A DNA stretch of 64,000 bases, from NCBI GenBank assembly GCA_036250195.1, contig JAVHZZ010000006.1:187239850-187303849 (forward strand), given 5' to 3'. Shown here piece after piece: positions 1 through 64,000 of the stretch. The stretch is from Mixophyes australis. Taxonomy: Eukaryota; Chordata; Amphibia; Anura; Limnodynastidae. Under the pieces are notes generated by a model. That model saw only the letters and a list, made by a program, of their open reading frames with translations, was not told the origin of the DNA and ran no database searches. The position numbers and the translations under genes are program-made. How positions within the stretch are numbered: the first letter of the stretch is position 1; every line of letters begins with the position of its first letter.

Positions 1-622
1 CGAAGAGTAAAAAATAGACTCTGTATCTATTGTGCTGATTCTACTCACATGCTCAACTCATGTCCTAGGAAGTCGGGAAATGCCAGGCCCTAACCAGTTC
101 TGGAGAGGTAAAGTTAGGGTCCCTGGAGTCCTCTCATGTTCCACGAAAGTGAAAGTTTGTGCTTTTGATGTTACCGTTTCCTTTGCTACCAAATCCTTTG
201 ACACTCAAGCACTTATAGATTCTGGAGCTGCAGGAAATTTTATCTCTAGTTCCCTAGTAAATCAATGGTCCCTACCAGTGATTTCTTTAAAGGTACCCAT
301 TACCGTTACTGCTATCGATGGATCACGTATAATTAATGGTCTCATTACTCAGAGTACGTCTCCATTGACTCTTCAAATTGGAGCCTTACACCAGGAAAAA
401 ATTTCATTTCTAATTCTTCCTGTTACTACCAGTCCTATCATACTAGGCCTTCCATGGCTTCACCTTCATTTCCCTCAGATTGACTGGAACACTCCTCAAG
501 TCACGTCCTGGGGGTCTGAATGTCTTCATCGTTGCCTTTCTCAAGTTGTTCCACTCAAGATACAGCAATCCTCCACCGGGTCTTCCTCCACAGTATGCTT
601 CCTTTGCCGATGTATTCGATAA
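1..622 (+). pseudogene. Ty3/Gypsy gag end and aspartic protease, decayed
   Basis: This is the 5' visible part of a Ty3/Gypsy retrotransposon that began left of the window. A CCHC zinc knuckle (C-x2-C-x4-H-x4-C) is read in frame 1 at 22-63 and would be the nucleocapsid end of gag. From 32 a second frame gives a retropepsin-like domain with the catalytic triplet in the context ALIDSGAAGNF at about 215-245 and the second protease block ILGLPWL near 440-460. In related elements gag and protease are contiguous, so the change of frame between knuckle and protease suggests a frameshift. The protease frame runs on to 622, but homology to RT-proximal sequence has already moved to another frame by about 500. 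The neighbours carry the rest of pol. The element is dead. Confidence 0.85.
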
Positions 623-2185
623 GCTTCAGTCTGAACGCTTCCCTCCTCATCGTTCTTGGGACTGTCCGATTGATCTACAACCAGGCAAGACTCCTCCTAG
701 GGGCCGTGTGTATCCACTTTCTTTACCTGAGACTCAAGCTACATCTGAGTACATTAAGGAGAACCTCCAGCGAGGATTTATTCAACCTTCTTCCTCTCCC
801 GCTGGAGCGGGATTCTTCTTTGTGAAAAAGAAGGATGGGTCATTACGTCTCTGTATAGATTTTCATGGACTCAATGCCATTACCATCAAAAATCGGTATC
901 CCATTCCGTTAATTACTGAGCTCTTCGATCGTATCAAGGGAGCCCGGATCTTTACCAAGCTGGATCTTCAAGGTGCCTATAATTTAATTCGGATCAGGTC
1001 CGGAGATGAATGGAAGACAGCTTTCAACACCAGAGATGGGCATTATGAGTACTTAGTTATGCCCTTCGGGTTGTGTAACGTCCCCGCTATCTTCCAGGGT
1101 TTCGTGGATGAGATCTCTTCCGGGACCTGTTATATGTTTGTGTCGTCGTCTATCTGGACGACATATTAATTTTTTCTCAGGATCTGCCCTCTCATCATCA
1201 ACACGTGGCAGAGGTCCTTTCCAGACTCCGAAGAAATTCTTTATTTTGCAAATTAGAAAAATGTTCATTCGAGTTGCCCCAGATTCCATTTCTGGGATAT
1301 ATTGTCTCCGGAGTTGGCCTTCAGATGGATCCAGAAAAGGTGAATGCTGTATTACATTGGCCCCAGCCAACTACTTTTCGTGCAATCCAACGTTTTTTAG
1401 GTTTTGCTAATTATTACAGATGCTTCATTCAAGATTTTTCGTCTATTGCATCTCCTATAGTGGCCCTAACTCGCAAGGGGGCCAACACTAAACAATGGTC
1501 CTCCGAGGCCCTTCAAGCTTTCCAGTGTCTCAAAGAGTCCTTCTCCTCCGCTCCTGTTCTTCAAAAGCCTGATGTGACGCTTCCCTTCTTCCTAAAGGTA
1601 GACGCCTCTAATGTTGGCTTAGGAGCCATTTTATCCCAAAGATCGGAGCAACAAAAATTCCATCCTTGTGCCTTTTATTCCCGGGGTCTTCTACCCGCGG
1701 AGAAGAATTATACCATCGGGGACAAGGAGTTGCTGGCCATAAAAGCAGCATTAGAGGAGTGGAGATATTTGCTGGAGGGAGCTCGTCATCCTATAACAAT
1801 TTTTACAGACCATAAAAATTTGTCATATCTACAGTCAGCTCAATGTTTGAATCCTCGTCAAGCAAGATGGTCTCTTTTCTTTTCTCGGTTTGAACTTATT
1901 ATAACCTTCAAACCAGCTGCAAAAAATAAAAAAGCAGATGCCCTATCCCGGGCATTCGTGACGTCCTCAGACGTTGAAGATGGTCCTAACCATTCTATAT
2001 TAGATCCCAAATGTGTTTCTCTGGCCGCTTCATCCACCAAGGTGCTACCATTTGGGAGAACTCTCGTGCCTCCATCTCTTAGGAAGAGAATTTGTCTTAG
2101 TTTCATTCTTCGCGTTTTTCTAGACATTCTGGTGAACGCAAGACTTTCTAAATCCTTTCTCGAAGCTACTGGTGGCCCTCTATGA
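480..2185 (+). pseudogene. Ty3/Gypsy reverse transcriptase and RNase H, frameshifted
   Basis: The RT copies element RNA and RNase H removes the template. The frame 480-1169 carries the RT fingers and palm: [15 protein letters not shown] near 820-860, then KLDLQGAYN with the first catalytic Asp near 958, then the MPFGL block near 1060. Homology leaves this frame near 1110. The catalytic YLDD box is at 1151-1162 in the frame of the next segment (1205-2185), so one indel separates the two halves of RT. That segment continues with the RT thumb, the Gypsy-type RNase H (KVDASNVGLGAIL near 1600, FTDHKNL near 1805) and the linker KKADALSR near 1930. The reading frame is lost again near 2100-2180, before the integrase zinc-binding part. 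Confidence 0.93.
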
Positions 2186-3390
2186 GGAGAGATGTCAAAG
2201 ACTTCGTGGCTGCCTGTGAGTTATGTTCCCAGTTTAAAACTCCCCGCAGAACACCAGCGGGTTTACTTCAACCACTACCCATTCCTTCCAAGCCTTGGAC
2301 CCATATTAGTATGGACTTTGTTACAGATCTTCCTCCTAGTAAAAAGTGTAATACCATTTGGGTAGTGGTGGATAGATTTTCGAAAATGGCACATTTCGTT
2401 CCTTTGACCAGTTTACCTTCTTCATCTACTCTGGCTGATCATTTCATCAAAAAGATTTTCTGAATTCATGGATGTCCTTCTGAGATTATTTCAGATAGAG
2501 GAGTGCAATTTGTCTCCAGATTCTGGCAAGCCCTTTGTAAGACCTTAGGTATTCGATTATCACTCTCATCTTCCTACCATCCTCAATCAAACGGACAGAC
2601 TGAGAGAGTCAATCAAGATCTCGAGACTTTCATAAGGATGTTCTCCTCAGCCAACCAAGACAACTTGGTAGATTTGCTCCCATGGGCTGAATTCGCCCAT
2701 AACAACATGTATCATGAGTCATTTTTTCAATAAGTCCATTCTTTGTGGTTTACGGTCACCATCCGTCTTTCCCGGAATTTCCTGCCCTCCCTCCCACCCA
2801 AGTTCCTGCAGTAGAGACTGTTTGTCAGACCTTCAAAAATATTTGGTCTCATGTTAAAACCTGTTTAAAGAAGACATCTGCCAGATATAAGTCCTTTGCA
2901 GATAAAAAGAGACGGGCTATTCCACCACTTAAAATTGGAGATCGTGTATGGCTATCAACCAAAAATGTTCCTTTGAAGGTTCCATCTATGAAGTTCGCTC
3001 CTCGTTTTATTGGTCCATATAGGATCACTCAAGTGATAAATCCAATTTGTTTCAAACTTCTACTACCTAAGAACCTTCGTATTTCCAACGCCTTCCATGT
3101 GTCATTACTCAAGCCTCTTATCATCAACCGTTTCTCTGTTCCTCCTTCAGCACCTCGGCCAGTTCAAGTTCATCAAGAGGAGGAGTTTGAGATTACTCAT
3201 ATATTAGATGCAAAAATTTCGCGAGGAGTTCTTCGTTTCCTCGTTCATTGGAAGGGCGTTGGTCCCGAAGAACGTTCGTGGATTCGGGCAGAAGATCTCA
3301 ACGCCCCAGCTCTTCTAAGAAAATTTTATTCTAAGTATCCGGGCAAACCCGGCTCCATGTGTTCTGTGCCCACCTTTAAAAGGGGGGGTA
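2182..3390 (+). pseudogene. Ty3/Gypsy integrase with C-terminal chromodomain, broken
   Basis: Integrase inserts the cDNA copy into the host genome. The segment 2182-2463 contains the end of the HHCC zinc-binding module (ACELC) and the first catalytic Asp (ISMDFVTDLP near 2315). A TGA at 2461-2463 interrupts the core. The frame resumes with IISDRGVQF (second Asp) near 2490 and YHPQSNGQTERVNQ (catalytic Glu) near 2576-2620. Another indel sits near 2730. The frame 2745-3390 then gives the C-terminal domain (KIGDRVWLSTKNV) and a chromodomain: the aromatic and acidic pattern around FEITHILDAKI and FLVHWKGV is at 3185-3270. The chromodomain marks the element as a chromovirus-type Gypsy. A purine tract follows directly, then the 3' LTR. 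Confidence 0.93.
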
Positions 3391-3391
3391 C

Positions 3392-4717
3392 TGTCACTCA
3401 CCGGACCGTGAGTGCCTCTTCACTGGTGCGTGGCTCTCCAGTATTCCTGCCAGCACCTATCCTGAACCGTGGCCGCCCGCCATCCTGATGGTCTGCGCTT
3501 GCGCAGTTCCTAAGAACTCTTCTGACCTTTGCTTTTAGTTAATTGGTTGATCAGGCAACGCTCCCTATTTAAAGCACCTGTGTTCATTACCTCGTTGCCT
3601 GATCTTGGAGTCTCATTCCCTGTGAGTCTCTGAAGGTGTTCCTGTGTACTTCTCCGTGTCTTCAGCTTCCTGCTGATTCCTGCTCAACTCATTGCTGGTT
3701 TCCAGACCGCTTCTACCTCCAGTGTTCTACTCGTGTTCGCTATCTCCAGTGATTCCTGCATTGTTCATCGTTGTTCTACCCGTGTCAAGTTCTCTGCCTG
3801 TGTGCTAACCCGGACCCTAATTACCGCTACCACTCACCTGTGGTTTCTTTACTCGTGCTGGCGTGCAGCCGCTCAGCTGTTCCTGTATCCTCTCGTGGAC
3901 AGCCTGCTCAACTGAACCGCGGTATGCTTACTTTCTATTGACTGTATTCGTTTACTGCATATCCGCTTGGACTGTTCTCCACTTACCCACGGAATCCTCT
4001 ATCTCCCTGAGACTGTGTTATTACTCCGCATATCTGCTGGAAAGTTTACCTCTTTGTTCAGTCGTGAGATGCATATGCTAATTGACCTTCTGCTATTAGC
4101 CTGGATTCCAGTAGTGAATTCGTCTCTGTCAAGCAGTGCCTGCCACACCAACATAGACTTGTGCATACTGGTTGGGATCAAGTTCTTTGTGCTCTCAGTG
4201 TCTACATTCTATGTTTCCACTCATCGACACCTGTACCTATCCCCACCTATAGCAGTGGTACAACTTGCTGTATGCAGACCACTGACTCCCAGTTACCTAC
4301 ATGCACCAGTAACAAGTCCTCTCACTATAAGCAGTGGTACAACTTGCTGTACGCAGACCACTGACTTCCCCGTTACCTACCTGCACCTGGAACAAGTCCT
4401 CTCACTACAAGCAGTGGTACAACTTGCTGTACGCAGACCACTGACTTCCCCGTTACCTACCTGCACCTGGACAAGTCCTCTCACTATAAGCAGTGGTACA
4501 ACTTGCTGTACGCAGACCACTGACTTCCCCGTTACTTACCTGCACCTGGAACAAGTCCTCTCACTACAAGCAGTGGTACAACTTGCTGTACGCAGACCAC
4601 TGACTTCCCCGTTACCTACCTGCACCTGGACAAGTCCTCTCACCATAAGCAGTGGTACAACTTGCTATACGCAGACCACTGACTTCCCCGCTACCTACCT
4701 GCACCTGGACAAGTCTC
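3392..4717 (+). repeat. 3' LTR of the Gypsy element, truncated
   Basis: The LTR starts with TGTCACTCACCGG directly after a polypurine tract at about 3379-3391. The same sequence is present in reverse orientation as a complete 1799-bp solo LTR at 58721-60519, which fixes the family and the start. Shared landmarks include the GATCAGGCAACG segment near 3550 and the minisatellite at 4251-4712. At about 4717 the similarity stops and a minus-strand hAT relic begins, so the LTR lacks its end here. The 5' LTR lies outside the window. Confidence 0.88.
4251..4712 (+). repeat. Tandem repeat of 79-80 bp inside the Gypsy LTR, six copies
   Basis: The unit begins AGCAGTGGTACAACTTGCTG and recurs at 4251, 4330, 4410, 4489, 4569 and 4648. 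The sixth copy ends in the hAT relic. The related LTR at 58721-60519 carries the same unit in reverse, about four copies at 58930-59210. The array opens a long reading frame by chance; it is not treated as a gene. Confidence 0.95.
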
Positions 4718-5030
4718 TTGCCCTTGGGTACTCCGACCCACCCTTATGTTGTAAAAGGACATGCACAGTTTAGCAAACCAAGCACTTCATCGACAGGGAA
4801 TAATACTTTTGTGGCTGAAGTGTTTGATTTGTTTGTGCCCCAACAAAAGAAAACATTTTGCTTGTTGTCTGTTGAACTATAGAATAGATAAGGATTTTAA
4901 AAATGTACAAATGAGCTTTAGTGGTCTTCTTCCTCAATGTTGATACCCTCATCATCGTGTTCATGGAAATATTATCATCATCACACAATATTAGTTCATC
5001 ACCACTGGAATCTAGTGTTAGAGATTCTGG
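4718..5030 (-). mobile_element. hAT-family relic, 3' region, minus strand
   Basis: Read on the minus strand, this stretch follows the same order as the region just downstream of the intact hAT transposase (43583-43735): a GGGGC motif, a stem-loop whose arms lie at 4813-4836 and 4775-4791, then the CATGTCC and ACATAAGGGTGG motifs. A closer relative is at 47640-47870. It interrupts the Gypsy LTR, so it probably inserted there or marks a rearrangement. No coding capacity remains. Confidence 0.7.
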
Positions 5031-5330
5031 GCTTCATTCATGAAGGCACACAAAACAAACGTATTATTCATTTATTTATTTTTAAACGCATGTAATTCGG
5101 ACATACGCATGTCAGTATTCAACTAGAATCTGTTCTGAAGAAACGTCTCTTGTTGAATATGGGTGTAGGTACCTTCTGCATATACAGCACTTGACGTATT
5201 GAGACAGACACAACACAATGTTCGAGACACACAATATATATGTGCAATATAAAGTCTCAAAAGAACTGACAGAAAATAAAATATTCAATTATTGTCACCT
5301 AATATAGTCAAATATATAATATATAATGGG
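5031..5330. other. No gene seen; AT-rich spacer
   Basis: This stretch holds AT-rich sequence and short ATATAT runs. I see no gene or classifiable element. Confidence 0.5.
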
Positions 5331-5366
5331 CACCGTGCTGCCCATATATATATGGGCAGCACGGTG
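5331..5366. repeat. Perfect 36-bp palindrome at the SINE 5' end
   Basis: The first 12 bases of the SINE are repeated in inverted orientation directly upstream, joined through an ATATATAT centre, giving two 18-base arms with no mismatch. This resembles a 5' inversion or template-switch product at SINE integration. Confidence 0.9.
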
Positions 5367-5692
5367 GCTTAGTGGTTAGCACTTTTGCCTCACAGTGCTG
5401 GGGTCATGAGTTCAATTCCCAACCATGGCCTTATCTGTGTGGAGTTTGTATGTTCTCCCCGTGTTTGCGTGGGTTTCCTCCGGGTGGTCCAGTTTCCTCC
5501 CACACTCCAAAAACATACTAGTAGGTTAATTGGCTGCTATCAAAATTGACCATAGTCTGTCTGCGTGTGTGTGTATATTAGGGAATTTAGACTGTAAGCT
5601 CTAATGGGGCAGGGACTGATGTGAATGAGTTCTCTGTACAGCGCTGCGGAATCAGTGGCACTATATAAATAAATGGTGATGATGATGATAGT
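5355..5692 (+). mobile_element. tRNA-derived SINE, full length
   Basis: The 5' part is tRNA-like, with an A-box (TGGCTTAGTGG near 5367) and a B-box (GAGTTCAATTCC near 5408). The central body (GTGTGGAGTTTGTATGTTCTCC, then the TTTCCTCCGGGTGGTCC block) matches the conserved core of vertebrate V-SINE/DANA-like elements. The 3' part ends ...GCACTATATAAATAAATGG followed by a (TGA)n tail. Three other copies are at 7369-7888 (minus), 18577-18745 and 46447-46712. No protein is encoded. Confidence 0.88.
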
Positions 5693-6131
5693 CAAAAATG
5701 AAAAAAACATTAAAAAGAAACTTTTTTTTAAAAAAAAAATTTCGACCATGAAATACATTTATCAGGATGTTATTAATGTCTACTGTACATGAAAATGCAT
5801 TTTTACAGTTGGTCTTCATTGCAAACGCATGTTCTTGCATGCATATGCAACTGTCATTACTGGCATTTACGCTCTGTAGCTGGTGCAAGTGATATTACTG
5901 AAAATGACATACCTTATTGATGTCCAATTGGACGCTGCTGCATTCTCTCGTCCTTGGCACGCCCTTACTGTACATTTACTACGTGCACACGACCCCTCCC
6001 TCCCCCAATCCACCCATGAAATCATAGGCAGTCGGAATTGTCATTTGCGTTCGAAGATGAATTGGATGTACTTGCGCTCACTCTCGTATTGTCTGTTTCT
6101 GGAACGGGCCGCGAACTTCATCCACGTTACC
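5693..6131. other. No gene seen; spacer with A/T runs
   Basis: A (TGA)n tail, a poly-A/poly-T stretch near 5700-5740 and then unclassified single-copy-looking sequence. Short frames here show no family features. Confidence 0.5.
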
Positions 6132-6194
6132 GCAATAACGTGGATTTTCGTTCGCAGCCCATAGGGTTGCGTATGAAAATCCATGTTATTGCAA
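6132..6194. repeat. Hairpin, probable core of a small MITE
   Basis: The arm GCAATAACGTGGATTTTC at 6132-6149 pairs, with few mismatches, with GAAAATCCATGTTATTGC at 6175-6192; the arms continue inward to CGCAGCCC and GGGTTGCG around a CATA loop. The flanking sequence (GCCCTAATTGAATATGCCCC near 6260) looks like the terminus of a non-autonomous DNA element, but I could not find its partner or a target duplication. Confidence 0.6.
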
Positions 6195-6299
6195 TACCGT
6201 TATACCGGCAAGAACGCGCACTTTTCACGGTAACGAGCATTACCGCGAACCGGAGCCCTAATTGAATATGCCCCTTAATTTGTTAGAATTTCAAATGGT

Positions 6300-7365
6300 T
6301 TGAGTAGTTTGCATAAAACTGAAAGGATTCTCCCTATCTCATGACTTGATGTGTAGGTCTCGATGGTTTGTTGCTTTTCCTCCAGTTGCTCAAGCATATT
6401 AAGTGTGGAATTTCATCTCATTACTATCTCTTGCTTCAGTTGGTGCCATGTCAGATCATATTACTTGGCAGCTGGTGCAATGTTCTACATGCGGTCACTG
6501 AATGCCAAAAATGCACCAACATGTTACAGCTCACAGACAGCATCTCCTGCACTGACCTCTCATTTTTTTAAGAAATTCTGAACCAACAAGTTTATTGTGT
6601 GTGCAAAGCATGGTGTGTGTTGAGATTCACCCAGTGGTAATGCACACACAGGGCCTGAATCATTAAGGAAAGTAAAGCTTTTGGAAACCCTTTCCTTTAG
6701 AAATACTGCATTTGTCGCTGAACCTTCCTGACAGGTGTATATGCATCTGCATACATGTATTCCTCAGTTGCATTTACGAAAATATGCCCTTTCTGTACTT
6801 GCTGCCTCTCTGTTACCGCTTTCCTCTTTTATAAGCTTAATGAGTCATAAGTGTAAGATAAAATTGATTCTGCATATGCATTTTTATTGAGCATAAGAAG
6901 TATGGATATGCATATTTTGCACACTCAAAAAAAAATACAGAAATGCGTCAAACTCTACATGAGGCCCGATATGTGCTTGTAGAGAGTACAAGACAGGAAC
7001 TCAAGAGCAAAATTAATCTGGTATTGATTGCAGTGAAAGCCAGACTCTTTAATGCTAGGTAATATGTGCACTTGTTAGTTGCTGGAGAAAAAAGCAGGAC
7101 TCATTAATTATAGAGCTGCTAGAGTAGCAAATGATCCAGAAGCAGCAGCACCTCTGACTGGATATACCAAACCAATAACAAAGTCTAATATCTGCAGAGA
7201 TCAAAACTCCTGAAATCTAAGATGACTGGGGATGCCCTCAAATCATATACCAGAATCTCTTCCATAGTTTTGTTATCATATTGAGACAATTTAGGGGAAG
7301 CTTGGAAGAGCAGAGGACTCTTTTATTGTGGATCTCACCAGGTTTGTGCCTAGTTATGCTATCTT
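6300..7365. other. No gene seen
   Basis: Mostly AT-rich sequence with short open frames lacking any recognisable domain. No repeat family was identified. Confidence 0.5.
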
Positions 7366-7368
7366 ACT

Positions 7369-7888
7369 TATCATCATCAGCAGCAGCTATTTATATAGCG
7401 CCACTCATTCCACAGCACTGTACAGCAGGGGCGGGCTGGCCCGAGGGGCAGGTTCGGGCCAGGGGGGCATCGGTCACCCGGGCCGCTCAGTCTGACCCCT
7501 GTTCGTGCGGCCGCATCGCTTGTCATGTGATTCGACCGCCTGTGCGCCCCCCCGGGCAGAACTGTGCCAGCCCGCGCCTGCTGTACAGAGAACTTACTAA
7601 AATCAGCCCCTAACTCATTGGAGCTTACAATCTAAATTACCCAACACACACACATACACAGACGGAGAGAGACCAGGACCAATTTAATAGCAGTCAATTA
7701 CCCTACTATTATGTTTTGTGGAGTGTAAGAGGAAACCAGAGCACCCGGAGGAAACCGACACAAACACAGGGAGAACATACAAACTCCACACAGATGAGGC
7801 CATGATCAGGGATCAAACTCATTACCCCAGTGCTTTGAGGCATAAGTTGAGGCAGAAGTGCTAACCACTAAACCATCATGGTGCCCTT
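7369..7888 (-). mobile_element. SINE, minus strand, interrupted by a MITE
   Basis: This is the same SINE family as 5355-5692 in reverse. The tail side (ATCATCATCAGCAGC then TATATAGCGCCAC) is at 7369-7405, the core (GGAGGAAACCGACAC) near 7750, and the tRNA-like head ends near 7886. A 155-bp insertion at 7426-7580 splits the tail region and duplicates eight bases of it. Confidence 0.85.
7426..7580. mobile_element. hAT-type MITE, 155 bp, with 8-bp target duplication
   Basis: The insert begins CAGGGGCGGGCTGGC and ends in the inverted copy GCCAGCCCGCGCCTG, giving 15-bp terminal inverted repeats with one mismatch. It is flanked by CTGTACAG at 7418-7425 and again at 7581-7588. The 8-bp duplication and the CAGGGG terminus are hAT hallmarks. 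The body is very GC-rich compared with the surroundings. No coding capacity, so it depended on an autonomous element not seen here. Confidence 0.9.
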
Positions 7889-7959
7889 ACTTATGGGTTA
7901 GCGCAAACGTAACCATAATATCCCGTTTAGTGTGAACATGTGCCTAAGTTAGCTGTGTT

Positions 7960-9230
7960 AGCTGTAAGACTTATAGACTCTGTTTCTGGAGACCATGCTC
8001 CCCCCCCCCCCCCCCCTCTCATACTCTAATGAAAACTGCCCAGGGGCAGGAAAACTTTGTGGCTCCTTGTCCGGTTCTTTCTCCCAAAGATCCAATCCCC
8101 CCTTCCCCAAACACTCAAGGGTAAACTGCCCAGTGGCAGGCAAACATGGGGGCTCCATTAATTTTTTGCTTCTGGGAAATCCTTTGTCACCCTCCCAAAC
8201 CACTTGTGGGTGCCCCTGTATGTATGTTGGGGTGCATCCCCCTCCCTTGCTACCACATGCAACTGTTGCACTACTTCCCTTGCCTCCGGCACATCGGGGT
8301 AGTGTGAATCCTCATTGGACCCAGACTTGTCCTCCTTGCAGCAAACCATAGTGGATGGTCCAGTGCAGGCTTCTGGTATGGGGTCCTGGGTCCCCAGATT
8401 TAAAGCTGGATAAAGGTGCTCCAAAGGTTGTGGGGATGGTGATTCTTGCTGTGTCAGTGTCCTCTCAGGCTCGTACTTGGGCAACATCTCCTCATCTGTT
8501 AATTCTGCATATTGAAAGGTGTAGGAATTGTTTTCCCAGGGTCCCATGGTACTGGCCACTGCTATCTTCACAATTTTTCCGGCATCCTTTCCCTGCTAAC
8601 TTGAAACCTCTGAATTAAGTGCTCAAATCTCTTGGCCCAATTGTAACATCTTATGGGCTGTCTACTCCAGCACCTTCTTCGACTCAGGCAAACTCAACTC
8701 CTTTTCAGTTGTTGACCTCATTCCACATCATGAAAAGGTGCTTCCAGGGCAAACACACCCATTCATCTCTGGGGGAGTGTGGCAGTTCTAGGTCCTGGAA
8801 GTATAATGGCGTGCCCCCATTTATGCTGGATCTTGCGCTGCTACTGCTATGGCCCTTTCTTCTTTTCTTCAGGGCCATCTTTGCAGCGGGGCTGGGACCC
8901 GCTAATGTATTGCACTGTGGGGTTGAGACCCACTACACTTACTGGGGCCACCTTACTGTGGTCCCCCTATATCTGGGACACAGCCCAATACTCAGACATC
9001 TGCTTGCAGGGCAAGCCTGCACTTAGGTAAATATTAACCCTAGCCTAATGCCGACAACCCTTTTCTGGACACTTTCTACCTTAAAGGCTTTAGAAGTAAG
9101 TTCAGGATAATGTGGTAACTGGTTTCTAATGCTAACTGCTTTGCAGAGCCCTGGAATGTATTATGATACAGTTCCCCTGCAGCTCTACCCAGAGAGTATC
9201 TGAGACTGAGTGACGACACTGCTTGCCACT
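7960..9230 (-). mobile_element. Candidate 5' internal region of an LTR retroelement, minus strand
   Basis: Read on the minus strand, this follows the candidate LTR at 9235-10000. A leader is followed by an ATG at 8878 opening a short basic frame (MALKKRRKGHSSSS). A second open frame lies at 8571-8158 (137 codons, acidic, rich in Pro and Glu). A direct repeat of about 90 bp containing CTGGGCAGTTT occurs near 8030-8140. I do not recognise these proteins; a gag-like role is inferred only from position. Decayed, with several frame breaks. Confidence 0.35.
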
Positions 9231-9234
9231 AAAA

Positions 9235-10000
9235 ATGTGCAGATACCGGGTTTTCTGACCCAATTATACCCACTTCACTATGGCTGGTCACCCACGGCTG
9301 CCTTCCTAGGCCAGGGAAGCCTAGCCAGTACCTTCTAAGGTTTTTATTAGTCACTCAGGCAAATGCAGTTAGAAAGTACAACAGTACATTTATTGTAACA
9401 AAACAATCACTAGAATATTATGTACACACAGTAAATAAATGCCAGGCAGGTTCACCACATCATCTGTCCCTTACCCCACTAGCTTAAGGAGTTACAGTCA
9501 CCTTGTTGTCCAGACTTGAAGACCCATGGTTTTGCCGATGTATTTCACTGGTAGCGCCACCAGCCACCCTGCAGCTTCTAGCCATCAATTCCCAGAATGA
9601 ACCTCACCTTCCCTTGTGGAGTGGCTCCTTATATCTAGGGTCAAATTTCCACAGTGTTTTCCCCTCCCTGGGCAAAACTCTGGGTCTCTCCTTGTCAAAC
9701 ATTGGTGAGACCTGGGCTAGGGGGTTGGAGAGGGGAGTGGAAATGAGCTGTACTTCCACAGAAACTCCCTGCCAGATGGTAGACCAAATGTCTGGAGTAG
9801 TCTTGTGAGAATAATGGATACTAATTAGCCTTCCCCTCACCAGTATCTTGCAACCTTATTCCTACCCATAACGCCCCTGGCTTCACTTTAAGGACAATGA
9901 ATAACAAACTCATCAACAATATACAATAAATGATATACATATTTACAATGAGCTACAATGTCCCCTTATCAACATGTAATTAGACACTGCAGTTGTACTC
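9235..10000 (-). repeat. Candidate LTR, minus strand, unclassified
   Basis: On the minus strand there is a TATA-like box (AGATATAAGGAG at 9628-9639) and, about 240 bases further on, a polyadenylation signal AATAAA (9389-9394), the spacing expected of an R region. The sequence ends ...GTATCTGCACA near 9237. The outer start is uncertain. No second copy was found in the window to confirm it. Confidence 0.4.
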
Positions 10001-11369
10001 TGTTGAGGTGGAGAACAAAAGCAAGAGCTATAAAAAGTACATACTATAATCCACATTTTGCGAGAAACAAGGGACAGGCTGGTTAGGGTGATATTAATAC
10101 CTGATTTCACTACAGACACCAGTGTCTTTTGTTATATGATATCAAACTTTTCCTTGGGGTGGACCTGACGTTCCACAGGAAGTTGGTCATAGCATTTCAT
10201 ATAGAAATGCGAAGCAACTTTTCAGGTTTTCACACAAACCTTCACAAACCTCATGCCATGAGATGGGGGCGAGAACTTAAATTTGTTCACTAATGTAACT
10301 CAAGCATGGTTGAATCTGATATTTTATATTAGAAAATGGAATATCCTTATCAATTATCTATACATCATAAAGAAGGAGGACACCAACATATATTTCCACA
10401 TTGTAGCTCATACTAAACCATAAAACATTAGTCAATGACGGTGACTTTATTAGGTTATCCTTAAATAGTTCGCTGTGTTTGCCCTTCATCACCTTCACCT
10501 TACCTTGAATAAGATAACCAACTTATATAAAATAAAGACACGGAGACTTGAGTAAAGTGGCAAACTGACGTATTTTATTATAACCTAATTAAACCTGGTA
10601 GCGGAGAAAGAGGACTGTGGATCAGCTCCAGCGATACCCAACCAAGCGTGGACATGGCAATATAGCCTTAAGTCCACCCACTTCTCTCATAACTCCACTG
10701 CTTGGCCGGCCCTAACCTGGCGTCAGAGTAAACTGCACTTACCTCACTACTCACTCCCCCTCCCTCACTGAGCCGGGCGAGGCCCCTCCCCACAGAAGGG
10801 ACAAGAGTTACCGATTGCCTTTTAAGGGGACAGATACCTGCGGCCAATCACGATAGAGCCGTATATATCAGCCGCTGATCGCAGTGCCTTCCTTCCCCAC
10901 AAACTACCTATAAGCCCTTAATAACCAAGTTAAACACACCACCATTCCTTAAAAATTAAACTTAAAAATGGCGTGGGTGGGTGGGATTTTGCCAGCCGAG
11001 TGACTCAGACCAGGAAGGGCAGCATACTATACAAAGCCACAAGACCCTCCCCTTAGCATCATTGGTCAGGTCTATTTCTCTGTTAACCCCTTCAGGTAAG
11101 TGCAAGCTCGAATGCAACACTGTCACTATTTAATAGCGTTCGTCTATAGGGGACTCTCTTGTAATTAATATCATAGATAAATTAAAGTTTAAGCCCTGAA
11201 CTTTGAAACTCTGCAAAAACCTACATTGGCAAAATTATAGAGTCAACACCAGGCAGAGATGTAGAGAATGCACGAGGAAACAAATTTTGGGTAGGACATT
11301 TTTCTTTCTCTTTGTTGTTTTATATATCCTTTATTCAGTAAGAAGAAATTTAATTCACTTATTTTTCAG
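10001..11369. other. No gene seen; possible retroelement 3' tail at 10500-11090
   Basis: The segment from about 10510 (AATAAAGACACGGAGACTTG, then a tract containing TTTTATTATAACC) resembles in layout the minus-strand end of the Ngaro element at 17190-17290 (AATAAAGACACTTGACACTTG, then TTTTATTAAAAAT). It may be a tail of a related element, but no coding part lies beside it. The rest is unclassified. Confidence 0.35.
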
Positions 11370-12293
11370 GACAACAATTAGAATGTCCAAATCTGGCAAA
11401 CAAGGTTTTAGAATTCTTTTGGCTCTTGCAATAATTTGTATTGTGGTCTTCGGGTTCATCATTCATCTGAAATATTTCCAGGTATGTTCTTTATTGATTA
11501 AACAAATCATATTTTATCTCTGTGGACAGGACTTAATATTTTCTAACAGAAGAAATATTGTTTTCCATCAGCCTTCAAAATTTGAATTTCTTCAAGTAAA
11601 ATATGCTCTGCTCTCTGCCTGGGGACCATCAGAAACAATGACCATTGAAACTGAACCCAAGAACATAGATCAGCAAATAAACCAGCTATTGAATGCCATA
11701 AATCATACAATTCCAAATGTAGACTTTATGTATCTAAATGAAACAACCAATGCTAAAAATAGCATTGCAACCATATTAGATTATAAAGAAAAGTACTGTA
11801 TCGGAGACCCCTTAACTGTTAGAGTTGAAATGTTCAATTATTTTGGTGAAAAGAAGACCTATGGAGGAGACTTTTTACGAGCCCGGATTTTTTCCTCGAA
11901 ACTTGAAGCTGGAGCATCTGGGAAAATTGAAGATTATAACAATGGGACCTATAATGTCTATTTCCCTCTGTTTTGGGAAGGTTCTGTACAAATATCAATC
12001 ATCTTGTTACATCCAAGTGAAGGAGTGTCTGCTTTATGGAAAGCAAGAAATATTGGATATAAATATATCAGTTACACAGGAAAATTCCTCAATAAAAGTC
12101 AAGAAATTCATACAGAATGTGGATTTCACTTGAATTCAATAAAAGAAAGGTGTGAATATGTGGACAAGAAATATGGAGAATTATTCTCTTGCATAAAGCC
12201 ACCAGGGGTAGCTTGTGAGGCTTTTATATCACTGAAGAGTGGGAACACACCTTACACTAATCTCACCAACGTGGAGAAGAATCTTTTTATTAG
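11370..12293 (+). CDS. NXPE-family protein (neurexophilin and PC-esterase domain), partial: N-terminal exon
   Basis: This is the N-terminal part of an NXPE (FAM55) protein, a type II membrane or secreted glycoprotein with a neurexophilin-like domain followed by a PC-esterase domain. A splice acceptor (TTATTTTTCAG) ends at 11369 and the first ATG is at 11383. The protein starts with a short basic stretch and one membrane span (ILLALAIICIVVFGF), a signal anchor. Family blocks follow: KYCIGDPLTVRVE, YGGDFLRARIFS, GASGKIEDYNNGTY, FWEGSVQISIILLHPSEGVS and ISYTGKFLNKSQEIHTECGF. The exon ends in a donor (TTAG then GTAAAT) at 12293, inside the codon for Arg, where human paralogues also change exon as far as I recall. 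No exon for the esterase half was found downstream in this window, so this is either the first part of a gene with long introns or an orphan exon. NXPE genes are multicopy in frogs. Confidence 0.82.
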
Positions 12294-13811
12294 GTAAATA
12301 TTTCCTTCAAATAATGTAGTCGTTTGCATTTTAGATACTTTACTCTCTCCAAACCTAAATAGATTTGTAGAAATGTTTCTGTGACATATTACAAAAGGAC
12401 ATGGGCACCATTCCTTCTATGCAGTACACCAATAATGACACAATTTGCAGATGAAGCTACAATCTGGAAAGTAGTACTGATAAAGTGGTTTTCCACTGCT
12501 GAATAATCTACTTCAAACAACTTCCATTTCGTTAGTTTAGCAGGGCCTCTTACCCAGTATCATATGAGTAGAGTGGCAGAGCAGTAGAGGCCATTGCTGA
12601 ATGAAAAACGCAAGAAGTCAGGAGGATAAAGCAATGTAGTTAGTAAATGTGACAGGAAGGGATGCACACGCTAATTAATTAGTCAGTTTTAGGTGGAAAA
12701 TATGTTTAAAGTGTTATAATTAAATAAATGTGGGGCTGTTGAGATTTAATGTTCCTACCCTGCTAACCTCAACATATTTAAATATTCCTTATATGGATGA
12801 TTTCACATCTGTAAAAGTTGTTTCTTTTTACTGTACCTGTACCGATACTATTGTCTGCATTTATTTAATTTCCTAACCCTATCAATGCAGATATGAGGCT
12901 CTTGCTGAAATGGGCAGAGTCCCATTTGCCTTGCATAAAATACACATATTTGTACTGTGCATGATCCCAAAAAATGCATACACCTACGTCTGTATGCACG
13001 TGCTTCCAGGGGCTGGCTGGGCTGGGGGCAGGGAGGCATCTCCGAGCCAGTCCCAAAGTGAGCTGCCTTGGTTCTGGTCAGTGGACTACCTGCATTAGCA
13101 CTATCTAGCCACTTATAATTGACTGATTGTGTACCCCTGAAGCTTTCATCATTGCTAGAGCCTATAATATATTATTTTTGGGCATATTTTATAACATCTG
13201 TGTGTAAGTATGCCTGTCTTAAACCTGGTGCATATATTACAGGTGCAGTGTGCATGCACCTTCAGATGTGTACTACTCGGCATATGGGGGTAAATGTCCT
13301 AGTATTATGTACTGCTTTATAGAGATATGTGTCCAACTCAGCCTGAGCCCCATACTGTACATCTATAATTATATATGAGTATGTATATTAATGTTAGTCA
13401 GTGAAGGGTTAATCTCAGCACAATATTAAGTATTACAGGAAAAGTACAGAGTCTGAGCAGTCAGGGTAAAAATTAATCCATGCAGGATATATTAAGAAAA
13501 GAAACATATTACTTAGGAATAGCAAACTAGTGTAAATTAATAGATTGCATTATGGAATACACTATGCATTAATAATACCTTAATTGTAGGAACTTTATTT
13601 CAATAAGAGGTTTGGTTTAATAATGCTGGTTAAGAAAATGTTTATTACGTTTTGTCACAAGAGTGAATATAGATTAATCTAATGTTATTTTCTGTGAATT
13701 CAAACATTGTTTCAAAATGTCTCTATCACGTAAGGATTTTGAGTTACACTGAATTAATGTTTACAATATTACGTTTATTAACAATACATACATAGTAAAC
13801 AATTAACTCAC
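12294..13811. other. No further exon recognised; intron or intergenic
   Basis: No open frame here shows NXPE esterase motifs (GDS block or the catalytic Asp-His end) or any other domain. AT-rich, no repeat family identified. Confidence 0.5.
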
Positions 13812-15448
13812 TTAAAATGTAGAAATATAGAATTTTAGGCTGTATTTTGCCTCAGGAGCATCCCTTTTAAGGGTCCAACAATAGTCAGCAAACATGCTTG
13901 AACTCCACTTGCCCTGATTCTGCCTTTCTATTACGGAAATATCCTGGTGGAACCATTCGCCATGTTCATCGCTTACTGCTCCAAGGTTTGCTGGAAAGAA
14001 ATCCAGGTGCGGGTCCAAGGAATGGATTTTCAAAGACATGTTACATCCCATGGTCTTGTTAGATTTTAAAAGATTGTCTTCGTAGTTGTCTGCCTTATTT
14101 TTCCCTAAGAGGTTACAGCAAGTACTCTTAAAAGACTCCCATGCAGCCTTTTCAGCCTGATTCAACTGACCATCAAAGCTCTCATCTTGAATCAGTTCTC
14201 TTATTTGAGGTCCTACAAATATTCCCTCTTTGATCTTCAGGAATTTTTTACTTAAGTATGCAAATTTAAGTCCACTTTGACCCATTGCTTTAATAAAGTT
14301 CTTCATAAGACCAAGCTTTATATGGAGTAAAGGTAGATATTCTTTTTCCGGGTCAACAAGTGGTGCACTGACAACATTCTTCTTTCCTGGGGTTAGTAAT
14401 GATCGCCTTTTCCATTACTTCTGAGTGTAATGATTTCTCCGGTCTCTGCTGTCCCAGTCACAAACAAAACAACAGGACTTTGTGAAACCAAGGCTTAGTC
14501 CAAGCAAAAGAGTAATGACTCAGACATTCCATTTGTTTTCTTCATACTTGATTTCATCCAGCAGGAGTTTCATGCTCTCATATGTTTCTTTCATATCAGC
14601 AGCATGAGCTAGTGGTACTGATCAAAACTTATTTGCATTGTGGAGAAGCACAGCTTTCAAGCTAACTTTAGAAGAATCGATAAATATACGCCAATCTTCT
14701 GTTTTGTACTCGTGACCCAATCATAACAGAATTAACATTATTGCCAAAAACAAGTCCATCTTCATGGGAAAAGAGATCCTTAAAGTCACTATGCCTATAT
14801 CTAAAGACACATACTTTTGGTTCTTTGTGGGGGAGATTCCAGCCTTTCAATTAGGACCCTGAAATCTCTGCTTAGCTTTTAGATAGGATCAAATCTCGGA
14901 CAAGGTCATTGAGATTTTCTTGGGTATGTAAATGTGTTTCAAAAGACAAACAGGAAGCTTCAAATGTTGGATCAAGCCTTACGTGATCACCACCATGCTG
15001 TACAGGCTCTTGTTCTTGTTCACCATCACTAAGTATGACATTTTCTGGAGACTATGACACAGGCAATTCTTCACTATAAGGCACAGGCCTTATGGCAGAT
15101 GGTAAAATAGGGTATATCACAGTGTGCTTTGACTTAGAACTGATGCCTGAAATGTTCGTAAGACAAAAGCAATAATCTGTACAGTGATCTTTTGGTTCCA
15201 GTCAAATCTTTGGAACAGCATAGTTCAAGTTCTGAGAACCCTTTGATCAACCTGTGAGAAGTCTGACACAAGTGATGCAACATAAATGAGGTGCCCAATT
15301 TTTTATCTTGGTCTCCAACGTTGTGTCCAAGGTAAAGCTCATAACACTTCTAAATGAGTAGATTAAAACAATGTTTCTGATATTTAAATGTTACCTCACC
15401 ACAAATGTAGCAAAAAGAGTTTGGATGGTTAACACAGTTTCTAGCCAT
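13812..15448 (-). pseudogene. Repeat-associated protein of unknown function, broken copy
   Basis: Read on the minus strand, a coding region starts at the ATG at 15448 (MARNCVNHPNSFCYICGE, a possible zinc-binding start with a CxxC) and is traceable to 13812 through several stops and frame changes. Pieces seen in order are HVRLDPTFEASCLSF, LPHKEPKVCVFRYRHSDF with FSHEDGLVFGNNVN, LGLSLGFTKSCCFVC-like sequence, and an unbroken end of 164 codons (14306-13812) with GIFVGPQIRELIQDESFDGQL, AVSDEHGEWFHQDIS and FADYCWTLKRDAPEAKY. I recognise this as a protein found as many near-identical predicted copies in widely separated animals, behaviour expected of a mobile element. I do not know its function or superfamily. 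The last third being open while the rest is broken is notable. Confidence 0.7.
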
Positions 15449-15570
15449 TGTGCCACTTGGTATTCTAACACTATAAAATATATTTTGAACTATATAAATA
15501 TCAACTTATGACAGAGAAACACACAGAATTAAATGTTTACAAAACGAACTCTGACCACCAACTGGTTAGC

Positions 15571-15740
15571 AATGGTCACTTAAGTGCTCACATTGTCCAT
15601 AGCAACTAATCAACATCTACCTTTCATTTTATAGAATATACTTCATAAATGCTTCCTCAAAGTTGATTGGTTGCTATGGGCAACTTCTCCACTGGTTCAC
15701 TTTTCCACTCTTTTCACTGCTTGATACATGAACCCCTTAG
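15571..15740. mobile_element. Hairpin MITE related to the one at 19463-19640
   Basis: The stretch 15592-15623 (GTGCTCACATTGTCCATAGC...) pairs imperfectly with 15662-15693 (GGTTGCTATGGGCAAC...). The right end reads GCTTGATACATGAACCCCT, the inverted form of the terminus of the MITE at 19463 (GGGGGTAAATGTATCAAGC). The left terminus is degraded and no target duplication was found. Confidence 0.6.
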
Positions 15741-15744
15741 TAAG

Positions 15745-17189
15745 AAAGGTTAACTTGCTTAGTCATCACTCCTATGACTCATCATGTCCAAAGTGCATCA
15801 TCCAGCAGAATGTGACTCAGCTGTTTAGGATTTTGTACCCTTCTTAATTTATACTAATCTTCCCAGAACAGTATAATAAAGAAAACAATGGAAATTTACT
15901 GAAGAAAAAAACCTCCTTAAATGCTGTATAAATTTGTTATATATCATAATGTACATTCTCAAAAAGGGCATAACTTTAAAACTCTGAACTGATATAAAGA
16001 TTCTAAGACCATTTTTGAAATCAGCATAGAAAATACATATATAATACCACCTGAGGTGCCCTGTGACAAAATCATTGTTTACCAGTGTAATCTTTCTGTA
16101 TCAGTTTCAATTGAGCCTTCTATTGCTACTGTTCTGTTGGAGGACCCTGCTTCCTCAACTATGTAACTTTCAGTCTGCAGCATCCTGTTTGTCTTCATTC
16201 TCCTCCAAGACACTGCCCTGTTACATGCAGCCCTGTTGTTACTTGCTCACAACCATGAATGAATAGGTTACAGCTTCCCACAAATCAGTGATCAGTGCAT
16301 TCATCTGCTGATATTCTCTATGTGGCTTTGAAAATACACATTATTTAATTGGCCATAGACTGTTCTATCCCTGTCACTTAAAATCTGATAAAATACTAAT
16401 GAGCATGAGAGGATGATTGATAACAAAGAGGTGCTTTGACCATAGCAAAATATCCCATGTAATCATTTTTTCATTATAGAATTTGCAAACATGCATTAAA
16501 AAGTTTTCGGAATTTAAGTATCTTTAAATTAGGCTTGACGATAGACCTAACAAATTATAACATTTGGCCAACCAGCCTTTCCTTATGTAACAGCTGAACT
16601 TGAATTTAAATAGGTAACCCCAATCAGTTACTAATTCTCCACCAGTCTATCCAGATTGAAGCTCTCCAGACACAGAAACATTCAAGCTAAATACATTTAT
16701 AAAGTTGTTGCAAAAAATGGTGACATTATACATTGCTTTAATAAACTGTGCTTCTTACTATACTTCCTAAACTGTTTTAGAAAGACACATTTAGGATCTC
16801 AGGTTTTGTCCTAAGTAGGAATACATTTCCTGAACAGTTACATGTCTATATTATTTAACTGTGTTGTGAACACAGTAGAAATAAAATGAAAATATAAAAT
16901 GAAACATGCTCTTTTATGGTTCAGTGTTCTTAAGTGCATTTCACTGGAAAGGGAACAAATTTTGATCAGTGAAACCAAGGTGTGCTTCTTTAAATTAATT
17001 ATATGAGTACAAGTGAATAAAATCGTTTGGAAAGTGCACCCAAGACATTTAAGACCACAGTGTATGTGTTAACAAAAGTGAATGTAGTCCGGCGCTCTAT
17101 AGCGAACAATATAGAAATCACTTAAATCGCCTAGCAGTTTATTTACACCTTAACTGTACATGAGTACCCTTACCAAGAATTATCTTACC
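15745..17189. other. No gene seen
   Basis: AT-rich sequence. A 67-codon frame at 16063-16266 is hydrophobic but has no family features. No repeat was classified. Confidence 0.5.
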
Positions 17190-17645
17190 TAATAAATAAA
17201 GACACTTGACACTTGCTTGGCAAGTGAAAGGTCACAAATTTTATTAAAAATAAATTAAAGTGGTGGCAAATAAACAACGCAGTCATTCAGCTATCAGCCA
17301 TTCTTATAGCGTCCCAAACGTATTCAGACACTTCTAGATAATGGAGCTCCACTCTCCCCTATTTGGCTCAATAGCTGGGGCGCCCTATAACTCCTTGAGT
17401 GTACTAACAATGAACCTCCCTATTAAGTGAGAGTGCCCCACCGCCTCCCGAATGTGTCATTTATGGCTGCTGATTGGCATGCTTTTCCGCTAAAGCTAGG
17501 TCCTGAATGAAGGAACCAAAGTGCGCCACCCACTGTGACCTCTCAAAGCACAACAAGAACCTGAAAAAGCTGCTCCACAAAAACAAACTAAACATTCATC
17601 TGAAAGGTGCACTCCAGCCGAACTGTACAAGTAAGGAAATTTAAA

Positions 17646-18124
17646 CTAAATGTCTGGATGGGCCACCACCGAACAACCTTTTCCCATCAGAAACTTCCCA
17701 GTTGCCGGGCTCACTCTAAAATGGGCCTTATCGAGGCAAACCAGATTAATAGCGCCTCTCCATGTCCTCCCAGGAATAATATCTGACCAAATTATACGGA
17801 TCCAGCGAGACAGAATAAGATCAAAATTAGACTCAACGTGCTTGGTGAACTCCAAACCCTGCCCAAATGAACCACCAATACCTCGGGATGCCAAGCTTGG
17901 CTCCATTCAGGTAGAGGGTACTTAACATTAAACCCCCACTGGAGTCCCCTAGCTCCTAACCAAAGAGCCCATCTAGCCCCAGGGAAAATGCTTGTGCAAC
18001 GAGTTGGACCACTCTTATTGGCCAAATACACAAAAGAATGTCCCACCATACACTGCTTCATGGAGTCCCGTCTACAACCTGAAACATGGAGGGATAAGAA
18101 ATGTAAAAACAGCAACCCAAACAT
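17646..18124 (-). pseudogene. SGNH hydrolase-like ORF of the Ngaro element
   Basis: The first part, read from 18124, has MVGHSFVYLANKS, where GHS matches block I of SGNH hydrolases (the nucleophile Ser), then FPGARWALWLGARGLQW and HPEVLVVHLG. The frame then shifts at about 17880, exactly where the conserved GxND block should follow, and continues in another frame from about 17906 with WSDIIPGRTWRGAINLV and ends VAHPDI at 17646. So the catalytic set is split by an indel. The role of this ORF in Ngaro elements is not established. Confidence 0.68.
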
Positions 18125-18321
18125 GATAACAGGGAACCAGGGGCAGAGAATGAACAGATAAATACAGCAGGCTTAGCCAGAGGAAAAGAAGCACAGGACA
18201 AGCCAATCAGGCCCCTCATCTTCAGGAGAAATTAATAAAATCCCTTCATGCCCCCTCAAAAATGAGACAATTAACACCCATCAGGGGTCAGTCCAGTCAG
18301 GGAAGGAAGCGAGTATCAATG

Positions 18322-19450
18322 CTAAACGCACAGCCTAACATATTTCTTGTAGTGCCATAATGGTTTCAACAGAACAACCATTCTCAGCGGCCCACTGATC
18401 CTAACAGAATTACTGCTGTAGTCAACCACGTTTAAACCAAAGCTACACAAACATTGCTGAAAAACTGCCCTGAACTGGTATTTAGTCAGATAAGACATAT
18501 CGGAATGCCTCATCCGATTACAGCCAGTATCCAGACTCCTGCCCAATTAGCTACCAGCCATACTTACTGGACAAACCAGGTTAATTGGCTGTTATCAAAT
18601 TGACCCTAGTCTCCCGGGCTGTGTGTGTATGTTAGGGAATTTAGACTGTAAGCTCCATTGGGGTAGGGATTGATGTGAGTGAATTCTCTGTACAGCGTTG
18701 CGGAATTAGTGGCGCTATATAAATAAATAATGATGATGATGATAGCATAGTCCCTATACAACAACCTGATTCAACGCCCTTTACTGAGCTGATCAGTTTG
18801 TGACTTGTGGATCTTAAAAACTAAACTATGACAATGAAAAACAACATTCTTTTAAAGCAAACCCAAAAAAAGCCATAAAGAAAGCCATGCAAATTAAGCA
18901 AACTTCAATCACATCAACTGCAACCATGGCAACAGCCCCCATCAGGCTCAACAAAAGATCCCCATCAATAGTCCTTCTTCTCTCCTCTACCATCTGGGAA
19001 AGCCTGACCTAGCCCTTTAAATCTTTGCAAACCAGAAAAATCTTAGTGACATCCTCGGAACCTCTTAACTGTTAAAAGAAAGAAATACCTGCCAGAGTCA
19101 ACACCATAGGGGCCTTACACTTCCCAGAGGAAAAACCATCCCATATAAAAGCCAACAAACACTGAACCCCCATCTGACCTCCGAGACCACTCGTGTTACT
19201 GAAACAATCCTATGATATTCACGCCTCCCTATACTTCTTCAAAGTTGTCAGTGCAAATGCATTCCCAAACAGACCTTCTATGGCTTCTTCATAATATGCC
19301 AAACATAATCCAGGCATGACATACCCACATCAATAGCCGCAGGTGCAACAGCTCAAAATGCAGCCCAATGAAAGTGCAACAATGCATCGGCAATAGAGTT
19401 AACAGCCCCAGGGACATGTCTTGATTTAGAAAGAATATTGATGCACAAAC
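18322..19450 (-). pseudogene. Tyrosine recombinase remnant of the Ngaro element
   Basis: Read on the minus strand, the RNase H tail gives way to decayed recombinase sequence. The clearest piece is 18546-18322, with YLTKYQFRAVFQQCLCSFGLN, then DYSSNSVRISG where active copies have a His-Ser-x-Arg box, and finally KKYVRL, which corresponds to the region of the catalytic Tyr. The box His is replaced by Asn. Two later insertions lie in this region. Confidence 0.6.
18577..18745 (+). mobile_element. SINE, 5'-truncated, inside the Ngaro element
   Basis: Only the 3' half of the SINE is present, from GGTTAATTGGCTGTTATC to GTGGCGCTATATAAATAAAT and a (TGA)n tail. It lies inside recombinase-derived sequence of the Ngaro copy and so is younger than it. 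Confidence 0.85.
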
Positions 19451-19462
19451 ATTTTAAGACCA

Positions 19463-19640
19463 GGGGGTAAATGTATCAAGCTGAGAGTTTTCCGGCGGGT
19501 TTGAAAAACCAATCAGATTCTAGCTATTATTTATTTAGTGCATTCTACAAATTGACAGCCAGAATCTGATTGGTTGCTATAGGCAACATCCCCACTTTTC
19601 AAACCCGCCGGAAAACTCTCAGCTTGATACATTTACCCCC
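19463..19640. mobile_element. Hairpin MITE, 178 bp, with long terminal inverted repeats
   Basis: The element starts GGGGGTAAATGTATCAAGC and ends with the exact inverse GCTTGATACATTTACCCCC. The inverted arms run about 47 bases almost without mismatch and continue with lower identity to an AT-rich centre. The target duplication is unclear because of the G/C runs at the ends. Inserted in the Ngaro element between RNase H and recombinase sequence. Confidence 0.88.
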
Positions 19641-19689
19641 CCGATGTCCAGGAAATCTAATCGCAGGAGGAGAGGAATTATTATCTGTT

Positions 19690-20890
19690 TATTAATTGCC
19701 TCAGAGACCCCCAAATTATCGCACTAGAATACAATGCTCCTGTCCTGCAAACAATTCCCCCACAATCCAACAGCCACAATGATCAGAAATAACTCTAAAA
19801 AGATGCAGATTCTTTGTGAGTCCCTCCTCATGCCAATCATGGGGACAGGGTGCACCACTCACCATCCAGGTAAGCCCCAAAGCCGGCGGACCCAGTTGCA
19901 TCAGTAAACAGCTGAATGTCCCCGTAAGTTGTGGGAGAAGGAACCCACAAGCGTAACCCATTGAAAGGTTACAAGAAAATCCGCCACATCGCCAGATCCT
20001 CTCTAATTTCCTCAGGCAGCTTAATAAAATGATGATTTTTCACAACACCCTCAGTAGCCCTCTCAAGCTTCCTACAAAAGATCTGTCCCTTCCGGATCAC
20101 ACAACATGCAAAATTCAACAGCCCCATTAGAGACTGAATCTGTTTCAGCATGATTTTGCTAACCCCAGCAAACAAATCCAGCATGTCCCTCAACTTAGCC
20201 ACCTTGTCTGCTGACAACCAGTAACAACCTGCCAGTGTATCAATCTAAATCCCCAAATACAACAACTTGACAGTTGGACCTTCAGTTTTGTCAACTGCTA
20301 CTGGCACACCTAGCACCATAAAAAAAGTTGTGCGCCGAAAACAAAACCTCCTGACAACCAATGAAATCTCCTGGACCTACAACAAAAAGTCATCCAAATA
20401 ATGCACCACATCACTGTGGCCCTTCCCAACATCTATGCACCCATGAGTGAATTAATTAAAACACTTAATAAAGGCACACAACACTGCCCAACCCATAGCC
20501 AAGCATTTATCTACCTAAAAACCGTCATCCAATTTAAAAGAATCAGGGTGTAGGGGGAGGAGACGTAAAGTCGATTCCACATCCAGCTTTCTCAGCAGCA
20601 CATTTGACCCATACAGCTGGACTAAAGTCAAAGCCTCCTTAAATGACTGATAGACCACCTTGCAATCATCCCCATCAATTGTGTCATTCACCAATAGCCC
20701 TGGAGGGTGGGGCAAATGTTGGATCAAACGGAACTTATCCGGTTCTTTTTGGGCATCATCCCCACAGGGGAAAGGATCAAACCTGTTATGGGAGGAGAAG
20801 GTAATGGACCACACATTCTTCCCAAGTGCACTTTCTGGGCCACCTTGTTCCTAACAACCTCAGGCATCTCCCGGGCTGACTTTAACTTAT
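19690..20890 (-). pseudogene. Ngaro reverse transcriptase and RNase H, broken
   Basis: The RT core on the minus strand is at 20814-20515 with FRLIQHLPHPPGLLVND (the DIRS-type equivalent of the fingers motif) and LLRKLDVESTLRLLPLHPDSF (motif A Asp). The active-site box HYLDDFLL can be read near 20405-20380 in another frame. RNase H follows: LFTDATG then GFGAYLDGEW is read near 19910-19860, and a typical linker (HVPGAVNSIADALL) near 19420. At least four frame changes separate these blocks, so the enzyme is not functional. Confidence 0.8.
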
Positions 20891-20929
20891 GAGGAGAACA
20901 GCCCCAAACATCCCCATGAATAGGCAACA

Positions 20930-21638
20930 AGAACCCTTTTAAAAACCTTTCAAACAAAAGCAGAGTGGCATGACTATGGGGGTCCCATCCCAACCAATTA
21001 GAAAACTCAGCCAAAATCGCCGGTGAAAAACCTGAAGGCTGGGGGCCTCCTGACCAGGAATGCTCAGCGGGTAGTTGACCCACGCATCTAGTACAATCCC
21101 TCTTGGAGTGACCCCCTTCACACCCAGAACAAGCATGTCTGAAGCGACAGGAAGAGCCTCTGTCGCAATGCCCGCTGTTAAATGCAAAGCACTTACCTCT
21201 GGACATAAAGGACGTGCCAGGCCTTTCCTGCACCTGTCTCTGCCTGTCAGCCCCACCATCAGGAACACCAGTTTGAGGCTGCATAACATCCAGCCATATC
21301 TCAACATCCTTGCAGCCAAAACCCATCATATACAAGCCATCCAGTTTCTTAAGAAAGGCACTCATCATATATAGGTGACACCTGGAGAAATGACATTTAC
21401 AAATGTGAAGCTGGGGACAGTGAGCAGAGGCAAGTTCACTGACAACTACCAGGAGGGGAGAGAATGCTGGTGCTGCAGGTCTGCCTTCTCCCTGCAGGAA
21501 AGAACACAGGGATGCTGTGCGCACCACCTCATCTCTGAGATGAGCGGTGCAAGGAGCTGTAAATGAGGCAGCGGGAAACAGGGAGGGGGGAGGGCACACT
21601 GCTGCCGCCAGTGACAGAGCCAGCATTGCAACCGCCAA
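20930..21638 (-). pseudogene. Ngaro gag-like ORF with CCCH/CCHC zinc fingers
   Basis: A cysteine-rich segment near 21210-21105 (minus strand) reads as a CCCH finger (C-x7-C-x5-C-x3-H, from CFAFNSGHCDRG to RFRH) followed at once by a C-x2-C-x4-H-x4-C knuckle (CSGCEGGHSKRDC). This pairing is typical of the protein ahead of RT in DIRS-order elements. The N-terminal part is low complexity. The same open stretch runs into RT-proximal sequence at its end (KLKSAREMPEVVRNKVAQKV). Confidence 0.68.
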
Positions 21639-22129
21639 AACTGAGGGAGGAACATGGCAAGAATGCGGGAATGGGGACGGGAAGCGCTCGCCACCTGTTG
21701 CATGACTGCAGGTGTAAAGTAGGGAATGGAGGTTGAGCCCTCAGCGTCGCATTGGAGCCTGCACACAGAGGGATGGTGGACAGTGGAGGAGGGGGCCCCA
21801 ACAGCGGCAGGGCAGCAAAGCATGGGATGGCCATGTGTTACTTCTGACAAAACATGATGAAAACAGGAGGGGGACAAATAGTAGGAAAAGAGAAAGGAAA
21901 TAAAGGGAGCAATGAGCTAGAGAAAAAGGCATAGGTAAAGCAGAAACGGAAAAAAAGATGAAAAACAGAGAAAAGGAAAGCAGACAAATACCAGTAAACA
22001 GCAATGCACAAAGAAAAAAACAATACATACAATAAAATACAACAGTAACAACAACAACAACAATAAAATGCTTCTGTATGTTCACCTCAGGAAACTGAAA
22101 CAGACCCCCTACATGAAATTTATAGTTTC

Positions 22130-23370
22130 ATTATTACTTATAGACCAGGATCAAAGAATGTCAAGGCGGATGCATTATCCAGAAGTTTTGTTTCTCATCA
22201 TTTACCAGTTCTGAAACCGCTGCCTATTATACCACCTTCAGTTATTCACGTGGGTTTAGCCCAGGATTTGGGTATTAACCCTTTGCAGATTTCAAAAATT
22301 TGCTCCCTCAGAGACACCTGCAAACTGCTTATTTGTGCCAGTTCACCTTCGAAAGGCTATCCACGAAAATAAGACTGCCAGAAATCACAGTATCTTTAAA
22401 ACCACGGGAAATTTTTCATGTTCTGCTTGGTGGCCCACCATGTCTTCAGATATTTGAGACTTTGTTATATCCTGTGAGATTTGTGCTAAAAACCAAAACC
22501 TCTAGGGTCAGCTTATGCCATTTTCTGTCCCTACAAGACCTTTGGACATACTTGTCTATGGATTTCATTGTGGATCTCCCATGTTCAGCAGGGCACAATA
22601 CTATTTGGGTAGTGGTTGACCGCTTTAGTAAAATGTCTCAGTTAACTACAGAGTCTAGCTTTACTTTTTGTCAAGCACATTTTTCGGCTCCACGGCCTTC
22701 CTTTAGACATTATTCCGGATCGCGGCTCTCAGTTTGTCACCCAATTCTGGAAGTCTTTTTGTGGACTCCTCGGAACTAACATCAACCTTTCTCCAGCATA
22801 CCATCCACAATCGAATGGACAAACAGAAAGGGTTAATCAATCTCTGTGGCAATTTCTACGCTTGTATACTTCTGAATTCCACAACAACTGGTCAGCTCTG
22901 CTACCATGGGCTGAGTTCGCATACAACAACTCCTGCCATTCCTCCACTCTTACCTCTCTGTTCTATTGCAATCTTGGCTTCCACCCTAGGTCTAACTCCT
23001 GGCTTCCCTTAACCCTTCTGGTCTCCCAGGCATACGCGCTACGGCTTCTAATCAGAAAATGATCTGGAAGAAAGTTCAGTCTGCCTTAAGGCGAGCCTAG
23101 TTTCATTCCAAAAGGTTTGTGGATCAACATCGTAGAGTCTGCTCTTTCAAAGTAGGTCAGAAGGTTTAGCTCTCCATCCGTAATATTAGGCTCAGTCAAC
23201 CCTGTAGATAACTCGGACCTAGATTCATTAGCCCCTTTTCCATCATTAAGCAAGTTCATCCTTTGGCCTTTAGGTTAAAGCTTTCCCACTCTCCATCTGG
23301 GCTTGAGAAAGTCCACAGTACGGTGGACAAAACACGTTGCCATTTGTTACCACACCAGCACATGCTGTAA
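22130..23370 (+). pseudogene. Gypsy fragment: RNase H end and integrase
   Basis: It opens with the RNase H to integrase linker (PGSKNVKADALSRSF near 22152-22200). The integrase core follows with SMDFIVDLP and the block NTIWVVVDRFSKM (near 22555-22635), and YHPQSNGQTERVNQSL with the catalytic Glu near 22800-22845, which needs a frame change. LLPWAEFAYNNS and the C-terminal KVGQKV region (about 23145) complete it. At least five stops or indels are present. No chromodomain or LTR was recognised downstream. It is a different Gypsy lineage from the 1-3390 element. Confidence 0.85.
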
Positions 23371-24204
23371 GCTATCTGTGCTTATCTACATCTTGACCAG
23401 CCGAGGAGTAACCCAGTCCTATCTATTGATGCAAGTACACTGACTAAGGACACATCAGGAACACTCTGGCGTCTATTCTGTTTCCCACGGACTAACATCA
23501 GGTGCGCACCTGCTTCTACTGATCTCTCTACAGCGGAGCTAGCAAGCTGGCCTGCTGCGACTAATACTATCAAGGAGCTGCAATCGGGATCCCTCCAACA
23601 TTTAAGGCAAGTTTTGCATTTTATGAGGATTGTGGAGGTACTAAGCTCCCAGACTCAATATCTGATCGAGGAGTAACCTGGATATATTCCATTCTATCCA
23701 AAATATCGGAGGACTCCATGTAAACCAGTAAGATTGTGTTTCACACATCTTAAACATCTATTTAGTCTCCAATCTGCTGACATTCATTTTCTATCGTATC
23801 ATTGGATTTTTCTCGATGATCCACCTTGTGCAGATTTATTCATTGGTTTTATAGGCCTATTTAGGATTATCCATTATTATCTGTATCCATTTTTATTTTA
23901 TTTTTTTAATTATAGCGCTATTATAGGCAAACCCTCGATGGTATATCTATTGAAGAATATTTTAATATTTTTTTTATTACTATTGTTTGACATGTATTTT
24001 TTGTGATGGAATTTTTATATTGAAAATAGAGAAAATAGAGATGTGTATTTATCATCTATTGTGTATGTGATTAAATCATTGGAATATAATCTCCAGAGTT
24101 TCCTTTGTTCATAATACTTGGAGATTATTTTATTGACTGACATCTCACTTATGATGTTTGTCTTGGTCTGAGATTTTCCCAGCGCTGTCTACATTTTTGG
24201 TTCA
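23371..24204. other. No gene seen; possible Gypsy LTR remnant
   Basis: This lies directly after the integrase end of one Gypsy fragment and before the gag of another, so an LTR is expected here. I could not identify termini or a repeat partner. Confidence 0.35.
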
Positions 24205-25060
24205 TTTTGCATTACAGCCTGCAAATTTTGCTTCTGAAAAGGCTAATGTCTCTGAATTAAGTTGGAATGATGAGTCATTAGTGGCAATTTTTTAGCAAGG
24301 CCTGTCTGATAAAATTAAAGACAAACTAATCTCCAGTGAACTGCTGTCTAAATTAGATGATTTAATATCAGTATGCAACAAAGTGCATATTCGATTTCAA
24401 GAAATAACTGTAGAAAAGGAGTAAGCTAGGAATACCACTTTCCGGGTTGCAGTTCAATTTCAGACACCTGTAACTCCATACGATGAGGCCATGCAGTTAA
24501 GACATTTGTCAACTTAAGAAACAGAACAATGATTTAAACACAACCTGTGTTTGTACTAAGCAGCTCCTGAGCATTTAGTAAAACAATGACCTAAGAAGCC
24601 AGGAATCTCTAAAGCTTAGAAGGTACTGGGGAGATCTTGCTAGGTGAATTATTGTGTATCCCTAACAAACAGAACTCTCTACCCTTTCCATTAATTGAGT
24701 CTACTGCCTTCCACATTTCTGGTGCAGCAGGGAACTTTATTTGACTCTTTCGTCAAGCAATTTGGTATCTCTGTGACTCCAATGCCCAAACCACTGACAT
24801 TGGTAGCTGTAAATGGGTATATAATTCCTGGAGATGCCATCTCTTGCCAAACCATAACTCTTCATATGCAAGTTTGAGCACTCCATAAAGAGGAAATCTC
24901 ATTCTACTTATTTACTCAATTACTTACCCAAGAAATTAATCCAGTGATTCTAGGATTACCCTGGCTACATTATCATGTTCCTGTTCTTAATTGGAGTTAT
25001 AGTCAAGTAATGACTCCGCACCACTGTTCTCTGGCTGTGTCGATCTTAGCTGGTGTTGTG
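24205..25060 (+). pseudogene. Gypsy fragment: gag end and protease
   Basis: A gag-like stretch (LSWNDESLVAIF, then QGLSDKIKDKLISSELL, near 24258-24350) ends in decayed sequence. The protease region follows at 24695-25030, with FDSFVKQFGISVTPM and, after a stop, [18 protein letters not shown] sequence near 24930-24975. The catalytic Asp-Ser-Gly region is degraded. It may belong with the fragment at 22130-23370 as parts of neighbouring insertions. Confidence 0.75.
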
Positions 25061-26159
25061 TTCACAACCCCAGATCTGATACCCACAGATGGAAGGTCGT
25101 GAGGGTTAGCAGAAAGTAGTTGACTACATTGTTGAAGGAAACTCACAAGCACTGCTAACTCTAGAATACAAAGGTAAGGTATCAGTTTGTTGTCAGACCC
25201 TGCAGAGAGAGCAGAGCCTCTTGTTCAGAAATAGAATCTTCAGGCTTAAATTGCTCAATGGCAGCCTGTGTAAAAGCCTTCAAATCCTATAGCAAAGTGC
25301 TGTTCCTTTCATGAGGGTAAATGCTGACTTCATCAAAATAAAAGTCTTCTGGATATGCAGCAAAATAATTACTACATTGCAGCAAACATTTCCTGAGTTG
25401 CTTACATTTCCTAGGAAAAGTGTCTGCAATAGGCGCTCTGTGACTTTTCTGCACCTCCTTGTCGACTCTTTATATTGCCAGATCAGTATGTAAGTCTGAT
25501 ACACCAGAAAATGTGCATAAAAGATGTCTATCACACGTGTCCGAATAAAGCAAGAAAATATGAATAAATATGCAAGAGAGGGACCATGAAGCAAAACACA
25601 ATGCAAGAGAATGTGTAAAACATAATTGAAAAAATCAGCTAATATAAGATAATATAGGATAATTGTCACATAAGAAACATTCAGGACTGGGCAGAAGTCA
25701 CCAGGAAGGAGACAAACATAGTGTATGACAGTCAAGAAATAAATCCAAAGAATCAACCAGTAATACAAGATTAAACCAGGACCTGGGCCAAGTTAAAACC
25801 AGGATGATGTACACTCAAGGCACAGTAGACTAAATTATATGGCAAGGAGTGTCAGACTCCTTGATAGCAGGGTCAGCTGCAGTGGGGTTGAAAGTCTTTA
25901 ACTTATGATACAGTAACAGCTGTACAAAGATTTACAGGATCCTGACACTATACTTCCTAGGGCCCCATTGTTGTGAATCAGGATATGATAGAGTTTGGTA
26001 AATGGTGAATGCCAAAATTAGTTACTGTGTCAAGTGTCTGGAGGGATGAGTAAAGTGCAAAAGAAAAATATGGAAAAACATCCAAAACCTCTTACACTAT
26101 ATTCTGGTATTGATTTGTTATATATGTGTAATATGCTTCTGTCACCTTCAAATGTAACA
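25061..26159. other. No gene seen
   Basis: A 162-codon minus-strand frame (25768-25280) is rich in hydrophobic residues but has no recognisable family, and its composition fits chance translation of AT-rich DNA. No repeat was classified. Confidence 0.5.
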
Positions 26160-26222
26160 AATTCTGTGCAAAAACATGTGAAACACACCTCCATATGAAA
26201 TAAGGTTCATACATTCAATAAT
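26160..26222 (+). repeat. Left arm of an inverted repeat pair
   Basis: This arm (core GTGCAAAAACATGTG to GGTTCATACATTCAAT) is inverted at 27957-28040, with about seven differences over 58 bases. Both arms are next to (TA)n runs. Together they may be the ends of one element of about 1.9 kb, or two head-to-head copies of a shorter repeat. Confidence 0.75.
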
Positions 26223-26254
<32 letters not shown>

Positions 26255-26539
26255 TTCCAAGCATAAAGCTGCCAATAACTTACTTAGTTATTAAGTATTG
26301 AAAAAGTAAGCTATTAGACAACATAGTGACAGCGCGGCAATGCGACAAAGTGGCAGAGCGACAAATATTGAAAACATAATTTTTGGGTTGTAAACAATTG
26401 TTTGACTGCTTTGCAACAAAATTACATAACAAAGCAAAAATTTTCACGACATTTGCATTTTTTAAGTGTAAATATAACGTTAAAATAAAATCTTTAAGTA
26501 TGCCATACAGAAGGAAAAATTTTTAGCGTCCCAATGGGA

Positions 26540-26885
26540 GTTCCTGCTGCTGAACGTTGTGCAGAACTTTGACCCGGGGAACCTGTTCAGGCCCTTTCAC
26601 TGGATGGTTTTGTATGAAAACTTCACAGAGGTGGGCAATTAGTCTGGGATGCCTAATGAAGTGTTTGGGGTTCCGGTTAGGCCTCCAGTTGGTGTACGCT
26701 GGGCAGAACTTTGACCCGGGGAGCCCGTTCTTGGCCATCCACTGTATGGATTTGGATGAAAACTTCACAGAGGGGTGGAAATTGGTCTGGGATGCCTAAT
26801 GGAGAGTTTGGAGTCCCGGTCGGACCTCCCGCTGGTGTATGCTGGGCAGAACTTTGACCCGGGGAGTCTGTTCACTGGATGGATT
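26540..26885 (+). repeat. Tandem repeat with 142-143 bp period, about 2.5 copies
   Basis: The motif GCAGAACTTTGACCCGGGGA recurs at 26561, 26703 and 26846, with the segment ending ...AAAACTTCACAGAGG between copies. The open frames across it are by-products of the repeat. Confidence 0.9.
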
Positions 26886-26964
26886 TGGATGACATCTTAG
26901 CAGCTAATTGTTTTTAAAATGTTGACAGTTACATCCAACTTATTGATAACTTAATAACTTGAAG

Positions 26965-26995
26965 ATTTAAACCAGGCAACGCCGGATACTTCAGC
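26965..26995 (+). mobile_element. Helitron-like 3' end remnant
   Basis: The sequence ACCAGGCAACGCCGGATACT forms a short GC-rich hairpin and is followed by CAGCTTA, in the position where Helitrons have a hairpin then CTRR. The CTRR itself is altered. The tandem repeat at 26540-26885 may be internal to the same element. Confidence 0.35.
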
Positions 26996-27015
26996 TTATA
27001 TTTAAAAAAAAAAAA

Positions 27016-27017
<2 letters not shown>

Positions 27018-27056
<39 letters not shown>
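27018..27056. repeat. (TA)n microsatellite
   Basis: An uninterrupted AT dinucleotide run. Similar runs flank the inverted repeat arms and the endogenous retrovirus. Confidence 0.95.
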
Positions 27057-27068
<12 letters not shown>

Positions 27069-27075
27069 ATACTGT

Positions 27076-27930
27076 ATATTGTGGATAAGGGAGTGATTTA
27101 CCACGGTCTGGAAACCACAGAAAGGTACAGACAGGGTTAAGGATCCTGTTGTTACCTTAAGGAAGGATTTTACGCACAGGTAGATGACATGGGTGTGATT
27201 GCTGATGTGTGTTTGTTAAGAATAAAAAGATTGTGGGATCTAGTGGGCAGGGCTTCCGAACGATAGCTTGGGCTGGTGGGTTTAGCTTGTCAGGAAGCCG
27301 TGGAACATTTGATGGTTATGTTACAGTGTTGTTTTGATAAAAAAAACAGCAACTTGCTTATAAGACTGGAGTAAGGAGTCTCTCATTTGGTAATGGCAGG
27401 TATGTAAGTCCTAAATTCCTGTCATTTGTATATTAAAACACCAGGGAGATTGTGTTTGAGGAAGAGCATCTCAAAATGTTTCTCAGCTGTAGGAAAATAT
27501 GGTAAGGGTCTCTGGTGTTATGTATGAAGAGAGAAGGGTGGGCTCCATACATAAGGCCCAGTCCAGGTCTTATGGTCTGCCAGTATCAAAAACAGACTAA
27601 TAAGGATGCTGTTAAAAGACTGCTAGGCAGTTCAAATGAGTCTCTCATTGTTTGGGGAGGAGGTCAGATCGCTCCTGAGAGAGATTGCTATTTTGATCTG
27701 TAAGTTTTATTGTTTGGTTTAAGTGTGGGACCCTAGGGCCCTCAGTCTAGAGAGGGAATATCACTGTATTAAGTTAGTAGCCAGATGGCCAGGATTTTTG
27801 ATTATGTTTTGTTTTGTTTGCAAGCTAGTGAATAAAACTAGCTGAGGCTATTGAACCTGAAGCACTGGTCTTGTGTGATTCATCTGGCTGAAGTGCAGCC
27901 GTCTACCCAGGAGGACGGTCACCCCAATAC
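27076..27930 (+). repeat. Probable solo LTR, unclassified
   Basis: The stretch starts TGTGGATAAGGGAG and carries near its end AATAAA (27831-27836, in GTGAATAAAACTAGC) followed by a GT-rich region and ACGGTCACCCCA. These are LTR-like features. No second copy, coding region or clear target duplication was found, so the ends are approximate. Confidence 0.4.
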
Positions 27931-27956
27931 GATCTTGTGAGAATATATATATACAC

Positions 27957-28033
27957 ATCTCAATGATTGAATGTATGAACCCTGTTTCATATCGAGATGT
28001 GTTCCACATGTTTTTGCACATCATTTATTACAG

Positions 28034-28040
<7 letters not shown>
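27957..28040 (-). repeat. Right arm of the inverted repeat pair
   Basis: Inverse of 26160-26222. It runs into a (TA)n tract at 28040-28065 in which the endogenous retrovirus is inserted. Confidence 0.75.
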
Positions 28041-28065
<25 letters not shown>

Positions 28066-28907
28066 TGTCGAAGTCAGTAAATTGGATAAAGTCATTTCAA
28101 TTAAAGTCTAGCAAACTTGGTTGTCTTTGTCTGAAAAGATGCGTACGGTACGCATCGACGTACAAGGGCACGCTACGGCGTGAAAGGGCGTACGCATCCA
28201 CTACACGTGGCAGCAACAGTAATTGGTCTTTTACCATACATTCACACAAACACACATTCTTATAAAATAGTACACATTATTGGTAGTTGCAACACATAGT
28301 CAGTTATGTCGAAATATAGTAGTATTTATATGTTATATCAGAGTTACATGCATATTAGTGAAATACACAGAACGGGTTAAAGGAATAACATCATGAGTGG
28401 TATCATAATGAACCTTGTTACATATCCTACTGTTTGGTTCACTCTGCGAGGGAATCGCAGAGTGCATAGGCAAGTTATGAATGATAGGGAATTATGAACT
28501 ACTTAAGACTAAGGAATTCTGGCGGGAAGAGCAGAGCATACCCCCTGCAGAGATGACCCCCTCCTTTGGATTCCTTAGGATGAACCAGCCAATGATTGAC
28601 GACCCCTTGGACATTCCTGAGACCCGGACCAATAGATGCAAGCCATACCATCTTCATTGTATTACTGTATTTCATTGTGTATATAAGCAGCAGCTTGTGA
28701 TCCAGAGTGCAGACTTCTTGTCCCCAGACTTCAGGATTGAATGACTGCACTGGATCCAGAGCGCCTGCGATAAGTAACGGCTGTATTTACTATTACTTCG
28801 CTTGAGCATATTTTTTTTTCCACTTATTGCGAATAAATCTTTGTGCGTTGGAAACACAAATCGAGGTTCGACAATCGTTATTGGTTAGCGACAATACGCA
28901 CATAACA
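28066..28907 (+). repeat. 5' LTR of the endogenous retrovirus
   Basis: It begins TGTCGAAG and ends CATAACA (TGT...ACA termini). A TATA box lies at 28679-28686 (TATATAAG) and a polyadenylation signal AATAAA at 28832-28837, placing transcription start near 28710 and the R/U5 boundary near 28860. A sequence rich in GTACG and CGTACGC steps at 28140-28195 has the look of a regulatory region in U3. Confidence 0.97.
28679..28686 (+). promoter_or_regulatory. TATA box of the 5' LTR
   Basis: TATATAAG, followed by GCAGCAGC, about 150 bases before the LTR polyadenylation signal. It is the best core promoter candidate in the LTR, and an identical copy is in the 3' LTR near 37687. Confidence 0.8.
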
Positions 28908-28909
28908 AT

Positions 28910-28920
28910 TGGGGGCTCGT
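28910..28920 (+). promoter_or_regulatory. Primer-binding site, proline-tRNA-like
   Basis: TGGGGGCTCGT starts two bases after the 5' LTR. Eleven bases match the usual proline tRNA primer site of class I retroviruses; the next bases (GAGCTTT) do not. The primer identity is therefore probable, not certain. Confidence 0.7.
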
Positions 28921-29901
28921 GAGCTTTGGAGGTTTCGTTGCCGATGATACGCAAGACCAACGGATTTCGGTTCCTCAACAAAGGGTGGAGACGCGTCATA
29001 AACGGGTAAGAACGCATGGTGTTCAAAACCTGAATTTTACTCTGTGTTGCGAAACCGAATGTCCGTTTTGCATTATCTAGGGCACGCTAACTAGAACCTA
29101 GGGACAAAAGAGAAAACTGTTTCTTTTTTCTGTCATTGTGCGTTTTAACTGTATTGCATTATTTAGCGTATGTGTACTTCCTGCTGTGCGTACGCGAACT
29201 TCCGGTAAACTTGCCACGTGGTTAAACAATCGTTTTGATAGTTATTATACATGCATAGTATAATTACTTGTGAAAGCCTCTGAGACATTATTACTATTGT
29301 TGGGAACTTTTGATTTTCTGCGCAGAAAAGGTGTATAGTGTGTGATGTTGTAACATAGATACACTGTTTTATTGTTGAGGTGCTCAGTTGCTGTCTGACG
29401 AGGCGGATTGCCCAACTGAAGGACGGTATACAGGGCAGGTATACCGAATGCGAAAACTGGGTTTTCGCAAAGCGCTACCAATAGATCGCAAGGTTTGCTA
29501 ATAATTAGTATTGGTAGGCAGTGCGATCCGGTCGCACCGTTAGTGCGAATTGGTGAAGCAGCTAGGAGGAATTATACTGGAAAGGCAGGTTGATTGTATC
29601 GACTTTGCGCTCCCAGCGATAATAAACTCAGCAGATTTTGTGGTTTAGCCAGGGTATCGAGGAGCTGATAGCCCTTGGGGCCCACAGTGATATTTCTGTA
29701 TTAGGGAAAAGCGAGTGAGCGCGGCTAAAGGAAATACGTTCACCGAGGATTATAGATCTCTAGCGGTGAGTATAGCAACAGAGTTGAAATTATTAGGTGG
29801 AAAGAACAGAGCATTGCGGTGTGTCTGTATTTCACATTTGGCCGGAAGGAACAGAGCATTGCGGTGTGTCTGTGTTCCGGGTAGAAGGTATATTGTTCAA
29901 C
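28921..29901 (+). other. Retroviral leader with probable major splice donor
   Basis: About 980 bases without a convincing gene. ACGG followed by GTAAGA at 29003-29011 is a good splice donor for a subgenomic env message, and packaging signals would be expected downstream of it. A 25-base direct repeat starts at 29804 and again at 29849. From 29797 the frame is open into gag, but it has no ATG before 29902. Confidence 0.55.
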
Positions 29902-31521
29902 ATGGGTGCTAAGCATACGCTAGAGATGGTCAGTGTACTGCCTAAGGAAGGCCCTATTGGTTCAGCGAGGTTTCTCATGTGTAAGAAGTATGGTGCATAT
30001 GCAACTGTGTATTGTGACACGTGGGTCGGGATGACCAAAGCTTGTGATAGGCCTTTCCCAACAATAGGGAGTTTTAATGCAGAGGTACTGAATACTGTAA
30101 AAGATAAAATATGGTTGATCAAGTCAACGAAAAAGAGAAATAGACATAATGATTGTTTAAAATTGTGGCAAATGGAAGGTAACACGTGGCAGAGCAGCGA
30201 ATGCAAACCGGAAATAGGCGTGGCGAAAAGCGCGCGCAAGGCGGATGTAACCATTGAGAAGCGTGGCGAACTCAGCGCAAGCGCGCCCCCGCCACCTTAT
30301 GTGGCGGGAGGGGTAAGTACAGCCGTTGTTAAAACTGAAAATAGAAAAATTACTAAGTTGTACCCTGTTTTAAATCAATTTCAATCAAGTGTATCTGAAA
30401 ACGAAGATGAACCCACTGTGATTTCGGCCATTGCCCATGCTGTTAATGTACTAGAGGCTCAGCGCAAGTATGAGAAAATGGCTGAGATAGGTGAGAGTAG
30501 CGTGATCACTAGGAGTGAAAGTGTTCTAAATCTAGGGCCTGTAAATCCTGTAGCGTCCCCTGAAGTTAGTGTACCAGAGGGTGTGTTCCCGGTCCGCACA
30601 ATATCAGTTCCCAATGGGAAACCGGATAAGGATGGTGTAGTTCCTTTAAGAAATGTTACAATGCATTGTCCATGGACTAGATCAGAATTACGTTCCATTA
30701 TGACTGAATTCCCAGATCCTAGAAAAGAGTTAGCTAAATGTCAGAAATTTGTTAAAGACTTAGGGAATGCTCATGAACCAACCAGTAAGGATTGGCGGGT
30801 AGTGTTGAGGGCGTGTCTTCCTCCCAATACTAACATACAAAAATTTATTGGAGATTGTTTGTTGGAGGAAGATGACACCCTGACTGATGAGATTAACCAA
30901 CGGAATATAGAACAAATTGTCAAACACTTAGCCATCTGTTTTCCAGTAGTAGTAAATTGGAGTAAGATTTTCACCATTAAACAAAAGGATAGTGAAACTG
31001 CCTCAGATTACTTTGCTAGAGCTATAACAGCGATTGCACGATTTACTGGGATATCCAACATAAGTGAGGACCCACATCACAGAGAGGTAGCTGTAGGGGT
31101 ACTGATGGATGGCCTTAGGGAAAATTTAAAGACGAGAGTACAAACCACATTACCTAATTGGAGAGGCGTCACGGTAGACTTCCTTAGGGAGTCTGCTGTG
31201 GAGCATGACAAGAACCTTTTTAGAAAAAGGGAAGAGAAAAGTGATAGGTTGATGACGGTAAGTATACAGGCTCTAGAAGGGGTGCATACACGACCACCAG
31301 CATACAACCCATATAACAGGAAACCTAAAGTGATCAGGTGTTTCAACTGTAACGAGGAAGGACATTACAGGAGAGATTGTAATAAAGAAAGACTCAATAC
31401 ACATAGGGGTGGGTCACATAGATATCCTCCAAGAAAGGATTCACATAGACTAGAAGACTCACATCTACCCGCGCATATTACGGCAGCAAATGCTGCGCGG
31501 GAAATCACTAGTCAGCGCTAG
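29902..31521 (+). CDS. gag: Retroviral Gag polyprotein, intact
   Basis: Gag builds the virus particle and is cut into matrix, capsid and nucleocapsid. I chose the ATG at 29902 because it starts MGAKHT, with Gly2 suited to N-myristoylation and membrane targeting; the frame is open upstream only from a non-ATG codon. The product is about 539 residues. A proline stretch with PPPY, a late-domain motif for budding, lies near residue 127. The capsid region spans roughly 250-440. One CCHC zinc knuckle (C-x2-C-x4-H-x4-C, RCFNCNEEGHYRRDC) lies near residue 480 and is followed by a basic tail. Gag ends at UAG 31519-31521, with pol in the same frame behind it. One knuckle and a UAG end match the gamma/epsilon group. 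Confidence 0.93.
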   Translation: MGAKHTLEMVSVLPKEGPIGSARFLMCKKYGAYATVYCDTWVGMTKACDRPFPTIGSFNAEVLNTVKDKIWLIKSTKKRNRHNDCLKLWQMEGNTWQSSECKPEIGVAKSARKADVTIEKRGELSASAPPPPYVAGGVSTAVVKTENRKITKLYPVLNQFQSSVSENEDEPTVISAIAHAVNVLEAQRKYEKMAEIGESSVITRSESVLNLGPVNPVASPEVSVPEGVFPVRTISVPNGKPDKDGVVPLRNVTMHCPWTRSELRSIMTEFPDPRKELAKCQKFVKDLGNAHEPTSKDWRVVLRACLPPNTNIQKFIGDCLLEEDDTLTDEINQRNIEQIVKHLAICFPVVVNWSKIFTIKQKDSETASDYFARAITAIARFTGISNISEDPHHREVAVGVLMDGLRENLKTRVQTTLPNWRGVTVDFLRESAVEHDKNLFRKREEKSDRLMTVSIQALEGVHTRPPAYNPYNRKPKVIRCFNCNEEGHYRRDCNKERLNTHRGGSHRYPPRKDSHRLEDSHLPAHITAANAAREITSQR

Positions 31522-34500
31522 GGGTCAGGTCATACCTGTAGTCTACAGCCAGTGAGGTTAACTGAGAGTCAGAGTGAAGAACCAACAATGATAGTTGACA
31601 TAGCTGGCAGGAAACAAACTTTTCTTGTAGATACAGGGGCGGCCCGATCTGTGATAACCTCTCCTTTCAATCTACAGGTGACCAGCAAAACTATTCCAGC
31701 TATGGGGGTGACGGGAAAAGTGTTACATTATCCTCTAACTAAACCCGCCGAAGTTACTATCGGGCCTCTGCATACTAAGCATTCGTTTCTCTTGGCTGCA
31801 GCGGCTCCTACTAACTTGCTAGGGAGAGACTTGTTATGTAAAATGGGATGTGTCATATACTGTACTTCAGATGGTGTGTTCCTAGATATACCCGAGAAGG
31901 TTGCACATGAGGTACAGGACATATTGGACACCCCTCCAAGGTTAATGTTACACTCTCCTGTTATAGAACAAAGTCCATCTCAAGTAAAGGGGATGTTGCT
32001 GGAAATACCAGGTTCCCTATGGACCAGAGATGGACAGGACACTGGACTGATGGCAAACGTAGCCCCTGTCATGGTCAATCTAAAAAGTGGTAGGATAGCT
32101 CCAAAAATCCCACAGTATCCATTAAAACCGGAGGTGGAACTAGGGGTATATCCTGTTATTGAGAGGCTGTTACAACAAGGGATTTTAATTCGTACAGCCA
32201 GTACAGCAAATAGTCCCATTTTCCCTGTGAAGAAGAGTGGGGGGAGGGGCTATAGATTACTCCAGGACTTAAGGGGAATTAACAAAGTTGTTGAGAGCCA
32301 ATTCCCCGTAGTGCCGAATCCAGCTGTCATCCTCATGCAGATTCCACCGTCTGCCAGTCATTTTACTGTCATTGATCTATGTTCTGCTTTCTTTTCAGTC
32401 CCTCTTCACCCTGACTGCCAATACCTTTTTGCATTCTCCTACAGGGGAGTGCAATACACATGGACCAGACTACCCCAGGGGTTCATTGACAGCCCCAGTA
32501 TTTTCTCCCAAGCCTTACATGACTGTTTGCAATCCTTTCAACCCCACAATGGGTCTGTTCTAATTCAATATGTGGACGATTTGTTGTTGTGCTCTGATTC
32601 TTTTATATCATGTTTACATGATACTAAATTGTTGTTGCTTCATCTTTCACAAACAGGGCACAAGGTGGCAAAGGATAAATTACAGCCATGTCAGACTAAG
32701 GTCAAATACTTAGGACACTGCCTCACTAAGGGGCTAAGACACCTGACAACCGACAGAATTGAGGCCATACAACACATGACCCTGCCGCAGAGCCAGAAGC
32801 AGATTCGTACTTTCTTGGGGATGTGTGGATACTGTAGGTCCTGGATCCCAGGTTTTTCTATTCTGGCATTACCATTGCAGGAGCTAGTCTCTTCCTCAAA
32901 ACCAGAACGTGTCGTACACACAGAAGAGTCGGAGCAAGCGTTCTTTAATCTTAAAGATAGTCTGACAAAAGCACCTGCATTGGGAATACCTGATTATGAA
33001 AAGCCTTTTGAGCTATTTTGTACAGAAGCTGATGGCTGTGCAGCAGGTGTCCTCACACAGAAACATGGTGACGCTAGCAGACCGGTAGCATACTACAGTG
33101 CACAATTAGACAATGTGGCAAGGTCACTCCCAACATGTCTCAGAAGTGTAGCAGCAACGGCCCTTCTAGTAAGTAAGAGCGAGGATGTAGTATTAGGACA
33201 TAATTCAACCATCTATACACCCCATGCTGTATCAGCTCTGTTAAATTCAGCCCAAACCAGACATGTTTCTTCAGCTAGATTCACAAAGTGGGAACTAGCC
33301 CTGATGGCACCCTCAAACATCACCATCAAACGATGTAGCACCCTAAATCCAGCTACATACCTTCCGTATGTGTCTCAAGAGACACAAAGGGTGGGAGGTG
33401 AGGAGACCCTGGTTGATGATGAGTTAGGCAAGAATACTGACACGCATGACTGTATGGAACACCTGAATCAGACCTTTACTGCAAGGCCCGACATACGTGA
33501 CACCCCCTTAGAAAATGTAGATTTTACGTTTTATACAGACGGAAGTTGCCATAGACAGACAGAGACAGGAGAGCTATGTACTGGTTACGCTGTTGTAGAC
33601 GATCAGGATGTGGTAGAAGCTGAACCCCTTGGTCCACCTCACTCAGCCCAGGTGGCGGAACTAGTAGCACTAAGGAGAGCGTGTGAATTGGCAGAGGGTA
33701 AATCAGCCAACATATATACTGACTCTAGGTACGCCTTCGGGGTAGTGCATGATTTTGGGGCCCTTTGGCGTCTTAGAAACTTTACGACAGCAGCAGGTAC
33801 ACCAGTGGCACACTCACAACACATAAAAGGACTTCTGACAGCGATACAGTTACCCAGAACAGTAGCCGTCATAAAGTGCAAAGCCCATACCTTTGAAGAA
33901 GACCCAGTGTCATTGGGCAACAACAGGGCAGACGAAGCTGCTAAATGGGCAGCAGGGCAACCTATGACTGTATCGACCGAGACTATGATGGTTTTTCAGA
34001 CATTAGACACGCAGAAATTAATTGAAATGCAAGATTTGTGTTCCCTGCAGGAGAAGGCGGTCTGGAAGGCGAAGGGATGTGGTCAAGAGTCCTCAGGACT
34101 CTGGAGGGATGGACAAGGTAAGCCTGTAGCTCCCCGAACATACTATCCAAGCCTGGCTGAAGCAGCACACGGCCTGACTCACCTGGGTAAAGAAGGTATG
34201 TGCAAACTGGTGAGAGCATACTGGTGTGCTCCCGGATTTTCCTCTCAAGCTGGTAAGAAAGCAATGTCATGTCTTACTTGTTTGAGGAAAAATGTTGGGA
34301 AAACTATTCCAACTGAGCCATCCCACATCCCTCCTACAGACGGACCTTTTCAGGTAATACAAATTGACTATATCCAACTACCACCGTGCAGGAATCTAAA
34401 GTATGTGTTAGTGTGTATTGATGTGTTTTCCGGTTGGGTAGAAGCATATCCGGCAGCCACTAATACTGCTGTGTTCACTGCAAAGAAAATTGTACAAGAC

Positions 34501-35196
34501 TTTGTGTGTAGGTTCGGTATCCCTAGAATCATTGAAAGTGATAGGGGTACCCATTTTACTGGTGATGTCTTCCAAAATATGTGTAAACTCATGGGAATCA
34601 GTAGCAGACTTCACACCCCTTACCGACCACAAGCCAGTGGTAAGGTGGAGAGAGCAAATGGTACTATAAAGAACAAACTAGGTAAGATAATGGCTGAAAC
34701 TGGGTTGGCATGGCCTGAGGCTTTGCCGTTGGTCCTCCACAGCATTCGAACCACTCCTAGACCTCCTCTTAATCTGTCCCCCTTTGAGATACTGTTCGGA
34801 CGACAACCTCATTTGATCGTGAGTCCACAAGACGACTTAAAGTGTAATAATGAAGTGACTGTACAATATCTTATAAGAATGAGTAGACAGCTGAAACAAC
34901 AACAACAAAAACTAAAAATGCTGTCACCTGGTATGCCAGAGACGAACTGTCATGATGTTGAACCTGGAGACTATGTTATGATCCGCAATTTCTTACGTTC
35001 AGGTTGTTTAACAGACCGTTGGGAAGGCCCGTACCAAGTGCTGCTGACCAGTACTACATCACTGAAGGTTGCAGAGAGAGACACTTGGGTCCATTCCACC
35101 CACTGCAGGAGAGTCCATAATCCGGAGAAAGTGCAAGACAAGACTCAGACCGACGACATAGAGCTGTCACTTGTGAGCCTGTTCCGGGAGACCTAA
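31522..35196 (+). CDS. pol: Retroviral Pro-Pol polyprotein, intact, expressed by UAG read-through
   Basis: The frame continues directly from gag through UAG with no stop to the TAA at 35194-35196 (about 1224 residues). Protease: FLVDTGAARSVI near residue 35 and an ILGRDL-type second block (LLGRDLLCKMG). RT: LLQDLRGINKVVE, LPQGFIDSPSIF, and the active-site YVDD at 32569-32580. RNase H: FYTDGSCH, then AELVALRRACE and YTDSRYAF, so its Asp-Glu-Asp set is present. Integrase: an HHCC module (AHGLTHLG ... CLTC) then the DDE set, with Asp in QIDYIQL near 948, Asp in ESDRGTHF about 58 residues on, and Glu in GKVERANG exactly 35 residues after that Asp. All catalytic residues I can check are there. No frameshift is needed for gag-pol, unlike beta- or lentiviruses. 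Confidence 0.95.
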   Translation, partial: GSGHTCSLQPVRLTESQSEEPTMIVDIAGRKQTFLVDTGAARSVITSPFNLQVTSKTIPAMGVTGKVLHYPLTKPAEVTIGPLHTKHSFLLAAAAPTNLLGRDLLCKMGCVIYCTSDGVFLDIPEKVAHEVQDILDTPPRLMLHSPVIEQSPSQVKGMLLEIPGSLWTRDGQDTGLMANVAPVMVNLKSGRIAPKIPQYPLKPEVELGVYPVIERLLQQGILIRTASTANSPIFPVKKSGGRGYRLLQDLRGINKVVESQFPVVPNPAVILMQIPPSASHFTVIDLCSAFFSVPLHPDCQYLFAFSYRGVQYTWTRLPQGFIDSPSIFSQALHDCLQSFQPHNGSVLIQYVDDLLLCSDSFISCLHDTKLLLLHLSQTGHKVAKDKLQPCQTKVKYLGHCLTKGLRHLTTDRIEAIQHMTLPQSQKQIRTFLGMCGYCRSWIPGFSILALPLQELVSSSKPERVVHTEESEQAFFNLKDSLTKAPALGIPDYEKPFELFCTEADGCAAGVLTQKHGDASRPVAYYSAQLDNVARSLPTCLRSVAATALLVSKSEDVVLGHNSTIYTPHAVSALLNSAQTRHVSSARFTKWELALMAPSNITIKRCSTLNPATYLPYVSQETQRVGGEETLVDDELGKNTDTHDCMEHLNQTFTARPDIRDTPLENVDFTFYTDGSCHRQTETGELCTGYAVVDDQDVVEAEPLGPPHSAQVAELVALRRACELAEGKSANIYTDSRYAFGVVHDFGALWRLRNFTTAAGTPVAHSQHIKGLLTAIQLPRTVAVIKCKAHTFEEDPVSLGNNRADEAAKWAAGQPMTVSTETMMVFQTLDTQKLIEMQDLCSLQEKAVWKAKGCGQESSGLWRDGQGKPVAPRTYYPSLAEAAHGLTHLGKEGMCKLVRAYWCAPGFSSQAGKKAMSCLTCLRKNVGKTIPTEPSHIPPTDGPFQVIQIDYIQLPPCRNLKYVLVCIDVFSGWVEAYPAATNTAVFTAKKIVQDFVCRFGIPRIIESDRGTHFTGDVFQNMCKLMGISSRLHTPYRPQASGKVERANGTIKNKLGKIMAETGLAWPEALPLVLHSIRTTPRPPLNLSPFEILFGRQPHLIVSPQDDLKCNNEVTVQYLIRMSRQLKQQQQKLKMLSPGMPETNCHDVEPGDYVMIRNFLRSGCLTDRWEGPYQVLLTSTTSLKVAERDTWVHSTHCRRVHNPEKVQDKTQTDDIELSLVSLFRET

Positions 35197-35253
35197 AGCC
35201 TGCAGTTGAGACACCTGAACCAGAGACGTTACCTCAGAACTATCTTTCCAGCG

Positions 35254-37044
35254 ATGGAGTGGCGGTTTTTGTTTTTCTTTTGTTCCAGGATTTTCCTTGT
35301 TTTTACTTTTTCTAGGACATTCTATTTTTGTGAAGGAGGATGGAGGACGGAGGAGAGTTCTGGGAGTGATACGGATGAAATAGAGGCCGAAGAAAAGTTA
35401 ATAGGATATCCTGAGCAGCCCATTATCAAACTTGGTCCAGGGGTTATGAAAAGGTCTGCTAGCTCAGGAACTCGGAGGCAGTGTGAGGGGCTATTGTCTG
35501 ATGAGTATTGTATCTGCAAGTTCTGCAACTCCCTAGTTGACGAGAGATGCATCCAACGATGCCAGTCCCCCAGTACTCTGAATATAGGCGGGCATCCTTT
35601 GGAGGATTATCACTCCCTGGTGGGTAAGGTGCTAAACCAAACTGAGTGTTGGGTGTGCTCTCACGTGCCTCAAGGGCAGCATAACATAGGACTAGTGCCA
35701 TTCCCGCTAAACATATCCGAAGTACTCGAATTAAGGGGTGGGAGGCCCATAGAAGGGAGGTACAATAACACTAGGTCCCCTAGTCTGACGCTTCGACAAT
35801 ACTCCCTAGGCAGATCGTTGCTGTGCCTAAACATATCTCATGCAAAGCGCCTGGAGAATTGGGAGGCTGACCTATCAGATCAGACAATGGCTCGCCACAC
35901 TCATTTTAGAGAGAGACTCACAAGGTCACTACTAGGCAGGAATGCTGATGGAAGTCACAAGTTAGGGCGTATAACCAAACATAAGAAGGTATCTATTGGA
36001 AAAGTCTCTACAGATAAATGTGAAAATATCATTAATGCCGACACGTGTCTAGAACAAATGGAGACACTAGGCATGGGTAGTTTTATCAAAACTCTGTGTG
36101 ATATAATTCATGGGCATACTGTTCCTTATGTTCTCCCTGATGATGTGTATTTTGTTTGTGGGAGGAAAGCTTATTCCTGGGTGACTCCGAGTTCCAAGGG
36201 CTTGTGTTTCTTAGCTAAACTGGTTCCTGAAATCATGACTATTACTCATGAAGAAATGGTAGATATTCACAAGACTACATCACCACCATACATACACACA
36301 CAGTATGAACACCGTGGCAAGAGAAATATGATTCCTGGTGAGGAACCCATAGCTACAAAATTGATTAGTGAAACTGCTGGTTTCCAAGTCATGGTTGCTC
36401 TAGATCTCACCAGGACCGCTCGGGGAACATTAAACTTTAAATATATCCAAGACCTAGCTAAATTAATAGATAATATCACCGAGATGTATGATGACACTTT
36501 CAGGTATACAGGAAGGGAGCTACAAGCGTACAAAAAGGAGTTGGTGCAACATAGACTGGTACTAAATTATCTCACCTCTATTACTGGTGGGTACTGTGTG
36601 ACACTGGCCACCCAGTTCGGTGTCAAATGTTGCACGTACATTACTAATAATACGGAAGACCCTAAAGAGGTTATAGACCGGAAGATGGATGAAATTTTGC
36701 AGCTGAAATGGGAATTTCGAAAGAGCCATAATTCTTCGTTATATGAGGTCGGGGAAAAGGTGGCGGGTTGGTTCTCATGGTTGAACCCAGCAAAATGGTT
36801 CTCCGGTCTGGGGGAGTGGGTACAGGAAATGATTGCGAGTGTAGGTAAGCTCCTTCTCCTTATACTGGGTGTCATCTTAGCAATTGGTTTAGTTGTCAAA
36901 TGTGTTCCTACTGTGTTGAAGTGTGGAAAACGGTCTCATGGGAGTAACACTGAGAAAGAGACTGAAAGGGTGGTACCAGATACCGAGATCATGGTCTGTG
37001 AAGAAGTATTGTATAATCCTGAACTTGAAACGGTGATTGGGTGA
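35254..37044 (+). CDS. env: Retroviral envelope glycoprotein, intact
   Basis: Env would mediate receptor binding and fusion. The start at ATG 35254 gives a hydrophobic signal peptide (FLFFFCSRIFLVFTF) and a protein of about 596 residues; the frame is open upstream but without an ATG. The surface part has a CWVC (CxxC) motif at residue 132 and several N-x-S/T sites. A basic RGKR site at residues 354-357 fits furin cleavage. The transmembrane subunit has a heptad-like region, then a cysteine motif reading C-x10-CC (GGYCVTLATQFGVKCC), a tryptophan-rich stretch before the membrane, one membrane span near 533-551 and a tail of about 45 residues. In class I viruses the motif is usually C-x6-CC, so the spacing is unusual. 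Env lies in the same frame as pol, 57 bases after it, and does not overlap it. Confidence 0.9.
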   Translation: MEWRFLFFFCSRIFLVFTFSRTFYFCEGGWRTEESSGSDTDEIEAEEKLIGYPEQPIIKLGPGVMKRSASSGTRRQCEGLLSDEYCICKFCNSLVDERCIQRCQSPSTLNIGGHPLEDYHSLVGKVLNQTECWVCSHVPQGQHNIGLVPFPLNISEVLELRGGRPIEGRYNNTRSPSLTLRQYSLGRSLLCLNISHAKRLENWEADLSDQTMARHTHFRERLTRSLLGRNADGSHKLGRITKHKKVSIGKVSTDKCENIINADTCLEQMETLGMGSFIKTLCDIIHGHTVPYVLPDDVYFVCGRKAYSWVTPSSKGLCFLAKLVPEIMTITHEEMVDIHKTTSPPYIHTQYEHRGKRNMIPGEEPIATKLISETAGFQVMVALDLTRTARGTLNFKYIQDLAKLIDNITEMYDDTFRYTGRELQAYKKELVQHRLVLNYLTSITGGYCVTLATQFGVKCCTYITNNTEDPKEVIDRKMDEILQLKWEFRKSHNSSLYEVGEKVAGWFSWLNPAKWFSGLGEWVQEMIASVGKLLLLILGVILAIGLVVKCVPTVLKCGKRSHGSNTEKETERVVPDTEIMVCEEVLYNPELETVIG

Positions 37045-37060
37045 TAGTTTATTACACTAT

Positions 37061-37073
37061 CAAAGGGTGGAAC
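37061..37073 (+). promoter_or_regulatory. Polypurine tract before the 3' LTR
   Basis: AAAGGGTGGAAC directly precedes the TG of the 3' LTR. It primes plus-strand DNA synthesis in retroviruses. Confidence 0.8.
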
Positions 37074-37915
37074 TGTCGAAGTCAGTAAATTGGATAAAGT
37101 CATTTCAATTAAAGTCTAGCAAACTTGGTTGTCTTTGTCTGAAAAGATGCGTACGGTACGCATCGACGTACAAGGGCACGCTACGGCGTGAAAGGGCGTA
37201 CGCATCCACTACACGTGGCAGCAACAGTAATTGGTCTTTTACCATACATTCACACAAACACACATTCTTATAAAATAGTACACATTATTGGTAGTTGCAA
37301 CACATAGTCAGTTATGTCGAAATATAGTAGTATTTATATGTTATATCAGAGTTACATGCATATTAGTGAAATACACAGAACGGGTTAAAGGAATAACATC
37401 ATGAGTGGTATCATAATGAACCTTGTTACATATCCTACTGTTTGGTTCACTCTGCGAGGGAATCGCAGAGTGCATACGCAAGTTATGAATGATAGGGAAT
37501 TATGAACTACTTAAGACTAAGGAATTCTGGCGGGAAGAGCAGAGCATACCCCCTGCAGAGATGACCCCCTCCTTTGGATTCCTTAGGATGAACCAGCCAA
37601 TGATTGACGACCCCTTGGACATTCCTGAGACCCGGACCAATAGATGCAAGCCATACCATCTTCATTGTATTACTGTATTTCATTGTGTATATAAGCAGCA
37701 GCTTGTGATCCAGAGTGCAGACTTCTTGTCCCCAGACTTCAGGATTGAATGACTGCACTGGATCCAGAGCGCCTGCGATAAGTAACGGCTGTATTTACTA
37801 TTACTTCGCTTGAGCATATTTTTTTTTCCACTTATTGCGAATAAATCTTTGTGCGTTGGAAACACAAATCGAGGTTCGACAATCGTTATTGGTTAGCGAC
37901 AATACGCACATAACA
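37074..37915 (+). repeat. 3' LTR of the endogenous retrovirus
   Basis: 842 bp, matching the 5' LTR except for C at 37477 (G at 28469). Its AATAAA at 37840-37845 would end the transcripts. The sequence after it is (AT)n from 37916 to about 37936, the other side of the target tract. Confidence 0.97.
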
Positions 37916-38164
37916 ATATATATATATATATATATATTATATACACACACTATATATATGCAACATTGTTAGAAAAATATGTACTTAGGTATAATATCTC
38001 ATTTTATTTTTATTTTTTTCTGCATAACATCAAAAGGTCCAATATTGGAGTAGAAATTCTCAAACACATTGAAAATATTGAAGTTTTGAAGTGTACAAGT
38101 AAGTTGGTTTTTTGATCACTTGTAATACTTATAAAACATTTGCAGAAATACAACATATTATAAC

Positions 38165-39475
38165 ATTCAACATTAAGCTGAAATGTAATTACTAAATTAC
38201 TTTATTAACAGAATTCAATAGCTTTTTTTATATACTATAGTAAGGTAGAAATTTTAACAGCGGAGTATAATGAATAAATAACTATATTATCAATCACTAT
38301 ATTAAACCTAGTGGTAACCGGCTTAGATTAAACTGAAATATTACTTTATTAACAGAATTCAATAACTTTTTATACTCTACATTACGTGTAAAAAAAAATT
38401 GTTATACGTAAATTGTTGTGATAATATTCTTGACTGTAAAATCTTTGAACTGTGTGCTCTGGGCGACCTGTAACGGTTCCGCCACGTTGACATTCTTGAG
38501 GGCGGCCTCTTGGCTTGTTTGCTGTAAACAAAGCGAAAGTAAATGAATAATGAAATAACACAGCAGTCCGTGATTGTGGTCCTCGCAAGAAGCTCATATA
38601 TATGTTGCTGCAAATAACTGTCACAGTTTCCAGACCACCCAGTAGGTCACATGTTCCATGTAAACCAGCAGGTGCACAGGGAGATTTCACTAACTGCCAC
38701 AGATTCCAGATCAACCAGCAGGTGCACAGGTGTGATGCGCTGACATATGTGACTGCAAATAAGCGTCAGTTTCCAGACCACCCTGCAGGTCACATGCTCC
38801 AGAGCAATCAGCAGGTGCACAGGTGTATTGCCAACGCTTACATTTTCCAGAGGACAATGGTATGCATTGTTGTAATTGGCAGGCAGACATTTTGCGAAAT
38901 AACTCTGAAACAATGCAATCGATTACAACACCAATATTTTTCTGCAAATATACAGACCAAGACCTTTAATTTGGTATATTGTTGTGCTCTGCTCAGACAA
39001 CGGCATCATAGAAATAAGTCGCTCATAAAAGTTGTATTTATGCTATTAATATACAGACTAGAGAAACCTGGCGGTAACCACCTTCAATTAAACTGAAATG
39101 TAATGTCTAAATTACTTTATTAGCAGAATTCAATACATTTTTTATACACTACTATACATGTAGACATTGTAACAAAGGAGTATAATGAATAAATAACTAT
39201 ATTATCAATCACAATATTAAAGGAACTGTAGAATTCCTTTATACACTACAATATATGTATAAGTTCTTCCATCAAAGTTACATTGCTAGGCATGGTCCCC
39301 ACAAGATGCGCTGATATATATGACTGCAAATAACTCACATTTTCCAGACCACCCAACAGGTCACATGTTTCAGAGCAACCAGAAGGTGCACAGGTGTATT
39401 GCCAATGCTCACATTTTCCAGAGGACAATGGAAATGCATTGCTGTAAGTAGCGGGCGGATGTTATACGAAATAAC
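38165..39475 (+). repeat. Dispersed repeat R: AT-rich block plus 50-60 bp minisatellite, host of the hAT insertion
   Basis: An AT-rich block (TGAAATGTAATTACTAAATTACTTTATTAACAG) at 38170-38400 recurs at 39095-39240. Between them is a stretch of short repeats with the pattern CCAGACCACCCAGCAGGTCACATG and CAGCAGGTGCACAGGTG. A piece ending GCGAAATAACTCTGAAACAATGC at 38890-38930 is uninterrupted, whereas its second copy at 39460-39475 is broken by the hAT element and resumes at 45687. Reverse copies are at 55640-56160. No protein is encoded. Its class is unknown. Confidence 0.75.
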
Positions 39476-39710
39476 TAGGGATGAGCGCACTCGGATTTAT
39501 GAAATCCGAGCCCACCCGAACGTTGCGGATCCGAGTCGGATCCGAGACAGATCCGGGTATTGGCGCCAAATTCAAAAGTGAAACTGAGGCTCTGACTCAT
39601 AATCCCGTTGTCGGATCTCGCGATACTCGGATCCTATAAATTCCCCGCTAGTCGCCGCCATCTTCACTCGGGCATTGATCAGGGTAGAGGGAGGGTGTGT
39701 TAGGTGGTCC

Positions 39711-39860
39711 TCTGTGCTGTTTAGTTCTGTGCTGTTTAGTTCTGTGCTGTTTAGTTCTGTGCTGTTTAGTTCTGTGCTGTTTAGTTCTGTGCTGTTTAGT
39801 TCTGTGCTGTTTAGTTCTGTGCTGTTTAGTGCTGTGCTGTTTAGTGCAGTGCTGTGCTGT
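39711..39860 (+). repeat. 15-bp tandem repeat near the hAT 5' end, about nine copies
   Basis: The unit TCTGTGCTGTTTAGT recurs every 15 bases and decays into GCTGT pentamers near 39850. Related TGTGCTCTGTCCTG motifs continue to 40340 and are also in the derivative at 54530-54720. Open frames across it are repeat artefacts. Confidence 0.93.
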
Positions 39861-40538
39861 GCTGTGCTGTGCTGTGTTCTGCAGTATCAGTCCAGTGGTG
39901 CTGTGTGCTGTGCTCTGTCCTTCTGAGGTCAGTGGTGCTGCTGGGTCCTGTGCTGTGTCCTGTTCAGTCCAGTGGTGCTGTGTCCTGTGCTCTGTGCTTC
40001 TAAGGGCATAGTTATTTCCCCAATATTCCCCTGTGTTTAAAAAAATAAAAAAAAGTTTTTTTAAAAAATACCAAAAACTACTTTAATTTTTTTTAATTAC
40101 CACAAAATTTGCACAACCAATCCTGCAGTATAAGCCCATTGGTACTGCAATATTACCAAGTTCACACATTCAGCAGTAAAAGTCCAGTGGTACTGCAATA
40201 TTACAAAGTTTACACATTCTGCAGTATCAGTCCAGTGGTGCTGTGTCCTGTGCTCTGTCCTGCTGAGTTCCGTAGTGCTGCTGGGTCCTGTGCCGTGTCC
40301 TGTTCAGTCCAGTGGTGCTGTGTCCTGTGCTCTGTGCTTCTAAGGGCATAGTTATTTCCCCATTATTCCCAAGTTTTTAAAAAATAAAAAAAAAGTAAAA
40401 AAAAATAAAAAAATTTTTTTAAAAAAAAAATATATAATAATTATAACCAAATTTGCAAAACCAATCCAGCAGTGTAAGTCCATTGGTACTGCAATATTAC
40501 CAAGTTCACACATTCTGCAGTATCTTGTGCTACATATA

Positions 40539-43535
40539 ATGGAGACCAAAAATTTGGAGGATAAAGTAGGGAAAGATCAAGACCCACTTCCTCCTAATGC
40601 TGAAGCTGCTGCCACTAGTCATGACATAGACGATGAAATGCCATCAACGTCGTCTTCCAAGCCCGATGCCCAATCTCGTAGTACCGGGCATGTAAAATCC
40701 AAAAAGCCCAAGTTAAGAAAAAGTAGCAAAAAGAGAAACTTTAAATCATCTGAGGAGAAACGTAAAGTTGCCAATATGCCATTTACGACACGGAGTGGCA
40801 AGGAACGGCTTAGGCCCTGGCCCGTGTTCATGACTAGTGGTTTAGCTTCACCCACGGATCTTAGCCCTCCTCCTCCTCCCCCCCCCTACAAAAAATTGAA
40901 GAGAGTTATGCTGTCAGCAACAAAACAGCAAACAACTCTGCCTTCTAAAGAGAAATTATCACAAATCCCCAAGGCGAGTCCAAGGGTGTTGGTGGTTGTC
41001 AAGCCTGACCTTCCCATCACTGTACGGGAAGAGGTGGCTCGGGAGGAGGCTATTGATGATGTAGCTGGCGCTGTGGAGGAACTTGATGATGAGGATGGTG
41101 ATGTGGTTATTGTAAATGAGGCACCAGGGGGGGAAACAGCTGATGTCCATGGGATGAAAAAGCCCATCGTCATGCCTGGTCAGAAGACCAAAAAATGCAC
41201 CTCTTCGGTCTGGAGTTATTTTTATCCAAATCCAGACAACCAATGTATGGCCATATGTAGCTTATGTAAAGCTCAAATAAGCAGGGGTAAGGATCTTGCC
41301 CACCTAGGAACATCCTCCCTTATACGTCACCTGAATAACCTTCATAGTTCAGTGGTTAGTTCAGGAACTGGGGCTAGGACCCTCATCGGTACAGGGACAC
41401 CTAAATCCCGTGGTCCAGTTGGATACACACCAGCAACACCCTCCTCGTCAACTTCCTCCACAATCTCCATCAGATTCAGTCCTGCAGCCCAAGTCAGCAG
41501 CCAGACTGAGTCCTCCTCAATACGGGATTCATCCGAGGAATCCTGCAGCGGTACGCCTACTACTGCCACTGCTGCTGTTGCTGCTGTTAGTCGGTCATCT
41601 TCCCAGAGGGGAAGTCGTAAGACCGCTAAGTCTTTCACAAAACAATTGACCGTCCAACAGTCGTTTGCCATGACCACAAAATACGATAGTAGTCACCCTA
41701 TTGCAAAGCGTATAACTGCGGCTGTAACTGCAATGTTGGTGTTAGACGTGCGCCCGGTGTCCGCCATCAGTGGAGTGGGATTTAGAGGGTTGATGGAGGT
41801 ATTGTGTCCCCGGTACCAAATCCCCTCGAGATTCCACTTCACTAGGCAGGCGATACCAAAAACGTACAGAGAAGTACGATCAAGTGTCCTCAGTGCTCTT
41901 AAAAATGCGGTTGTACCCACTGTCCACTTAACCACGGACATGTGGACAAGTGGTTCTGGGCAAACGAAGGACTATATGACTGTGACAGCCCACTGGGTAG
42001 ATGCATCCCCTTCCGCAGCAACAGCAACAGCTGCATCAGTAGCAGCATCTACAAAATGGCTGCTCATGCAAAGGCAGGCAACATTGTGCATTACAGGCTT
42101 TAATAAGAGGCACAACGCTGACAACATATTAGAGAAAATGAGGGAAATTATCTCCCAGTGGCTTACCCCACTTAGACTCTCATGGGGATTTGTGGTGTCA
42201 GACAATGCCAGTAACATTGTGCGGGCATTAAATATGGGCAATTTCCAGCACGTCCCATGTTTTGCCCACACCATTAATTTGGTGGTGCAGCATTACCTCA
42301 AGAGTGACAGGGGTGTGCAGGAGATGCTTGCGGTGGCGCGCAAAATTGCTGGACACTTTCGGCATTCAGCCAGTGCCTACCGCAGACTAGAGGCACATCA
42401 AAAAAGCATGAACCTGCCCTGCCATCACCTCAAACAAGAGGTTGTGACGCGCTGGAACTCCACCCTCTATATGCTGCAGAGGATGGAGGAGCAGCAAAAG
42501 GCCATTCAGGCCTACACAGCCACCTACGACATAGGCAAAGGAGTGGGGATGCGCCTCAGTCAAGCGCAGTGGAGACTGATTTCCGTGTTGTGCAAGGTTC
42601 TGCAGCCATTTGAACTTGCCACACGAGAAGTCAGTTCCGACACTGCCAGCTTGAGTCAGGTCATTCCCCTGATCAGGCTGTTGCAGAAGCAGCTGGAGAA
42701 AGTGAGGGAGGAGCTGGTAAGCCATTGCGATTACACCAAGCATGTAGCTCTTGTGGATGTAGCCCTTCGTACGCTTTGCCAGGATCCGAGGGTGGTCACT
42801 CTTTTAAAGTCAGAGGAATACATTCTGGCCACCGTGCTCGATCCTCGGTTTAAAGCGTATGTTGTGTCTCTGTTTCCGGCGGACACAAGTCTACAGCGGT
42901 GCAAAGACCTGCTGGTCAGGAGATTGTCCTCTGAAGAGGACCGTGACATGCCAACAGCTCCACCCTCATTTTCTTCCACATCTATGGCTGCGAGGAAAAA
43001 GCTCAGTTTTCCCAAAAGAGGCGCTGGCGGGGATGCTGATAACATCTGGTCCGGACTGAAGGACCTGCCAACCATTGCAGACATGTCTACTGTCGCTGCA
43101 TTGGATGCTGTCACAATAGAAAAAATTGTGGATGATTACTTTGCTGACACCATCCAAGTAGACATGTCAGACAGTCCATATTGTTACTGGCAGGAAAAAA
43201 AGGCAGTTTGGAAGCCCCTGTACAAACTGGCTCTATTTTACCTGAGTTGTCCCCCCTCCAGTGTGTACTCGGAAAGAGTTTTTAGTGCAGCGGGGAACCT
43301 GGTCAGTGAGCGGCGAAGGAGGTTGCTTCCTCATAACGTTGAAAAAATGATGTTTATAAAAATGAATAATCAATTCCTCAATGAAGTACAGCACTGCCCT
43401 TCAGATAGTACAGAGGGACCTGTGGTTGTGGAGTCCAGCGGGGACGAATTGATAATGTGTGATGAGGAGGAAGTACACACTGTAGGGGGAGAGGAATCAG
43501 AGGTTGAGGATGAGGACGACATCTTGCCTCAGTAG
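40539..43535 (+). CDS. hAT transposase with BED zinc finger, intact
   Basis: The enzyme excises and reinserts the element. I start at the ATG at 40539; the frame is open four codons further, but only from a GTG. It encodes about 998 residues without a stop. The first 200 are basic and low complexity, with a likely nuclear localisation region (KSKKPKLRKSSKKRN). A BED-type zinc finger lies near 220-270 (VWSYFY, ICSLCK, then RHLNNLH). The RNase H-like catalytic fold begins near 464 (TTDMWTSG, catalytic Asp), continues with VVSDNASNI (second Asp) near 553, then CFAHTINLVVQ and TRWNSTLYML. The C-terminal dimerisation domain (LALFYLSCPPSSVYSERVFSAAG) is at about 895-950, with a highly acidic tail after it. 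All marker blocks of the superfamily are present. Whether it is active cannot be judged from one copy. Confidence 0.95.
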   Translation: METKNLEDKVGKDQDPLPPNAEAAATSHDIDDEMPSTSSSKPDAQSRSTGHVKSKKPKLRKSSKKRNFKSSEEKRKVANMPFTTRSGKERLRPWPVFMTSGLASPTDLSPPPPPPPYKKLKRVMLSATKQQTTLPSKEKLSQIPKASPRVLVVVKPDLPITVREEVAREEAIDDVAGAVEELDDEDGDVVIVNEAPGGETADVHGMKKPIVMPGQKTKKCTSSVWSYFYPNPDNQCMAICSLCKAQISRGKDLAHLGTSSLIRHLNNLHSSVVSSGTGARTLIGTGTPKSRGPVGYTPATPSSSTSSTISIRFSPAAQVSSQTESSSIRDSSEESCSGTPTTATAAVAAVSRSSSQRGSRKTAKSFTKQLTVQQSFAMTTKYDSSHPIAKRITAAVTAMLVLDVRPVSAISGVGFRGLMEVLCPRYQIPSRFHFTRQAIPKTYREVRSSVLSALKNAVVPTVHLTTDMWTSGSGQTKDYMTVTAHWVDASPSAATATAASVAASTKWLLMQRQATLCITGFNKRHNADNILEKMREIISQWLTPLRLSWGFVVSDNASNIVRALNMGNFQHVPCFAHTINLVVQHYLKSDRGVQEMLAVARKIAGHFRHSASAYRRLEAHQKSMNLPCHHLKQEVVTRWNSTLYMLQRMEEQQKAIQAYTATYDIGKGVGMRLSQAQWRLISVLCKVLQPFELATREVSSDTASLSQVIPLIRLLQKQLEKVREELVSHCDYTKHVALVDVALRTLCQDPRVVTLLKSEEYILATVLDPRFKAYVVSLFPADTSLQRCKDLLVRRLSSEEDRDMPTAPPSFSSTSMAARKKLSFPKRGAGGDADNIWSGLKDLPTIADMSTVAALDAVTIEKIVDDYFADTIQVDMSDSPYCYWQEKKAVWKPLYKLALFYLSCPPSSVYSERVFSAAGNLVSERRRRLLPHNVEKMMFIKMNNQFLNEVQHCPSDSTEGPVVVESSGDELIMCDEEEVHTVGGEESEVEDEDDILPQ

Positions 43536-43590
43536 AGCCTGTTTAGTCTGTACAGGGAGAGATGAATAGCTTTTTTGGTGTGGGGGCCCA

Positions 43591-43654
43591 AACAAACCAA
43601 TCATTTCAGCCAAAGTTGTTTGGTAGGCCCTGTCGCTGAAATGATTGGTTTGTT
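43591..43654 (+). other. Perfect 20-bp stem-loop downstream of the transposase
   Basis: AACAAACCAATCATTTCAGC at 43591-43610 pairs perfectly with 43635-43654 around a 24-base loop. Related hairpins with different arm sequences are in the relics at 47716-47777 and 4775-4836. Confidence 0.9.
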
Positions 43655-43892
43655 AAAGTGTGCATGTCCTATTTCAACAACATAAGGGTGGGTGTGAGGG
43701 CCCAAGGACAATTCCATCTTGGACCTTTTTTTTTGGCATTATATGACCAATCAACAGTCGTTTGCCATGTTCAAAAAGTAAAACCAAATTTAAAAAAATA
43801 CAAGAAATTAAACCAAAAGTAAAATGCCGTGTCATAATTTAAAACAAGAGGTATTGACGTGCTCTAAAACTACTGTATTGTTGTTTATATTT

Positions 43893-44601
43893 TATAAACA
43901 CTACACTTGAAAGCTTGAGTCTTTCAATAAAAAAGTAACTGTCCATTGCACGACTATGTGCAACAGGGACATTTTTTTGGGTTTACAAAGTCAAACAATA
44001 ACACTTTGACCCTGTCTGTCTGGGATCTCAATGACGAATTGTCTGTACCATGTTTGGAGGAGGTATTGTGGCCCCGGTATCAAATTGGGTACCGGGGCCA
44101 CCCCACTACGCAGTCCAGATACTTGTTTGGTGGAATTCAGACCAGTTGAGGGTTTTATTATTATATTGTGTGGACCACTCTATCTATACCACACTACAAC
44201 TCTATACCACTCTATTTCATACTTTAATTCTATTTCATACTTTAATTCTATTTCATACTTTAATTCTATTACTAATTAATTACCATAAAGAGGAACAAAA
44301 TAAACCAATTTTACCAAAAGTATAATATGACTTAGACTTACAAACACTACACTTGAAAGATCGTGCCTTTAAATGAAAAAGTCAGTCTTCATTGCACGAC
44401 TATGTGCAACAGGGACATTTTTTTGGGTTTACAAAGTCAAACAATAACACTTTGACCCTGTCTGTCTGGGATCTCAATGACGAATTGTCTGTACCATGTT
44501 TGGAGGAGGTATTGTGGCCCCGGTATCAAATTGGGTACCGGGGCCACCCCACTATGCAGTCCAGATACTTGTTTGGTGGAATTCAGACACGTGGAGGGTT
44601 T
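43893..44601 (+). repeat. Direct duplication of 446-bp period in the hAT 3' region
   Basis: The segment 43893-44155 is repeated at 44339-44601 with few differences. Each copy includes the palindromic GGCCCCGGTATCAAATTGGG then TACCGGGGCC stretch. A third degraded GGCCTCGGTACC copy is at 44613-44645. Frames crossing it are non-coding. Confidence 0.9.
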
Positions 44602-44874
44602 TTTAATTATATTGTGGCCTCGGTACCAAATTGTGTACCGGGGCCACCACACTACGCAGTCAAGATAGATAGATGCGTATTGCGTATCATAGATAAAGTA
44701 CATTCAGTGGTGTGGGGCAAATTGAAAAATATTCAAAATGCACTGACATTATCAAAAACAAGAGGTTGTCACACGCTAAAACTCCAACATGTATATGATG
44801 GAGAGGATAGAGGAGCAGCCGTATGTGTAGTGTAATGCAGATCTGTTGAAGGTTTTTTATATATTTTATTGTGG

Positions 44875-45372
44875 TGCCCAGTGCCCACTCCTCTACGCAG
44901 TCCAGGTACAATTATTGGTGCGAATCATAAAAGTTCAGGGTTTTTAAGATATTGTGGTGACCCACTCCTCTACGCAGTCCAGGTACAATTATTGGTGCGA
45001 ATCATAAAAGTTCAGGGTTTTTAAGATATTGTGGTGACCCACTCCTCTACGCAGTCCAGGTACAATTATTGGTGCGAATCATAAAAGTTCAGGGTTTTTA
45101 AGATATTGTGGTGACCCACTCCTCTACGCAGTCCAGGTACAATTATTGGTGCGAATCATAAAAGTTCAGGGTTTTTAATATATTGTGGTGACCCACTCCT
45201 CTACGCAGTCCAGGTACATTTATTGGTGCGATTCATAAAAGTTCAGGGTTTTTAATATATATTGTGGTGACCCACTCCTCTACGCAGTCCAGGTACATTT
45301 ATTGGTGCGATTCATAAAAGTTCAGGGTTTTTAATATATATTGTGGTGACCCACTCCTCTACGCAGTCCAGA
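44875..45372 (+). repeat. Tandem repeat of 77-79 bp near the hAT 3' end, seven copies
   Basis: CACTCCTCTACGCAGTCCAG recurs at 44886, 44963, 45040, 45117, 45194, 45273 and 45352. The spacing grows from 77 to 79 in the last two copies, which carry an added TA in the TTTTTAATATAT part. Confidence 0.96.
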
Positions 45373-45686
45373 AAGATACCTTGTTGCAACGTTTTGGACT
45401 AATAACTATATTGTGAGGTGTTCAGAATACACTGTAAATTAGTGGAAATGCTTGTTATTGAATGTTATTGAGGTTAATAATAGCCTAGGAGTGAAAATAA
45501 GCCCAAAAACTTGATTTTTAAACTTTTTATGTTTTTTTCAAAAAAAATCCGAATCCAATACCTTAAATCCGAACCGAGACCTTTCGTCAAGTGTTTTGCG
45601 AGACAAATCCGAACCTCAAAAATAACGAAAATCCGGATCCAAAACACAAAACACGAGACCTCAAAAGTCGCCGGTGCACATCCCTA

Positions 45687-45870
45687 GAAATAACACCGAA
45701 ACAATGTAACCTATTACAACGCCAATAGTTTTCTGCAATCCTACAAGACCTTTAAGTTATATAAAATGTGCCCTGCTCAGACAACAGCATCATAGAAATA
45801 GGTCACTCATAAAAGTCGTACTTATGCTTTTAATATGTAGATTAGTAATACTTTATAAAATCAATACATA
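45687..45870 (+). repeat. Repeat R resumes after the hAT insertion
   Basis: Starting with the duplicated GAAATAAC, the sequence ACCGAAACAATGTAACC and the following 150 bases match 38897-39060. It shows the hAT element landed inside a repeat copy. Confidence 0.85.
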
Positions 45871-46289
45871 CTAAAACCTTTATCATTTGTCATTGGGATG
45901 CTGCCCGTGATTAAAGTTGAGTTTCAATGGCATCTTCAATTTGGAACTACAAATGAAGTGTAAGTTGTACTTTATCCCCTACACCTGGAAGGGTGGGCCG
46001 GTGATGTACAACCTGAACTTGTTTACAGTAAGGGCATGCATACATAAGTGGATTAAGTGGATTATTCAGATTTGGCTGCAGTTACAGATGCATCTCTTAG
46101 GATGTGAAAAACTTACGGCTACAATTTGTCTTTACTAGTAAAATGTTAATGTGCTCATGTAGAGTTGGACATTCAGGTGTTTTTTCATAAACTACACAAT
46201 TCCAAATTGCACATGCTCCAAAATTGAGTATACTTACGTATGTATGCAGGGTTTGTTGCATCTTACCCTTACGATTCCTTACACTTGGG

Positions 46290-46920
46290 TAGGTGGAATG
46301 GGGGAGGAAAGCAATGGGAAAGCATAGATTGATTACAGTAAGCGCATTTACACGAAATTGGAACTCAGGTAGACCTGAACAAATATGCATATATACTTGT
46401 CAGGAGGTGTTTCTCTTGCGTGTGCTGTAGGGCTGTTGCATTAAGATGGTGGGTTTCCTCCGGGTGCTCCGGTTTCCTCCCACACACCAAAAACATACTG
46501 GTAGGTTAATTGGCTGCTATCAAAAATTGACCCTAACCTCTACCTCTCTATCTGTATGTGTATGTGTGAGTGTGTGTCTATATTAGGGAATTTAGACTGT
46601 AAGCTCCAATGGGGCAGGGACTGATGTGAATGAGTTCTCTGTACAGCGCTGCGGAATTAGTGGCGCTATATAAATAAATGATGATGATGATGATGATAAT
46701 GGTGATGATCTGCAACAGTAGGTATCTGTTTCTTGTATCTTAAGCCTCCCAGTGATAGTATTTCATTTATTGGTGTAGGCGCTATGATATATGAAGTCAC
46801 AAACATTTGCACTACTTAATTGATATTTCCAATTGGACTGTGGCAGGAAAGAAGCTTCCGATCTGATTTTTAAAGGTTTAAACAAGATATCTGTATTTTA
46901 CTATGCTTCATATGCTGAAT
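46290..46920 (+). repeat. Segment related to 49790-50110, carrying a SINE
   Basis: Blocks before the SINE (TTGATTACAGTAAGCGC, then AGGAGGTGTTTCTCTTGCG) and after it (ATATATGAAGTCACAAACATTTGCAC) recur in the same order and strand near 49795, 49855 and 50010. The second copy lacks the SINE. Confidence 0.6.
46447..46712 (+). mobile_element. SINE, 5'-truncated
   Basis: It starts in the core (GGGTTTCCTCCGGGTGCTCCGG) and ends GGCGCTATATAAATAAATGATGATGATG. The tRNA-like head is missing. It lies in a segment whose paralogue at 49790-50110 lacks it. Confidence 0.88.
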
Positions 46921-46997
46921 GCAATTCTTACATCTATAAATAACACTGTTCAGACACTATTCTCTTGTTTGTATAAGATAAATCATTACATTATTAT

Positions 46998-47870
46998 TAA
47001 AGATGTGCGCGGACACACATGTTTTGGTTTTGGATGTGGTCTTGGTTCTAAAATGACTTTGTGTTTAGGCTTCATTACAGGTTTTTCCCCAAAATCATGA
47101 AAGGTTTGGCTTTGGTTTTGGATCTGAATTTAATTAAAAATTGTGAAAAATAGGTAAATGGTGTGATCTTTAGCTGCTTTTGCTCCTATATTACTATTTA
47201 TAGCACTAACAGTCATTTGCAGTTTTCTAACGCCAATGTCCACATTTTTCACCTATTTTGGCCAAAGTATTGCTGCTGACCCTCTCCAATGTATTGCTGC
47301 TGACCCTCTTCAATGTATACAATGTATCCGATGTATATAAAACAAAAAATACAGTTAACAGCGCTTATCCTTAACTCTGCATGCATATCTGTGTGTATCT
47401 AGAAAAATGAAAACATGAGGTATTAGTTCATATTTTGATCAAAATATTTAAGCCTGCATCCCAACGTCAAAAGCACCTAATTATATGCAGACACTCTCCA
47501 ATGTGTCACACATGATGTCTAACAGTTGCCTACTTGGTGTATCTTATTTTTTTTTAAATGAAAATGTAATTGATTTTGACATCTTTGATGAGGATGATGA
47601 TAAAGGTGATAACATTATTATTGTCATGACTGTTATCAAAATTCCATGATTTATTTGTTAACATCCCTATCTATTCTCCAGTTCAACAACCAGATTGTTT
47701 GCTTTTGTTGGGGCCCAAACAAATCAAGCACTTCAGCCACAAAACGGCAGTCTCTGTCGCTGAAGTGCTTTGTTTGGTAAACCATGTGCATTTTCTTTAC
47801 AACATAAGGGTGAGTGGGTGGGCCCAAGGACAACGTCATCTTGAATTGCAACATTTAACATTGTGCCCTC
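46998..47870 (+). mobile_element. hAT-family relics
   Basis: At 46998 the sequence AAAGATGTGCGCGGACAC and the GTTTTGGTTTTGGAT stretch resemble a terminus of the family of 39476-45686. At 47711-47850 the hairpin, ATGTGCATTTTCTTTACAACATAAGGGTGAGTG and GGGCCCAAGG follow the order found after the intact transposase. The two parts appear to have opposite orientations, so this may be two relics. Nothing is coding. Confidence 0.6.
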
Positions 47871-48329
47871 TCACTATATTTTCAATGTCTACTAATGCCG
47901 CTGACCGCATTTGAGGTCTTGTGTCCACTCTCTTCTTAATGAAGGATTTTGTAACTCTGTCTTTGTTGCATTTTCTTTCTCCGTTTCAAGTAAAAAAATA
48001 ATTAACCAGTCTATACAGTTCAGTAACTCCATCACATAGCGTAAATCGTCACTCATCATATCTCCATCTATACATGTATTCTTTGCCAGTGCCAAATTCA
48101 GTCCTCTTAATTTCTCAGAATGTGGACTTTCAATTGCATTGTCTTGTCAAGACAGATGTTTTTGGTAACCAAATCTGCATCAATGTCAGTTATACACACT
48201 TACTTGTGTGGGAAGGTCAACTATTGACCTATCTGTACTGCATGTTTTACATATTTCTTACACTTGACTAATATAACATATAAATTACACTGGTCAACAC
48301 TCTTTTTATTGCCAATCATAATTGAGTGA

Positions 48330-48700
48330 TTTTGTGCCGAAGAAAATCTGTTGATGATTAATGGTTTAAGCAGGGAGACATGAAATGTATTGGAGATGCG
48401 GAGAGAAAAAGCTGTAATTTGAAAAAAAACAAGATTAATGACCCGTTAAATCTTGTAAGGACCGATGAAGCGTGGAGCAAATTTCATAGAAGGTACTTTA
48501 AGATTACGTGCTGGGTGGAAAGCCACACTATATCTCCCACTCTAAGTGCCGAAACTGCTCGGCGCCTGTTGTCAGCAAAGCGATTATAATGATCCGAAGA
48601 TTTTCTGAGTCAGGTTACAACCCTGGACCAGATGGAAGAGAAGTCATGCTGGAGAGCGTCCACAGCAGGAACCTAGGTGGGAGGGAGGGCTGAAAATTTG
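48330..48700 (-). pseudogene. Gypsy integrase C-terminal fragment, minus strand
   Basis: Read on the minus strand it gives RVGDIVWLSTQHV, LKVPSMKFAPRFIGPYK and NTFHVSLLKPLIINRFS, matching the end of the Gypsy integrase at 2900-3140 of this window closely. It has a stop and frame changes, and no chromodomain or LTR attached. It is a remnant of the same or a sister family. Confidence 0.88.
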
Positions 48701-49789
48701 GGAAGAGGAGGATGTAACTGCCTCTTCACTCTCCATGATGCATGTTGTCTAACATTCCAAATTTAGTGTGTGCTTAGTGTTTCAACATTTTTATCTCTTG
48801 CACACTAATGCTTGTAGCCTGAGCTGCTTACCTCTAGTGCAAGGGGACAAAAAGCATAGGATCCCCCAGTTATAATGTTTACCAACCACAACCTGGACAG
48901 CATGGGACTGAATTCCCAGGGAGAAAAAAATGTGCAAGGACCCCCCTGGAGCAAACCAGCACTGTGCTGAATAGTACTGGGGAACATCCCAAACCACATA
49001 GGACAGTAGGGGTTTGGCGTAAGGAATAAAAGTCAGTAAAATGTTAGTTAAGTGTGTGGATCTACAAGTGCCAGTAAGCCCTGACAGCCATTAACTGATT
49101 GGGCATGGTGGTGCTTGTAGAATTACAAGTGCCAGCATGCCAATAGCTGCAATTTGCTCCCAGAGCATTCAACATGAATAAGATATACCCTTGCAGCCAG
49201 TGCCCAATGGAACCTGTAGTTCTACACACTTAAAAAACACAAACTTCATTTTAAGATCCTTTATTAGAAATAAAGTCTCATTCCCTTGTTCCCATCTTTA
49301 TTATACATCTAAACCCCTAGTTATCTTCTTTTGTTCTGATCTAAATTATCAAATAAAAAAAAACCCTGATAGGAAAACATACAGCATGCACCTAGTAGAA
49401 CAGTGATGGAATGAAATAAAAGGGGCCTGTCCATGTCTAACTAATCAGAGTGGTTAGTCTCTAATTGGTTTTCTCACTCTCCAACCATTCTCACTAGTTA
49501 GTTGTATATAGACCCCCAGTGGACTATGCATGACCTACATGGTATCATTGGGAGGTATGTATAATCTCAGGATCAGTTATTACAGTGCTAGTATACACTG
49601 TATCACTGCATTGTATTATAGCTGCAATTCTCAATTTCTGTCCTTCTCAGGGCAGTTATATAAGAGAATGTGCAGATTGTGAAGCTTCACAGGGTGCATG
49701 TGGGACAATAGACTTATAATAATTACATTTATACAGGAAAATTGTACTGTGGATAAGAGGAATGGAGCAGAGAAGGACAGGCAAGTATA
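48701..49789. other. No gene seen
   Basis: Mixed unclassified sequence. Near 49050-49200 the pattern TACAAGTGCCAG...CATGC is repeated loosely and may be an old DNA element. Confidence 0.45.
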
Positions 49790-50110
49790 GGTTGAGTACA
49801 GTCATGTAATTGCACTTAATTAGATGTGGGCACATGCACAGATATACCTTTTAGAAGGCGTATCTTTTGCGGGCATGGAGGGCTGGTTAATTAATATGCC
49901 ATGATGATAATGACTACTATCAACACTTTATAGTTGTGTCTTATTGGTTGATTGTGTATTGACGCTTCCAGCTGATATTACATAAATGAATAGCATCAGC
50001 TATAATATATGAAGTCGCAGGCATCTATTCGCATTACTTGACATTTGCATTTAGACTATTGCAGGAAATTCCCATTTGATTTTTAATAGATAAATAAAAG
50101 ATGTATTAAA
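49790..50110 (+). repeat. Paralogue of 46290-46920 without the SINE
   Basis: Shared blocks include TTGAGTACAGT, AGAAGGCGTATCTTTTGCG, ATATATGAAGTCGCAGGCATC and GACTATTGCAGGAAATTC. It forms a direct pair about 3.5 kb apart. Confidence 0.55.
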
Positions 50111-51479
50111 TTAAATTTTATATGGAAAATTAAGTTATTGTGTATTAAAAACTGTCAAGAGAATATTCTCTCCCGTACATGATGCTTCATCACATTATTA
50201 TATTGTGTACGAATATGGTATTGCAACATAAGCAATTACTACAAGCACTCTCAAGCCACATCTCTAAGCTATTGTGAGGTGTATTTTAAAAGACAACAAG
50301 AATCGCGCTCCCACTTAAGTGTTTATGTTTGCATTATAGTAAACTATGCTACCAAAAGGTTTGTGAAAGTTCCCAATTCCACGGCTATCTGGTCTCTGTA
50401 AGAGACATACCTTGGCTTAAACTAGTTATGCAAATGAACATATTGTGTGAGTTTGCCACTAAACTATGTACACATATGTCATATATATAACCCAGAAATA
50501 ATCTCTATAGCGTCTTTGTGCAGGACATATAAAAAGATTCCAAACATTATTTTCTGTGATGTTTCTATAAACTATAAACAGTTTATTAGTTAGAATAAAA
50601 TTACTTCTCTAAAATAGACTCAGTAAACACATTATCATATCACATAGCAAAAATGTTGCTGGTGCAGTACAACATGAAGCATCGGCACAAACTTATGTTT
50701 CACGCTTGGCCTTCTGCCCACCCTGATCATTTGCCTTGTTGTGCAAATCACCTGGAGCACTAGGAAAATGCAGAAAACCATAATGTTTTTTTTTAAAAAA
50801 TGTTAGCATTGCTTAACCCAGTGGTACTTTATTATTATAAATCTTAAATATTGAAAATAAATAATGCAACAAAAAACAAATCTCACTTTATATTGCATTT
50901 ATATGTTCCTTCCCCCTACAGCACCTTTTATTTACATACCTGGTTGATTATAATGGAGTATATATTTATATCATAATATAGCAATACATTATATAATATT
51001 GTTCTATTACAGTACTGAACACAGGGGCTGATTTCTAAAAGTGCAAAAAGCCTTTTTGGTTTTACAAAATGGATATTTTTTGCCAGCAAAAGGGCTGAAC
51101 AGAGCACTGGCTCTGGGGGGGGGGGGCTGGGGCACTTAAGAAAGTGATGTCCCTATAATGTAACATGGTTATCATTTTAGATAAATAAACAGGCAATATT
51201 TTGTAAACTACTGTTAGGTGAACGTATAGTGTGAAGTGGGGCATACCCTCCAACTGTCCTTGCAGTCAGACCAAATCCTGACTAAGCGAGACAGGTACAC
51301 AAATTCTGGACTGCCCCACAAGATTAAGGACAGATGACAGACTGTCCTGATCTCCCCTACCTGTTCTTGTCGCTTTTACTACCTGTGGCTGCTGGTGTCT
51401 TTAGCTACTGTTTGTCTGGATCCTGGAATGTTGGAGGCTCTATTTAAAAAAAAAAATGGGTACATGAAATTTAGAAAAC
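50111..51479. other. No gene seen; AT-rich
   Basis: No domain-bearing frame. A stretch near 51244-51440 starting CATACCCTCCAACTGTCC and ending CTGGAATGTTGGAGG has inverted-looking ends and may be an old MITE, but I could not define it. Confidence 0.4.
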
Positions 51480-52680
51480 TCCAACCATCCCTGGCATTAA
51501 ATCAATAGCACCCATGTTTTATAATTGGACCTCCCTCCAGACCCAAGATTAAAATAATAGTACTCACAGTTGATAAATAGATTTATTTCCCTCTAACCAG
51601 GCCTGACATTAAATTAAAAGCAAACATAGTTAATAAATAGACCTTTTTCCCTCCAACCAGCCCCAACATTAAATTCATAGTACTCCCTTTTAATAAATAA
51701 ACCAATTACCCTCTCTAAAAACAGCCCCAGCAATAATTGAAATAGCATTTACGTTTAATATAACCATTTCCCACAACCATTAAATAATTCATATTCACAT
51801 TTAACAAATAGCCCTCCTCCCCAAACTCAGCCCCATATTCAATTAAAAGCCCCATATTCAAATAATAGCCCCAAAGCACCCCAGCATTAAATTAAAGGGT
51901 CCTGTCACCTCACCTTAAATTAATACACCCCACTAATAAATTAAATAGCCCAATCATTACCCCACAAATAAATATATAGCAACCACCATTAAATTAATAG
52001 TCTACCTCCCACATTATATTAAGACCCCCTCACCCCCCCCCCACACTTTGTTCAGTTACTGCTTGGCCAAATCCTGGAAGGCTGGTGCCTTGTTTGGAAA
52101 AAGAATCACTTTCTGGAAAGCTGCGCAAATAATAAACACTCTCTGCACCCCAACAAGCACCAACATTAAATCAACAGCATTCACATTTAATAAATAGTTT
52201 ATTTCACCTAATAACCCCAACATTACATTGTTAGCACCCCCATTACATCAATAAATACCATGACAATACATTATTAATACCCAAATTACAGCAATAAATA
52301 ACCCTCCCACACACACAGACACACAGACACACAGACACACACACACACAGACACACTCATACTACATCAATACCCAGCCACATTACAGCACTCAGCAATA
52401 CCCCTACACTTAACAACAAAACTTACACATTACAGCAACCAGCATTATGCCCACATTACAGCAATCCACATTACCCCCACATTACAGCGACTCACATTAT
52501 CCACACATTACAGCAACCAGCATTACCAGCAGATTACAGCAACCCGCATTACCCTTAAATTAAAGCAATAAACTATCCCACTTATTAGAAATACTAACCC
52601 CAAACACACAACAACATTACCACCACAACGCCACCCCACACTATAGCAATACCACCTATTATACGGACGCCACTGTAGGT
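51480..52680. repeat. Degenerate AT-rich tandem array, about 1.2 kb
   Basis: Loose repeats of the form CCCCAACATTAAATTAATAG...CATTTAATAAATAG at roughly 40-base steps give way to (CA)n at 52310-52350 and to CATTACAGCAACC steps of about 26 bases at 52380-52560. It is poor in G throughout on this strand. Confidence 0.7.
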
Positions 52681-53543
52681 AATAATCTGCTTATTTAAAT
52701 CTCCCACAAAATAGCAACAACAGAATAGTTACAAACATATAATTAAGAAATACTGTTTTCTTTCAATTAAATTGTAATGGCAGAATTTTCAGGAATCATT
52801 CTACGTGAAATAAAACGCTAACAAATATATCAGAAGAAAACAATAACTGTTGAATGATTACCTGAATCTACACCGCCACATTAAAAGTATTTCTACCTGC
52901 AGAAAAATGTCAGTGGAAAATCATTTTTTTACTACAGTAATTGGATATGCTGATACATTGATATTGGACTGTGCTCTAACCAATTTGCAAGAGTTGCAAT
53001 AACCGAGGGTATCCCTCCCTGTAGTTAGTACAATATTAGTTATACATTTATTGACTGATCACTATGACGTGATTGTGTTTTATTCGTAGTAATAGTGGTG
53101 CTAATTGAGCTAGAGAAATATAAGAGTATTAACCATGCTTTGATCCTAGCAGAATCAGGTGATGTCAATAATGTGAAGTTAATAGTAAAATTTATTTATA
53201 TTTTCTCTTAAAAAAATCTATGAAAAAATATAAATTCAATTTATGTACCACAAAGCCTACCAAGGAACTATTGCACAGATCCTAACAAATAGCATAAGAC
53301 CATAAATGCTACACAACGTAACAAACAACATAAAAAATGTAATTCATAGCAATCCTAACTATTAAAACCACCTAAAAACATAGCATATAATGGAGGTAAA
53401 ATAAGGGGAACACTATGTAATAGATGCTATACAATGTTAAAATAATTAATTGATCACAATTGATACATCATTTAGATAAAATCATATAAGTAATGTAAAA
53501 TGCACCACACACATAAACTGCAACGTTCCAGGATCCAATTTGC
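52681..53543. other. No gene seen
   Basis: AT-rich sequence without recognisable genes or repeats. Confidence 0.45.
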
Positions 53544-54949
53544 TAGGGGTGTCCACTTTTGGTGTTTTGGGTTCTGATTAGCTTGAGGTTTTGGGTTCTG
53601 ATTTGTTTTGCCAAAACACCCCACGAAAGGTTTTGGTTCAATATTGTTTTTAGTCCAAAAGGTTGCACCGAGGTAGCTGGATGTCTAAGCTAAGCGACAC
53701 AAGTGGGCGGCACAAACACGTGGCCCATCTAGGAGTGGCACTGCAGTGGCAGACAGGATGGCAGTTTGCAAGAGTTTGCTAGAGGTGCAAGATGGAATTG
53801 TCTTTAGGCCCTCCCACCCACCCTGATGTTGTTGAAATAGGACATTCGCACTTTAACAAACCAATCAGGAACAGTTAACGTAGTTTAATCTCTGGTACTA
53901 ATATTTCTGGACTGCAGGAACAGTGAACGTAGTTTAATCTCTGGTACTAATATTTCTGGACTGCAGGAACAGTGAACGTATTTATATATTGCAGTACTAA
54001 TATTTCTGGACTGCAAGAACAGTGAACGTATTTATATATTGCAGTACTAATATTTCTGGACTTCAGGAACAGTGAATGTATTTATATATTGCAGTACTAA
54101 TATTTCTGGACTACAGGAACAGTGAACGTATTTATATATTGCAGTACTAATATTTCTGGACTGCAGGAACAGTAAACGTATTTATATATATTGCAGTACT
54201 AATATTTCTGGACTGCAGGAACAGTGAACGTATTTATATATTGCAGTACTAATATTTCTGGACTGCAGGAACAGTGAACGTATTTATATATTGCAGTACT
54301 AATATTTCTGGACTGCAGGAACAGTGAACGTATTTATATATTGCAGTACTAATATTTCTGGACTGCAGGAACAGTGAACGTAGTTATATATTGCAGTAGA
54401 ATTTTTTTTATACTTTTTTAATAATTTTTTTATTTTTTTTTTAATTATTTTTGTATAATTTTTGTATAATTTTTTTATGATTTTTAAATAATTTTAAAAT
54501 AACAAATGAATGGACTTAGCAGAACAAAGCACAGGACACAGCCCCACTGGACTCAGCAGGACAGAGCACTGGACAAAGCACCACTGGACTCAGCAGGACA
54601 GAGCACAGGACAAAAGCACCACTGGACTGATCAGCAGGACAGAGCACAGGACAAAGTAACCACTGGATTAAGCAGGACAGAGTGACAGGACACAGGACAC
54701 AGGACACAGGAGCACCACTACAAACTACAACCTCCCTCTTCCCTGATCTGAGCCCGACTGAAGATGGCGGCCGCAAGCGGGGAATTTATGCAATCCGAGA
54801 CTCACGAGATCCGACGCGAGACTTGGACGTCATAGCCTCTGTTTTATTTTTTTTGCCCGCCGGAAATACCCGAACAGTGCTCGGATCCCGTCGGATCCGC
54901 ACTGTTCGGGTGGGCTCGGATTAGCGCAATCCGAGCCCGCTCATCTCTA
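53544..54949 (-). mobile_element. Non-autonomous hAT derivative, minus strand
   Basis: The right end (54905-54949, GGGTGGGCTCGGATT ... GCTCATCTCTA) is the inverse of the intact element's left end, including a small internal hairpin. The left end (TAGGGGTGTCCAC, then GTTCTGATTTGTTTTGCCAAAACAC) matches the inverse of its right end. Parts of the region after the transposase (CCTCCCACCCACCCTGATGTTGTTG near 53810-53870) and of the 5' tandem region (54530-54720) remain, but the transposase is missing. No clear 8-bp duplication is left. It is about 1.4 kb. Confidence 0.85.
53864..54405. repeat. 50-bp tandem repeat inside the hAT derivative, about eleven copies
   Basis: The unit GCAGGAACAGTGAACGTA plus ...GCAGTACTAATATTTCTGGACT recurs at 53913, 53963, 54013, 54063, 54113, 54163, 54215, 54265, 54315 and 54365. 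One unit has 52 bases. The first copies differ (AGTTTAATCTCTG in place of TTTATATATTGCA). It is absent from the intact element. Confidence 0.95.
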
Positions 54950-55640
54950 CTTAATACCAGTAAAAATTGTCCGTATTATGAGAAAAGAGCTTATGGACCT
55001 AAGGAATTTTTGTAACAGAGTCCAGCAGTAAAAGATCAAAGGGAGAAGGAGGTAAAGATAAGGAAGAGGGGAAGGGGGGGACGGAAGAGCCCTGATCCGC
55101 GTGGCAGATGTAGTAAGGTGGCTGGGTCCTGGAAAGAAGACAGCCACCAGGAATCCAATCATTGTTGGGGACAGCCTTTATAAGGTTACGGCCAGCCCCG
55201 TTAGCTTTCAGATCCCAGAGGATGTAATGACCAGTCCGCAGTGGCCCATCTAGCCATCGGCCCTTCTGTCATTTGCCAGAAGAGCCAAATGGCCAGTCCA
55301 CCCCTGCTTACAATGCTACTGGACTGTATTTGTTCCCAGGAGAATGCTAGGAGTAATTCTTTCTTAGAACGAACAGTCTTTTGGTTTCAGAGCTTAACTG
55401 CTCTATTCCCTATGCTGCGGCCACAGCTTTAATTCACTGACAGTGTTAATTAAGGTTTAAAAGACCTGCTTTCTCAGTTCCCAGTTACTTCAAATTAGTC
55501 CGGGTTTCTGAGCGCTGTCAATGAGGCGCTGCTGCTCCGTACTGCTGCAATATGTCTAAGCGATTCTGATTGTTTTAGACTGTTTCTTTCTTAATAGTGT
55601 AAACATTATCTATATATTAATAGTATAGTTGTATTATTTT
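54950..55640. other. No gene seen; one hAT-MITE terminus at 55265-55306
   Basis: GGCCAGTCCACCCCTG at 55291-55306 is the inverse of CAGGGGTGGACTGGCC, a near match to the terminus of the MITE at 7426. The other end was not found. The remaining sequence is unclassified. Confidence 0.5.
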
Positions 55641-56160
55641 ATGAGTAACTTATTTCTATTCTACCATTGTCTGAGCAGGGTACATATGCTAAAGTAAAGG
55701 TCTTGGTCTATAGATTTGTAGGCAGATATTGCCGTTGTAATCAGTTGCATCGTTTCTGAGTTATTTAGCAAAACGTACGCCTGCCATTTACAACTATGCA
55801 TTAAAATTGTCTTCTGGTGACAGTTGGCAATACACCTGTGCATCTCTTGGTTGCTCTGTAAACTGTGACAGTTAGTGAACTCTTTCTGTGCGTCTGCTGG
55901 ATGATATGGAACATGTGACCTGCTGGGTGGTCTGGAAACTGTGACAGTTATTTTCAGCCACATATATCAGAGCGTCTTGCAGGGGGGACCTCAATCACGG
56001 ACTACTGTTATTTCACTATTCACTTATTCTTGCTTTGTTTACAATAAACATGCAAAAAGGCCGTCCTCAAGGACATGGTGGAACCCTTACAGGTCTCCCA
56101 GAGCATGCAGTTCAAAAATCTTACAGTCAATAATATTATCGTTCCAATCGACATAAAACA
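55640..56160 (-). repeat. Repeat R, minus-strand copy
   Basis: Reading backwards, AATAACTCAGAAACGATGCAAC, the CCAGACCACCCAGCAGGTCACATG motif, the CGGACTAC segment and the GGTTCCACCATG end match 38470-38990 in order. It is uninterrupted at the hAT target site. A partial plus copy of the same region is at 56449-56503. Confidence 0.8.
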
Positions 56161-56503
56161 AAAACAACTGATACGTCACTGGCATTGGACATGACGTATT
56201 CGCCACAATACTACTCTTTGGGTCCTATGGACATGTAATGTGTGAACTGTGGTGCCCTACACTTTTTTGGTAGAGGAGATTAACAGCCATTTTTCAGACT
56301 GCTGTCACAATGGAAAGGTTTTATTGCCTGATGTGGTTGTTCCACTATATTTAGCAGAAGTGTTTATGACAAATACCCTCAAATTACGTACTCATTATCT
56401 CCATAATATCCTCAGTTACAACTCTGCATTTGCCATCGCATCACCTTTTGCAAAATAATTCCGAAAACAATGCAATCGATTACAGCTCCAATTTTTTTGT
56501 TTA

Positions 56504-57523
56504 GTCATTGCATTTAAGTTTAATTTAAGGCATTATCGTCGGTTTTCCCTAGTGTATTTTGAATATTGTGAATCTATCACGGGAGTCTTATCATAACATG
56601 CTGGAGCAGTGTAGATGTAATCAGTTGATCATTTATGTTTCATCTCAGGGCTAGATTTACTAAAAGTCATGTTTGGTGACAGTTTCAAACTGGCTCACAC
56701 ACACATACATTCATTGTAGTGCGGCTTGAAGCTGCAATGTTAAACTGCCAGCTTTGTGTGGTGGTTTCAAAAACACCTAAACCATCAGCGAAATATATAC
56801 TGTATATATAGGCACTCCTAGGGTGATAATAGCAGGATATCTTGTGAATGGGATCAAATTTAAAGTCTACTCAATATGTTTCATGACCAAACTAATTAAA
56901 AATAGGCACAATAAAAATGATTAGATACCTTAGATTCACAATGATTCCCATGCAGAGTGATTAATAACAAGTTAACCCGTGCATGATACTCATGCATTCT
57001 AGTCAAATCAAGCTACTTAAGGTGTTAAAAAGGTTCTTGTCATGCATTTGGGCCATAGCCCAGACCTCAACCACCAACCACTCCCCACTGTCACCCCCGG
57101 CAACCACCAACCACTCCCAACTGTCACTTCTCCTTCAAGAAATATATATATATTTTTTTTTTTAAGTCTTTAAAAACACTTTACAATAAACAAATTAAAT
57201 TAACAAATTAAAAACATCTTAGTATACCAAATTTCAGCCCTTTCTGAATTTTTTTTTCCACACACACTAAGAATTTAGTAGGTCAGTGTATAACTCCGCC
57301 CAGCAGGTGGCGCTGCAGCTTGGTTATATTTTTTCCACACACAGACAGACTAACACACGCCACTAGACATTTATATATTAGATACACAATATCATAGCGC
57401 CACATAATAATTATATAAGAGATACTTTTCAACCATTTACAATGGTGTGATTAACCCTTGAAGGTTGGGTCTGAATTAATATAATATCCAGATAATCCAG
57501 AAGAAATCCACATGTCTCTGTTA
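56504..57523. other. No gene seen; possible Helitron-like end at 56975-57003
   Basis: CGTGCATGATACTCATGCAT forms a hairpin and is followed by TCTAG then T, as at a Helitron 3' end. No partner terminus or coding part was found. The rest is low-complexity and unclassified repeat-like DNA. Confidence 0.35.
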
Positions 57524-57848
57524 TAGAAAATCATCATACCCTGTCAAAATCATTACCCTTTGTCACATTATACCATGGAAATTGAAATAAATTAAATCAA
57601 ACTTTTCCAGCTGTATTTGCACATTATAACCCTCAACATCAAAGTAAAAGTAACATTTACAAAAATTCTTAACAATTAATATAATTTAATTACTAAAATA
57701 CCTGGTGTGGATAAGTGATACCTTAGAGTAACTATTATAAACTTGTTCAGGTACAACTAATTATCTGGTTTTGATTTCTTCAGAATAAAACCAACTGTCC
57801 CTTGAGGATTCAACTACTAGTAGTGCATGGTAAGGCAAGAAACTCACC

Positions 57849-58452
57849 ATGTTTGGGAAGGTGCTGTCAAAAGGGCTACATCATAAAGTTGTGGAAAGGC
57901 ACAAGTTAGGAGAAGGATACAAAAATACTTCAAAATCTTTTACTCTCCCTATCAGTAGCCTTCAAAGCATTATTAACAAGTGGAAAGCATATGGCACCAC
58001 CAACACCTTGCCTCCAAACTGGATAACAGAGCCAGGAGGATATTCATAAGGAGAGCTACCAAGAGGCCAAAGGCAACTTTGAGGGGCTGACAAATTTTTA
58101 TGGCTGAGATTAGTCGCTCTGTACATGACAACTATCTCACAAGCTTTACACAAAACTGGCCTGTATGGCTAGGTAGCAAGAAAGAAGTCTAATCTGAAAA
58201 AGTGCCACACTTAGGCTCATCAGCGCTTTTAAAAAAAAACACTTGGAAGATTCTGATGCCATGTGGCAAAGGGTTGTATGGTTATATGAGACCAAGATAC
58301 TTTTTGGACTGAACTCCATGTGGTACATTTGGCTTAAACCAAGCACAGCACACCACCCAAAACACACCATACCCACTGTGAAGCATGGTGGTGGCAACAT
58401 TATGTTGTGGTGGTGTTTCTCTTCAGCAGGAACTGGGCGAGTGGCCAAGATT
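57849..58452 (+). pseudogene. Tc1/mariner transposase, N-terminal half
   Basis: From the ATG at 57849 a helix-turn-helix start is seen (LSKGLHHKVVERHKLGEGYK, then SIINKWKAYGT), the DNA-binding part. A stop at 58049 and decayed sequence follow. Catalytic-domain sequence is read again from 58243: [35 protein letters not shown] and AGTGRVAKI. The first catalytic Asp is degraded: the consensus Ser-Asp-Glu-Thr-Lys block reads LYETKI. The frame is cut inside the Lys-Ile codon pair at 58452 by an LTR. Confidence 0.85.
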
Positions 58453-58537
58453 TGTAATGGATTAACTGGATATAATACTAACCTTGATTGGCACTGGCTT
58501 ACCTGAGGTGCAGAGTCTATTGATCACCGGGGTGATC

Positions 58538-58715
58538 ACCAAGGATGTGCAACAAGACGGGGTTATCAATGGTGGTGAAGGCTGTGGAGAGGTCTAGGAG
58601 GATGAGCAGGCAGAAGTGACCCTTTATTTAGCATGAGAAGTCATTTGTAACTTTGGCCAGGGTGGTTTCAGTAGAGTGGAGAGGGCGGAACCTGGATTGG
58701 AGAGGGTCCAGGAAG
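58538..58715 (-). pseudogene. LINE RT scrap inside the LTR
   Basis: Nearly the same as 63330-63510: minus-strand translation gives LLDLSTAFTTIDH-like sequence (RT motif A). About 180 bp only. It sits beside the nested LTR and may mark its landing site. Confidence 0.75.
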
Positions 58716-58929
58716 GAGAGTGTCACAGGCACTAGGAGTCTTTACCCAGGAATCACCAGGTGATGGACTTACCAGAGCAGTATAGGTGGTAATATGGTAC
58801 TCTGGTAGCGGGGTGATCACGGAACAGGAGACAGCAGATGGTAGAGAATGCTCGTGGAAAGTCTATGACTAGCAGCACTGGTAATATATAGGTAATAGTA
58901 CACGAGGAACTGAATGGACAAAGGAAACG

Positions 58930-59210
58930 TGAGGGTAGTCAGTGGTCTGCGGATAGCAAGTTGTACCACTGCTATAGTGAGGAGGAATGTCCAGAAGTAA
59001 CGAGGAGGTGATGAGAGTCAGCGGTCTGCGTTTAGCAAGTTGTACCGCTGTCTAGGTGAGGGAACAGAATCCAGGTGGAGGTATCCGGGAAGTCAGTGGT
59101 CTGCGTTAGCAAGTTGTACCACTGCTATGTGGAAGGATACTGGAAACAGGTGACACAGGAAACAGGAATCAGTGGTCTGCTTCTAGCAAGTTGTACCACT
59201 GAAATATATA
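58930..59210 (-). repeat. LTR minisatellite, first array (about 75-80 bp)
   Basis: Four copies of the unit containing GTCAGTGGTCTGC...AGCAAGTTGTACCACTG, at about 58940, 59018, 59094 and 59168. It is the inverse of the array at 4251-4712 with fewer copies. Confidence 0.85.
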
Positions 59211-59840
59211 TGTGAGGAGGAGCACGGGGAGATAAATGCAATGCAGAGTATACACGGGCACACTGAACTTGATCCCACGATGATATGCACAAAGTAGTAA
59301 GGACTGAGCAGCACTGCACAAATATACAAAGTCACAGGAACTATCCAGACTAAAAGGTAACACAGTCAAATGATGGCAACAGTCTAAGTGGATAGGCAAC
59401 TCCAGAGGAGAACAACTCAGTCCAGCAAGGTATGCAATACACCAGCACAGTCAATGATAAGTATGCATACCGTGGTTCAGAAGAGCAGGCTGTCAGAAAG
59501 AGGTGCAGGGATACCTGAGCGGCTGGAGGCCGGCAGGATACGAAGTCCCAGGAAAATGGAAGCGGTAACCAAGTAGGTGCAGCGCACAGGTAGGTAGACC
59601 AGCAACGATGGAAACAATACTCAGGAAGCAGTAGTATATAGAACTGGACACCTGGAGATCACTGAAGAGTAGAAGTGGTATGGCAGAGAAGACAGCAGCG
59701 GAGCGTTGATCCAATGCAGACAGGCGAGTTGACACAGACAGGAACACTGTAGAAGCACAGAGAGCGGATCAGCTGGCTGCAGACACGAGGAGTACTGGAG
59801 GGTAGCGATGAGCAGGACACTGCAGATACACGGAGGTAGC

Positions 59841-60240
59841 GGATAGGAATCAGCAGGTGCAGTCACGATGAAACACGGGAGAGTTGAGGTGAGCTGGAAA
59901 CTGTTGAGCACGGAGGCAGCGGATAGGAATCAGCTGGTGCAGTCACGATGAAACACGGGAGAGTTGAAGTGAGCTGAAAACTGTAGAGCACGGAGGCAGC
60001 GGATAGGAATCAGCTGGTGCAGTCACGATGAAACACGGAAGAGTCGAAGTGAGCTGGTAACTGTAGTGCACGGAGGCAGCGGATAGGAATCAGCTGGTGC
60101 AGTCACGATGAAACACGGGAGAGTTGAAGTGAGCTGGTAACTGTAGTGCACGGAGGCAGCGGATAGGAATCAGCTGGTGCAGTCACGATGAAACACAGGA
60201 GAGTTGAAGTGGTCTGGAAACCACAGGAGAGTTGAAGTGG
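59841..60240 (-). repeat. LTR minisatellite, second array (80 bp, five copies)
   Basis: GGATAGGAATCAGCTGGTGC recurs at 59841, 59921, 60001, 60081 and 60161, an exact 80-base period. The copies are nearly identical. This array was not recognised in the LTR at 3392-4717, where it would lie beyond the truncation or be unexpanded. Confidence 0.95.
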
Positions 60241-60781
60241 TCTGGAAACCACAGGAACAACAGGAATCAGCAGGAGCTGAATACACGAGGAAACACAGGA
60301 ACACCTTCAGAGGCTCATGGGGAATGAGACTCCAAGATCAGGCAACGAGGTATAGACAGCAGGTGCTTTAAATAGGGAGTGTTGCCTGATCAGCCAATTA
60401 ACTAAAAGGAACATGTACTGAAGGTTTGAAAGGGCTGCACATGCGCAGACCCTCAGGATGGTGGACGGCCACGGTTCCTAAACACACGGGAAGAAGCACT
60501 CACAGTCCGGTGAGTGACAGAGAGGCAGCATGGTCACACAGACAGGGTCAATACACAGGAGGCAGACAGGAAGCTGGAAGCACAGGAATCCACAAGGAAA
60601 CAGGAACCAGGAAGCAGGTAAGTTGCTCTGACACTCACCGAGTGTCAGAGCGAGATTTAAATAGTTTTGGGGAATTCAAATTCCCCGCCCCGGGTTGTGG
60701 GCATGTGACCGCCGAACCCGGGAGTGCGGCTTCCGACGGAGCAATGCTGGAGTGAGGAGAGGTGAGTTTCGTAACAGGATT

Positions 60782-61180
60782 GAAGGGAAGATGGATGCTG
60801 CCAAGTATACCCAAATTATTGAGGAAAATCTGCGGCCCCATGCATTAAATACATAATTGCAATAATATTAATGCAGTAACACTAATGCAGTAACATTAAT
60901 ACAGTAACACAACTATAGTAACATTATAGTAACATTATTGCAGTAACCTTAATACTGTAACATCAATGCAGCTCACCTTCCAACAGAACAATGCCCCTAA
61001 ACATTCCGCCAAGAAAACAACACAGTGGCTTAAGGATGGGAAAGTGAATGTCCTCGACTGGCCAAGTCATAGTCCTGACCTTAATCGGAAAGAAAATCTA
61101 TGGATGAACTTGAAGAGAACAGTCCATTCTAGCTTTCCATTTTTTTTATTAATTTTCAAAACTTTGCCTTTTTTTCGTTA
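60782..61180 (+). pseudogene. Tc1/mariner transposase, C-terminal half
   Basis: It opens with GKMDAAKYTQIIEENLRP (60785-60840), directly continuing the N-terminal half. A run of GCAGTAACATTAAT steps interrupts at about 60845-60965. The catalytic block then reads FQQNNAPKHSAKKT, where the usual Asp of QQDN is Asn, and WPSHSPDLNRKENLW, with the Pro-Asp-Leu-Asn and downstream Glu of the third catalytic site. It ends near 61180 at the right inverted repeat. Confidence 0.88.
60845..60965 (+). repeat. Short-period array inside the Tc1 coding region
   Basis: About eight loose copies of AATGCAGTAACATTAAT at 14-17 base steps. It displaces the residues expected between ENLRP and FQQNN. Confidence 0.8.
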
Positions 61181-61302
61181 GTTGAATATTTGAAGTCGAA
61201 ATGTGCAAATAAAGCTGGAAAAAGTTTGATTTAACTTATTTCAATTTCCATGGTGTAATGTGACAAAAGGTAATGATTTTGACAGAATATTATTATTTTC
61301 TA

Positions 61303-62400
61303 TAGACATTGTATATGAAGGCTCAGCCGCATCACTAGGGAGCACCATTTTTCAAGAAACCTCAAGTAATAGAAATCCAGAAGGAAAACTATAATAGATC
61401 TCCAGCAGGAATTCATTCAAAATAATATCACATGCATTAGAGCTTCCTTTACCAATATCAACAGTTAAACCCAATGATCTTTGATCATTTGTTTTATATT
61501 TTTGTGATTGAAGAGACAGTCCCTATCTAACAACTGAATATTAATAACTATAAAATAGTTATTAATATGTTATGTAATAGATTATAACAAATCTCTCATG
61601 GTAAGAGTGTTGTCTATGAGATGAAACAATCGTATATATTTCATTAATCTTTATGTGAAGAGCTTATCAAACAATATAAATATTTGAATAACTCAATCTC
61701 AATCTTTTGAGTAATACATATGGTTCAGCTTTATTAACATATTCCTAATAAATAGTAAATTAGTATCAAACTGAAATTATTATTTAAATGCTTTTAATAT
61801 TTAGCTTTTTAAACACACAAATTATTTTAAAGGCATCTAATAGAGGTTATTTTTTTATTGTCTATTTTTGTCCTAGGTGGTCAAAAATCATATTGAGTAG
61901 ACTTTATATTTGATGCCATACACAAGACCTCCTGTTATAAATACCTTAAGAGCGTCTCATATAAAAATTAGCTATTTTTCTTTATTATTGGATTGTCAAA
62001 CATTACTACTAGAGGAGAACCCAAGTACACATATATATAAGATACTAACTATATGATGTGTAAAATAGTGGGTTGAAACATCTATATAGAATTTCTGGTT
62101 CAGTTAAAGATGGGCTTTTAAGACCTGCTTCTGATGCAGGCTGTTTGAGCTATCTTGCCATTCCAAACATAAGAGGAGACACCACTAACATATGAATTAT
62201 GGGGGCAATCATTATTTATTGCTTAAGCGTGCAAAATTCATTTATAACTAACTTATGGGCGCAAATTTTATTTTGCACTTGTACCCATATGCATGCTGCA
62301 GCTTATAGTGCCACACATGTGTGTAGTATAAATGGTGCCCCCATCATGAATAATTATTGCCCCCTTTATCAATCAAATAGTATTGCACCCTTAATATAAT
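61303..62400. other. No gene seen; AT-rich
   Basis: No gene or coding fragment. At 62195-62390 GGGGGCAATCATTATTTATTGC near the left and AATAATTATTGCCCCC near the right are inverted and suggest a small MITE without a defined target duplication. Confidence 0.45.
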
Positions 62401-62490
62401 TATATATTCATATTATTATTATTATTATGAATATTATTATTATTATTATTATTAATATTATTAATAATAATAATTATAATAATAATCATT
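62401..62490. repeat. (TTA)n / (AAT)n microsatellite
   Basis: Runs of ATT triplets switch to ATA and AAT triplets around 62460, so the tract is partly self-complementary. Confidence 0.93.
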
Positions 62491-62689
62491 GTGTATAGGG
62501 CACCACAAGACTTCCGCAGTCCCGTATAGAAAACAGACAGTGGACCATACAGGGTAAAAAAGCACAGAACAGTGAACAAAAATACCAGTACTTCAATAGC
62601 TCCAAATATAGCTGGCACAGTGGAGTTGGAGGAGAAGAAATGGTAGAGAGAAAGGAGGGAAGAAGGCCCTGCTCATAAATGCTTACATC

Positions 62690-64000
62690 CTAAAAGGAGG
62701 GCAAACAGACAGAAGGCACAATGGGGAGTCAGAGGGGATACTCGCAAGAGGAGCGAATAGAGAGAAGGTTATGTGTGTGGTGGTAGGCTTTGAGGAACTG
62801 ATGAGTTTTAAATGCCCGCTTGAAAGTGTACAAATTAGGAGACAGTCGGATGGAGCATGGGAGGTCGTTCCAGAGGCTGGTGGGTAGAAGGATGCAGCAA
62901 TCAAGACAGGAAATAATGAGAGCATGGATGATGGTTTTCATGACATCCTGAGAAAGGAAGGAATGGATGCAGGTGATATTGCTTAGCTGGAAGCAACAGG
63001 ATTGGGCTAGAGATTGAATGTAGGGGGGGCAAAGGTGAGGGGAGAGTCGAGGGTTACGCCCAGGCAGCAGAGTTGGGAAACGGAAGAGATAGTGATGTTG
63101 TTAACAGAGATAGAGAGATCAAGAGCTCGATTTTAGCAATGTTAATTTTGAGAAAGCATGAGGACATCCAAGGGGAGATGGCAGAAAGGCAGTCAGATAC
63201 AAGAGAGAGTAAAGGGGGGGAGAGAAAGGAGAAGAGATGTATAGTTGAATGTCAGAGGTGATATTGGAAACCGAAAAAGGTGGTGAGATCACCCAGGGAA
63301 GTAGTATACAGCTAAAAGAGTAGAGGTCCAAGAAGGGTGTGCAACAAGAGGGGGTGATCAATGGTGGTGAAGGCTGTGGAGAGGTCTAGGAGGATAAGCA
63401 GGGAGAAGTGACCCTTTATTTAGCACGAGAAGTCATTTGTAACTTTGGCCAGGGCGGTTTCAGTAGAGTGGAGAGGGCGGAACCTGGATTGGAGAGGGTC
63501 CAGGAAGGAATTGTCAGAGTACCCTCTCAAGTAATTTAGAGGCAAAGGGGAGAAGTGAGATGGCGCGGTAGTTAGCGAGAGAGGTGGTGTAAAGATTGGG
63601 ATTTTTGAGAATGGGAGAGATAAGGGCATGTTTAAAGGAAGAGGTGACGATGCCAGTAGAGAGTGACAGATTGAAAATGTGAGCAAGATAGGAGCGGGCA
63701 GTGGGGGAGAGGAAACAAAGGATGTGAGAGGGGATGGTATCCAGGTGGCAGGTAGAAGGGGACGAGGAAAGAATGAGGGAGCGGATTTCTTCACCTGAAG
63801 TAGGGCGGAAGAAGGACCAGAGTTGGTTTTACAGGAAGGCGGAGCAATGAGGTTGTCAGGAGAAAAAAACAAGGAGGAGATGTCAAGTCTGATATCCTCA
63901 ATTTTGGAGGAGAATAAGGAGGCAAAGTCGGTGGCAGAGAGAGAGAGAGTGGGATAGGTGGGAGGGGAGAGAGAATTGAACATGGCAAAGAGATGGCAGG
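62690..64000 (-). pseudogene. L2-like LINE, RT and C-terminus, minus strand
   Basis: Non-LTR RT sequence runs from the window edge at 64000 down to about 62720. Blocks in order on the minus strand are [30 protein letters not shown] (63450-63420, RT region 2), LLDLSTAFTTIDH (motif A Asp retained), ITSDIQLYIS where the YADD catalytic box should be and is lost, CCLGVTLDSPL, and near the end ILLPTSLWNDLPCSIRLSP then TFKRAFKTHQF, a typical L2/CR1 C-terminus. Several frame changes are needed and an initiator region upstream lies outside the window. Non-autonomous today. A matching scrap is at 58538-58715. Confidence 0.85.

What the first reader, a model, noticed from the sequence alone, without database searches (positions are those of the whole stretch)
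28066..37915. A complete, very young endogenous retrovirus with all genes open
The sequence shows two 842-bp LTRs with one mismatch and gag, pol and env without internal stops or frameshifts. Catalytic residues of protease, RT, RNase H and integrase are present, env keeps its cleavage site and membrane span, and primer site and purine tract are in place. Most ERVs in vertebrate windows are decayed, as the Gypsy and DIRS copies here are. A copy this fresh may still be polymorphic in the host species.
Basis: partly seen in the sequence, partly recalled or inferred. Interest (0 to 1): 0.88.

Follow-up and report, generated by a model that had tools for sequence, protein, structure and literature searches.

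The report
Intact young frog retrovirus, odd envelope
This is a complete, recently inserted retrovirus in what is probably an Australian frog genome; such insertions are known in frogs, but its envelope protein has a longer cysteine loop than the fixed spacing usually described for this class of viral fusion proteins.

Summary
Window 28066-37915 is a 9,850-bp provirus with two 842-bp LTRs differing at one base; gag, pol and env have no internal stop. One in-frame UAG separates gag from pol. "Primer site in place" needs correcting: only the first 11 nt match tRNA-Pro. "May be polymorphic" is untested; one LTR difference gives 0.2-0.6 My at published frog rates, upper 95% bound 3.3 My.

Relatives point to a frog host: the nearest Env is 91% identical (Mixophyes fleayi). 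In a pol tree of 46 rows the window lies in a 14-row group whose 10 named rows are all frogs, apart from MLV and avian REV.

Env looks gamma-type (CWVC, RGKR, HR1 glycan site), but its TM motif is CX10CC where the literature describes CX6CC. The spacing is kept in the window and 4 of 4 aligned relatives. Of the ISD residues reported invariant, one is changed in 5 of 5 and another in 4 of 5. A provirus with open genes and near-identical LTRs thus carries a conserved variant of the SU-TM disulfide module: new variant of a known kind.

The parts
28066..28907 (+). 5' LTR, 842 bp, TG...CA
28910..28920 (+). primer-binding site: 11-nt match to the 3' end of tRNA-Pro (CCA, discriminator, acceptor strand), then diverges
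   Evidence: tRNA sequence recalled
28921..29901 (+). leader up to the gag ATG; no sense ORF of 100 aa or more apart from the gag frame; CpG o/e 1.12 measured over 28910-29796
29902..31521 (+). gag (MG start, PPPPY late motif, CCHC knuckle), ends in TAG 31519-31521
31522..35196 (+). pol (PR-RT-RNaseH-IN), same frame as gag, ends in TAA
35254..37044 (+). env, 596 aa: CWVC (res 132-135), RGKR (354-357), N407 glycan site, ISD-like stretch, CX10CC (448-460), membrane span (about 533-551)
36595..36633 (+). codons for the CX10CC motif in env TM
37062..37072 (+). polypurine tract AAAGGGTGGAA, one base before the 3' LTR
37074..37915 (+). 3' LTR, 842 bp; CCAAT 37597 and 37637, TATATA 37688, AATAAA 37840
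28040..28065 (.). left (AT)n flank, 26 bp
37916..37937 (.). right (AT)n flank, 22 bp pure

Best explanation
A germline provirus of a simple class I retrovirus in a frog, probably of the Australian Myobatrachoidea, inserted into an (AT)n repeat within roughly the last few million years. Shown from sequence: LTR-gag-pol-env-LTR, all genes open. Inferred: the LTR TATA box and AATAAA drive one genomic RNA; pol is made by readthrough of the in-frame UAG; env is made from a spliced RNA; tRNA-Pro primes reverse transcription through a short 11-nt site; Env is cut at RGKR; SU and TM are held by a disulfide between CWVC and the last cysteine of an enlarged CX10CC loop, which isomerises on receptor binding as in gamma-type Envs. 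Because the four extra residues are kept in all four known relatives, and this provirus was copied recently, the variant module was most likely functional.
For: LTR identity and open frames. Pfam domains RVP, RVT_1, RNase_H, rve, MLVIN_C, zf-CCHC, TLV_coat. Env relatives in Mixophyes and Pseudophryne; gag relative in Pseudophryne; Mixophyes is placed in Myobatrachoidea. Pol tree: window with two unnamed assemblies (100/100), inside a 14-row group with 10 named rows, all anurans (99/99), apart from the 10-row group that holds MLV and avian REV (100/100); midpoint root. C-X10-C in 5 of 5 aligned Envs, the window's included, and CC in 4 of 5. PDB alignments put four extra residues between the cysteines relative to syncytin-1 and syncytin-2.
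Against: The host is inferred only; the 91% Env match is another copy or another species. Only 11 nt of primer match. No unusually stable fold in the 82 nt from the UAG (z 0.18; pseudoknots not tested). The stretch after the cleavage site is weakly hydrophobic (best 15-mer 1.09, no syncytin control run) and not cysteine-flanked, so a fusion peptide is not obvious. The ISD changes are not uniform: the most distant relative, P0006, keeps D where the other four Envs have N. Structure models were poor (pLDDT 33 and 52), so the disulfide is not modelled.
Confidence: 0.8

Rival explanations
1. The insertion is older; its LTRs were homogenised by gene conversion or by collapse of several copies in the assembly.
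For: Flanks are pure (AT)n, a hard place for assemblers. The Poisson range already allows up to 3.3 My at 1e-9.
Against: Three genes, 7,086 bp of coding sequence, are open; a long-resident copy should carry stops. The Mixophyes relative may show such decay (CC to CY, no membrane span in its 469-aa model). No N in the window.
Confidence: 0.12
2. It is a somatic or exogenous provirus of a circulating frog retrovirus in the sequenced animal, not a germline copy.
For: Complete and fresh; relatives of pol (78%) and env (56%, 31 member sequences) occur in unnamed assemblies that may be transcripts.
Against: A single somatic integration would rarely be assembled into a long contig of the reference; related Envs are annotated in frog genomes.
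Confidence: 0.06
3. The env is a co-opted host gene (syncytin-like) and the CX10CC is an adaptation to that role, not a viral trait.
For: Two Pseudophryne relatives are named syncytin-like in their source.
Against: It sits inside a complete provirus with near-identical LTRs; the names look like automatic annotation (inference).
Confidence: 0.03
4. The CX10CC Env is a fusion-dead passenger; the element spreads by retrotransposition or by help from another virus.
For: Two ISD positions reported as identical in 37 Envs (PMC11575397) read H and N here; weak fusion peptide.
Against: The spacing and the H are kept in 5 of 5 Envs, the N in 4 of 5, at 35-88% identity; an unused gene should not stay open.
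Confidence: 0.2

Closest known systems
XtERV-S of Xenopus tropicalis (PMC8278194, passages seen)
   Same: Intact frog provirus with open gag, pol, env, identical LTRs, in-frame stop between gag and pol, class I-type TM; shows that an intact young frog ERV is not new.
   Different: Its gag and pol are class III (ERV-L-like), it uses tRNA-Ser, and its TM keeps CX6CC (paper's table).
Xenopus ERVs Xen-1 and XTERV1 (called epsilon-type in PMC8278194)
   Same: Amphibian class I pol.
   Different: Not compared by sequence here; no reference at hand.
Gammaretroviruses (MLV, avian REV)
   Same: UAG between gag and pol in one frame (trait recalled), MLVIN_C, tRNA-Pro-like primer start (recalled), CXXC and TLV_coat match.
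   Different: Pol lies outside their group at 38% identity; no gamma MA or CA Pfam match in gag at E 0.1; TM motif CX10CC.
Unnamed assemblies P0007 and P0008 (pol), P0004 (env)
   Same: Pol 78% and 57%, env 56% identity; P0004 has CX10CC.
   Different: Host unknown; DNA not available here.

Membership tests
Retroviridae provirus | paired LTRs with TG...CA and gag-pol-env between | tested here: met
Retroviridae provirus | 18-nt tRNA primer-binding site | tested here: inconclusive
   11 leading nt match tRNA-Pro (recalled), 13 of 18 overall; the frog's own tRNAs not available
Retroviridae provirus | target-site duplication | tested here: inconclusive
   (AT)n on both sides allows 4 or 6, excludes 5
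Gammaretrovirus | pol inside the MLV/REV group | tested here: not met
   outside the 10-row group with 100/100 support
Gammaretrovirus | gag-UAG-pol in one frame | tested here: met
Gammaretrovirus | gamma MA/CA domains in gag | tested here: not met
   only zinc-knuckle families matched in Pfam at E 0.1
Epsilonretrovirus | pol with walleye/snakehead viruses | not testable with these tools
   no reference sequence at hand
Epsilonretrovirus | accessory ORFs (recalled trait) | tested here: not met
   no sense ORF of 100 aa or more in LTR or leader besides the gag frame; env ends 29 bp before the 3' LTR
Class I ERV, frog lineage | pol groups with frog ERV pols | tested here: met
   14-row group, 10 of 10 named rows anuran, 99/99; the class I label rests on MLV-type similarity and on PMC8278194 and PMC6001957, not on the tree
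Gamma-type Env | CXXC in SU | tested here: met
   CWVC 132-135
Gamma-type Env | CX6CC in TM | tested here: not met
   CX10CC at 448-460; C-X10-C in 5 of 5 aligned Envs. PMC9967133 words the motif as CXnCC, typically n = 6
Gamma-type Env | ISD residues N540, R541, D545 of MLV (identical in 37 sequences, PMC11575397) | tested here: not met
   H, R, N in the window by alignment to syncytin chains; H in 5 of 5, R in 5 of 5, N in 4 of 5 and D in 1 of 5
Gamma-type Env | furin site and TLV_coat similarity | tested here: met
   RGKR; TLV_coat 27.7 bits over cut-off 22.5, matched by 4 of 5 aligned Envs at E up to 10
Gamma-type Env | SU-TM disulfide | not testable with these tools
   needs protein chemistry

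The most novel reading that the evidence does not exclude
A frog retrovirus lineage carries a distinct, functional subtype of gamma-type Env in which the TM cysteine loop has grown from six to ten residues together with a changed ISD (QHR in all five, LN in four of five), so the supposedly fixed 26-residue disulfide-control module can be rebuilt. A further, weaker lead: the GP2 ectodomain chain 4n21 shares the H and the LNYL of this ISD (10 of 18 identities against 8 of 18 for syncytin-1; E 0.012). That would fit this branch lying nearer than the syncytins to the source of non-retroviral GP2s.
Probability: 0.4. Interest if true: 0.62.

Novelty: new variant of a known kind. Interest (0 to 1): 0.45.

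Why it matters
PMC3758190 and a 2024 mutational study (PMC11575397) treat the ISD plus CX6CC as a unit of constant length that controls the covalent SU-TM bond; the 2023 review (PMC9967133) is looser (CXnCC, typically n = 6). A conserved natural exception in a recently copied virus would show which parts of that unit can change and give a ready comparison protein. It also adds a complete class I provirus from a poorly sampled amphibian group. As an intact young ERV alone it is ordinary: XtERV-S is a precedent.

Tried and rejected
The full Env model (pLDDT 33) and TM model (pLDDT 52) were too poor to use. The BFVD search with the TM model gave no match at E <= 0.001, and the 50 rows shown of 224 name no retroviral or arenaviral glycoprotein, though many rows carry no name; it neither supports nor tests the GP2 lead. 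Scans of viral contigs with the Env alignment and with the front half of pol found no relative. NCBIfam gave nothing for gag or env. The fold after the UAG was not special. Rfam at gathering scores and ARAGORN found nothing in the window. The bacterial promoter scan on the LTR is irrelevant here. Env as a domesticated gene and accessory genes in the leader were considered and set aside. The genome search 'own' failed in 12 of 12 tries, so copy number, empty sites and the host's tRNA genes are unknown.

Other spacings in print: one search found 46 papers holding CX7CC, CX8CC, CX9CC, CX10CC or CXnCC, 20 listed. One search, which asked for two or more of these terms and 'retrovir', listed 5 of 5. 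The three retroviral ones (PMC4798954, PMC9967133, PMC10697888) hold only the generic CXnCC, and none of the five holds a numbered spacing of 7 to 10 together with 'retrovir'. One search listed 4 papers, two of them also seen in passages; the other two were seen as listings only. Papers outside the library, such as the percomORF paper, were not seen, so a description elsewhere is not excluded. A search for an ERV paper on these frog genera listed 10 of 49 papers, none with the words 'endogenous retrovirus'. A search on short primer sites gave one unrelated paper.

Full report
Check of the observation. The window holds a 9,850-bp provirus at exactly the stated coordinates. The two LTRs (28066-28907, 37074-37915) are 842 bp each, begin TG and end CA, and differ at one position. 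The three large ORFs are open: gag 29797-31521 (first ATG 29902), pol frame 31522-35196 and env 35254-37044. All lie in one frame; gag ends in a single UAG followed at once by the pol frame. Single-base shuffles of the internal region gave stop-free runs of at most 214 codons in 100 tries.

Domains. Pfam finds a CCHC knuckle in gag; RVP, RVT_1, RNase H, integrase core and the MLV-type integrase C-terminal domain in pol; and TLV_coat in env, above its cut-off. Integrase reads D949-X57-D1007-X35-E1043 with an HHCC finger before it; RT has LPQG and YVDD; protease has LVDTGA. Among solved chains the front half of pol matches RT/ribonuclease H p80 best (5dmq, E 2e-113; that this is a murine-leukaemia-type enzyme is recalled). 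Gag has an MG start at 29902 and PPPPY.

Cis elements. The LTR has TATATA at 37688 and AATAAA at 37840. The primer site starts two bases after the 5' LTR and matches the canonical tRNA-Pro end (recalled) for 11 nt, which is CCA plus discriminator plus the acceptor strand, and then diverges (13 of 18 overall). Since a retroviral primer site is normally recopied from the tRNA at each cycle (general knowledge), either this frog's tRNA differs or the element uses a short primer match. Three loose splice-donor matches lie in the leader and none to a stricter pattern; none was tested. Both flanks are pure (AT)n, so a duplicated target must be of even length; 4 bp is possible and 5 bp is excluded if the ends are as drawn.

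Age. With anuran rates of 1-3 x 10^-9 (a passage of PMC12822217), one difference in 842 bp dates the insertion to 0.59-0.20 My, with Poisson 95% limits of 0.005 to 3.31 My over that range of rates. "Very young" is fair; "polymorphic" is a guess.

Relatives. Env had 4 hits among 5,512 candidates: Mixophyes fleayi 91% over 76% of the query, an unnamed assembly 56%, and Pseudophryne corroboree 53% and 37%. Gag had 1 among 5,719, Pseudophryne 47%. Pol had 435, of which 120 were listed. I chose 45 of those 120 by hand, mostly named hosts, for a tree with the window. It puts the window with P0007 and P0008 (100/100), inside a 14-row group (99/99) whose 10 named rows (8 genera) are all frogs, the other rows being the window and three unnamed assemblies. 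MLV and avian REV are in a separate 10-row group (100/100) (midpoint root). Against a simple host pattern, one frog row (Bombina) and the two salamander rows fall elsewhere, and two caecilian rows fall on the MLV side. The host is therefore probably a frog, and the Env and gag matches point to Myobatrachoidea (Mixophyes lineage). No epsilonretrovirus reference was available, so gamma- versus epsilon-side placement is open; PMC6001957 (passages seen) says that amphibian viruses of its epsilon-like clade nest within fish viruses.

Env. SU carries CWVC; the cleavage site is RGKR; [quoted passage not shown] The TM cysteines, however, read C448-X10-C459-C460. PMC3758190 (section 6 read) calls CX6CC "rigidly conserved". 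PMC11575397 (passages seen) reports a constant 26-residue ISD-plus-CX6CC unit in an alignment of 37 whole or partial sequences, with N540, R541, D545 and the three cysteines identical in all. PMC9967133 is looser: CXnCC, typically n = 6. In this window the aligned residues are H, R and N, and four residues are added inside the loop. PDB alignments to syncytin-1 and syncytin-2 place a four-residue gap there. All 5 aligned Envs, the window's included, keep C-X10-C; 4 of 5 keep the double cysteine, while the Mixophyes copy has CY and its 469-aa model lacks the anchor. The H is in 5 of 5; the N is in 4 of 5, and the most distant relative, P0006, keeps D. Among the 125 homologous proteins fetched, most of them pol proteins, the one other with a GGxC...CC stretch, from a pigeon, has X6; that is a weak control. 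Conservation at 35-88% identity argues against decay or sequencing error. Only four relatives are known, so the reach of the variant is unknown.

Mechanism. Most likely Env works as other gamma-type Envs do, with an intersubunit disulfide that isomerises through CWVC, but with a longer loop and a changed ISD. This is inference: the AlphaFold models were poor, and no chemistry is available. Against it, the region after the cleavage site is only weakly hydrophobic (best 15-residue mean 1.09, no syncytin control run) and has no cysteine pair around it, so a dead Env remains possible.

A lead. The second of 13 rows for the TM piece is chain 4n21, labelled GP2 Ectodomain (E 0.012); that it is a snake-arenavirus GP2 is recalled. 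It shares H and LNYL with the window's ISD, 10 of 18 identities against 8 of 18 for syncytin-1, although syncytin-1 has the better overall score (19.3 against 18.7 bits). In the printed chain seven residues separate its cysteines and S follows the second, so its loop matches neither X6 nor X10. This is far too short to carry a claim, and the structural search did not help.

Verdict. A real, intact, young provirus. As such it is a new member of a known kind with a published frog precedent (XtERV-S, PMC8278194, passages seen). Its envelope is a new variant, as far as the held library shows.

Noticed in passing
40527-43535 (+): Unbroken 1,002-aa ORF with a BED zinc finger and hAT dimerisation domain. 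No exact 12-nt inverted pair flanks it; one imperfect 19-nt pair (38160/45450, 84%) does and was not assessed (25 of 106 pairs shown). Either a young hAT transposase or a domesticated gene.
   Followed up: partly
11203-12297 (+): ORF matching Pfam Neurexophilin; the only solved relative found is NXPE family member 1 (E 7e-62), so probably an NXPE-type host gene rather than neurexophilin proper.
   Followed up: partly
32-3488 (+): Decayed chromodomain Gypsy-type element in separate ORFs (RVP_2, RVT_1, RNase H, Tf2-1 SH3, chromo).
   Followed up: no
38602-39096 (+): 164-aa ORF with a weak match to a TRAF-like zinc finger, below the curated cut-off.
   Followed up: no
29806-29877: Near-repeat 45 bp apart just before the gag ATG, in frame, coding TEHCGVSVF twice without an ATG.
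   Followed up: no
28910-29796: Leader CpG observed/expected is 1.12, against 0.84 in the LTR, 0.30-0.65 in the genes and 0.40 in the rest of the window.
   Followed up: no
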